In this document: piece after piece, positions 1 through 64,000 of the stretch | How the letters are laid out: every line of letters starts with the position of its first letter | How positions within the stretch are numbered: position 1 is the stretch's first letter | Source: Neelides folsomi | Taxonomy: Eukaryota > Arthropoda > Collembola > Neelipleona > Neelidae | DNA length: 64,000 nt | Assembly (NCBI GenBank): GCA_034687125.1 | Contig: JAQGBZ010000087.1 | Coordinates: 143,018 to 207,017, forward strand | Reading direction: 5' to 3' | Notes under the pieces: generated by a model | Databases searched by the model: none | Seen by the model: only the letters and a program-made list of their open reading frames with translations | Told to the model about the DNA's origin: nothing | Made by a program: the position numbers and the translations under genes

Positions 1-664
1 CGCGTATTGGTGATGAGATTTTGGATGTCTGGATCAGCAGCAAGATAACGATTACAAAGGTGGTCGGCTAATGCAAGCAAAACCTCACGTCCCAATACTT
101 CATTCCCGTGCATATTTGCAATGTACTTGAACTCCGGTTTAACTATTGAAAATAATCAATATTATTAAATACAAAATTGGATAAACCTCGATCAGAAACC
201 AAAGAAAGTGTGGTAAAATTAAGATAACTTAAAATGGGTTCAATGAAAGTGAAAGAAATTTTTATGGAAATTTCATTAACTCACATCGAACCAATTTTAA
301 GTTATCTTTATTTTAGCACACTTTCTCTGGTTTCTGATCGGGGGCTTATATTAGCTACGCTCTTTTTGGTCTTTCTTGTTAATTAAATTAATAAAGGAGT
401 TGATTATAATTAAATATGAATAATTAAAATCTTACGTTGTTCATGAGATCCAGGGTTGGTAGAGAATTCCAAAACATAGAGTGAAGTTCCCTTGACCGAA
501 GTTTCTGTCAGCGTGTAAATCCTCGTAATGTTGGGACACTTTGCATGAACTCCCTCAAGCACTTTGACCATTTCCTTGTTGTCGTGATGTTTGAACTCGA
601 ACTCTGACCTCGTCCCCTTGGGGAAAAAGGACGAGAGGGCAACGAGGACCAAAATCACCTTCAT
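1..664 (-). CDS. M14 metallocarboxypeptidase (CPD/CPE/CPM type), 5' part, runs off the left edge
   Basis: Secreted zinc carboxypeptidase that would remove C-terminal basic residues from peptides in the secretory pathway or outside the cell. Two exons are visible. Exon 1 (436-664) starts at ATG 664 with a hydrophobic signal peptide of about 20 residues, followed by FEFKHHDNKEM and PNITRIYTLTETSVKG, the typical N-terminal part of the M14B catalytic domain. The donor GTAAGA begins at 435. Exon 2 (1-142, after acceptor AG at 143-144) joins in phase 1 to give QLKPEFKYIANMHGNEVLGRE, in which HGNE supplies the first zinc ligand and the conserved Glu of the HxxE motif. It continues LCNRYLAADPDIQNLI, also conserved in the subfamily, and then leaves the window. 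The second zinc His, the catalytic Glu and any further domains are outside, so CPD (silver), CPE and CPM cannot be told apart. Confidence 0.93.
186..345. repeat. Foldback element (51-bp arms) inside carboxypeptidase intron 1
   Basis: Positions 190-240 and 289-339 are reverse complements over 51 bases with four mismatches, separated by 48 bases. The middle holds a second small hairpin (gaaattt / aaatttc). The element makes up about half of the 293-bp intron. It could be a palindromic MITE or a functional RNA hairpin; no coding potential is seen. Confidence 0.85.
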
Positions 665-3600
665 TTTCTCCAGCTGGGTCTACAATGATGACGCAGGTTG
701 TCGCCCACGAACTCCCGAATAACCCGTCCCGCACATGCCCCTATTGATCCAAACCTCCTATGTATGTATATTTCATATCCCAATATATCCTATATCTCTA
801 ACTCACTTCACAGAAGCTCCCTATATTTATACACCCAGTATTCGTTATATTAAAATCCTTCACTATTTCATATTCATTGACACTCAATACTATCGAAAAT
901 GTTTTTATTGGGGAAATTATAGGTTTAATGAGGAAATGTGATTACGTCGGATCACAATTAAAAAATCATCAAATGTTTATTGATTTCCAGTTTGTAGTTG
1001 TATTGACAGGTTTGTAAAATTAACGAATCACTGAAAGTTCTGTTAACAGGAATAGGAATTTTAAGATGCTATTAAATAAAATTCAAGGTGGAAATGGAAC
1101 AACAGCCGTTTTGTACTAATGAATCATGAAAAGACGCAAGTGATTATTACAGAACATATCCAGACTCTACTTGTTTTCCTCCATTTATTAATTACTACTC
1201 AAATGTACGGATTCTAATAGCTTCTAAATGGCTTTATAGCTCAAAACAATATTGATAACAATATATTTACACATACCATACAATCATACAAAACAAGAGA
1301 CGTATCGAGAATTTATGTTAAGCATATTATTATGCATTTTTATATACTAATATTATTATATATCAGTTTGTATGAGATATATGTCGTAAATATTATGTTA
1401 CAAACATATGTACCTAATGCATATTTTATATCAATTGTAATAAGTACGGTCCATAAACTGTTTACGAATGTAATCGAACATCCGTGATAATTTACATTAA
1501 ATTATAATAATACATTTTTATTCAATATTTAAGCACAGTGTGCGTCATATTGGCGCAAACAACACGTATTGACTGTAAATTAGCAAATGATGGGTTTGCG
1601 GTTTCAATGCAAAAAAACCACATTAGGAAAAAATAGATCTGATAGATAAGTTAGCTATATACTAATGTGTATTTGTAATATATGGTGTATGACGAATATG
1701 AAACTGACAAATAAAATATTGAAAGACATTGAAAGAAAAAAGCCATTTGGATAACACGTAGTTAAGTAATATCAATCGTCATCATAAATAAGTGAAGTGG
1801 ATAGGAATGAATTTGATGCTCTTGTTTACGCCTCTTTAAATGTTCATTGAAATTGATTGATGCTTGAAGGAGGCGTCGTCCCTTTAGAACGTGTATAACT
1901 TACACTCTTCTTAAATACTTAATTGCGTATGACAATAGTTGTTTCACATATGAGATTAAACATAAATATAAAAGTATGGCAAGTGGTCATATGTGTTGTA
2001 TGGGATGGGTAATTAGTTAAAGAAGTTAATCCTATACCATTATGCTAATTTGGCAAATTAATTGAAGGTGATTGCCAAAAGGAAATCAAGTTTAACGGAC
2101 TCAGTTTGCACAAGGTCCTTTCTTACATGAACTTGAGATTATGATGACTTTGGTGTGTGAATTGTTGAATTGTTCATAAATCAATTCCTTAATATTTTCC
2201 ACTCCTTCCCTTAATTGAATGAACGAATTTACATTTTTCTGTAACTTCTGTATGACTTCTGTTCGTGTGATTTTGTTCCATTTTGATAATTATCTCATTA
2301 ATGCTTTCAATTTTGCTATTGAGGCTTTCTCATAAGGGCAAGTGGGCCAGTTAAATTATAACAATAAAATCTCGCTTTTTTCATTCTTTTAATCACAATT
2401 ATCAATCCCAAATTCTCCGCCTACACTTTAATCGCTTTTGCTTTCATTCATTCATTGAAGATTAATTGAATAAAAAACGCTATTATTTTGGTGCACCTAA
2501 CCGACAACATCGACAGCCTAACTTTTACAATAATATTAAAAATATTCTCATATTTTACGATAAAATATATTACGGCATTATGATTTATGTAATAATTTAA
2601 TAATTATTGTAAAGGCTATTATAAAGAAAACAATTAAAAACCTTTAATTAATGAAATGTCCCAATTTTCTTCAATTCAAGTCAATTGTTGATGTAAAACT
2701 CTTCATTTCAATAGACACAATAAGGAGCAAATGTAAAATGCTTATGGTGAGAATTTTCAAATTCTTTTCAGAACATTTCAAATTGAGTTCGAGTTTTAAT
2801 GAATGAATTCATTAATTAAAACATTTTAAGTGTCACTGAACTTCGACCAAACAAAACCAATTGTGTATTAAAGTCAATTGTTCAGCTTTCAAAAAAACAC
2901 TTGTGTAAAAGAATGTTTGCAATAATATTGACTTATTTCATACAATTTTAAAGAGTTGAAAAAAAGTTATTTGTAATGTCAAAACACTTAATGGAACTCA
3001 ATGGAACTTATTGCCAACTTAAAGTTAATGTATAATAATTAATTTACAAATTTTAATGATCGTATTGTTATTTTCCTATTTAGTTATTTACTAACGGTCA
3101 TAATGACTTCTTTGGAAGAAATATTCAATTAAATGATTCATTAAACTCCATTCCACTTCCCAGTCCCATTTAATATTAAATCACCATTTGGTATAGAAAG
3201 GAAAGGGAAATGGGTCCACAACAGTTACCGTTACTTAATGGATTAAATCCATTAAACCTTTTGAGGGAAAGAAACGTCGAAAAAAATTAAAACAATGAAC
3301 TTTGTTTGTAAACACAAAAATGCGGACAAATTAAAAGACTCAATTGAGTTGTTGTTAAATCCATTTAACTCATTTGACTTTTAACTTTCTTTTAGTTTTA
3401 ACTCATTTAGTTCATTTAAGTTGATTCATACCATTTGAGTCGTAATTTAATATTCTTCTTGGAGGAATTCCGCCGGGAACAATGAACACATTTTCATTAT
3501 TTGCCATTTAAAAAACATTTAAATAAACCAGAGTTGGAGGGAAAAGTGTTAAAAAGGTTCAAAAGTGGAAGTTGAAAAAACTAACACTTAATTTTCCTTA

Positions 3601-6600
3601 CGCAACAATCTCCAACGATCTCATAAAAGTGTGAATGTTTGAAGGAATGAAGGAGGAAAGATATGGGAAAGATAGTAAAAGGATTCTTAAATGGAAGTTG
3701 TTTATATAATGAGAAGAAATGTTATTTAATCTACGAGGTTTGTTTTTGCACACACCTGTCCAATACGACAGTTTCAATCCGTCGAATGGTGAATACAAAA
3801 GAGCTACTCATATACCATACACACATACCTACCATACAATTACAAATAAATCTTACACATATAAAATATATGTAATAGATTTTATCATACTTTGCACATA
3901 TCATATATGCTACATGTTACAAATAATAAATTCTTATTGGGAGATTTTCTTAATGGGATCGTCAACGAAGAGCGGAGAGTCAGAGGTCATTAAAATGTCT
4001 GGGGATTTCTCAGGGACATTTGACCCAAATACGCTTCAAGAACTTCGCACACCCACACAAGAAAAATTAAATCCAAAAAAACTCATTTGATCCTCGGCAT
4101 CGTCAATTCCTACATCAATTAGCTAATTTAATTACTATTTTACTATTTTTACAATTTATATTATGTAATTGGCATTAATCTTATTGTTAATGCTTAATTA
4201 TTTTTGCACAAATGAAAAATGTAGGAATTACACAAAATGAGAAAATTTAATTCTAAATTTAATTATAAAAATTAATTAAGTATTGAAAAATTACAAAAAT
4301 TGTATTCTGACTTATGCTTTGTCTTCTTGTGCTTTGAAGCGTGCTAATTATTTCAAGTATTTTTAAGGGAATTAAAGGTAACTAAACCAGAGTACATTAT
4401 TATTACTTTATTTACCAATTCACCCTCCGCATTGCACAAATGTAAAATAAAAACAATGAAATCGAATGAATAATTATAACCAGACCTTGTGAATGCCGAA
4501 GTGTATTATTGTGCACAAAAGCAGTTATACTTGTTACAAATAAATGTGTAGCTTTTGCTAATTACTTAATTACACGCTCAATTTATGAATTTTCCAATCA
4601 AATTTTTCCCTAGCTGCTGTTGAGCATTTTGAGTTCCAAACAAATTTACTTTACTTTACTTACTTATTACATTTAAAGTTAGTTAGCATTAAAGACGTGA
4701 TTTGCTCGCAAATCAACGCTCAAAGTGGAAACCCTTCATTTTCCACAAAATTGCCCCAAAGACCCAAAACACTCAGAGACGTTCCTACGTTTGTTCTCAT
4801 GAAATTGTTGAGCCCAAACTTGCACTTTTACAGAAGCCGACGAAATTGCGAAATTTTTGCAAATTTATATAACAAACCTGCAGACATGTGATGTAGAGCA
4901 AAAACGAGTCGAATAAATCTACAACCCGTTGCTAAATAAAGATTGTACAATGTACGACAAAAGTCTAATTAAAATATATGATGATCAAGTTTAGTATTTA
5001 CGAGATATATTTAATTTCGGCACCATATAAATCTATACCTGTATATGCTTTTAAAATATTATATATCGGCATATATTGGCATATGTAAATATAAGATTAA
5101 TGGTCAGATTAAAAGATAAAGGGTAGTCAAAAGGATTGGTGAAATATATTTGATATATCTTTTACATAAATTGTACAATTAAATGTATAGCTTGTTATAA
5201 ATGCCGTCTGTCCGTCTGAGTGAGCGAAAAGTGTTGGACATTTTATTTGTCTAGTAATTAAAGATCGTAACGGATGTTGGTCAAATGGTTCTTTATATTT
5301 ATTCACATCTCGCACACCTTTCTTCTTATTATTCCGCCGACACTTCGCCTCTCCCCCTTAACTCATTTAACATTCGCGTAAATTTACCCACTTTGACTCT
5401 AATCCCTGCAATTAAATTCATCTAGTTTAATTACCCCATCTTATTAAACACACTTCCCCAGTCATAACCGCCACTCTCAATGTTGTTCTTAATGTAAAAA
5501 AAACTCATAACTTGGGTAATGTCCTATTACGTATAATATCAATTTACCTTTCATTTCCATTTTAATAAAATTCTACGTGCGAATTGGTCCAAACCCAGTT
5601 AATGAAACTATTATTGTGCCGACAATTTTTTCCTTATTTTACATTCACTATTATGGACATCCTGTTTTTTAAAATATTCCTAATAGAATTTCTTATTAGA
5701 TCTTAAGATTTCTTATCCTATTTCATTACCACATATTTTGGTTATAGTAAATACAACAGTAAAATAATAATATACTCCACAAGGAAAAAATCTTAAATTT
5801 TTGCAACTTTTTTCCTGGTGGAAAAAAGTCGATTTGGCAAAAATTGATTTTGTATAAAAAACCATTTTGTATAAAAAAATAGTTATGATTTTTGGGTCAT
5901 GTGACTCATCGTCAGATGTGAAGTGGAAGGTTACAGTTGGAATTATGATGGGCGATGGATGAATTAATTCCTTAAAAATTGCGTCATTCCAATTGTGTCA
6001 AAAGCAAAATCAAAGGTGAATAAATTGGTACATTCATAATAGGAATTTTTATTCGCATGTCAAACATCGCTTTACTAACTTTAAGTATGATATATGTAAT
6101 TTAACCACATATGTAATATGTAGATTATATTAGTCATATACACCTGAGCATATCCTGTGGTTCAAAAACAACATCTTAGGGATCATGAAGCGAAACGGGA
6201 ATAACTCTCATTACCATTATTTCAATAAAATAAGAACAATACATATCATTGCAAGTCAATGGTAAGCCAACGGCAAGAAATAAAGAGTTAATTAAAAGCG
6301 AGTGAAATATTCCGGATCTGTCTTGCACTTCTTTTTTACACTCTTTTGATCCTTTTGTCTCACACTTGCAGTTTCCTATGCCTTACCTAACCATTATTTT
6401 CTATCCCTTAATTTGAGTGAACTGGGGAGCGCAACGAGATAAAGAAACAATGATTGGTAATTACCTAATTACAACGGTCCGCTTCTGTTTAGCTCATTCC
6501 TTTAAATTCCATATTGTTCAACTCATTGACAGAATTTCATTCTCAACTTCATTAAATAATACTGCTTTTAATATAGAAATAATATACTTACTATTGTGGT

Positions 6601-7479
6601 ATTATATAGAGTAGTATTATATAAATATATGGTATGTATATGGTTCATGTATTACATAATATAAAGATTGTGATTTTTTATACATTGATAAAATAGTTCC
6701 TTTTTTGATGCCGAAATGAGTCCGAAATCTTATAAAATCATTTCGTGAGTTCTTTGACGTGGTAATTGGACTTTGTGGAATCACGATATTGGAATTCGAG
6801 ATTGTCGGTTTATACAACTTTACCATTATAAAATGTTAAATAGATAAAGTTAAAGAATTATTCAGAGGAAAATTGGGCAAAAATCTCCTTCAATTACTTA
6901 TCTATTATTATTAAATTCTTGTAGAATTTTAATAAGCATGGGTAATATATGGAAGTATTTTCATTTTTATCAGTAGCTTAATTGTGTATCATGAGCTAAA
7001 TTTGTCTTTATGAATGATCTCACACACAACAAGGCTTTTAGCCTCGAGGACTTTTGAATACTTCAAAGGCCCTTCAATAACCCAAAAGGATTTCACAATC
7101 CAAAATGCATTAAAAGGTTCTTTTTCACTCAAGTGGAATGAAATGAGGGAGAGAAGTCAAATTTGATTTTTTATGAACTTTGGGAGCATTTAAGGTGATT
7201 TATTCACCCAAATCACCTTTGATCGCACAAATTATGGTTGAGTGGAGAAGAAAATTTCTTAACTAACCTTTACAATGAATTTTTATAATTAATTTAGCAT
7301 TCTAGAAAAATTCCTATTAAAATCTATTAAAAATTTAATTTAATAATTATTTTGAGAAAATCTTAATGGACTAAAATTAACGATTTAATTCCATTATTGA
7401 GAATAAAAAGAAGAAAAAAATTAATAATCAGATTTTTTGTTAAATCAAAATTACTATAAAATTAACTTTAAAGCTTTAT
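665..7479. other. Intergenic, no supportable gene
   Basis: AT-rich DNA between the start of the carboxypeptidase gene and the MITE at 7482. Short open frames (735-941, 3719-4090, 4697-4891, 6417-6614) lack recognisable domains, flanking splice logic or coding bias. The carboxypeptidase promoter should lie just above 664, but no convincing TATA box was found. A small G+C-richer patch at about 3955-4115 stands out against its surroundings but is not identifiable. Confidence 0.6.
5806..5829. repeat. Perfect 10-bp hairpin with tetraloop
   Basis: acttttttcc (5806-5815) and ggaaaaaagt (5820-5829) are exact reverse complements around a TGGT loop. Just downstream, at about 5849-5878, the word attttgtataaaaaa occurs twice in tandem. 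Function unknown; it may be chance in AT-rich DNA. Confidence 0.5.
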
Positions 7480-7481
7480 AC

Positions 7482-7885
7482 AGGGTGTGTCTAAAGTCGA
7501 TGCGTTTTGTTCAAAATAAATCATATCTTTTTTATTCATTAATCGATTTTTATTAAATTTGGTAGATATCTTCCTTATAATATATAATATCATATAAAAA
7601 TGAAATTTAACTGATCAATTAAACTAAATCTTGGCTTCGATACCAAGAAACCTCATTTCTTAGGTCCTTTTCTGCGAGAAATCACACTCGCAGAAATCAC
7701 ACAATCACACACAAATCACACAAAGTGACTGTCGTTTATTTAATGTTTAACCAATTCGGCTTATATTTGGCTATATAACATATTGATATATTACTCATCA
7801 AATGGCTATCTTAAAAGATTTTTATAATTGCTACCTCAGGTAGAAATTAAATGATTAAAAACGCATCAACTTTAGGCTCACCCTG
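7482..7885. mobile_element. MITE-like element, Tc1/mariner-style, 404 bp
   Basis: The left end (7482-7509) and the right end (7858-7885) form 28-bp terminal inverted repeats with three mismatches, both beginning CAGGGTG. The element is flanked on each side by TA (7480-7481 and 7886-7887), the target-site duplication expected for IS630/Tc1/mariner insertions. There is no transposase frame inside, so it would be non-autonomous. The interior has a short stretch of repeated aaatcacaca words at about 7678-7725. The family assignment rests only on the TIR start and the TA duplication. Confidence 0.85.
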
Positions 7886-7887
7886 TA

Positions 7888-8580
7888 TAGTAAATATGAA
7901 GCTTAATAACAATCCAAATGTATAATCAATGTTTAATCCAACAATGCAAAGCTCACTCATACAATGGTTAAATTAACAATAAAAGCTCAATTCCTTATTA
8001 AAAAATTAATCCTAACAATAAAATTATGATCGTACGGGTCTTAGAGCGGAAAATTCAATTTAGAAAAAACTAAGGTTAAGAGCAATTCCATTTATTTTAT
8101 TTCTTCCCTTTAATTTCATAAATGGTTTTTATTTGGATTGAATCATTGTGGGAATTCCAAAGGCGACCAATTTGTCATTGATCTTAGGGAGGTTGGGATT
8201 CATTCAAATCTGAAGGTAATCGAAGACTCATCTCATTACATGAGATCTTGTAAAAATGTCCTTTTACATCCTGCTTCCACCAACACATGAACCATGTTGG
8301 CCTAAAGGAACAATAACGGATGTCAAACGTTTTTTATGTCTTTTGGTCTTCTGTGAGTACCTTAGGAGAATTACGTTCAAAGTTACCTTATGAGAATTAC
8401 TTTATCTCTATTTACTATTATTTGCTATTACACATAATGAGGGTTGTTCCACGTTATTCCAATGTGTGAGTGTTTGATCCACCACACCTGTTGACTCTCA
8501 CAGACAATTTTCTTACAGGTACATTTTTTTCCTTTGCCCTTCTATGCCTCACTCTCATTTGCTCCATATTCCTACCTGTA
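7888..8580. other. Intergenic spacer upstream of the Gly/Tyr/His-rich gene
   Basis: AT-rich DNA without an open frame of note. Its distal part may hold regulatory sequence for the gene starting at 8692, but nothing specific is recognised before the E-box at 8588. Confidence 0.5.
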
Positions 8581-8587
8581 CTTTTTC

Positions 8588-8610
8588 CACGTGGGGACAA
8601 GAGTATATAA
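8588..8610 (+). promoter_or_regulatory. Core promoter with E-box and TATA box
   Basis: A TATATAA box at 8604-8610 lies 82 bp before the start codon at 8692, placing a transcription start near 8635 and giving a short 5' UTR. A palindromic CACGTG E-box at 8588-8593 sits directly upstream and could bind bHLH or bHLH-ZIP factors. A strong TATA promoter fits a highly expressed tissue-specific secreted product. Confidence 0.75.
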
Positions 8611-8691
8611 ACGAGAGCTCCTTACCGTTTCTGCACACACGTTCCACAAATCTCTTTTGATTCACAAATCAAATACAAAACTCCTACAACC

Positions 8692-9549
8692 ATGAACAAG
8701 ATCTTCGTAAGTAGCATTTTCACTCATAATTTTATACGTTAAAATTCAGTAAAATTTTGTAAAATTTTGCTAAAATATCTTTAATTTATTTTACATTCCA
8801 CTCAAATTCAATAATTCTTTACATTCAAAAGCAATTAAATTTTTAATTGCTTAAAATTCAGTTTTAAAATTTTATTAAACTTAAAAATATAATAAAAATT
8901 CTGAACTTTTAAGTTTTAAGTCGAATTCATTTAAAAATATAAAATATTAATTAAAATTTTCTACATGTTTTATAGTTGAATTATCTTTATCTTGAACTAT
9001 CTTTTCGTTGTAAATTTTATAGATTGTCTTGGGCCTCATGGCCGTCGTCGTCGCCGCCCTCGCCGAAGAGGTGGCCGAGAAGAAAGAAGCCACCACCGAG
9101 CTTGAGACCGCCGAAGGCAGATATTACGGTCACGGATATGGAGGATACGGAGGATATGGCGGGTATGGACACGGATATGGAGGATACGGACACGGATATG
9201 GAGGATATGGTCACGGATACGGTCACGGATACGGTCACGGATACGGACACGGTAAATTATATAACTTTCATAGTATCAATAAGAATCCTAATTTCAATGA
9301 TCTAGTATTCCCATTTTATACTTTGTATATAATTATTTTATTTAAATAAAATGTTTAACTTGTAGGAGGATACTACCGACCATCATACGGAGGATATTAT
9401 GGTGGACATGGAGGATATGGTGGATATGGAGGATACGGACACGGTAAGTTTATTTACCATTATTGAAAGGAATTCGTAACTGTATAAAATAATTTGAATA
9501 ATTATTAATTAATTATATATTTTTAATAGGATTCGGATTCTACGGTTAA
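8692..9549 (+). CDS. Gly/Tyr/His-rich secreted peptide precursor
   Basis: Four exons: 8692-8706, 9023-9251, 9366-9443 and 9530-9549, all with GT-AG introns, giving 113 residues. The ATG lies in a good context (acaaccATG). The product starts with a signal peptide (MNKIFIVLGLM followed by a Val/Ala-rich stretch ending in ALA), then an acidic segment of about 18 residues (EEVAEKKEATTELETAEG), then RYYGHGYGG and a long array of GYGG and GYGH units, interrupted by YYRPSY at the exon 2-3 junction, ending GFGFYG. There is no cysteine. The layout, signal, acidic pro-region and Gly-rich mature part, resembles Gly-rich antimicrobial or neuropeptide-like precursors and also some cuticle proteins; sequence alone does not decide. 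The array is encoded by 9- and 12-bp codon repeats (GGA TAY GGW CAC), so length variation is likely. Confidence 0.88.
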
Positions 9550-9667
9550 GCTATTTGCTTCGAATCGAAAAGAGCTGCCATGAAGGAACCAACTGGGAGT
9601 CAATCGAGGAGTTGGACAGACAAAATAAGATTTATTTAATTGGCTATATTTTTTATACGTTTTTTAT

Positions 9668-9673
9668 AATAAA
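9668..9673 (+). promoter_or_regulatory. Polyadenylation signal of the Gly/Tyr/His-rich gene
   Basis: Canonical AATAAA 119 bases past the stop codon at 9547-9549, giving a compact 3' UTR. Confidence 0.75.
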
Positions 9674-9699
9674 GCAATCTCCATTTGTGCTTTAATTCA

Positions 9700-10900
9700 C
9701 TATTCTTATTCAATTTAATTAGCTCCAGTTAATTCTAACGGTTCGTAACATTCACTTTTCATATATTGACATATCCCAATATAACTCCACAATAATTGTC
9801 ATTTGAAGCATTAGGACAAAATTTTTCATAGAAGCAATTTTATGCTTACATGTAAAATACCATACAAGTACAGTGTATTTTACAAGCCATTTATTACTAC
9901 TAAATACTGAAGATATTACAAACATGAATGGTCATATAAAATACGGATTTTAAGGGCTCGAATTTTTATATTTTAAGGAATCTTATAATGTAAAATTAAT
10001 AAAGATAGGTCTTTGATTGTAAGGAGCATTGGAGTTGTTTAAAATGCGTGAAGGCGGTAGTCTCCCCTCAGAGAGCGTATAATTTCCATTTTACAACTGG
10101 TAAGGTTGATTAGATCGCCTTTTAATAGCTAATGACGGCGCCGAACCCAATGAGATAAAAAGAATATGTGAATTGGAAGAAGGGTTCGATTCTCGAGTTA
10201 TAAACAAAGAACTCCAACCACAAACTCCCCTTCAACTACAAAGGTGTGAGTTGGATAGCAAATAGCAACAAAGGTAAAATCGAAGACTCCTCACAAAAAC
10301 TCATTTGTTATTCTCTAGCACTCCTCATTCTATGTCAATGGCATGTTCATCATATCATACAAACTAATAGATCTTCATATGATAAATACAAATACTTCAT
10401 TAATATCATATATTATCATATATCAAAATATAATATCTACCTTACTATTATCATATATTGTATCAGATCTTATGTGAAGCCTCTTCTTAAGTGTATAAGA
10501 TATAAAAATAACAAAAATATGGTAAAAGGTATATAATTGGTAATTTAATTTGGTTTAAAGAAGAGTGTTTATATTTTGAAATGACGTATTCAATGCACAT
10601 TCTTTATTTGAATCATTTAAGGATCATGATAGATGGAGAAGGACGTTGTACTTATAAGAGGAAATTGTCTATAGGCAGATATTGGGAAGATGTTTAGGAA
10701 GATGCATAGGAAGATGTATAGGTAGATGTATAGGAAGATGTATTAGGAGTGTATATGAAGATGAATGTGGTTATAAAAAGGATTCCAAGAACGAGGGATT
10801 TAATTATTTGGGATCTTTAATGTGAGCAGAGGAATCTGGTTGGGAGCATGTGGGGAAGTGTGTGGGTTGGCGTGGGTTTGAGGAAAGGGATACTTTTTTA
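9700..10900. other. Intergenic spacer, no supportable gene
   Basis: No domain-bearing open frame. The open frame at 10246-10536 is low-complexity and AT-driven. A 12-bp tandem repeat at 10681-10740 is listed separately. The distal 5' UTR or promoter of the Smad gene probably lies toward the right end. Confidence 0.55.
10681..10740. repeat. 12-bp tandem repeat, five units
   Basis: Five consecutive units of the form tataggaagatg, each differing from the consensus at 0-3 positions, exactly 60 bp. A decayed minisatellite with no coding role seen. Confidence 0.8.
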
Positions 10901-11184
10901 ATAATAGGCAAAGAGGTATCCATTCGGGTCGTGGAGTCAATTGAAGGAGTCGAGTGGGAGACGGCGACGTAAAGTCGGGGCCCCTTCGTTTTCCTCCTCC
11001 ATTGCCTTCATTTCCTCCAACTCTCCAGTGAAGCTCCTTTTTAATTCCTCTAATAATTCCGTCTCTCTACAACCTTGGATTCCTTTGTTGGCCAATTCAA
11101 ATCAAGAGCTTGAATTAACAATCGTGGATTGGATAGTTAAACTAAGCGTTAATTAATTAATTAATTAAACTAATTGTTAATTAA

Positions 11185-12840
<1,656 letters not shown>

Positions 12841-12876
12841 ACCCCAACATTAATTGGGAAATGAACAATCATGGAT

Positions 12877-12882
12877 AATAAA
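12877..12882 (+). promoter_or_regulatory. Polyadenylation signal of the Smad gene
   Basis: AATAAA 37 bases past the stop codon ending at 12840; an unusually short 3' UTR if used. Confidence 0.65.
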
Positions 12883-12899
12883 TATCAAGATCTTGTATA

Positions 12900-13900
12900 A
12901 AGCTGACTTGTATGCAATTATCCTATCTTGAATCTCACAAATACGAACAAATACAATCACGTTTACCTTTTTATAATTTTAACCACTATGATAATTATTT
13001 AGTTTAATTATTAGATATAAAAACAATTTACTAGATTTATTAGTATTTAGATTAAGTTTAAGTTTAAAATAGTTGACGATTCGTTTAATGGTTAAAATTG
13101 AAATGAACCAACAATTGATAAAACAATTTACAAATCAATTCAGTTTTTTCATTTATTATCATGCTGTTATTTTGTGCAATAATAATTTTAAACAATTTAG
13201 ATGTACTTTATTAGTTTTAATTAAAGTTTCTAGACTTAAAACATTAATAAGGCATACAAAAAAATACTTCTATTTTGTTTTTCGCCTATAAATCAAAAAT
13301 TTTAAGATTAAATAGCGTTATATACTTTATATCTAGAAGTTATAATAATAACACTAAAATGATTTATATTTGATTTTTATTCTTTTTTGCTTTCAATGTA
13401 ATTTAGATAACTATTATACAATTAATTTTAAACTTAAAATGTAATAAAATGTAGTTATTTTAATATTTAAGTATATTAACCTACATTTATTAAACACTGT
13501 TAAAGGCCATTATTATGAATAATCATTGCTATTAAATATAAAATGATCAAAATCAATTTTATTTTCATATAAATTTGGTTATTTATGTGTATATTAGCAT
13601 CGTTAACAAAAGACGCTTCTGGGACCGTTCATTGAAACTGAACAAAGGAATTCACATGCTTTAGAATTATGCTACAGCTGGTAAACTTTGAGACAAATAA
13701 GTCGGATACTAAATATCGCCCAACTTATACTTCTCTTCGAATTCTCAATCAATTCGATAATTTAATTCATTTGTAAAGTCAATTTGTCGAATTTCCCTTC
13801 ATTGTCTTTCAAATCTTAGATTTCAATTAAATATCACGTTTGTATAATTTAAACTTATACATTTAAACTAATGCAAAATATTCCACTTCTTAAATAAATT
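12900..13900. other. Intergenic spacer between Smad and BLOC1S2
   Basis: Very AT-rich, no supportable gene. The open frame at 13073-13291 has biased composition and no domain. The BLOC1S2 promoter is expected near the right end, where a 5' UTR exon ends at 13953. Confidence 0.55.
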
Positions 13901-13953
13901 ATAATTTATAGCGTAGAAGGTGTCAGATTGATTTTCTTTGGAGTCTGTGTCTG

Positions 13954-14048
13954 GTAAGAATTTAAACATTTGTTTTCAAATTAATCTAAATGTTAAACGT
14001 CAGTTTAAATATTAAATAAATCATTTTGAAATTCAATAGTTTTGTTAG
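13954..14048 (+). other. Probable 5' UTR intron of BLOC1S2
   Basis: A good donor (ctg|GTAAGA at 13954) and acceptor (tttgttAG ending at 14048) bracket a 95-bp AT-rich segment, with the start codon only 15 bases after the acceptor. This would place a non-coding first exon just upstream of 13953. Confidence 0.6.
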
Positions 14049-14063
14049 GTCGATTATAAAGCC

Positions 14064-14906
14064 ATGAGTGAGACAGAAGTTAAGGAAGAGAAACTCAAGG
14101 ATGAAAAACCTGGAAAAGAAGTCGAAGATGTTCCTCCAGTTTCTGTTTCCGTTTCAAGAGAATCGTCAACTGGAGAAGGAAAACCTCAACTTCTCAAACC
14201 AAGTATGTATTGATTGGCTATGTAATTATTGATTATGTAAATGACAAAAATGGATAATAAAATTGTTAACTTTATTGAAATTTTAAAAGATTCTGTGATG
14301 ACGGAGAGCACTGGAAGTTACGAACCTGTCGAACCACACGATTCCTCCCTTAACCAACTGGCCAGAAACATGTTCGAAAAATCGGCCGAGTATTTGCAAG
14401 GAGAACTTCTTCAAGTTCAAGTAATAATACAAAAATGATTGATTTTCAATATTTTGAATAATTGAGGAGTTTATTGAAATGATTGAAAATTTCCAATTTG
14501 TATCGAAATTGAAAAATCTAATCATTTTTACCTGTTATAGGAGGATTACAGACTTCTTGAGAATCTGAATATTGCAACTGCAGCGAAATATTCAGACATG
14601 AGGCAGATTTCTGGAAACGTCGCCAAAAGGCTTGAAGAGCTAAATGAAAAATGTAATTGGGGATTATTTAACATTGCTTTCTCACATATTTAACTTTTTA
14701 TCTTATTTAAGAAAATTAGTTTTTAATAAAAGATTATGGATTAATTACAATTTCATTGATTTTGTTCAGTTCGAAGTCTCGCTCCTCTTCTTCTTCAAAT
14801 TGATCAAATTGAAGAGAGCGTGAACAAATTGGAACAAGCGGCCTACAAATTGGACAAATATTCGAAGCGTCTTGAGACAAAATTCAAGCAATTGGAAAAA
14901 AGATGA
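14064..14906 (+). CDS. BLOC1S2: BLOC-1 subunit 2 (biogenesis of lysosome-related organelles complex)
   Basis: Coiled-coil subunit of BLOC-1, shared with the BORC complex in animals; it acts in lysosome-related organelle biogenesis and lysosome positioning. Four exons: 14064-14202, 14290-14420, 14541-14652 and 14770-14906, giving 172 residues. The N-terminal ~80 residues are charged and poorly conserved ([15 protein letters not shown]). The conserved part starts [17 protein letters not shown], continues [10 protein letters not shown] and [21 protein letters not shown], then [20 protein letters not shown] and [19 protein letters not shown] at the very C-terminus, matching the family closely (human form: [36 protein letters not shown]). 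All junctions are GT-AG and keep frame. Length is typical once the extended N-terminus is allowed for. Confidence 0.96.
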
Positions 14907-15118
14907 AAATTCATATCATTCTTCGCCTTCTTCAAGTCAATCCTTGAATACTAGTCTTAATGATAATATTAATTAACTATTAATTACATTTTAATTAATT
15001 ATTCGTACAAGTTTTGATGAAAATTGTGGTTTTAATGAAAATGTGAAAAAATGCTTTTGAGCTTTTCCATGATTGTTATGTCGTTGCAGAAAGTTTATGA
15101 AAGTCATTCCATGAAATT

Positions 15119-15124
15119 AATAAA
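15119..15124 (+). promoter_or_regulatory. Polyadenylation signal of BLOC1S2
   Basis: AATAAA about 210 bases past the stop codon at 14904-14906. The fru-like gene converges from the other strand, with its last coding exon ending at 16986. Confidence 0.65.
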
Positions 15125-15129
15125 CAACA

Positions 15130-16985
15130 TTTATTGTAACATGTTAAAATTAGAGTGTATTTAGAGATAAGAATGTTGTTTAAATAAATGTTATCTTTTC
15201 TTAAGTACTTTAAACATACCCAATTATAGTACTTACAATAATCTTTTTTCATTTTTTACTTCCATTATTTGGACACTACAATCTAAACACAAATTATCAA
15301 CTAACCGAATTCCATTTTTTAAAAACTAACTACTAAAATTAACTAATAATTAACAAACTAACCAAACTAACTATAAAATAGTGTAAACCCGTCTCGAATT
15401 ATTTTTAAAAATATATTACATTTGATAACATCTCGTTAATTGTTCACTAAAATCCACAGTGTATTTAACAATATAACAATGTTTGCCTAATTATTTGCCT
15501 ACACTAATGTTATTTAAAATTAATTATTTAAGTAAAAGTACTAAAGCTAAGGGTTTAAATTAACCCATTGTTTGTAATCCTATACTTAATTCATAAGCCG
15601 TTGAACGTGCAATTAAAATTTGAACAAAGAAAATGCACAAGTGCTCTCATTGGTATAATTCAATCATCTCTTCATATAAAGCAAACAATTATCTATAATC
15701 ATTGTATTATCATTAGTCAGTAACCTAAGTTAGATTACATCTTTTAAATTATTGGTGATATTCTTTTAGTATACGGCTAAAATCTATAAGTTAAAATATT
15801 ATTAAACAATAGAAAAAATAAGCATTGTTTTATTTAGTCTCTTAAATATTCAAAATCACTAGCATTTAAAATTATTAGCTGAAATGGAACTTCACATTTT
15901 TAAATCATACCTTGTTTGAATTAAAATTCGTATATTTTTGTATTTGATAGTAAAATGGCAACTCGTGATTGAAACTAGACTAGGAAATCTTCCTTCATAA
16001 GGTGAAATATAAATATATTAAATTTGCTATATTGCTACATTATATTACTTTCATTGGAACATTAAAATAACGAAGTTCATTTTCAGACTCAATGTCAAAT
16101 CTGACTAAAAGTGACTTAAATAATGACATGGGTTATAAGTTCGATCGTTGATTACGACTGGAGTTAAAACTATTAAAATGACAACTCAATTAATAGTTGA
16201 TTCCTTAAATAAAATATTTTTGGCTTAAAGTCATTTTGAATGGATAACTTAAAGAGGAACATTAAAAAGTTTCATTGACTTAAAATCTTTGTTATAAATA
16301 TTAAAAACTAAATGGCAATTCTTGGTAATCAGCAGCTTATTTTAAACTGTTAAAAACAAAGGAACTTCATTATAATAAAAATAATTCTTAATCATAAATT
16401 CGACTGCTAAGAATATTTTTCCAATGCTAAAATGAATTTCTTTGCTTCATGGCACAAAATGATTAGAAACTACAGAATTGGAAATCATCTTCCTATTGGT
16501 CTTTAAAATGGCAAAACGACGGTAGCTACAATGCTCCAGTATAACCAGTACCGTTATTTAAGGAAATTGTAAGACTAGGAATTTTAGTAACTTTATATTA
16601 ATTTGGTTCGTTTCTTCTATTCAACCGGTTTAAAATAATCAAAATCTCATCGCAGACAAAAACTCCCTCAAAATCATATAAGTCTCTTCAGTAAAATTAA
16701 AATAATAGTTAAAAGAGTTAAAACATTAAAACAAGTTAAAATCTTAACTGAAAAACAATTACATTTAATTTAGAATCGCAATAAGGAGAAAACTCTTTAA
16801 ATCTTCAATTAGGCTAATTCTACTTAATAGGTATATTAATCAATATTTTTGCATTAAATTGTTATATATATATAAGTATTTTCATATTCAATATTTAACA
16901 TTTTTCTATAATTAACTAGATTAATTAGCATGTCAAATTTAATTTTATAGATTGTTAAAATTGTTAATTTATGGTCAAATATTCA
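15130..16985. other. Convergent intergenic region / 3' UTR of fru-like exon C
   Basis: AT-rich with no coding frame. It separates the 3' end of BLOC1S2 (+) from the most distal zinc-finger exon (-), so much of it may be 3' UTR of that isoform. No further C2H2 motif was found on the minus strand. Confidence 0.5.
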
Positions 16986-17224
16986 TCAAGTTTTATCTTC
17001 CTGTTTAATCTGCTTCCGCAATTCGAACTTCATCCCGTGTTGTTTCTTCATGTGAGTTTTCCAATAATCCTTCCGCTTGAACAAAGTCTGACAAATGGCA
17101 CAATGATAATTTCCCGGAAAGTGGACTCGATAATGCTGGTAGTCGTTTGACACGATTTTTCCGCAGAGCAAACATTGTTTTCGGTCAATTCGATCGCCCG
17201 ATCCGCCCACGCCCTCCGACACAG
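16986..17224 (-). CDS. fru: Alternative zinc-finger exon C of the fru-like gene
   Basis: Most distal terminal exon. It encodes two fingers: [18 protein letters not shown] (C-x2-C-x9-H-x3-H) and [22 protein letters not shown] (C-x2-C-x12-H-x4-H), joined by the short linker FPGNYH, then a basic tail ending KQEDKT before the stop. The chosen acceptor (AG at 17225-17226) follows a pyrimidine-rich stretch; a second in-frame acceptor at 17255-17256 would add 10 residues. Both give the same phase as exons A and B. Confidence 0.85.
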
Positions 17225-20200
17225 CTTCAAAGATGAGACAAGGTCGAGGAGCTCCTGGAATTCCAATCACCCACCACCGTCATTGAAACCCTCAACCAGT
17301 TTTAACCTCACTAATTTCCCTACTTTCCCCTTCACCTCGTTTAAAAAAGTGGAACGGTAAAGGAAGCTACAACTAAATTTAAAATTATAATAATTGTCAA
17401 TTAAATAATTTTTTAATTTAATTCTACTTGGCTTTAATTCAAATAAAAAAAATCTACAAAAGAAATAAAATTTATTGAAAAATCTACGCTCAAAAAATAT
17501 ATTCAATTCAAAAACTACAATGAAAATTACCAAAAAAATTCACTTTAGAAATTTCGAGAGATTTTGTCAAAAATCTTAGGATATTTACAAGAATTCTCTA
17601 TAAAAAAGTAAAAAAAAACAACTACAAAGAACATGCGAGGAATTAAAAATAAGAAGGAATTTTAAAGGAGAAAATAAAAAAGGAATTTGTTGTTTACACT
17701 TGGCACCAATTCCAACCACCCGCATTAAAACTACTTTCAATTAACTAATTGTAAGGTAAATAAAAAAATAAAATGATTAAAAAGCCTCGCTAAAGGAATC
17801 CCTCACTCGCCAAACCCCCAAAAGCGAAAAATAGGAACTGAAATTAAATGATTTGTGTGTAAGTGAATGGATCAGTGAATTTTTTTTATTTTTCCAATTT
17901 CAGACACTCGATGGTTCTTTCACATATTTGCTTTTTTACATTCATCGCTACATTTATATTCTTAATACACCTGACCTTAATTACAATATAATGCTCATAT
18001 TGAACTAATTTTAAAGTGATAAAGGTAATATATGTAATATGAATGTAATTGTTCCATCTATAATATTTCATTCCATTTTTTAATCAAGTAATTTAAAATT
18101 ACCTTACGTTGTCAATGTAGACTCTTCAATTCGCAACTTATTTATTTTAATAAGAATTAATTAAATTTTAATTATAAACTTGTAATATACTGTAAATATA
18201 TTATCATATTATTAATTATATTAATTATGGAACTAGTTGTAGTACAATTGACAGTAAGAAGGTTTTTTATATTTAGTAATATAGCCTTGTGTGTGAAATA
18301 ACACGAGAGGGACGAACATTGAAAAATTACCTTTTTATAAAGATTTATTTGTATAATTAATAAGAGTCATATATTTCAGTAATATATTAGTAATATATCA
18401 TGTGTAGTTAATTGTAGTACGTATAATAATATATTCGCATATATTTAATATAATATATAGAATCCAATACACGAGAGAGGCAGTATTACAACATTTACCA
18501 TTTATGTGTCTACGTGGCTAAATTTTTCAAATATTTTTATAAATTTTGTAAGACAAACATTATAATTCTTTTTTTCCTATTAAATGACAGTCCCCGAGTT
18601 GTAAGAAGTCTCTGAGAAGTACACGTTTTATATTTTTAGTAAGGCGAAGAAGAAATTACAAATTCTCTTCTTTTTAGTCATTTGTAAGATTTAATTTTAA
18701 ATTGTAATTAATTAATTTTAGGAAAATTACCAATTTAGAACAATTTAAGTATAATCTTAATACATGTGTGTATAGAAAGTTCACGTACAATATGTATTGA
18801 TGTATTCAATGCTTAAATAGGTTTTACAGTTTTTTTAAAGTCTCAAGAGATTGTTAAAGGAGGGGAATTTGAAGGTTTTAAAAAATATCCAACGTTTTTC
18901 CAACGTTTCTGTACAATGTGCAGGAATTACATCAAATTTTACCGTGTGTGATTATTTATTTAATTTGACTAAAATCTAATAATTTTTTTTAAAAGATATC
19001 CAAAATCGACAAAGCCAATAAGCCAAGTCTAAATCGTAATTGTAATTAGATTTATTTATATATGGTCGTTGAAAAAAATGATTGTTGATTTTAATATTGA
19101 TATATCAAATTCGTTTTTAAGGTCAAATTGACCATAATTAAGTGTAAATGAAATTAAGGAATTATTTTAATTAAGAAAAAGGTGACAAGATTGAAAAAAG
19201 AAAATGAGACTAAAAGTGAAGGAAATGATTGTTAAAACATTATTTAGCACTTGCACAATAAAACCAATGCCTTAAAGTTAGTTAATTAAACATATTATGT
19301 AATTAAACATCCATTCTCAAATAAGTCAAATGCATTTCTTTCGCATGTATTCTCTGAAATTATTATTAAAGGTACTTAAAATTAAAGTTATTTAATTAAA
19401 AATTAGCAATAAAATAACATTTGAAGTTTTAGGACTAAAGGCAGGCAGAATTATTAAACCACGTGTGTATTTGTTTGAAAACTGAAGTTGGATTAAACAA
19501 ACTGAAATTAACTTTTAAAGTTAATTAACTTTAAATTACAAATTACAACTCATTAAATAGTAATTAAATCCTCTAAAACTAATCTTAATAATAATAAATT
19601 TTAATGATTATTAAATATTAATGAATATGGTAAGTTTTTGGTATTCGTCAACCGGACCAAACGAGTTTTTGTGTCTGTGTGTGCACCATGAAATATAAAA
19701 GTGAGACTTTTACATTTGAAAAACACATTTTTACAAATCAAAGGTCTACGTTACTTTTTTTATCATTAATGTGTGTACAATTACAATTCTTAAAAATAGG
19801 CATGACTCTAATTGTGTATCTACATATTCCTCTAATCGGTTAATTACAATTTACTAAAGGTCTTTTCAAATAGACCAAATTACCTTCCTTACAAATTACG
19901 TATTCAATGGCTCAATTAACATTTAACTCTATTTGTAAGATTTAGATTTACGTGTGTTGGCAAAACATAAAATTTGAATTTAATAACAAAAAAATTCCCT
20001 CCAATTTACCCCTTTAGGACTAAAAACTGAAATTTTAATCCGGGAATTTTTAAATACTATTTTAAATGTAATTTACATTTTATTCTTTGTAATATTAAAC
20101 CACCGTGCATTTCATTTACCTAAATCCTTTAAAGTTATTATTTTAATTCCTACTTCTTTTATGTACAGAGAGTTTAGTCAAAAAAATAATAATGAATAAA

Positions 20201-23200
20201 TGTTTGTTAGGTACGTGAGAACTGTTTCCCTTTTTTCATATAACTTCCCATAAATTTACACTTTCGCGCCTTCGTCCACCTTAACTTTTTAAAAAATGAC
20301 TTCAAAAGTTCCCTTTGAATTAAAGCTGCCTTCCATTACAGAGAACGCGGAAAAAAATAACTAGAATTCCATACGTATCTTTCCATCTTGGAACGAAAAA
20401 AAATTAATATTTAGCCTAAAACACCCTCACTATTTAATTGTACAAATACTGTCTGTCTTCCTATTTAATTCTTAATTGACCGAAAAAACCAGAGCAAAAA
20501 GCACTCACCGAGTTTAAATATACTTTTAAATTTCCCTTCCAAAACCGAAAGTATTTAAAAAATATATTCCAATAATGCTAAAAACTACAATTTTATAATT
20601 TTGGTCTAATTCCTCAATTTTTCATCACGTGATTATCTATATATTTATTTTTTTAGTTAAATATAAAGGATTTAAAATAATAAAAACAAAAACAATTCTC
20701 ATTTGTGTAAAATACCTGAATTCCTCACTTATTAATATAATTTATTAATTTGTGATTAACATTAATTAATTAATCTTTGTCATTTATTTAATGACACTTT
20801 GTCTCATTTAAAGGCACAATTTTTGGGATCTACTTTTGTAAAATAAAACCTACATTTCGAGTGTTTTAGTATTTAGGACAAGTGAAATTAAAGTTAAATA
20901 AAATTAATAAACGAAAAAAAACAAACTTTCCTCTTTCACACAAAAAGTTTTATAATAAATTGAATAAATTCCTATTTAGTAAAATACCCCTTCATACCTT
21001 TTTCTATCTAATAATATTAAAAATTAAATCTACTCAAAAACTATCGTTAAAACTAATGATTGACGTCAAAATTTGGTTTGGATTATATTAAAGAATAGTC
21101 TGTATTTGATTGCACAAAGTGTATCTCTTTTCCTACAATAAAACTTTCCATTGTAAATTGTAAATTATCTCTCAAGCAAAAAGAATTCGTCAAAAGTGTG
21201 TCTGTTGGTTTAATTTTAATAAAATTTAAAATTAACACACTTAAATAATGAAACTCTTTTAAATCCTCTACTAAAACTGATGTGTACACATTTCCTATAG
21301 GTATGTTAAATAAATGTATTAAACCCCTCTGGCCCTCCAAAATCCCTACATCGATTTGGCCAAATTTGGCCAAACGGATTTTCAAACGTTTTTTAAGTTT
21401 AATTTAACACAACAGTTTTTCTTCTTACTTTTACAGTTTTTTAAGCCTTTTTAATCTTAGAAGCTATTCCAATAATTAGTAAAGTATAATGGATTACTCG
21501 GGTTTTTGAACGATTGAAAATCCGTTTTTATAAATTCGCGTCTGGCGCGGGTTGTAGTATCACACAGGGGAGTGTCGGAGGTCTTTTCCGGTGAAGTCGG
21601 CTTGGGCGGCAGAGATGAGGGACACAAGGGTCGAAGCGGCCGAGCAGTTTGGACTCGTGGAGTTTGAGTTTGAGTTGTTTGGGCCGGCCGGTGAGGACTT
21701 TGGCTTCCCGTGCTTCACCCGGACGTGGGCGTTGAGGTTGTCACTTCTGGTGTAGACACAGGGGCAGTAGGGACAGGAGTAAGTTCCAGGCATGTGGACG
21801 AACCTGTGTTTCCGTCCTCTAACCAACTTCCCACACAATTTGCACCGCTTCAAATGCGGGCTCCCCTTCACCTTCTCGAATATCGAGCCGTAGATGCGCC
21901 CTGAAAATCACCCCCAAGGTCATAAGTCACCCTACATAAGTCACCAATCTCCAAAGGTCAAATAACTCAAAGATCCAAAAATTTCTCCCTCACCTCACTA
22001 CTTTAATTCCCTCAACTTTATCCCATAATTGACTAACAAAATTATTTGGTTCCTGACTTGGACAATTTACTCCTATTTTGAAACTCATTTACAAATTAAC
22101 TACAATTAATGTCAGTAATTAATTAATATCAGTAATTAATAAAATCAATTAAATGATGTTGTATAATTAATCAAAATAGGTAATATATAATAATTACCAA
22201 TAAATTAAATTTAGTTTAAATGAGATATCGATCTTTCCTAAACAAACAGCTAACAAAGGTGAATGAATTGAATGAGAGAAATCATTTGGAACGACTATGT
22301 GAGAAATGCCCGAGTTTAATTAATTAAATTAAAAATGAAAGGCAATTGACAATTTGTCCTTCTTCATTTACATCATTTCAAAGAACACCTGGATATTTTG
22401 AAATTGGGGTCAAAGGGGGAAGGGACGAAACGAGATAAAGGCACAAAGCCTCAGAATTCACTCACTCAGAAAGGATCCCATTTAATATTAGCAAATTGGC
22501 AGTAGAGAAAAGCGTAACAGGTTGAATTAACTCCAATTATCAATCCATTTGTTGGAAGACAACAAAGGCAGAGTGGAATGAAATATTTAATTAAACCTTC
22601 GCCAAACCACCAACATGAATCTCCACTTTCCTCCAAAAATCCTAAAATTCAATTTTTACCTAATTTTACCATTAATTGGTTTTATTCCGATTAATTTGTT
22701 TGATAATTTTGGAAATTAAAAAAATTGAGCAAAAAACCGGGAAAGTCATTTTGTGCAAATCTTATTTCGTCGCAATGAATAGCAAGATGGTAATTTTGCA
22801 TTATAATGTGAATGATTTTGAATTTAATTGGAATTACTTTGCATTTTCGAAGGACTATTTTGTGCAGAGTGTTGCAAAGGGAGTTGGATGAGGAGGTTAA
22901 AAATTGTATTTAGCGATGCGAGGACAGGAATGACCTCGTAAGATGGAAATGAGGGCTTTTAAACATCACGTCTAAACATATTCCAGAACACTTCACAATA
23001 ATTTGTGATTACTCCACCGCATGACATGAATATTTTGAACCATGGTTCTCTCACTATCACCATTACCATCATTTGAATAATATAGCAATAGTCATCAACG
23101 TCATTACTTCTCTTTTATTAACACATGGAGAAATATCCTAAGATCTACATATATCAAATACAATAAATATAAATATATTTCATATTTAAAAGTATACCAA

Positions 23201-23680
23201 GAACGTATTTAAAGTTATAATATATCTAACTACATAACATAATGTATAGATCATCTCTTCTTAATCTCTTTGTAATTCTAATGCTAATAGGATTTATATA
23301 TTCTCAATATAACAGTTTGACTTGCATTGTTAACAAGGATTGTATTTAACATCTTCATGTTGATTCGTCCGCTATCTTCTTATAATTATGACGAGCTTCT
23401 AATTACCATATACTTATGTATTTGGTAATTTTCCTACCTTATTTCCCTATTTATGGAGTAGCAATAAGGTCTATTATATTAACGTAAGTCTCATTTATTT
23501 AGAAATAATGATTAGACCATTTTTCTACATTTGGCAAAAACTACTCATTTCTCCTTTTTAAATAAAGCTTATAAAGATTACCAATCTTCTATCAATTTAA
23601 AAAGTATTTTATATTCTTTAAGTTAATTTTATAACTTTTTCGGCACCAAGAATATATATCTCAAAGTAGTAGATATTTTA

Positions 23681-23711
<31 letters not shown>

Positions 23712-26105
23712 CAGTACCTAATTTTATGTCTTTAATATTTAGATATTTAACAGATCTATTTGTATATAATATGGAATTAATTGAGTTGGAAGAAATTGAA
23801 TTTGCTTTTGACTTTGGGTAATCTCATGAGGGAAGTCGTTGTTTGCAATTGACAGTGTTGATTTTGTGGTAGACTCTGAGGTGATTTCTGAGAGTTGACT
23901 CTCTCGGGTACTCGTGTCCGCAAATGGAGCAAGAGAACCGCCGTGGGCCAGGCAAGAGAAGAAGCCGAGGCCCGAGTCTCGCCCGTCGAGACTCTGCAAC
24001 AAACAACAACACCTCTTATTTCTCACAAAAATATACAACTTCAGAAATCTCCTCAGATTCTTCCTAAATTCAAACTTTCCCCTTTAAACTAATAAACAAT
24101 TAAATACAGAAATTGTATTTAATTTAACATAATATTAACAGTGTATCCACAAATTTTCCATCTAATTCTTAAATGATTTATTGGAATATTTTAATCAAAT
24201 TCGAAATTGTCATTTGGCCATACTAAATAACGAAGTAAAAAGATGACCACGCATGCTCTCACATATTTAGGAGAAACTCCATCGGTTCCATTAAACCCTC
24301 ATTCAAATTCATGTAAAGCTTCATTAAATATTCAACAGTCTGCCTTCAATATTGTAGTTGGCAATAAACTAAAAATATCCTATCAATTTCACCATTTGCC
24401 TCTCTCCACTCTCATCAACATCTTTCCCATGTCCAATTCCCTTAACTAACTATTTCCTATCTCACTAATTGCTTTCTAAAACCTTTTAACTTTCCACCAT
24501 TTTTAATTTTCACAATTTTCCCTCCCCTGATTTTGCCAAATAGAAAACAAGGTAGGTATATGAAAATGAGGATGATGATGGAAATTATGAATTTATTAAA
24601 TCGCCGGGCAGAAATCAGAAATGGACCCCTCTCTAAAAACACTACTTTTTTAAGATATTTAATTAACATTAAGGAAAATACTTTGTCTTGGACGCCAAGT
24701 GTTTTTCGTAGTGAGGTGAGAGGGAAAAGAAGCGAAAAAGAAGGAACAATGAGGCAACTAAAGGATAGAAAAAGGTAAATTCAAATTAAATCTCACCGTC
24801 TGTCATTTCAAGTCCGTCCGCATTTGAAGATCCCATATGGTCCGAGTCGCCTCCTTCGCACTTCATTTCATCGTCACTCGATTTGCCCTAAAGGTCAAAG
24901 GAGGTCAAAACTTAACAAATCTTTCATCCATCACTCAAATATCTAATTAACTATATATTATTTAACTAACTCTGTGTAAAAAGTTAAAAAAATTGGCTGA
25001 ATATTCAAATTAATTTATATTTGCATAATTTAGTCAATTGTAGTTAAATATTAATGGAAAAGTAACGAGATAATTTTGAATTTAATTTGAATGTTGAATA
25101 AATTGTAAATTGTAATTGCAAAATTTAAGTACGAGTAATGAGGCAGCATTAGGATAATAGCCAATCGTATAGCGATCGTCCATCCCATCATCGTCATCAT
25201 CATCGTCGTCGTCTTCTACTTTCAAGTTCATATTTGGGTCGACCTCAAACTCGTCGTCGCTCTTCGTCCCTCCAGAGTCTCCAATCACAGGCATGAGGAA
25301 AGAAGTCGGGTCGAGGATGGGGGCAGGTGAGTCTTTGTCTCCCCCCTTCCCTTTCCCAATGGCGATGAGGGCAGGGGGAGACGGCCGACTCCCGGAACTT
25401 GACACGATCGGAACAACTTCCATTCCTCCTCGATGAAGCCCAGTTTCCAATTTCAACAATGCTTCCTATGAAATTAAATAATTGAAATTAAATTATTATC
25501 ATTATCAATTAATTAATTATTAGTAATACTTAGTAATGGTGACTGATGATTAATGAAATTAATTATCTTACAACATGATGGTTATTGGATGGTACAATAT
25601 CTTGGTCCTCATTGGAGCTCGTCGAAGGCCTTCTTCGTTTCCTGGACGGGGGATCCGGTCTGGCTGAGGAGCCTTCACTGTGTTTGTTATTTTCTTGGGG
25701 ATGATGATGGTGATGGTCTTTCGCAGCTCCGTCGGGGCCCTCGGTCAGCCCGCGGATCTTCAGGGCCTCGGCGGTCTTGAGGAAGTCCGAGAGAGAGGAT
25801 TGACTCACGTTGACCTCCCCTTTATACATGAAGGAAATGAGGGCCTTCATTTCAGCTCCCTTGATGTCCTTCATGAAGATGATGGGATGCGGGTGGGAGT
25901 TGGAGAGGAGCAGCGATTCAAAGTACGGGGAACACGCTGAGAGCACCGTTTGGTGCGCTTTGAACGTCTGACCCTCACAGGCCAAAGTGACGTCCGTGAG
26001 GGACTCTTGCTGTAACAGCCGGTCGAGAACTTCCATGAAATTACTTGCATGGTTGTTCCACCGGAGACAAAAATGTTGGTCCACGCCCCCCATCCTACAC
26101 GATAC
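16986..26105 (-). CDS. fru: fruitless-like BTB zinc-finger transcription factor with three alternative terminal exons
   Basis: Nuclear transcription factor of the insect BTB-ZF group. Shared exons: 25572-26105 (BTB), 25133-25465 and 24797-24887 (linkers). Alternative terminal exons: 23824-23993 (A), 21560-21900 (B) and 16986-17224 (C). The last shared exon ends with one base of a codon, and A, B and C each begin with two bases, so each splices in frame, giving about 371, 428 and 394 residues. The BTB motifs [15 protein letters not shown] and [12 protein letters not shown] fit fruitless better than lola, abrupt, psq or mamo, which have HK rather than HQ; lola-like remains possible. In flies such genes choose 3' finger pairs by alternative splicing, with roles in neural wiring and, for fru, sexual behaviour. 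The 5' UTR must start upstream, since an acceptor lies at 26106-26107. Confidence 0.88.
17255..21559. other. fru: Intron between alternative exons B and C (with 3' UTR of B)
   Basis: About 4.3 kb of AT-rich DNA with no recognisable exon. The minus-strand open frame at 21083-21385 lies where the 3' UTR of exon B is expected and has no domain. No third finger pair was found by scanning for the C2H2 spacing. Confidence 0.55.
21560..21900 (-). CDS. fru: Alternative zinc-finger exon B of the fru-like gene
   Basis: Acceptor TTTTCAG with AG at 21901-21902. The exon opens [19 protein letters not shown], then two fingers: [17 protein letters not shown] (C-x2-C-x8-H-x3-H) and [22 protein letters not shown] (C-x2-C-x12-H-x4-H), linked by MPGTYS. 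A Ser/Asn-rich tail of about 50 residues follows ([16 protein letters not shown]) to the stop at 21560. It has the highest G+C of the three alternatives and the longest tail. Confidence 0.9.
21903..23823. other. fru: Intron between alternative exons A and B (with 3' UTR of A)
   Basis: AT-rich, no recognisable exon; the plus-strand open frame at 22676-22891 is not supported. It includes a (TA)n microsatellite at about 23686-23711. Confidence 0.55.
23686..23711. repeat. (TA)n microsatellite
   Basis: Uninterrupted TA dinucleotides, about 13 units, just past the 3' end of exon A on the minus strand. Confidence 0.85.
23824..23993 (-). CDS. fru: Alternative zinc-finger exon A of the fru-like gene, only one intact finger
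   Basis: Acceptor TTGTTTGTTGCAG with AG at 23994-23995, preceded by a strong pyrimidine tract. It encodes [20 protein letters not shown], then one C2H2 finger [22 protein letters not shown] (C-x2-C-x12-H-x4-H) and a short tail to a TGA at 23824-23826. The segment before the finger aligns in position and in its PG linker with finger 1 of exons B and C, but has lost both Cys and both His. Splice phase is identical to B and C. Confidence 0.82.
24797..24887 (-). CDS. fru: Shared linker exon 3 of the fru-like gene
   Basis: A 91-nt exon too short to be obvious as an open frame. Acceptor CCTTTAG (AG at 24888-24889) and donor G|GTGAGA (from 24796). It encodes [16 protein letters not shown] and [14 protein letters not shown] plus the first base of a Gly, Glu or Ala codon. 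It enters in phase 0 from exon 2 and leaves in phase 1, which is what lets all three finger exons join. Confidence 0.8.
25133..25465 (-). CDS. fru: Shared linker exon 2 of the fru-like gene, acidic
   Basis: 333 nt in phase 0 (111 codons). Acceptor TTTCATAG (AG at 25466-25467), donor CTC|GTACTT. It starts [14 protein letters not shown], continues with a Pro/Ser/Gly-rich stretch, then [15 protein letters not shown] followed by a run of nine Asp. LKVE fits the sumoylation consensus (hydrophobic-K-x-E). The donor is weaker than the others, but no better in-frame GT lies near. Confidence 0.8.
25572..26105 (-). CDS. fru: BTB exon of the fru-like gene
   Basis: Coding from ATG 26093, 174 codons in phase 0; the donor GTAAGA begins at 25571. 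A BTB/POZ dimerisation domain covers residues about 5-118: [62 protein letters not shown], and [21 protein letters not shown] with IRGLTE. After it come a His run ([10 protein letters not shown]), a basic likely nuclear localisation signal RKRRRP and a Ser-rich stretch. An acceptor TTTTTTAG (AG at 26106-26107) 12 bases before the ATG shows at least one non-coding upstream exon. Confidence 0.95.
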
Positions 26106-26418
26106 CTAAAAAAGTAAAAGTAAAATTTAGTTAAAATTGTAATAAAAAACGGTTAAAATTTATTATTTAAATAATTAATTAAGATTTGTATATTTAACTA
26201 CGATTTAAAACATTGATCAAAAATGAAAATGCTCTCATTTTGGAACATAAAACTATTTGTAAAATTAACTCATATTTTCTAATTAATTTAATTTAAATTA
26301 AATTTTAATGATTTTTTCGTCAGTTCTTAATTCATAATTTAAATACTTTAATTTTAATATGATTTCTAAATCCTGTTAAACTTAAGCTTGTAAATATGAG
26401 CCATGTAAAAAGAATAAG

Positions 26419-26436
26419 ATCATCATCATCATCATC
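26419..26436. repeat. (ATC)6 microsatellite
   Basis: Six exact ATC units in the presumed upstream intron of the fru-like gene. Confidence 0.8.
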
Positions 26437-26490
26437 AATAAAAGAGTCTTTTTATAAGACTTGTGGGATTTGCAGGATAATCTCATTCCA

Positions 26491-26703
26491 TTAAACTTTC
26501 AACTCCTCAGGAAAAATTGAGTTAAATGAAGAAAATTCAGGATCTGCAACAGGTTCAAAAAGTTTGAAGATTCCAAGCGCAGACTCGCCCTTTGGAGAGT
26601 AAAACTGATATTTTGTTAGACTCAGAAAGTTCTCTCTATCACAAACCAATGTCGAGACTCTGTGAGTTTCATCGAGTTGTGTAACTTTTCCAAATCTTTT
26701 CAA
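26491..26703 (-). other. Unassigned open frame, possible orphan exon
   Basis: Minus-strand frame of about 70 codons with balanced composition (VTQLDETHRVSTLVCDREN, then LTKYQFYSPKGESALGIF) unlike the low-complexity frames around it. It starts at TTG and has no in-frame ATG; an in-frame stop lies six codons upstream of the TTG. It matches no family I recognise. It could be a fragment of an internal exon, a decayed gene or chance. Confidence 0.2.
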
Positions 26704-29651
26704 CTTCCCTTTGAACCCTTAAGACCTCCATGATCTCGACAAACACACAGGTCGTTACCGATTCCAAATTTACCTTCCTTACAAACAATAATGATTAGGA
26801 ACTAATGAGTGTATTGAAATTTATCACCGTGTTTCTCATAACCTTCTCCTTTTATCTTCATGTCAAATTACTCAACTTCTTCAACTTCATAAATGTCAAA
26901 TGAGGAGAAATATCCTAAATTGAATAATAATATACCTTTGTAAACAACATTCAATTTCTCTTTGTAATATGCTATAGTTTAATACAAAGGGAAATTATAT
27001 TATACTTAATGTTATATTAGTAGTTATGTTATTTAAGTTAATACTTGGTATTCACTTCTCATAAACTTGTTGTTTTACTTAATGAATTTGTATAATATAC
27101 CTAACTTTACTTAATGTTCAAAGTAAGTAAGAATGTATGTATTTACTTATAATAGCCCTTTGTATTTATTACGCCAGCCAACACAAGAGTTGTTGAAATG
27201 CGATGATTCTCCTGTTAATTGGTTTCTAATTGGTTTCCTTAATTGGTCCGTTTTCCTCCAAGGGAGATAATAATGTATCTGGGCAGAAAGGGGAGGTGAG
27301 TCATCCGGGAGTGTCTGGGAATAGAACGGAGGGAGATATTTGAGGGCGTTGGATGCCTTGAGTGGATGCCTTAAGAGGGAAGGGGGAAAGTTCGGGTTTC
27401 CTCCGAAGTGTCCCGAAGTCTACATGGGGGAACTTTGGTCATTCGAGGAGGGTCTGAGGGTGACGTTCCCTGGCAACTCATCGATCCAAGGGGTGACTTC
27501 ATTTAAGGCACGCAGGACACGATCAATAAAAAACATTTCCCCTCACACGGTCAGCTCAGGCATCCCCTCAACATACACACACACACACGTCATTCAATAT
27601 TCCAAGACCGCCCTTTAATCCAATACATGAGTCAAATCAATTCCTTCCATATTCATACCCCTAATGGACGTCTAATCCCATCAATTGACTCACTTTTTTA
27701 ATCCACAATATCCCATACACATGTATGATACAAGTGGACATCACCACACACTTGACTATTACATACACATATCATATTTGTACATATTAAATATACCATA
27801 GATCTACTCTTTGTCAATTATGCCATTCTCATATATAAAAAGATACTCTTATTTACTTACAAGTAAATTTATCTGTTACAGATAGTTATTAAGAATTTAA
27901 AGAAAGGTTTGTGGAAGAAAGCATCATTTAAAATAGGAATTAAAGGAGTTTGATATTTAACTATTTATTGTAACATTGATTTATATTGGTGCGTGAATTG
28001 ACAGACACTTTTTTATATTTAAATGGAATGGGCCAATTGAGGGGAATTCATTTGAGTGTATTTGTAAAGTCATATCGACGTAACGTGTGAAGCCGGATGA
28101 GGTAAACCAGAGAGAAACATGGTCAAAATACAACTCTTTATCTTTACGTATAACGCCCATACTCCATTTAATAATATATTATGAGTGCTTTGGCCGAGCT
28201 TATCCAACGAAGGAGAATAAGGAAAAGATAAAAGGATATTTAACTGTGCAAACTAATACAAACAACGACGAACCATTTCCATTTTTTAACCAAATGAAAA
28301 TGATTGTTTTATAGAAAAAGATAGGACAGAAAACTCCGATAAAAGTTTTATTAAAATTTAAAAAAATGACAGTTTTTAATAATTTTACTATTAGATAATT
28401 TGGTATTCAGTTTTGATTTTCCGCGATTATGCGAATAAATCCAATAAAAATGGTTTGCTTTCCAAATTGGATCAAAAGAAATGCATAATTTAAATTGAAT
28501 GAAGTGTTCGCGTCATATTATGAGGACTTTGGATAATAAAAGTGAATGAATGTTTTTCGACCCGCTATCCCGCATTGTTCATCTTACAATGTCTCGCTGG
28601 TTTTTTTTTCATGTGTGTAAGGAGGAATCTCCTGTGTGTCGCGTCGAGATTCTTCGTGCTGCGGCAGAGTGAAAGATGAAAAGGAAATGCCTCGAGGACG
28701 TTTGGGAAAAGAGTGGAAAGGAAAGAATTGAGGGAATCTCAAATGACAAAAAAATACATTTTCTTCCCAAACACACACACACACTTGGATTAAACTTTCC
28801 AGTACATTCGACAATATGATACAATGGTGAACATGATACAACAATCCTGAGTTATGCAATACAACCAAAAATCTTTAAAATGAATCTGCACTTGTCCATT
28901 CATATATGAATAAATAAATAACAATCGTAATAATGTTACAAAGTATTACCTATGTTAGTATAAATTAAATAACTATAAATAAAATCATACGTATAAAAAT
29001 ACGTAATGTACCTAAGAAGGATATGTAATTGTACTGAGGTATACAAAAAAGAATGAAAACTGTTGAGTATTCTTAGATGTTTTATTCTACGCATTATGCA
29101 GGTTGACTTTTTTGTAAAGGTCCTGAAAGTAAGGAAAATAACTTCTAAGAGCCTTTACATTTATTTGTCAAAGTGTTTTCTCCCTCATTGAATGAATTGA
29201 ATGGAGGAGGAAGGAAATAATAAAATATATTATTGATTCCGTTGTTAAAATAAGGTCGCGTTCCTTTCCAATAAAACACGGCTGGAATATGACTTGTTCC
29301 ACTTTAACAGGAAAAGCAGAGAAATATTAAAACACTATTACTAAAAAAAGTAGTAAGTACAATACAGTGTGTACTGTGAATGGAAAACCCAAATTACATA
29401 ACCAAACTAAACTTACTTATTTGTATGTAATATTGATACAACTGAATTTATACAACAAACGTATACCTACATATAGAATACGTTCTGTATGTATCTGTAT
29501 GTAGTAGCTATTTATACAAGAACTGGAGGGAATGAGGATTGTATTAAAATTTTATAAAGTGAATAAAAATGTTTAAAGCTTCCTTTTCAATTCTCCGTAT
29601 GTTCACTGCAGAGCCACATGACCCAAAACAGAAACCAGGAGAGAATGAAAG

Positions 29652-30227
29652 CTATGTGTGATGTATGGGAAATGAAGGAAGAAGGGTATATCTATAATTT
29701 TGGTATAATTCTATTATAGTTGTATTATGCAAAAAACAGGGAATCAACCCAGATGATTCCAATTGGGGCAATAAAGTAATTAAAGTGACCTTTATCGGAA
29801 GGAGATCCTTCGGTTCCTCGTGGAGTCTTATGACTGCAGGAGTTCCATGGGAGTGACTTGGACGAAGGCCGGGAGGATTGAACTCTGCGAGGTATCTGAA
29901 CTCGGAGGATACTTGGCGTACTTTGAGAGCCGTCGGCTCCAAGTCCACCCAACCTCCTCCCTTCCCCTCGACACATTCGCAAAGTGGCGAAGGAACGGCA
30001 AAGGGAGTTCCCCTCACACTCAACATTCCTGCCCTGAGAGTCCTTCGCAGAGCAACCCAGGGATTTGCAGAGAGGGGTGAGGAGGAGATCCATTCAACAT
30101 TATGGAGCTTCAGACTCACAATCCTCATCATCATATGGTCATATCCCTTATAGGAAAATAAGTATCTCTGAGGGGCATCCTCGTCCAAGGTTATGCAACT
30201 TAGATGTAATACTATTGGTAATTTCAT
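29652..30227 (-). other. Longest unassigned open frame of the desert (191 codons)
   Basis: ATG at 30227, stop at 29652. No signal peptide, domain or repeat is recognised. Two plus-strand frames and one more minus-strand frame are open across the same segment, which argues for a stop-poor non-coding island. The ATG lies inside an imperfect palindrome (CTATTGG ... CCAATAG, about 30209-30233). Confidence 0.2.
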
Positions 30228-33200
30228 GCCAATAGTTTTTCACACGTTCAGAAGGTCCTTAGCTAAAGGACTTATCTAATTTATTAACAAATAAATCTTC
30301 AGAATACAAATACAAATATCCTAAAGAGAATTTAAAGGATTTGGTAGTAACGAAATCATGGTAGCTATTATTTTTAACTTTGAATATTTAATATTAAAAT
30401 AATTAAAATATTTATTAATGAACTTAATGCTACTTATAACTACTTTACTTTTAGTAAGTAAAGGAGCATTTTGATGGTTCAATTAAGGAATGTTATTCAA
30501 AATAGGAGAGTTTGGTAATTATAGTTTTCGAGGTTTATGGATCCATGTAACATATCTTTACATTGTTGGGCCTTTATGGGTGTTTGGTTAATTAAAGCAT
30601 TGTGGAGAGTGAGCTGATCCAATAAAGGGGATGTATGGATTCTAGCAGGGGCCACGAGGCGCGGAATGAGTCAATGCACCTTGGGAGGGACGAAGGGAGA
30701 TTCCAGACCCAGAGGAGTTATATAACTCCCCCGACCGTGTGCAGGTTCCCTTTTTCCAGCCTTAAACCTTCTACACCTTCCACCCAACCCCAACAGCCCC
30801 AAACCCTTGCAAAATCCTAAACTCCCATTCTATGTACAAAATGGTGTAAGTGTACTTCATCCCACTTCTATATAAAACATCATTCACCGTCATCATCAAC
30901 CAACCATACCAAGAGAGGAATCTAGGCCCTGGCTTTTTATATGAATAATATCTAGCATTGAGAGTGCCTTTGGGTCTTATGTGCAAAGCTGTCTATCCAA
31001 GGATTTGTACGTTTAGCAAAGGGATTTTAATGAAGGTTCATTCTGATGTAAGTTCCAATAAAGTACAAGCAGAAAAAAGTACAAAAACTACAAGCACAAG
31101 CACTTTGAGAACTGCGAGCACTTGAGTTTCATTTATACATTGGCATACATATTGAATACTCGTACATTGGAATATTCCATGTTGGAATACTATTAGATTG
31201 TGAATTGTGAGAGTACTTTGTATTTGCTTATTGGAGTACTTTGTACATTTGACTATTTTGTATGCATTTAGTGTATTCTGTACATTGGAGCCTTTGTATA
31301 TATATATATATTACATTATGTAGATGATTGTATTTGTACAATTGAATATATTGTAAATGGTAACGTTGTATGAGAATCTCATAGATTGAAATATTGTAGA
31401 TTGGAATATTGTTGATTGGAATATAGTTTTGGTCAAAGTGAGTACTGGATGGAGCCGAGGCGCATATATGGGCAAAGTTCGTCCGTAGTGAGGAATCCTT
31501 GATGGGGAGAGAGGATGTTGCGAAAAGGAGGCTGATGGAGGTGAGGAAGGAACAGAGATGCCTTGGAGATTTGGCAAGAACTCCATTACATTCACGTCCC
31601 TTTTTTACTCTCCCTCCCCCACGCCCTTAGACGCCCTTCAAAACTCCCAGCTCCTCTCATCCCTAAACTCTCGCTACATTCTCCCTTCAAAATGATCCAT
31701 TCAAATGGAAATACGCACGCCACCACTCAGCCTTCTATACCATATATATTTACATTCTAAATGTAACAACATGGAAAAGTCCCCGTATGAACAAAGTATA
31801 ACAAATCTTGGATGAATACAGATACTCATATATTAGAAATGTAACAACGCTATATAGCCTACAGATATAACCTTGCTCAGAGTAATTTAGATCAAATTCC
31901 CATCATGTATGAAATATTTATATATGGATGTATTTAACTAATACAGATATTATATGTACTAAAAGGACAGTGCTAAGAAAATGAAGAGTATATAGTTAAG
32001 TACTAAGAAGTAATAATTATAAAGGACTCTGCGTAGTTATTCTTGCGTGATTCTCATTCTAGTGTCTTTAAGCCTCTTTTAAGATGGAGGTTCGGTGTAA
32101 GGAAGTGTGTGTGTAATAAATTGAGGGCAAGGAGGTCGACCTGAGGAGAAGAAGAAGGGCACGCTTAAAAATAAACTTTTTCCTCCTCCTCCCAAGTCAC
32201 CATCTGCATGAAGATGCCCCTTAACACACACACGCCGATTTACCCATTTCAACACAACGATGGTTCAAACATATGAGGAGCACGAGCCAAAGGCTTATGC
32301 CAAGGGACACACGTCGACCCGGTCTTAAATATAAAGAACTAATTATAAACTCCCAGATCTTCAAAGTCTTCAACTCTCAATAGATAAACTCATTATAGAT
32401 CCAAACAGACATTCGGATTTCAACGTCCTTTACAGATATTTAAAGGACTTGACTTAAATAAAAAGGTCTTAAATAAATGTTTTGAAACAAATGTTGTAAA
32501 TGAACTTGAGTCATACAAATGGTCAAATATACATAATAAAAATAAATGGGATAAATACGAGTTTACAAGTATTAAAATGCATCTGATATTAAGTATTTAC
32601 AGATACTATAAATAAAAGCTACAAGATTTATATTTATTATGTAGATTTACTACGTTGTATAATAAAGCTAATTAACTTTCAAATTATTCAATAAACATAT
32701 TGTTTAAAAACAGTTGGAGATTTTAACACAGAGAATTAAAACCAGATTTACTATGCTCATTTCCATTTACTAATAAATCTGTCGCTTACTCAATAATAAT
32801 ACAAAATCCGTCGTTAGAGCCATAATGTGAGTCATTGAGTCATTTATAAATAAGATAATAAAAGTTCTTCAACTCTCCGACGTATGATTTGATATCATTT
32901 GCTCTTGTTACGTTCATTCATTCAACATGATTTTTTTACATTTATAATAATAATGGGAGTTCAAATGTACAAAAGTAGTTTATAAGACTTGTGGATAAAT
33001 ATCAGTTCCATGTAGGGTTTGATTCGATTCAGTGTTGACAAACTTTGATTGAAGGCTAAATGAAATTAAAGATATCTCATAATGTCTTTTTAATAAATAA
33101 ACTTCTCAAGTGAGTCTTTAAGCTCATTGCTCATACCTATTACTTATTTAAACTATCTGTATATGAACCCTTATATGAATCCTTAATAATTATCCTAATA

Positions 33201-36200
33201 TTTAAACTTAAACTTAAACTACAGATATATGAGCTTAATATCGATGCAATAAATAGATCAAGATCCTTTGACTTAAAACATGTTACAATACGTTTTAATT
33301 TTTAAGTATATGGGTTTACGAGACCTTAATATTAAGCTGTTGAACAATTTGAGTTGTTTTAATAAAATATATTGAAGGTTTAAATCGGAGAGATAAAAAG
33401 AGTAAACCAGATATGTATTAAAAGCAGTAAATAGTCACATTGTGTATTTAATGTATTTTAAATGGATAAAAGGTAAAATAACAAATATGGAAAAGTGGGG
33501 ATTAAATATTTAATATTTTTATTTATAAATAAAGGAAAGAAAAAGGTTCCGAACAAATTCCCTTTCAAAAACTTTCAACATTTATCAATATTTCTCAAAT
33601 TACATTTCCTTTCCATTTTTATTTCTTATACACGGAAATAATTATTTAATTATACTTAATTTTATCAATAAAATGCTAATTAATTTATCATTTAATATAA
33701 AATATATTAATTTACTTCACTTTCAATCTATTCGTTAAAATAATCGGAAATGTTATTAAATTTTAAATGTTACAAATATAAACATCGGCGTTATTGTATA
33801 ATAAAAGTAATTATTTTAAAATGATGATGATGATGTTATATAATCAATTATACTTGTTTAGGTAATATATAAAACCTTGTAGTTCATCTACCTATAGAAT
33901 TATATATGAATGTATATAATATAGGATATGTATGAAAAGTGTCTTACTTGTAGAGGAAGGAAGTCCCTTTAATTTGTCCGTGTATTTGATTCAATTCCTA
34001 TTTAACTTAAGGACTAGAAGAGTAGTTAAGGGACTTGAGGGAGTGAGTCGACTCCTCCGTCGGCCATCGACTTTCCTTGTGGGCTGGGCGAGTGGGGACT
34101 TTGGGAGGAGGTGGCCATGGGCCTTAGCTTGGCCACTTCAGGGAAGGAGTTGGGGGAGAGGAATGTCCATAGCCCTCGCCAGAGAACTCCCAACCCACGG
34201 ACAGAATCCAAAACCCAAATCTCCCTTCAACCCTTTGCCTCCTCTCATGGCGCCTCCGAAGACTATTTCAAATCAACCCGTTCCTTCAAATCACACACCG
34301 TTCCATGCCAAATACCTTGCAAAATACTTATTTGCCAAATTCACATACGACTTCCAATCAACATTGTTCATTTGCACAGCATTGGAATATGTAAAATTGT
34401 AAATCAAAATATTTTTATTCAAAACATAGGCACTTATAGCAAGTAATAGATGTTGGTGTTGTAGTAAATGTTGCATGTTGCGTATTTTTAAATATTATAT
34501 AAGTTGGCTAAAATGCATGTATGGATGATTGATGATTTGATATTTGTATTACATTATAATTCACAATTACAAGACAGACTATGATGAAATTCTAGTTGTT
34601 ATACATATGATTTATAAAGTTAGGACAAATAGGAATAGCTCAGTTACTATAAGAATGTCAATTTAAACAACGTAGAGAGTTCTTTTACTTAACAAATGTT
34701 CGAATTGAACTCAATTGTTTTTTGCCTTTCCATTTAAAAGATATGGAAAATCAATTCATTTTTTGTAAAATTACTTAAGAAAGTTAATATAATTGCATTT
34801 AATTTTCATAGATACTATCCTATTTGTCCTTACTTTATAAAGGCTTTGTAAATCTATTTAAATTATTATATATATTTATTTAAATCAATTAAAAATTAAA
34901 TGTTAGGTATAAAATAGGCTTTTCCTTTTTGAAATGTTTCAAAATGGTTATTTGGAAAATGAATTTAATGTAAACATGTGACAGTAGGAAGATATAAAGT
35001 AATAGTATAAATATTAGTATAATATGGACGTTTGGCTTGTAATAAGATTTAATTGAAAATACATAAATATATTTAGTTGTTTAGTTATATAAATATAACA
35101 TTTGTAAGATATAAGATGAAGAGTATGACAGATGAAGTGGAAAATGATTGTCAGAGTTAAAAGAAAACGTGAATTGAATTTTTAAAAACAACTCCTCCAA
35201 TAATACTAGTCGCAGTAGAACTGAGAAAAGGAAAGAGAGCAAATATTATATCATTGTATTAGTATTACGTTAATTTCATAATTCTCCGAGTCAAAAAGGA
35301 ATTTCTTTGAGAGGTTGAGAGTTTCCTTTCACTTTCCCCCTTCCTTTCATCTTCCTCCTTTTCAAGTCCATCCAACTGTCTTTTTCCCAAAGTCTGGGAA
35401 AGAAAAAAGTAACAATTCTTTGAAATGACTCAAATGAGTAATAGGAGGAAATGTGAAAGGTCGAGGATTCCATTTACACTCATTTACTCTCCCGTGCTCC
35501 ATTGATGAATGAATGGGAGAGGAAGGGGCGGATATTGGAATTGGATTTTCAAAGGACTCCTCTTCTAATTGTACAAAGTGAGAAATGAGAGACAGCCCAA
35601 CAATACAAGATTCATTTCAAATATAGAAATTCCATTGCAAATATATTTACAATATACACAAATAATAATTGTTATATTTATAAGTTTATATTACTCAAAT
35701 AGAGATATTTATTCAACCGTCAACATTCTCATCATAAATATTATTGGACTCTACTTTAGTTAAATTTAAATACTAAAGACAATTATTTTATATTGGATGA
35801 AATATTCTGAATTAGAAATATTTCATATTCTGTATAATATTACTCGCCGTATTTGTATATGTTATATTTTATTTTTGATATATGGTATAGAAATAAACCA
35901 TTTAGGTAACGTATTTCACGCCCACGTTGAGCTTCACTATTTTAATCACAATGTTGACAAAACTCTCCAGAGGAAAGTAATTCCGCGAAACAACCGAAAC
36001 AAGAATTGACATTTTCCGATTGTCTTTTAATATTTCCCATTCATCACTTTCAGAGCTTTCAACAGTAATACAAAATTTTGTAAAAGCTTGGAATTTTCAC
36101 ATTGATTCATTCTTATACTTACCAATACTGATACTTCCAAAGTCCATATATTTGTATGAAATATACCTACCAGAATATCATAACAATGTACATACTGTAT

Positions 36201-38334
36201 TACATATAAAATATAGTGCATATTTCTTGTACGTGTTAAGCTTATCTGTAGTTGTATATAATTTTCTGCGTGTAACTACCTACATGTACAGTGTAAGTTA
36301 GTCAATACAGTAGTTATAAGACGAGTAAAATAAGTAGAAAGAATGATGTAGAATATATCTCACCCACATTCAGATATTGCATAAGATATGTTTATATGTA
36401 AGTTCATATATCAATATATTTATTATAGGAAGAGAGGAATTGATGAGGAGGAGTCGTAAATCTCTATCTGATTTGTCACTCCCCCTCTGCCATAATGAAG
36501 AGGAATGATATAAGGAATGAAGTAAGTTGGGTGTGAGGACACGGACCCAACCGCACGATCCGCCACTCTCCAAATTCTCGGCTTATCCGGACCATCCGAG
36601 ATTGTGTGAATGTGCAGAAGGTTGTAAATAACATCCGCGGAAGTGGAGAGAAATAGAGACAATGGAAGTTCCCCACCAAATGAACTCACTTCACTTAGGG
36701 CTCACTTTTTTAAGCCAAAGTTCCTTAAGTTGGCAAGTTTTTCATTTGAGGGTTCGGGAAGTTGTTGAGAAAAATCCACTTTGAGTCTCTCAATTGACTC
36801 CACCTCCACTTTACTCCATGTGGACCAAGAGGGGGAGGATGAGCTCGGATTTTTAATTAACCAACGGGAGGGTTTAGGGATCAATGAACGGAGATCTCCG
36901 CTTTCTCTGCTTTTTCCCAGTCCAGGTGGAAGTTGATGGGAACACCCGCACATTTTTAATAACTAATTGGAAAAGAGCGCATTATAATATTTTATTACTC
37001 CTTTTAATTACTCCCTTTTATGATTCACTTTATGGTTATATTTAATGTTTGAAATATGGAAAACTTGTGTGGATTTCTATAGGAAGTCCCCCCTGTATAT
37101 GATCCATATATCAAACGAATTATATTTGCGATACATGAACATGAATTTACACCTTTAATTTTACAAATCTCAATTACATCAATTTTTTATTATTGTTAAA
37201 AATCTTTTAGCACAGTGCAGTATTATTTAAGAATTCAAGTCCGAACATACTTTTAAATATAAAGAAGAAGTTGATTTTTTAAAATTTTTTAAAATATTTC
37301 CAAATTTGTTAAATTTCGTCTTGAGTGAATATGGGAGAATTGTAATTCCTTACCTGTACAAGTGATATTTGTTTATGCAAAGTAAGTTTAGAAGAAAAAG
37401 TTTGTCTTTCTCCTGTTGCATGCTCGAAATTAAAATTTTAATTAAGGAAAAGCTCCTTGGGTTAATTTATGAAGTGTTTTTTGGGTCCTGTGAGATCCGG
37501 GAAGACGTGAGAAGAAAAAGGGCGAGTTTTGACAATTTACAAAGTCCTTTCTTCTCATTTCTTATCTTCTCTTAGGAAAATTAAAACCCGTCTTTTCCTT
37601 TTATCTCTCTGTGCATTTACAGATTATCTCAAGTGTTAAGATTGAGACAAACTACAAAGTCCGCATAGCTAGAACATTCTCATGTAACATTTAAATCTCG
37701 TATTAGAATTCGTATGGTAAATACACATATCTTTATAATATGATATAATACATAATATATCCATTTCAAGTATTAGTATTTGTATATACAGGTATATTCA
37801 TATATCTAATTTGCAAGCATGTACTACTTTAGGTTTAAATGTATGTAAAAGAGAATGAAATATGTAAACATGAGAAATACTTACATGTGGGAAATAATGT
37901 GAAATGTAATATGGAACATATTTTACAAGTATGTATGAAATATAATATGGAACGTACAGATATAAAATGGAAAACAATGCGAAACCAAGAACTTGAGGAA
38001 TTTCTCTCATGTTAATGATATCATGAATTCAAGATAAACTCGTAGAAAGTCTTGAAGAAAATGAAAATTTACTTGAAAGATATTGAGGCATGCAGCGGTC
38101 AGTTTCACGGAATGAGAAGATCAATTTTTCAAATATTCCACGAATCTCAGTTTTTTAAAAGATATTTTTTAGGGGTTTCGGAATACAGTTAACAATTTTG
38201 CGATCCTTGTGGGCTTCTTATCTTTTGGTTTAAATTTCCAAAATTCTAAGAAATTCATGCACTTTATGTGATGATATAATACATGAAAATACTTAACACA
38301 TTCATACAGATATATTAGTACATTATATACGTAC

Positions 38335-38452
38335 TCTCGTTGGAAAGTTGAAAGTTGAAAGTTGAAATCCCTCTTTTTTCTTCTATTTAAATTTGTATCT
38401 AACCAGCGCTATAACAAAAGCCGGGATTTCAACTTTCACCTTTCCTACGAGA
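38335..38452. repeat. Inverted repeat with internal 7-bp tandem units
   Basis: The left arm 38335-38371 and right arm 38423-38452 are reverse complements with two mismatches over 30 positions, apart from one extra 7-bp gttgaaa unit in the left arm, where it is tandemly repeated. The loop is about 51 bases. It may be a small foldback transposon; no clear target duplication was seen. Confidence 0.8.
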
Positions 38453-38459
38453 ATATGTA

Positions 38460-41400
38460 TAATTATCCTAGACTCTCATGTCCCTGTATTAGACTATCGT
38501 GTTTCATGGTTCTAAAATAGTTTAATATTTAATTAATTCTTATTAAATCAAAATATATTTAAAATGAGCGATTCTTCAAGCAATTTCATAAAATGAAAAC
38601 TAAAAATTCACTAAGTAAAAAATAAATTACAATATTTGAACTAATATTAAGATATAAGTAGGTTATTTATAGAGGTATATAACATATTGTATTCTACCTA
38701 AATTGAGCAATCAATCATTTAACTAAACTTGGCTATAAACCATTAAAAAGCATTAAAAAGAAAAAGTTGCTCTGACATGTTTGGAAAGAAAAAGAAAAGC
38801 TTTAATACCTGTAAAAGAACCCGAAAAGAATCGGAATTTAATTGAGGAATTTTCTTCCAAGGTGTTTAAAAAGAGGTTGAGAAAATCCTCAAATTCTTTT
38901 TAGTTTGAGATGGGAAATTTGTAAAAGAATGAGTAATTAGGGGACGACTCCCCAAACATTCCCAATCGACGCTCCCACCAACGTTAAAAAGAAGAAAAGG
39001 GAAAGTTAAAAACAAGGGAATGGTTCTTCGATATTAATTAACGTTCTTCCTCTTTAACAAAAACTTCCTCAACTTTAAAAGATTCTCCTTCCTTTCTCTA
39101 AGGTTGGACAAAACGCTCAAAACTTTCCAAACAAAACACTTTTAAAATTCTCACATCTTCCATGTCTTTGAATGACTTGTAAGTTTTAATAATTAGTTTT
39201 GTATAATAATATAATTTCTTCATATCATATCATATCATATCATATCATATCATATCATATCATATCATATCATATCTTAATCTTAAAACTTCATACAATG
39301 TCTTTAGTATAAGATCCTATAAATGGAATTTACGCTCTTCTTTAATGTTGACTATAAACATGCACATGAATAATTATACGACAAAATTAAATTAAGATTT
39401 ATCATCAGCCCCCATACGCATAATGTATGGAGATAATGTGATTCATATGGATAATGGGATTCATGAGAGTGTAATATATCTATGATGGAGTTAAACATGA
39501 TACTGTTATATTTCAAATGATGGTGTTTGATCGATATTCTTATAATTAGCAGTATGGAAATGAGGAGACCGTGGGAGAAGATTGGGGGAAATGTGATTGT
39601 GAAAGTCCTTTACAATTTGAAAAGCGGAGTTTGGGAAGGTGAGGAATTCAATTAGCTAAAATGAGAACCCGGTGGAGACAAGGGTGTAAACAAGGGAGCC
39701 GAGAAACCCGAATTTATCATTTTCCTTGTCGAGCCGCCGTCTTTCCATTCATTTGTCCTCCAACTCGTAAATGGGGTTTCTTGGAAAACATCGACGAACC
39801 TCTCGCCAACACACGTCGGCCATTAAATCATTATAAATGTATTGGTGAAGGACCTTCTTCACATACAAATTGAAAAACATTACAAACACAATACAATACA
39901 AATTCCCTATCCCCTACCACACTCGAGCACTCACTGATTATATATTGTATGTACCATATACATATCTGTACTACAGTATACTGTATCTAATATTACAAAT
40001 AACAAAACTGCTAATGTAACACTTATACTTAAAAATCATATTTACGCTATACAATTTAAGAATGTTTGTAATATGCTTATATCGGAGTTTACAAAAATCC
40101 AACTGCTTTACAAAAGATTTTTTATTACACAATGCAGTATATTAACTACAATATATTATTGTAAATATCCAACCATAACGTTATAATGTATAGTATGTAG
40201 TACATTACATAAGTATATGAATTTATGAATGTTTGTATATTTATTGTTGGGAAATTGGGATATACCTCGTTATATTGCTATTGTGAACTTTCTCACGTTT
40301 TTACTTATTTAAGTATAATGAGGTTGTGGTATAGTTAGCTAGATATATTTCTGGATAAGGAAAAGAGTGAAAGGAAAGTGAAAGGATGAAAAGATAGACG
40401 TCATAGGCAAAGAGATTTACGCATTTTCCGACTATTTATTTACTCACAATTTACGCGTATTTAATTCCAACCTGGGGGCAGAAGAGTGTTAATAAACAAG
40501 TGCCCCTCTGCACGCACACCACACTTTAAACGCTGGGTTTTAAACTCTTGGGGAAATTCCTTCCATTGTGTTTTCCGTGTCTGGAATTCTCAGATTGCTA
40601 AAAGGTTTTTCCTATGAGGAACCTTTTAAGAGGAAACATTTTTTTATAGAGGAGATTCACATAGGCAAGAGCGGAGGTTTAAAAAAGTTTAAAATCCACT
40701 TCCAGGTTTTTCCGGGGTTTCTTTACATTCTGGAGAACGTCAGGGAAAGTTTGAAGGTGTAATTGAGCATTTTAGTTGAGGAGTGGAGTTTAATCGTAAT
40801 TGGAGTGTTGGTCGGGGGGAGTGGGCGGGACGGCGAATTAAATTGATTTGAAAAGCCGACGGTTCCTTAACTTTTAGAGTAAACAAATTGTTTGACTTTC
40901 TCCCGGATTCCTCTCCCTCTGGAAAATGGGTTGTTCGTGTGTGCACACGTTGGACTCAAATTCCTAGAGAATTCGCAGGACTCCTCAAGACCACATTAAC
41001 AAAATTATTCCACCCAGGCAGTGGGCCCAAATTTATGCAAAGAACTTTACCTCCAAAACTTGAAACAAGGAGAATCTTCATCTTGTCATAGCTATTCAGT
41101 TTTAAGGTGAGCTCTTAAATACAATCCATGTAGACGTCTCGTAGATCCAAAAGTAAAGACCTTTTCACTTATTAAGTTATTACAACTAGGAATTTTAGAA
41201 TTTAAGTTTAACAGATATAAACAGCACATACAGATATGTACATACATATAAGGAAAATAAGGATATATAGTAAATACGTTTGATAGCTATATTGGTAGTA
41301 TATTGTAATTGTACAAATATGCAAGCTATTTGTTAATGGAATGAGTTTATATTTAAATGATTAGTAAACTGAAATCAAATATTTGAATAAGGAAAAACAA

Positions 41401-44400
41401 ATTAGAAATTCAAGTCATTCGTGATTTGTAAATTGGTCCAAGAAAATCCAAACTGTTTTGGCAATTTTCTCATTTTAGTATGTTGCTATTACCGGGAAGT
41501 TTATTAACACTGGAGGAACATTTAAAGAACAAAATCACAAGAGAATTCATATAGCGGATTTAATTCCATTTGAACATTTTCTTGGATTTCTATAAGTCCC
41601 TGTGTAATATATGAGGATTTAGACTATAGGAATATCAATTCGGAGTAATTAGTAGATTGGTAATTAAATGGGTAATTGGTTCAGCATTTTTGAATCATTA
41701 GCAGGGGCCATTATGAACACACGTGTAAAGAAAGGGGATTTTAATATCCCCGATTTTAATAGAAATGACTCTAACTGGGAATTCCATTATTGTTTATTAG
41801 CCTACAACTTCACTTTGCCTTCCCTTTCCCGGGAATCAAAGGAAATTTGGAGCAATTAAGGAAAGGGGGGAGAAATGAGGAAAAATTTGCATAAGGCATT
41901 TCGTGGTCCGACGGAGATGGGAAAGTGTTGGGAATTAAAAGCTTTTTCTTTCCTCCATAATTCCACACTTTTTTCCCATCATTTCTCATCGTCCCACTCA
42001 AAGGGGAAAATTGAAGGCAATTAGACTTCTTTCAACAGATTGAATAAAATTAGAAGCTCGTCATTCACCAAATGAAAAAACGTCGAGTTCCTTTAATTGA
42101 TTTGATCAAAAGAAATTTCATTTTTTCCGCCGGTTTCCTAATTATTATTAATTTATTAAATTGAATTTTTCAAATATTTTTAATTAGATTGCATTTACCG
42201 GGTTTTAATTTATGTATTTTTTAATTATTTAATAGAAATTAAATTGGAATGGAGGACAATTATTTTTAAAAAGATGATTTTTTGCATATGAAATTTTTTG
42301 CATTTTGGAAAGCATTGTGAATAATGAGGTTCAGGTGTGGAAGAGAAATCCTCTACTTAAATGCTCTATGTGTAATTCCCGCATGTACTTTGGTAAACAT
42401 GAAAAAGAGTAAATTCGGGTCTCAAAATGAATAAGTCTTTTTCCGACATTTTGAATACCTTTTATTCTGCAATGTTGCAAATGGATCTAATCACAATTTG
42501 TATATTCAGCAAAAAGAAGAAAGTTTTTATTTCAATTAAATTGCATTTTTCTCTTATTTTCCTATTTATCCCATGTTGTGGATGTGAAACTGCGAATGAC
42601 AATTTGATCTCTCCATTATTTTCCATTCCTCCTATAAAAGCTTATAAATATAAAGGATATCACCATTTCTTGTTTTCTATTAAGTCGGATGAGAATGATT
42701 GAAGAGGAGATTTCAGCCGTAATTTATTAGGAAAATCTCTCCCGAAGCCCATAAGTCCCCTTAAGAAGAAATCCACTTGAGACAATTATTTAAATGAACC
42801 TCGGTGTAACTTACTATTAAAGGGCATTAATTTTATGTTCCTACTAATTCTTATATTGCATAATATTATAAATACCACTATGTTAAAATTGCATATAAAG
42901 TACAGCAATGTTTTTCATACATTACTGTACTGTATCCAATAAGAATATTTAGCAAATAAGAAGAGTTCCAGTAATTGACCATTTTATGAATCTTGGAAAA
43001 ACCCATTATTAAGATTAATATAAGAATTACGAATAATATTTTTCCCATTGGGATATAATAGAATTTCTCTTGTTTGTTGGAAATAGGAAATTATATGAAA
43101 AAGGATGGAATTCCATTCTTATGAGGTAAAGCAGGTAATTGGAGAGATTTTATATTGGAAATAATGATCCTCCCAAGTTAGTTTAATAATGAAGTTTTTG
43201 GATCTACTGATCGCGCACAATTCCATCGTTCTGGTTTTTAGATCAGAGAAAAGGTAGGGAATGAGAATGAGGCAATTATCGGCTAATCTTATTACGTCTT
43301 CTTTCATGTTCCAAAAATTCAATTTTGTTCCTTACAAGCTTCACTTAAAATTTCAAAACTACTCGCCGGCTTCTCCATTAAGGAGAAAATGAGTTAAAAG
43401 CAGACGTCATAAAAAGCGGAGAGTTTTCCTTATATAATTTATATCATTTAATACACAGCGTTCTCCCAAAAGGCCCAACTCCATTAAACCTTCATATTCA
43501 CTCACATGCATCGGTAATTCCAAATTCAACTAACACTACTTGATTTCTTTCATACGGTTGTATAGGAATTTAGTTTGTAAATTGCTTTATTTTAAGCGTT
43601 TCTTAATATATTTATTTTACCATTTCCATCAAACAGTACATTTACGAAATCAAGTTTCCATTCAAATTGAAAATGTTCATTTCCGATTTACATTAACTGA
43701 AATTTCCTTTACATCCTATGACATTTCCGATTTACATCGAAAATAATTTTTACATTACTTATCGAAATTGCATTATTTGTTTTCAACTTTTTCCCACTTT
43801 TTTCTTTTCGTGAAACTATATTTTTACATTTATTTTTTTAATTAAACATTTTTCAATTTATTTATTAGGAAAAAAGAGCAAACACTTGAAATCCTCTTGA
43901 CATGAATAGAGTGAATGTAAGAGTCAATCAAAACTATATTTTTATCTTTCTAATGTCAAAACTGTCGGAAATCATGTTTTCGGGTTCATTTGGTTAATAA
44001 GGGCGTGAAGTGAGTCACGAGAGTCAATTCTTTTCCGAACTCTTGAAAAATTAATATAATGAGAGTTGTTTGGAAAGATAACTCAAGTTTTTTTAATCAT
44101 TCTCATTTGGAGGGAGGAATTGGGACGGGGAGTTGTTTCAATTAAGACTTCACATTTCCACTTCAAATGGTACAATCAAATGTATGTGATAACTCTCAGT
44201 TCTCTCCCGAAAGGAACAGAAGCGGAGTAATGAGATGATGCGGAGCCTTTTGTTTAGCGAGTTACACCAACTCACTTGAATTTCAAATTAAGAGATAAAA
44301 CTTTCATCTTAACTCGAAAACAATTGCCAGTTGCATTAGCCCACATTCGCTTAAATAAGTTTAACATTAAGTAAGTTCTATAATACTTACTTATACCATA

Positions 44401-47400
44401 CAACCCATATAATAAACAGTTTCCTATATTATATAACTTTAATGTTATAATGAAAATAATGATTCAATTACAGATACATATATAAATCTGTAATAATATA
44501 TTACTAATACCTTATATACATAGTTCTACAATATATCGTTATGATATAAATTCACTTATAATAAAATGTCATTATTCTCATTATCTAGTATACCTTAATA
44601 TTATATAGATTGTACTCGAGAGTATTTTATTATACTGGTAGGAATTTATAGTGTTATTTTATGTTCAGTTTTAATCCTTATACTTAATGACATTGTTTAA
44701 TGTCAGAGTATCAATAGTAAATCGATAGAAAGTGCATTGGGTGAGTGAAAGTTGTCCTAGGTATATTTCCCCATATAAATACTTCATGTATAATATATCT
44801 TTAATGTATTTTAAATGACATTGTAATGATATATTATATATCTATTATTGAGTGATCGAATTTCCGATTTTGTATTCAATTCCACCATTTGAGATAAAGT
44901 GAAAAGAAAGGGAGGGGATTAAGGAATGGAATTAACTCCTTTAGTTAAACCTCATTCTGAACCAATGGACTTAAATGGGTGCGGAGTGGGGAGGCATTTC
45001 CCAATTCCGCCTCCGTCAAATCTCCATTGTTGACCAGTGGATTAATTAAACTGCAGGGGGAAATTCCCTTCCGAGTCACAATCCAAAGGCACCAATGAAA
45101 ATCAATAGGAAATCCTCTTACAACTCTTCCTAATGTAATATCAACACAATTCGCTAAAAACACACGATCACATTTCACGTTTCAATTCCCGGTTTTCAAA
45201 TGGATTTTACACACATAGAAAGAATTTCTTATTGGGTCCAACAAGGTTTGCTTTTATTGGTTTATTGATTTAAATGTATTTTATTAATACAATATAATTA
45301 AAATTCTAATTCTAATATTATTTTTTGTCCCGGAAATTTTCTAATTTAATTGGTGAATAAATGATTAAATTAATATAAATATTAAATAACAAACGGAAAA
45401 AATCTCAAATTCTCTTTAATTCAATTTCTCACATGATAAATTTTATTAAATAAATATTCTCCTTCGTTTTGCCAAATGACTTGAATTATTTTTCCCAATT
45501 TCCACTTATGGCCAAACTTTGGCGTAGGTCGTAAAAAGAAGGTGGAAGTTTGTCAATTGATTGAATCATAACGATCGGATTTGATGATTGAAAAAATCAA
45601 TGTAAATGAATAAACTCCGAATCCACCTTCATTCAATTTCACTTCGGGAGTCTTCCGAGTCGGATTGAGGATCGGATTTAAAAGTGACGGCGGACATTAA
45701 GGGGGATTGAAGCATAATTGAGGGATTTTATTTTCCTAAAATTTCTCAATTTCCTTTTTCAATCACTCCACGAGCAATTTGGGGCTCTGAACAACTCAAT
45801 TACCCAAATAGGCTTATAAAATGAAAATTCTCCTTTACGAACCATTTCAAATGTTTCGGTTCAAATTCAAAGTTCCAAAATTGAACAATTTCAAAATTTG
45901 CTTTTTCAAATTGTTCAATTCTGAAAAGTTTTTCCAATTTTGACCAGAAATAATAAAATGAATTTAAAAATTATCAAATTTTGCGATTTTATTTAGTGTT
46001 TCAAATTTGTATTGCGGAGTGTGTGAGCGCAATATCTTACCCAGGACTTTGGATCGGTAAATACATAAGTAATAGGAAGTTGGTCCACAGACTCTCTGAG
46101 GTTGGTTGAGCCCGTGTGGTGGTGAGTTTGGAGTATATTATTCCATTTTATTCTCTCCGCTCTCATTCTCCACAAGAGGAGGAAATTGGCAATAAAAACC
46201 TCGGCGGAAAAAAACGGGAGGAACAAAATGGAGTTGGGATATATATTATAAAAGCAATATATAACCTTATAGATCTATCAAGTTAGTGATATATTTTCCA
46301 CGTGAGGAAATAAAGACTTGGAATATAATATATTTATTCACCAAATGCAATTCCATACCCCGAGGTTGGCCAGTGAAAAAAAAACTCCACCTTTTTATGT
46401 CAAAAAATACAAATTGAGCATAATACAAATTGAGGAGGATTTGATAGGAAAACATTTATTAAGATCAACTCAACGACTCCATTTGGGATCTTTATAAGTT
46501 TTACATAAATCTTGTAATAGACAATGGAGAACATTTCATGATATATTTTATAGCATTATAAATATATGCATTTCAGTGCATAGTATTAGAATCTGTATGA
46601 TATCATATCATTATGTATGAAATAAATCTTTAATAAACCCTGTCTCCAATTTTATTTACCAAACAATTTTCATGAACATTCATCTTCTGCCAGAGAAGGC
46701 TGTTTCGCGAATTATTAAATAAATGTTCGGTTAAATGAGATTTAAAACACAGGCTTAAAACTTTTTATCCCGACCATAATAAGCATGTGACTATTGTCTA
46801 TATTATTATGTTAATCGGGTCCAAAAAAGTCAAACCGCAAATCCAACATTATCCATCCAATATGAGAAGAAAATTTGCTTTGGCTTATTCTATAGACGAG
46901 ACTGTATTTAATAAAAATTGCGTAGTTAAATAATACGAAATGAAGAATACGTCTCATTTTACGAGATTCAATGACCAAGTCATTTTGGAAATCTTCTATA
47001 GCTGTACAAGAATGAAAAATATAAAATAAATAGAGCTTTGGAATTTAATACAATGCTATACAATAAGCTATACTATTTAAGGCAAGACTATTCAATATAG
47101 GAAAAAGTAATATACCGTATAACAGATATAATAGAAGCTAATATGATCGTACCAAACCCGTATGAAGTCATGAAGTTGATCCGAAGTCAAAAGACTGCCG
47201 TGTATTTTGAATGTTGAGATTTCCATGTAAAGTGGATCTGTGTTCATAGAAGGGAACTCAATCGGTTTGACTTCGAAGACTCCGATCGTCTTCGGTATCT
47301 TTCTCGTGTTTTTCAACTGCCGCCAAGGGAGGATTTCACAACCAAAGACTCTCAACATTTCCATAAGATCTTGACGTATTGAGAATTAATATCTTCCCTC

Positions 47401-47870
47401 AAACAACTCATGTAAAGAAAGACCGAGGTAAAGAAAGCCCTAAAAGGAGAAAAAACCGAAAATAAATAGACAAAACAAGATCTTCATCTTTGCCCAAAGG
47501 AAGGGTGGAATTATATATACATGAATTTGTAAACAAGTTATCACTTACATTATTTTTGCATAAATATCTCATGACAAAATGTATTACAGATAAGTTACAA
47601 AATCAATATTTTTTTATCAATTTTATAATTATGGATCAAATCTCATCTTGTTCAATGGAGAATTTTTAGATTGTATTTTGGAAACGAGCCAATAGATTTT
47701 AATAATAATATTTAATTAATTAAAATATACGTGATAAGTTTGATAGACATAAATAGGGGATAAAAATATTTTCATTCTTGAATACAAATGAGCATTTAAT
47801 TATAGACCCAATCCAGCAAGGTTTTAAACCCGACAATGTCGCAAGTTCCCCAAAAACGCTCTATCTCGCG
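38460..47870. other. Gene desert, second part
   Basis: The alternating pattern continues, with islands at about 39.54-39.86, 40.36-41.06, 41.70-42.06, 42.40-42.80, 43.10-43.42, 43.98-44.33, 44.87-45.20, 45.54-45.80, 46.01-46.24 and 47.15-47.42 kb. No gene is supported on either strand. A short inverted repeat ttgaacaattt / aaattgttcaa lies at 45881-45918. Confidence 0.5.
39221..39275. repeat. (CATAT)11 pentanucleotide microsatellite
   Basis: Eleven perfect CATAT units in tandem; likely polymorphic in length. Confidence 0.95.
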
Positions 47871-47874
47871 CACA

Positions 47875-48063
47875 TGGATATATATATATATATATATCCA
47901 ATCGCTAATTTAGAGTTAGTTAGATTAGTTAAATTTAGTTAGATTTAGTTAAATTAATTGTACGAAATGCGCACATGAGAAAATCCAAAATATAATTTTT
48001 TATACTAATTTAATGTTACTTTATCGTATTAAATTGACATTTGGATTTTCTCATGTGCGCATT
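47875..48063. repeat. Structured locus: TA palindrome, TTAGTTA repeats and a 24-bp perfect hairpin
   Basis: 47875-47900 is a 26-bp palindrome (TGGA, TA units, TCCA). 47920-47957 holds tandem ttagttaga / ttagttaaa words. 47966-47989 and 48040-48063 are perfect 24-base inverted repeats around a 50-base AT-rich loop; the stem begins aatgcgcacatgagaa. The word gcgcacatg occurs both in the hairpin and just before the TA palindrome. Possible pre-miRNA-like hairpin or small foldback element. Confidence 0.8.
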
Positions 48064-48069
48064 CTGAGA

Positions 48070-49990
48070 ACCGCGAAAATCCCATGTATTTTAGACGGAA
48101 ACTCAAAATCTCATTTCCCTAAGTTGATACAAAATATTTTAAAATAGAAAAACAAGTCTTTTAAAATTTACTATTCATTTATGGGCCAATTTAAAACACT
48201 TCTTTACCTTTTTATTCATTATTAACTTAAGGAATAAAAGGACTGAATTTCCTTTTGGTCTCAATGCCTCATTTGGTTCTTTGGAATGAAGAATGTCCCT
48301 TGAGAAAGGGAAAATGAGGATATTGGATTTAAACTCCTAAACTCAATACTCCCCCAATCCTCTTGTTTAATGAGGAGGAAAATGAAATTTGTTTTTCTCT
48401 TTCTTCAAAACAAATCAAATCATCTTCATGTAATTTCTTTTACATCTCAAATCACCGTCTTCTTTTCCTTTTCGCGTCTTTTCACGTCCATTCAAATTGT
48501 TTGAAATTGTTTTGGATCTTTCCCTGCTTCATTTCCTTCTTGTGATTTGGTCTGGATGGTTGGGAATGAAGGGAAGCATTGGAAGTTTGAACGAAGCAAC
48601 AGCATCAAATAACATAAAGGGAAATATGAAATCAACAACCCGCTGGTTGGCCATTTCCCATCCGCACCGGCGAGATTGAAGAAAATAATATTTACAATGA
48701 CACTTATTGTTTCAATAAATGCAAGGCCTGCAAAATTTATATTTTATATCTTCCAACATCTCCTAACTATCTTACAACTACATTAGATATTACTAACATA
48801 AATATACAGATACAAGTATGTATGGTATATGGTACAAGATATATCTTATTTACAAACACATTCCTTTTATTGGATCTAATAAAATATCTGATAGTTGGAT
48901 ATGATAGTTTGGGACACATGGTCGGGTTATGATTACAATGTATTAAATAATGTTATTTACTTCTGTTATGCTTTTCTAAATTGGAATATTGGAGATTCGA
49001 GATGAATCAAAATGGGTTAATTATAATGAATAATTAAATTGACTCATTTTACATAATATGTGTTCATTTTACATTGCAAATTCAATAATTTTTAATATCG
49101 TTAATTGCTAAATTATCCGTTATTATAATTACTGGTGCATTTAATTGAGCTAATTGTATTTTGAACAGTCAATTATAATTTTACAAATTAAATAATAATT
49201 GAAAATTTATATTTGAATATCTGATTTGTAAAGTTCCGGCTTATAATTTTTTGAAGCATTTGTCTATTATTGGTAATTGGGTGATTGCACTCCTTATAAG
49301 GTGATGTGCAAAGGTGTAAATAATTGAGTTTTTTATGGGGACATCCCGATTGGTTGGTTTGATTAAAAAGAGTATTTGGTGATTTTTGGTACAAGATTGA
49401 TGAGGAAGCTGAGAGAACTCCCATGAATTAAAGATGACTTTTAGAAGTGAACATTCGGGTAATTAAATTTTCAATTATGGACAAAGCAAGCAAATTCTTC
49501 ATTCACATGTTCATTACCCCTCACACATAATTGAGTTAAAAGGGCACGCCATGATTTTTCATATAGGGAAAATGTTACCAACAAAGTTCCTCATTCATTT
49601 ACTAAATTATTAATTAACTTGATAAAACATTCTACAATCTTTTAGCCAGATTTTTACAAAATTGAGCGAAATAAAATCTGATTGCAAAATGTATGATGAT
49701 TTTATAGAAAAAAATCATTGGTATCTTGTAAATACAGGTATTAGTTATTTATTAGCTATACTGATTAATGTACATATTTAAAAAGTATTAATATTTTTAA
49801 TTATTAGACATTTGAACTTAGAAAGCAATTCAAATGGTTGTTATTAAGTCTTGTTGAAACCAGACGTGTTTTTGTGTGAACAGTTGTCGCTTCTCCTAAC
49901 ATGCACACAAATCTTTGCAAATCAATCACCGTTCTTTCCCATACAACTATTTGATTGAAAAAATAAAACAGAGTTGTTCCACTTTTGTAA
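48070..49990. other. Desert segment upstream of the GT31 gene
   Basis: G+C-richer patches at about 48.1-48.7 and 49.2-49.56 kb; the rest is AT-rich. No supported gene. The GT31 promoter is expected near the right end; no clear TATA box was recognised. Confidence 0.5.
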
Positions 49991-49992
49991 AG

Positions 49993-51382
49993 ATGAATCA
50001 AATAAAATTTGGATCATTAAAAGAAATTAAAAAATTGGTAAATTACAAATTTATAATTATTTTTCACAATAAGCTGAAATTAAAATTATTTAAAATAATG
50101 AGTTTTGTTTATTGGACATTTATAGGGTCTTTTTATATTAATTGGATCTTTAAGCATTTTATGTGTAAATATCTACCTTAAGCACAAAAGATTTAATGAA
50201 GACAATCAAATAATCGTAGTGAAAATCGCTGAAGAATCATTTACAAATTCTACAAGCGAAATGTTGGATCCCGAAGATCCTCAACAGAAATTATTATCAA
50301 AAGTAGAAAATTTTAATTATATTTTAAATTCTCTTCCTCCTGAATGTTCTGAAGAGTTGCCGGAACGAACCCGAATTTTAGTAGCGACGATTTTCACAGC
50401 CAGGAAAAATTTCTTAGAACGAAGAGTAATCAGAGAAACTTGGGCTTCAGTGAAAGAATACAAACATTACAAAATGGCATATCTTTTCTTTCTTGGATCG
50501 CCATCGCAGAAAGAGAAAAATAAATATACAGATCAAATTTTAGCAGAACATTTGGAATTCAATGACATTGTGATGGGCCCTTTTGAAGACACTTATAAAA
50601 ATTTGACCTTTAAAAGGTTATTCAGTTCAAAATGGGTTTTGGATCATTGCCCTAATGCTAAATTCATTCTTAAAGTAAGCAAGAATTTATAATAATGAAA
50701 ATCTATTAAAAATACATAAAAAATAAAAAATAATGGGAACATTTTTGAAGATAGTCTATTATTTCTCTTAATTAAAATAATTTAAATTTTAAAATAATAA
50801 TTTTACGGAATTTAGGTAGATGACGAATGGTTTGTAGACACTTACCGTCTCCTTGAATTCACAACCCAGGTAGAAAAGAAAATCCGTGTAATTCCGACAA
50901 TCGGACATTTCGCGTGCCATTTATATGTCCGAGATCCGCCAAAGAGAGACAAAAAGAGTCGGCAACATGTAACTAAAGAGGAATTCCCAAGACAATATTT
51001 CCCTGACTATTGTCTCGGTCCGGCTTCAGTCTCTACAAAAACTGCACTCGAAAAGGAATATTCGGTGAAAGAGAAATTGCCGTTCTTTTGGGCTGAAGAT
51101 GTTTTCTTTACTGGATTACTCCGCGAATATTATGAGCTTATTAACAATGATGAAATTCGGATGGAGCATTTTGCCTATGGACATCATTTTGGTGCATTTA
51201 GTGATGTGAGGAAATGGTGTAGGTCAAGAATTGATAGTGAATATCTTTCAAAATCTCTCTACCATTATATTTTTATTGAGATTCAAAGGGGAAACTTTGA
51301 ACGGGATCTTCGATGTGTTTGGAGGAAAACAGAGAAAGTGAAAAAATATATGGAGAATAATTATGTACTTATATTTGGATAA
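49993..51382 (+). CDS. Glycosyltransferase family 31 (beta-1,3-galactosyl/GlcNAc-transferase-like), type II membrane protein
   Basis: Golgi enzyme of the beta-1,3-glycosyltransferase superfamily, expected to add Gal or GlcNAc in beta-1,3 linkage to glycoprotein or glycolipid glycans. Three exons, 49993-50037, 50126-50674 and 50816-51382, all in phase 0, 386 residues. After a short cytosolic N-terminus (MNQIKFGSLKEIKKL) comes a membrane anchor GLFILIGSLSILCVNIYL, encoded right after the first acceptor, then a stem. The catalytic domain has RTRILVATIFTARKNF, RRVIRETWAS, FEDTYKNLTFKRLF, DHCPNAKFILK and then VDDEWFVD at the exon 2-3 junction in the place of the usual DxD. It ends with PDYCLGPASVS, AEDVFFTGLL and FAYGHHFGAF. 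The acceptor substrate cannot be predicted. Exon 1 is short and assigned by phase and by the anchor it completes. Confidence 0.93.
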
Positions 51383-51432
51383 TTTATTAATTTAATTTTT
51401 AGACACATTATTTATAATGAATACTTTTACTT

Positions 51433-51438
51433 AATAAA
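51433..51438 (+). promoter_or_regulatory. Polyadenylation signal of the GT31 gene
   Basis: AATAAA 50 bases past the TAA at 51380-51382. Confidence 0.65.
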
Positions 51439-51439
51439 T

Positions 51440-52620
51440 AAATTTTATTTCCTTATACATACTTCTTTAGGTTTTACATAATATTATATTAATTGTAAAC
51501 ATGTACCACTATTTAAATTTTGTTTGAAATATACGAATCTTAATGTTTGTTAATAAAAATGAAATATTAATATCAAAATGAAAGTGAATCTAATTAATTA
51601 GTTGTTATTTTAATAAATATTTTCTAATAATTTAAATTTTTATTTCGGAATAAAAATGAAACCGGTGGTTGAAATGTGCAAAGGTATCTAAAATACATCT
51701 TTCATTTCTCCCTCGAGTTTTGGGCTGAGAGGTGGAAGAAGGAACTGAAGGAATTAAAATTGTTTATTTACAATAAGGCGGAGTGACAAGCGGAAATTTC
51801 TCATTTCGCTTCTCCACAATGAGAATCTGTCGGAAGTTGGGTGCGCTTAATCCAAGTATTTATATAAAACCCTCCCTCCGCTTCCCAACAATAAATTACT
51901 ATTCAAACCCTTCCCCAATTCAGAATTCAACATGAACGAAAACCTTTAAAACGAACAACATTTTTTTCACACAAATAACATTTGATCCGAAATGAACCTT
52001 TTCCCCCACAAGGAACATTTTCCCCCAAAATAAACATTTAACAAACATAAATAACAATCTCTCATCATTTTAAATTTACAAATATTAGTAAAGGAATATG
52101 TAACAAAAGTTCCATTTGAATTTAAGTTTCACGCAAATGATTAGATTAAATAAGGCGTAGCGGGGGATAATGGGCGGGAATTTGAAGCTTATAAGAAGGG
52201 AATCGGAGCGAGTTGAGCGAAGCCGACAGAGTCCATTAGGCCATGTATGTGAAGTAGAAAGAGACGTGTGAATGGAGTTGGGATAATCCACTGGGGGATC
52301 GGGAGATCAAATGGTTCCTCATTTGGAGAAAGAAAATTGGGATTCGAATTTCATTGAAATTCGGACCGGGAAATAAATCTTTGTGGTGAATGAGAAGAAA
52401 AGAAAATGTGTTTTTATCCCGCCCTCCAATGGCCGTTCCGATTTATGGCCTCTCCGCCTCGACCGAACAAAGTGAGGAAATGGAGAAAGTCCGAACCGAA
52501 TGACGGATCTCACCGAATGACACTCTGAGAAATGAACCCCTCCGAGTTCCCAACGCCCGGGCTGAATACCAAACGAGGGCTCATTCAACTTTAATTCCCC
52601 CTCTAATCATTCCCATTAAA
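51440..52620. other. Intergenic region between the convergent GT31 and EB-like genes
   Basis: AT-rich, with G+C-richer islands at about 51.64-51.95 and 52.13-52.70 kb. The minus-strand open frame at 52319-52588 has no recognised domain. Any 3' UTR or further exon of the EB-like gene would lie here. Confidence 0.5.
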
Positions 52621-53751
52621 TTAGGCGAAGTAATGAAGGAGGAGCGGCAGCTCGAAGAAAAGCAAAGAAAACGAAACTTTCGCCTTCTTCCCCCCATTAC
52701 TGCAACCTGTAACGTTTTCCCATTAAAATCATTAACTAATCCTTTGCATTAATTAACTTAATTTTAATGTCAACATGCATAATATAAGTAAATAAATATT
52801 TTATTAGTAAACAGTTTTAATTTTTAATAAGATTATTATTACATTTAGGTATAATGCGTTTATTTAAATTTTTTACCTTCCCCACAGCATCCAATTCCAG
52901 TCGATCGATCAGGAAGTTGTTCACATTCTTGAATAAAAAAATAAAATTAAAATTTTGTAAAATTCGCAAAATTTTAAAAGTCAATTAAACTCTTGTTTAT
53001 TTATGTAATTATTAAAAAATATGTTCATTTTCAGTAGAAGGGTTTTCTTTGCTCCATAATTGTATTAAAGCGAATTAAATTAATCTTAAATACGGACGCC
53101 ATATTAAAATTACAATTCGATTTCATTTTCTGAAAGTGAGCGTTTTTGAATCAAATTGCTTTATGAGAATGTCTTTTAGATTTCTTACGTAAGTTTATAA
53201 ATTAAAATAGGGATGATTTATGGGAAAAGTGTACCTTGTCCATTAATACAAGTAATTCCTCCTCCACTGGCATTGCACTCGGAGGACAACGTGGCTTCAC
53301 ACCGCTGAAGCGAAGGACTCCACTCTGACGTAACAACAATTCCACCCAGAGCCGGCTCCAATCTCCCCACCGAACATTTGCAAACATTGAGTTCACAGTG
53401 GAGCAACGTCGTTTCGTTTCGATCACAGTCGTAGTCTAGTACACAAGGCTCCATGTAATTCGCAAAAACTCTCTTCACCGCTCCGTCAAAGCTGTAGCCC
53501 CGAACCCCATCGTAATTTATTCCACTGCTGTAAAAAGGTTTCTGGTTAAAATGGGGCAGCCAAACGCTATTTTCCCCGGACCCAAACAACTCCGAGAGGA
53601 AGAAGAGAAGAAACAAGGCCCGGAAATGACTCACGCTTTCCATTCCTCTCATTAAATCAATTACGGATAATTTGGAATTTGATACTAATTTGGGCAATGA
53701 AGAGCCAGAGAGGAGGAAGATGAGAATGGGGCTCATTTTTCTTCCCGACAT
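52621..53751 (-). CDS. Cysteine-rich EB-like secreted protein, 3' end uncertain
   Basis: Main exon 53235-53751 (ATG 53751, right after an in-frame stop), donor G|GTACAC. Residues from M37 (ATG at 53643) form a clear signal peptide, MESVSHFRALFLLFFLSEL, so translation may start there; the first ATG also opens a hydrophobic stretch. Then EPCVLDYDCDRNETTLLHC, ELNVCKCSVGRLEP, EWSPSLQRC and ECNASGGGITC form a Cys spacing like invertebrate EB modules. There are two N-glycosylation sequons (NET, NAS). A second exon, 52877-52927, joins in phase 1 and adds ECEQLPDRSTGIGCCGE, extending the Cys pattern. A possible last exon, 52621-52706 (acceptor TTACAG), adds GCSNGGKKAKVSF and a hydrophobic tail to TAA; this part is weak. 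Likely extracellular; function unknown. Confidence 0.65.
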
Positions 53752-56730
53752 TTAAATTCCTGAATTTAAGCAGATTAATAGATCGACCAAATGGAGCGCG
53801 AAATTGAGGAATTTATTTAGGACTTATAAGGAAAACAATCGATGTACTCTCAGACTTTAATTGTCTCTTTGCGCATTCATCTGTTGAGCTCAATGCGGTA
53901 AACTTGCGGTGAAGGCACACCTTACACATCTGCCATGATTTATTTTTGGCATTTAAAAAATTCGCATATTTGCGAAAAGCTAAATACTGATGCAACGCAA
54001 TTCTAGAACATCAACTTAAAGTTAGCGATAATTTTAAAAAATGGATGCCATTTTAATTTCTCAGTTAATAGTCTGATGCTCAGATTGATCTTAAATGGTT
54101 AAATATTAAAAGTTAAAGATTATGATTCTAGTTATATTTATAAATTCTGTTTATTAAACAGTAAATATTAATATTAAATATTAAATTTAATCTTTTGATA
54201 TTAGCATAGTTCAGTTTCATGTTTAGTTTTATATTTTTACTTACATTTTGTGTGGGTTAATAAATACCTACATGGTTTTAGATTTAATAGCATCAATGTA
54301 AATTTCCTTTGACGGTCCCTTGCTGCGATGTTTGAGAAAGTTGTGAGGAAAGTTATTGGGTCATAGGTCATATGAAAAGTGTTGGAGTTTGTATCGCCTT
54401 GCTATTGTGGAAGCATGGAAAAGTTTTGACTCAATTTCCCTAAGTTTGATGGTGACTTTATAATGGTCGAGATGGAGGAGTTTTTAATTTCCTCTTAAAG
54501 AACTTGATTGTTCTCCATACTCCTATTTGCTCCCTTCCCCATCCAACTCCCCATGTTCAAAGATGGTTAAGGACTTTCTCAACTTTCATTATTAAACTTG
54601 AGAAGAGGATGAAAGGGAAAACTTTACATTCTTATCTTTTTTTCTTCATCTTTAAGAGCGAGGGAAGTTGTTATAATTAAATCTCCCTCTTCATGCAGAG
54701 GACTCAATTGAAGGAATCATTATAATCACAATATACAATCTCCTATATATACACACGTGAATACACACTTCCCTTCTTAATATCTATAATCAACATTTGG
54801 AAAATTAATAGTTAATATGCATACATAATACATATTTTATATGTATAGTAAGTATAGTATTTATGTGATAAAGTTACATTTAATATCGTTATATTTTAAT
54901 ATTCATTATTTTCTAAATTTTAATATAAAATATAACTTAATATCCTCAGAAGGATAAAATATCATGTACATTTAATAATACGAGATTCAAATCTTCGACA
55001 TCTGTTACACTCAACATTTTAACATACTTTTAAATTTTAACGCTTTTCAACATTTGCACATAGGAATTTTCTCCAGTGCATTTTCTGAGGAATTTGGATT
55101 TTGAGCAAAATGACTTTCACTCATTTGTTTCATACTCCATACATATACCATAAGTATTAAATATATGTATTACCTACAATGGTATTATCCAAATATAATA
55201 CAGATACATTCAAGTAACAATAAGTAATGCACTAGATCACTGCATTATAATACTTAATTTATGTAATACTACAACCTACTTACATAGTTCATGAGTACTT
55301 ATAGTTAATATAAAGAAATATGTAATTTTCTATGCATATTAGCGTCCATTCTCTCGAAATAGTACGAAATATAATTTAGCTTAGGTTGAATGTAATAGCT
55401 GGGAAATATTAAATTTAATACTTCATCCCTCCATTTCCCTTGAAGGGCAGAAAGAATTTGGAAATGTGTTTATTGAGATTGAAATTCCGTATTTTCGCCT
55501 TCATCTGCAGTTTCTTGGGGCGGAAGGAATGAAAAATGTGAGCCGTTGGAAGAAAAGCTCCAACAACGGAGATATGCGGTGGAGGAACAATCCGAATGCA
55601 CTTTCTTTATATATCTCTTTCCTTGACGAGGGAAACGTGTTAGCAGGGGAAGTAAATCCCGGTTCTTTTCATTCTCAAATTTACATTTCTTGTATCTTCC
55701 CCCCGTCCCTTCCTTGAGTAAATCAAACAATCGTAAGATAAAGTTCATTTCATATGCCGTTTCTATTTATTTTGAGGGAAATAAATTAGGTTGACGACCC
55801 AAGTGGAAATCTCAGAATTTGAAATCGAATAAGTCCGTTTTTTTCACAATTTTGACAAATATTTCCATACACCTTTCATCAAATTGAGTATTTTATATAA
55901 AATTTTAATACACTAATAAAATACGAAATATATATTTTTTTTAATTTTATTGTAACATCTGTATCGTACTCAAAATATCAAAAATATAACAACATGACAA
56001 ATGAATTTAATATTTAGATGGTACTTTATAAAATATGATAACATTAAATAAATATAGATAAATGCTTGATCATTCCAAAGGTCTATCCTCAAACTGTATT
56101 TACTTAATGTTAGTTAGATGTTATACAAATGCCTATTTGAATTAAATTGAAAAAGTTTAAAAAATGCCACTAATTATTTACAAACATCTCTACTAAACTA
56201 AAAGTAAGTACCAAATGTTTTATTGCTTTTAATGCATCAAATGCATTTATTCTTAATGCAATTTAATGAATTTTGAATATGAGAGCAAGATGCATTTTAT
56301 ATTTTTTTCAAGAGTTATCTCTCGCAGTAAGTTTGTGCCAAAAGGAGGAAATGATTCAATTTTATAGCCAAACAGCTCCAAGGCCTTTTGTCATATGGAA
56401 AGAGTCCAATGGTCTCTTGAAGCATACTTTAACTTGTGAGTTAAGTGACTGAGGAGTTTTTAAGGGAGGAAGTGAAAATGTGTGAATATATGAGAAATGT
56501 GTATAGATGATAAATCTGGTTCCATTAGAAGCGAAGTGAAGTGATTCGGGGAATGATCCAAGTTATATGGAATATATGTGCTCCTATCAATAGTCCTTCT
56601 CCTGTACTCAAATTTGGCTATTTACTCAAGGAACTGAGAGATTTATTGAGTGAGATTATGGAAGGAGAATCGGAGACGAGGGCGCCGTTATTTTTCATTC
56701 CTAAAGTGAGTCACCTTTGGTACATACGAC

Positions 56731-56748
56731 ATATGGAGTACTCCATAT
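56731..56748. repeat. Perfect 18-bp palindrome
   Basis: ATATGGAGTACTCCATAT equals its own reverse complement. It could be a dimeric protein-binding site; unassigned. Confidence 0.7.
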
Positions 56749-57825
56749 AAAACACATTTTCCATACAAATACATATTCTATACAAAATACTCCATTTATT
56801 ATGCAGTATAGTACAATTTATATTGCATGTAATGTATTTCAAATATGTACGTATAATACAGTATTCTGTAAAGTACCATATTGTAGTACTTTAGTAAAGA
56901 GTATGTTTTGCTAATAAATATATATCATAATGTAATGGTACATATTGTCCTTACACTTTGAGTAACATAAGTATTAGAATCCGTTTATAAAGAAATTTCG
57001 CAGCACACTCCAATCCTCCACATTTGAGGAGAGGAAAATGAAAAATAAATATTAGGTAAGTCTTGTTGTAATCTCATTCCAATGTGCAAACCTTCCCTCG
57101 ACCTCTAGTTAAATCCGATAAATAAATATTTGGGAAGTGTACTACGAAGCCTGATCGTATAAAATTTAATATACTTACAATTACAATTCGTAATATTAAA
57201 TTGTACAGATAGAATGGAACTTTTTTAATATTATATTTGAATATTTTATCTCACGCTTGTTAATTAGTTATTTAAAATATGTATTTAAAAGTTAAATTTA
57301 TCAGGTAATAAATAATAGTAATATCTAAATGATTGTTATAAGAGTCGTTTGAATGGTCGTTTAATATAGAATTCATTTCCTTCCCCATTAAAACCCTGTC
57401 GTCGAGAGTTCCAAGGAAGGCCAATAAATTACTTTCCCCCCAAGAATTCCCTCCATCGACTATTTATTTCACATAATATTCCGTCGCGGAGATTAAATTG
57501 TTGAAATGTGCGCCAGGGTCCAGCTATATTAGAATTCCGCCAGACTTGGAAATCTTCACTAAAACTCAGGGTCTAAACATTTCAATTCATATTGGAATTT
57601 CATTGCCAGTCATAGGAAATAATTTGGATCAACTTCCATTTTTATTTTAATAAATCAACTAAACCTAACCAACTTTTTTTAAATTCACTCTCTTTATAAC
57701 ATTCATTCTTGGGTCAACTTTTGACCTTGATAAAATACCATTTTAATCTAAGACTACAAACCTTTAGCGATCTAAATTTTAAATTGAGGAATGTTTATTA
57801 AAATGAAAATACCAATAAAATTTAA

Positions 57826-57855
57826 ATGGCATGACCAAACATTTGGCCATGCCAT
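57826..57855. repeat. 14-bp hairpin with 2-nt loop
   Basis: atggcatgaccaaa (57826-57839) pairs with tttggccatgccat (57842-57855), one mismatch. Cruciform-prone; function unknown. Confidence 0.6.
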
Positions 57856-60800
57856 AAATATCAAATTCCCTAATATTTAAATTTTAGCATACTTAAATTG
57901 AATGTTCACTCACATTCACATTCAGCCACAATGCACAAGTCAGTAAGTTGTAGAATCACAAGATTCCAAAAAAACTTCATGGTTGGAAAAATGAAGGTTT
58001 AAAAAGTTAAATGTCAACTCCAGACATTTTGTGTGCATAGGTTGAACGGAATGAAAATAAAGATGATAATAATAGTAAAATACTACCAGTACACATGAAG
58101 TTATATATGTCAATTCCTATATTATTATGTAATACACAACATGCATTTACAATCTTATAATACTCCGTTTAAAAGTAAAAAGGAGAAATTTTGAAAAATG
58201 TTATATGGGATGGATTATATGGAATTGTATAATGATTTTGTATGGGAGATAATATCATTTGGTCTCTACCGGGATGAAACGAGGAGTGACGTTGAGAGTT
58301 TGTGCGTGAAGTGGAGGTCGTTTTTGTGAGCCGCAAAGTGGTCAGTCGGGTGAATGAATGATGGGCGACCGGGGCAAAGTCCTCCATCCGAATCCATGGA
58401 AGAATTCGAGGCCGGAATTATTCAATGCCCAAATACACGTTTTGGAATACAACCACTTCCAACCGTCAAATACAAACAAACAAACTTCCGACCATGCACC
58501 AAATACACCTTGACTCAATCTCTCTCTGTCAAAGGTCCAAAAATCACCGAAAAACATTAAATAAATATACCACCCATATAAAGCCATTTATGTAATATTA
58601 AAAAAATACTTTAGTTCTAATTATTCATTTATACCTAAAAGATAAAACGAAAATTAAAGAAGCAAATTAAACTTATTTAACGTTATGTAATAAGTATTAA
58701 ATGGATTACATTTTTTTTAGTTATTCTTTGTTGAGTTCTAAATCTATTTTTACTTATATTGGAATTGATCAAACTGAAAGAGAATATTACATTTTATTTT
58801 TACTGAAACTTTTATTTATGGTTCCTTTGTAAGGCATTTTCTTGTATAAGTGGCATATGGGGTATTTGAAAAAAGTTACAATTGCTCAACTTTTTCTCTC
58901 TCAAACAGACAGAGGGTCGTTTTAAATGAAGTTGTTGAGCAAGGAAAGTTTGAGCTCATCCCACAAAATTCATATCCCTCCCTTTAGAACCAACTTATAA
59001 CCAACTTCCAAAAGGCACATGTTGAAAGAAAATGAATTTGAATAGCAAAATAAGACTTTATAATCCTTTATTTAATTACGAATATTTAAATGTGGTTCAA
59101 TACTCCTGGATATCATACATAATATTGTGCTATTTATTATACTGTGGATTAACTTCTGATACTGATATAATGTAAATGTAATATCTTTCTGTTTGTGGTT
59201 CTTGATCATAATCCTAATGCTGCTTATTTTATTATCTATTGCTTTATGAATTACTCCAGTGATTAAATGTCAAAAGAGGAGTTTGGAAGCTTCGAGACTT
59301 TATCTGTGATAAGTTGAAGTATTGAAAGATAGGGCATTTAAAATTGGCATTTGTTTGTTAACCTCAACTTTATCCCAACTTGGCATATTGCGGGTGTAAT
59401 GAGGAAATGCGGCTTGTTTGTTTTCCTGTGGTTTAAATTAGCATTAGATGGAAGTTAAAGTTAATTAAAAGCGGATTGGGTATTTCCCAATGTTGAGGAA
59501 CGAACTTCACAAATTACTTTCTTTGCAAATAAAAATGTGTCCATATGAAAAGTAGTGAACTAAGAATGCAATGTTCAAACATAATATGTAAGATGCATAC
59601 TTTTAGTATTAAATGACTATAATGAACTTATATTTAGTTAATGTATATGCTACTCAAAAAATATGTATTTAATAATAGACAAATCTTTCTATTATTCTTT
59701 ATATTAAAGTGAAAGTCGTATATAAATTCTTTCTCTCGCTTTCTAATCGGCTCTTCAACTTTTCCGAAAAACCCAAATTCGGAAGAAATCGGAGAATTGA
59801 AGAAGCGGAGTTGTAAATGAAATCATCCCTTTTTCATGATTCCCGATTGGAATTGCAATGGGGTTTTTGGCCATCATTACAAATCCATTTAATTCCCAAC
59901 GCCGATTTGATCATCGCAAATCATCCTTTGAATTTCCTCGCATTTTGTGTAATATGAAGGCAATTAAAGTCGAATTCCTGGGATGATAAAAAAAAGGGGA
60001 ATTCTCCTCCAAGGCATCATCATTTGAATGGAAGAAGGGAGATAGCGGATATTTTGGAAATAATGGTGCTGGAATGAATGGGTTTAAGAAAACGTCATTT
60101 TCTCTCTCTTTCCCTTCCTCCCGGAGCAAACTTCCGTTTCCCGGTCTTTTTCCCTCTACTACAACTAATACACCAGATAAAACTGATAATGAATGAAAGT
60201 GAATTGGGAAAGACCGAGAGTTTTCTTCAAGCCCGGGAGTCATCTTTATTCAAATAAACTAAAATTTATTTTTACGCTCTGTCCCTCTTTCTCCATGTTC
60301 ACTGATAATGTATCTATATATACCTGTGTATTGCATATATTTATATATCTTTATATGAACGTAGTACGTATTAAAGCTAATATGGAAATATATATAAATT
60401 TTCTTCATGATATTTGCAATGAGTGCTTCATTAGTTCGCCGGTTCTTAAATTAATATTCTTTTTATTTACATAACATGGAGTTATTTACATTCATCTGCA
60501 TCATATCCTTCGTCTTCATTACTTATACACATCTCTATTTACAATATTTTAACAAGTTTTATAAGCTTAATATTGAATACTTATATTGACAATTGAGCCT
60601 TTGAGGCAATTTCTAATTTAGAGAATATTCAACTTTGGGAATATTATGAAGGTTAAGGGTAGGTTAGTGATGACGTCTTTGTTAAATTCAAAAAATTCTA
60701 ATTTAAACAAGAAATATTAAGATTTTTAGTGTTATAAAATGTATTTAGCTAAAATAGTCAATAGTAAAAGATTTTAATTATAAGTTTAATTAAAATTTAG

Positions 60801-63800
60801 TAATGAAACTTTAGGAGAAATTTTAGAGCAGATTTTTATTTGCGCTAATTGAACTATTTTTAAGCAATTAGGCGTAAAGAGTGGAACAATTGGGGTAATT
60901 GAAATGATGAAGAAGAAGTTGATAATTAAGTGTAATTAGTATGAGAATCGTCGTGTAGAGATGTTTGGGGAAGGATTAAGAAAGTCGTTGGGGGAGTTGT
61001 AAGGAGTCAATTAGGGGTTCTGGGAGTGAGATTATTTATCTCTCAAATGGACTTCCCGAGTAGAATAATGAGGAGTCGTTGAGGGCCTTCCCCCACCAAA
61101 TCCCTTAATCTTCTCTCCCAAACATCTCACCACTTGAAGTCCATTGAAAACAATGGGAAGATTCGCAAACGATCAATGAGGCGTGGGGCTTAGTGGAGAA
61201 AATAGTTGAAAAAAATAACCGTTTTCCTTTACCCCGAGGACTTGAAGGAAAACCATTTAATGAATTTCATATTTGACGCTCTCATTTACATTTCGCTTCT
61301 TTTATCGTAAAATTGATTTAATTGAAAGTATAAATTAACTATTAAATTAAATTAAATAAAACCCGAATATATTGCTAATAATTTTCTTTAAAATTATTTT
61401 AATAAAAATTAACAAATGGCAAATATAAAGAAAGTTTCAGAGAATCATAAAAGTTTGTGGAAAAAAGGTGTATTGTTTCGGAAAGAACTTTTGGTAAAAT
61501 AATAATGTCCCTGTCCATTTATTGTCTTTTTGTTCCCAAATATATTTTTCTCCCTTTTTTCTCTTCCTTTCTTTCCCGAGTGTGGTTCCAAGAAATGGGG
61601 CCGTGAAATAATAAAATAATAATTGTATTTATATAATAAGAAAAAAATTGAAATGTGGATCGCGATGTGTGCGAAGTTCGATGCGAGTGAAAGCGGAGTA
61701 AAAGTGGAGAAAGTGGAGAAAGCGACTCTTTGAGAGTTTCCATCCTAAGAGTGTTTTTAAGGTGAGGGAATGTTTATTTCTATTACCCGGTTTCTTCTCT
61801 ATTTGCGGGTTCTTCTCTATTTGCTAACCTATTACATATTGCGTACGTAGGAACATTCATACATATAAAGTTGTAGTTTGCGGAGTTGGGCGAGTAAAAG
61901 CGGGATATCGAAAGTGTTTGGGGAAAAACACCTCTTTTCCTCTCACACGTTCCCCCCATTAGAAAAAGAAATATTTCTCCGTCCAAATCCATATCTTTCT
62001 TTCCACCTACTCAAAAAGGTCTTTATGGCCCCAATGATTTTTCTCAACAGTTTCGATGATTTTTGGAGAACAGTTTAAGAAATTTGACATCTTGACTTTT
62101 ACAAAAAAATGACAAAAAATCGAATAAATGTAATAGCTAACAGTACTGTACTTCTATACCAAATAAATATACTATACTAGTATATACTTTACAGTAAAGG
62201 TCTTTTGCAGATATGTCAATACTATTTTTTATTTTTATATATAAAGGAGTTTTCCTTTTAAACAGTTTTCCTATCAAACAGTTTTGTAGTATTTCAAGTT
62301 AAACATTTTTGATATAGCATTTAACAAGTAATAGAAAAGGGTCTTTTTATAAATTATAGAATTGATAGGAGTCGTAAAAAATTCCCATTTTGTTTACTTT
62401 CCATATCAAACAGGAGGTATGATACGGATCATGTCGGAGATAGAGGAATGTGTTGGAGCTCGGGTTTGAAGTTTTTTTCGTGATTGGGAATTAAGGAATC
62501 AGGGCACGGCGGAAGGTCCGCTGAGATTCAATTCATTCCTCGTAAAAAGGCGGGGGAGATACACCCACATCACTTCCCTCGGCATCGTCCATTGCGGAAG
62601 AAGTTAAATGGAATATTCCCCCAACCACTGCCGAGAATAAATGAATTGGAGAATTGAATGAAAGTCAATTTGGCGGTTTGAATACGGAGGAGAATCCTAT
62701 TACACAAACCAGGGAGCATTTTACAAAATGATAGCCGTAAATGTCCGGTTTCCTCACCGCTTTCAACATTTCTTATTGTGCAAACAATCCTCTTATTTCT
62801 CTTCTGTACACAAGCACCGATAAAATAACCTATACTTTAACATCTTATTTTTTACTTATACAGATATACAATATTAGATATAACACATAATATGTATCAC
62901 AAGAAAAATATATTATTTGAACATTTCTACATTTAGTATGTAGAAATTATTAAATATTAAATGTACAGGAAAATATAAATTTCCAGGTAAAGTCTAGAAG
63001 TTACATAAAAGTTATAAATTGTTTTGAAAGCTTATCCTAACAATGTGATCTTCATCGGGTTATAAAAAAAAGTTTAAATGTTAAGTATACAAGTGAAGTG
63101 ACAAGATGTCAAAAGCGTATTTCTAAATTGTATTTATATTGAAAATGACATGATTGCATTTGGCCTCCGCTGGATGTGAAGAAATAGGAAGATTTTTTGG
63201 TGAAATTGCAATTTATGTATTATGAAGGAAGGAGTTGTGTTTGTAATGGAGATTAAGCGGAGTTGGAAAAAGTCTCGGAACTCTCCAAGTCACAAGTGGA
63301 ATATTTGTAAAGAAAGGAACGGCTCATTTCTCCCGCTGCACTTCCCGCCCAACTTCTGTCACTGTCAGGCGAAGCTTAAGGGCCAAAACTCTCCCCATTT
63401 TCTGACTCGGACACGGAAAAGTCTCATAAATCTGGCGGATAGACACAAAGAAAAATTCCAATTTTCTAATCCCTCAAACATTCCCCTCCGCCTCATTTAC
63501 ATAATGTTTTCTTGACTCGTAAATAATGATGTTGGCTAAACAATTCCTTCACCTTTTCACACGATTTCTCTTTTTTTATCACACATGTTGATCGATTCAC
63601 AACTTAAATTATAAATAACTACATAAATAAATATAAACATATAAAAACAAAAACACTTAAATATTTTATTCACTTTGAATACACATTTTAGTAAAATAAA
63701 AGATTCGTATAATTATTTTTATCATTTTCATTAAATAAAAATATTCCGATTTTATTTTTATTTAAAGATTGTCTACAATGGCTATAGTAATTCAAGATAA

Positions 63801-64000
63801 AGCTATAGGCAAAAATACTAAAAAATATTCATATAAACTAATGTTATATGGCTCTATACATATATTTTATTTTCGGTGAGGACATATTCAGCAATATACA
63901 GTGACGATACTTTTTATTTACACCACTTGTGATGGTTACATTTACTCTTCAATACATCTCTGTCGTTTCACTTATATTTCTAGTTTTTTTATATGAATGA

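Follow-up and report, generated by a model that had tools for sequence, protein, structure and literature searches.

Alternative last exons carrying zinc fingers behind a common BTB part are already known from fruitless (fru) genes of insects and crustaceans, and by analogy the locus described here would be a further fru-like gene that leaves the known principle unchanged. The published account of the fru-like gene of Penaeus monodon lists exons of 87, 95, 594, 243, 90, 761 and 197 bp, of which the final pair are alternative finger ends, with proteins of 393 and 478 aa and a finger domain that covers 51 aa in one isoform (PMC8858584). In mosquito fru, common exons C1-C5 are followed by the terminal exons ZnF-A, ZnF-B and ZnF-C, as described for Aedes aegypti (PMC3572092) and Aedes albopictus (PMC11943076); one of these two papers speaks of 'mutually exclusive terminal exons'. 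For A. aegypti, ZnF-A and B were identified in silico, while RT-PCR was used to check the exons of A. albopictus. The A. aegypti gene measures 533 kb, with intron 4 alone taking up 424 kb (PMC3572092). Drosophila fru is described with five 3′ alternative exons (A-E) that encode different fingers, three of them binding different DNA motifs, and with male-specific P1 products (PMC3852243). For the planthopper Nilaparvata lugens, three proteins (374, 377 and 433 aa) are reported that share one BTB domain and differ in their ends; the 374- and 377-aa proteins carry different ZnF domains, a recognised ZnF being given for only two of the three, and the BTB domain is 61.8% similar to that of the fly (PMC11050625). 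The fly gene lola likewise combines a TTK-type BTB domain with many C2H2 ends, 17 of its 20 isoforms having different fingers, and its description includes trans-splicing (PMC11426971).

The locus analysed here very probably represents a fru-like BTB zinc-finger transcription-factor gene whose linker exon would be joined by cis-splicing to one of three last exons (ends 1 to 3; Table 1). All parts of the gene lie on the minus strand, in order and within 9.1 kb (26105 down to 16986) of the window, that is, the whole 64-kb stretch under analysis (C87:143018-207017), which extends to the contig end in a genome of 75.1 Mb and 840 contigs. Splice sites were scored with fly frequencies as weights, not trained on this genome, and ranked among the 697 GTs and 717 AGs of the minus strand between 27000 and 12300.

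Table 1. Predicted exons of the fru-like gene, in window positions, with splice-site ranks among 717 AGs (acceptors) and 697 GTs (donors).
Feature	Position	Strand	Content	Acceptor rank	Donor rank	GC
Common BTB exon	25572..26105	-	534 nt; whole BTB domain	13	87	0.534
Second common (connector) exon	25133..25465	-	probable; entered and left in phase 0; 3′ boundary uncertain	42		0.52
Linker exon	24797..24887	-	91 nt	6	3	0.505
Alternative last exon 1 (putative)	23824..23993	-	one C2H2 finger (Cys at 23931); stop TGA 23826-23824	5		
Alternative last exon 2 (putative)	21560..21900	-	atypical short motif and standard C2H2 finger; stop 21562-21560	33		
Alternative last exon 3 (putative)	16986..17254 (or from 17224)	-	atypical short motif and C2H2 finger; stop TGA 16988-16986	38 (17254) or 53 (17224)		

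The BTB exon matches PF00651 with 88.7 bits (E 3.7e-25). Its ATG lies at 26093-26091; between this and the acceptor at 26105 the frame contains no stop, and a coding exon further upstream is therefore possible. The exon is left in phase 0 through a weak donor (GTAAGA at 25571), and a GT-AG intron of 106 nt separates it from the frame of the connector, the probable second common exon. Seven in-phase GTs lie in this frame, all weak (rank 102 to 560), giving a length of 333 nt or shorter in-phase options such as 246 or 222 nt. The connector has no Pfam match; its GC content contrasts with 0.213 in the intron after 25133, in keeping with values of 0.45-0.57 in the exons versus 0.21-0.32 in four measured stretches between them. 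The linker, the last common exon, is entered in phase 0 and left in phase 1 with one base (G) carried over.

This order of common exons resembles the published layout of P. monodon, where 594, 243 and 90 bp precede the alternative last finger exons, versus 534, 333 (or fewer) and 91 nt here; layouts and not sequences are compared, and the limits behind the 90 versus 91 of the linker come from BLASTN on the shrimp side (PMC8858584). Two ends are published for the shrimp gene, whereas there are three here, as in the mosquitoes. In contrast to mosquito fru, in which the BTB domain is split over C1 and C2 (PMC3572092, PMC11943076), the domain occupies a single exon at this locus.

A model's earlier reading of the sequence only had proposed that a 91-nt common exon ends with one codon base (G), that three downstream acceptors each leave two bases before a finger frame, and that the short linker acts as a phase adapter. 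All of this held: the exon runs exactly from 24887 to 24797, its splice signals are strong on both sides, and it converts phase 0 to phase 1. The acceptors named in that reading (23993, 21900 and 17224) all fit, as does 17254, and the best-scoring acceptor in the open frame of each finger (23993, 21900 and 17254) leaves two bases. With the single base from the linker donor, all three joins are in frame. The predicted isoforms with three different ends on one BTB domain could likewise be built at the sequence level, as each of the 20 exon chains tried, which combined four finger starts with five options for the second exon (its omission being one), was open to a single terminal stop; the connector donors tried were four of the seven in-phase GTs, namely 25288, 25243, 25219 and 25132. 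Phase agreement by itself is modest evidence, with a nominal chance of (1/3)^3 that rises to about 1/9 given the homology of ends 2 and 3 (see below). Exons, frames, phases and fingers are nonetheless confirmed as far as sequence goes.

The fingers themselves differ in quality. Against the Pfam family zf-C2H2 (gathering cut-off 25.2 bits), end 1 scores 25.8 bits, end 2 scores 30.2 bits with its second finger only, and end 3 stays below the cut-off with 17.9 bits. The first motifs of ends 2 and 3 are short, atypical and finger-like (C-x2-C-x8-H-x3-H and C-x2-C-x9-H-x3-H, respectively), and neither has a Pfam match over the cut-off. A strict C2H2 regular expression with a spacing of H-x3 to 5-H found three matches in the window (23931, 21775 and 17102), every one within a finger exon, and the 64 kb held no further strict finger exon; a version restricted to H-x3-H matched nothing in the window. 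A looser scan returned seven matches, five of them in the finger exons and two non-standard ones elsewhere (34318 on the plus and 27784 on the minus strand). These results bear on the proposal that each finger belongs to a gene of its own or to a frame open by chance. Spacings of 1.9 and 4.2 kb between the finger exons would suit separate genes, but no in-frame ATG precedes the finger in any of the three ends, strict fingers turned up just once in 100 first-order Markov windows, and the best acceptors all share one phase. We therefore regard this proposal as hardly credible.

Whether such a gene should be called fru or lola was addressed through its BTB domain. It shows the start motif FCLRWNN, a mark of the TTK type, and is thus a BTB/POZ domain of this type at the N-terminus. 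In comparison with eight fly reference domains, some of which may be inexact, identity was highest to fru (67.8%), followed by ttk (58.4%) and lola (54.4%), the other five scoring lower; lola is hence third of the eight and not the nearest. When the fru reference was used as the query among 15 loci of the same genome, taken out of 36 BTB places, the window came first (67.8%) and the locus on contig C103 next (55.8%). With the lola reference, by contrast, three other loci matched better than the window. The relatives of the window BTB domain within its own genome start at 57% identity (C103). A feature of the fru family, 3′ exons that can replace one another, bring different C2H2 fingers and join in one phase, is present at the sequence level. 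By sequence, PDB returned generic BTB and C2H2 matches, the best for the BTB domain being a ZBTB17-BCL6 chimera; among the 60 matches listed of 86, 91 and 110 were the fly BTB protein CG6765 and, for end 2, fly tramtrack fingers, and none of those listed was named fruitless or lola. Viral contigs contained no relatives. Three paralogues (C103, C179 and C16) were compared over loci of ~3 kb only. A further paralogous BTB gene (C6:89891) is followed by just one finger within 20 kb downstream, versus three in the window.

The rival naming sees here not the fru orthologue but a BTB gene that carries several finger ends and is lola-like or of another TTK-group type. It draws on the similarity of all TTK-group BTB domains, which here includes the 54.4% to the lola reference, and on the mixed names of crustacean proteins: fru-like genes have been described in shrimp and crab, yet the orthologous shrimp protein of P. 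vannamei is annotated 'longitudinals lacking H/M/V-like' (PMC8858584). OrthoDB gave fru orthologues in Diptera only, according to the lola study (PMC11426971). Against the rival naming stand the best identity of eight to the fru reference, the better fit of the lola reference to other loci of the genome and the likeness of the layout to the published P. monodon fru-like gene (PMC8858584). We consider this rival unlikely. The comparison with the fly reference sequences favours fru over lola as a lead, not as formal orthology; the fru-like layout proposed in the sequence-only reading is backed by sequence and by similar published layouts.

For the fru-like gene, we infer the following course of expression from the DNA. 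Transcripts would share the BTB exon, the connector and the 91-nt linker, whose donor would be joined in cis to one of the three last exons, all of which have a C2H2 finger or fingers and a stop of their own. The choice of last exon would be coupled to cleavage and polyadenylation at the chosen exon; where this is last exon 1 or 2, the RNA would be cut and given its poly(A) tail ahead of the exons that follow. One BTB half would in this way receive alternative DNA-binding ends, in predicted proteins of 371, 428 and 404 aa (start at 26093, connector to 25133, end 3 from 17254). The earlier term 'mutually exclusive' fits insofar as each of these last exons is an alternative that ends in its own stop; they are not mutually exclusive internal exons, and their exclusivity is part of the same inference. 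The 1200 nt past the three stops contained 6, 10 and 3 poly(A) hexamers, versus shuffle means of 6.6, 6.3 and 6.2, hence no clear excess, and no branch-point-like motif was found in the last 60 nt before any of the finger exons. Our confidence is slightly lowered because clear poly(A) and branch-point support is absent.

These same signals enter into another reading, according to which the choice is not simply one among three finger exons, as some of them would be rare, dead or spliced serially. It is favoured by the lack of clear poly(A) signals, by the derivation of the model from DNA and not from transcripts, by end 3 being the weakest in Pfam and, as regards serial splicing, by good internal GTs in end 2 (21718, 21871 and 21803, at ranks 7, 13 and 30 of 697). 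However, donors at these three sites would give the wrong phase for end 3, the best internal donor of end 1 ranks only 164th of 697, and the C2H2 ligands are kept in three open frames. On balance, serial or dead finger exons appear improbable, to much the same degree as a lola-like gene.

The start of end 3 allows two solutions. The AGs at 17254 and 17224 are both acceptors of the same phase, leaving two bases, and differ by ten codons with no effect on the frame. The proposed 17224 was thus right in phase, although 17254 scores higher (1.99 versus 1.20 bits). Homology to end 2 is split: the local alignment score is 116 with 17254 versus 112 with 17224, while 18 codons precede the first finger in end 2, compared with 26 (17254) or 16 (17224) in end 3. 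An IFE-V segment shared by the two ends was considered as an argument for 17254 and rejected, as aligners do not pair those residues. End 3 may accordingly start at 17224 instead of 17254.

Two regulatory features hinted at earlier, trans-splicing and sex-specific splicing, found no support. Trans-splicing of the ends from separate pre-mRNAs has precedents in fly lola (PMC11426971) and mod(mdg4), but here the exons are ordered on one strand within 9.1 kb, so that cis-splicing suffices, and no mark of trans-splicing was noticed on inspection of the sequence. We judge it very improbable for this gene, which in this respect, as in having a BTB domain nearer to the fru reference, would depart from lola. 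As for sex-specific splicing, mosquito fru has a sex-specific P1 region with TRA/TRA-2 sites (PMC3572092, PMC11943076), whereas none was detected here: allowing at most two mismatches to the Tra/Tra2 13-mers used, six near-matches were counted on the strand of the gene and five on the other, versus 6.8 expected per strand from 20 mononucleotide shuffles; such a search would miss sites that have diverged, or a P1 region lying past the end of the contig. Two of these Tra/Tra2-like sites lie 7 nt apart (25556 and 25549) within the intron after the BTB exon. Regulation after the FruM system was rejected as a candidate given the lack of any excess of such 13-mers.

Several other genes or frames were seen around the locus. 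A Smad gene on the plus strand (11185-12264), with the MH1 domain over two exons and the start of MH2 (PF03165, PF03166), converges on the fru-like gene. Upstream of the latter, a galactosyltransferase (PF01762) occupies two exons on the plus strand (50126-51382), and a 195-aa open frame on the minus strand (29652-30239), which lacks a Pfam match and overlaps a 122-aa frame, lies upstream of the BTB exon. A Gly-Tyr-His-rich repeat frame (9023-9349, plus strand) perhaps belongs to a cuticle protein; it gave a sub-threshold glycine-rich match only.

Elsewhere in the assembly, contig C742 is a near-complete mitochondrial genome of 15,157 bases (1-15000 analysed), whose gene order looks ancestral pancrustacean. 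ARAGORN placed a tRNA-Leu(taa) between cox1 and a frame taken as cox2, and a tRNA-Leu(tag) next to a frame taken as nad1; of these protein frames, only cox1 was tested with Pfam. The order cox1-L2-cox2 is described as generally pancrustacean, unlike that of chelicerates and myriapods (PMC2194727). The genome thus most likely belongs to a hexapod or crustacean; a chelicerate source, which its size had brought into consideration, was rejected on the mitochondrial gene order.

The three ends of the fru-like gene differ in their relationships. When end 2 was searched against the 75-Mb genome, end 3 was its nearest relative (40% identity, E 9.3e-8; next match E 0.0019), and with end 3 as the query, end 2 was conversely the best other match (40% identity, E 2.0e-7; next E 0.0016). 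By sequence, ends 2 and 3 are thus homologous. In both, a short finger-like motif precedes the second finger, and exon duplication is therefore the simplest account of their origin. End 1 lacks a partner of this kind; elsewhere in the genome it is matched best (E 1.7e-4) by a many-fingered frame. A tentative scenario, to which we give somewhat less than even weight, is that the common ancestor of crustaceans and insects had a three-ended fru with a phase-locking linker of ~90 nt, and that one end was later duplicated in the present lineage, giving rise to ends 2 and 3 with their short, atypical first finger.

The locus would bear on the age of exchangeable fru finger ends. As a compact fru-like gene, with ~9 kb from the BTB exon to the last finger in a small pancrustacean genome, it may also allow the choice of last exon to be studied without the huge introns of the mosquito genes.
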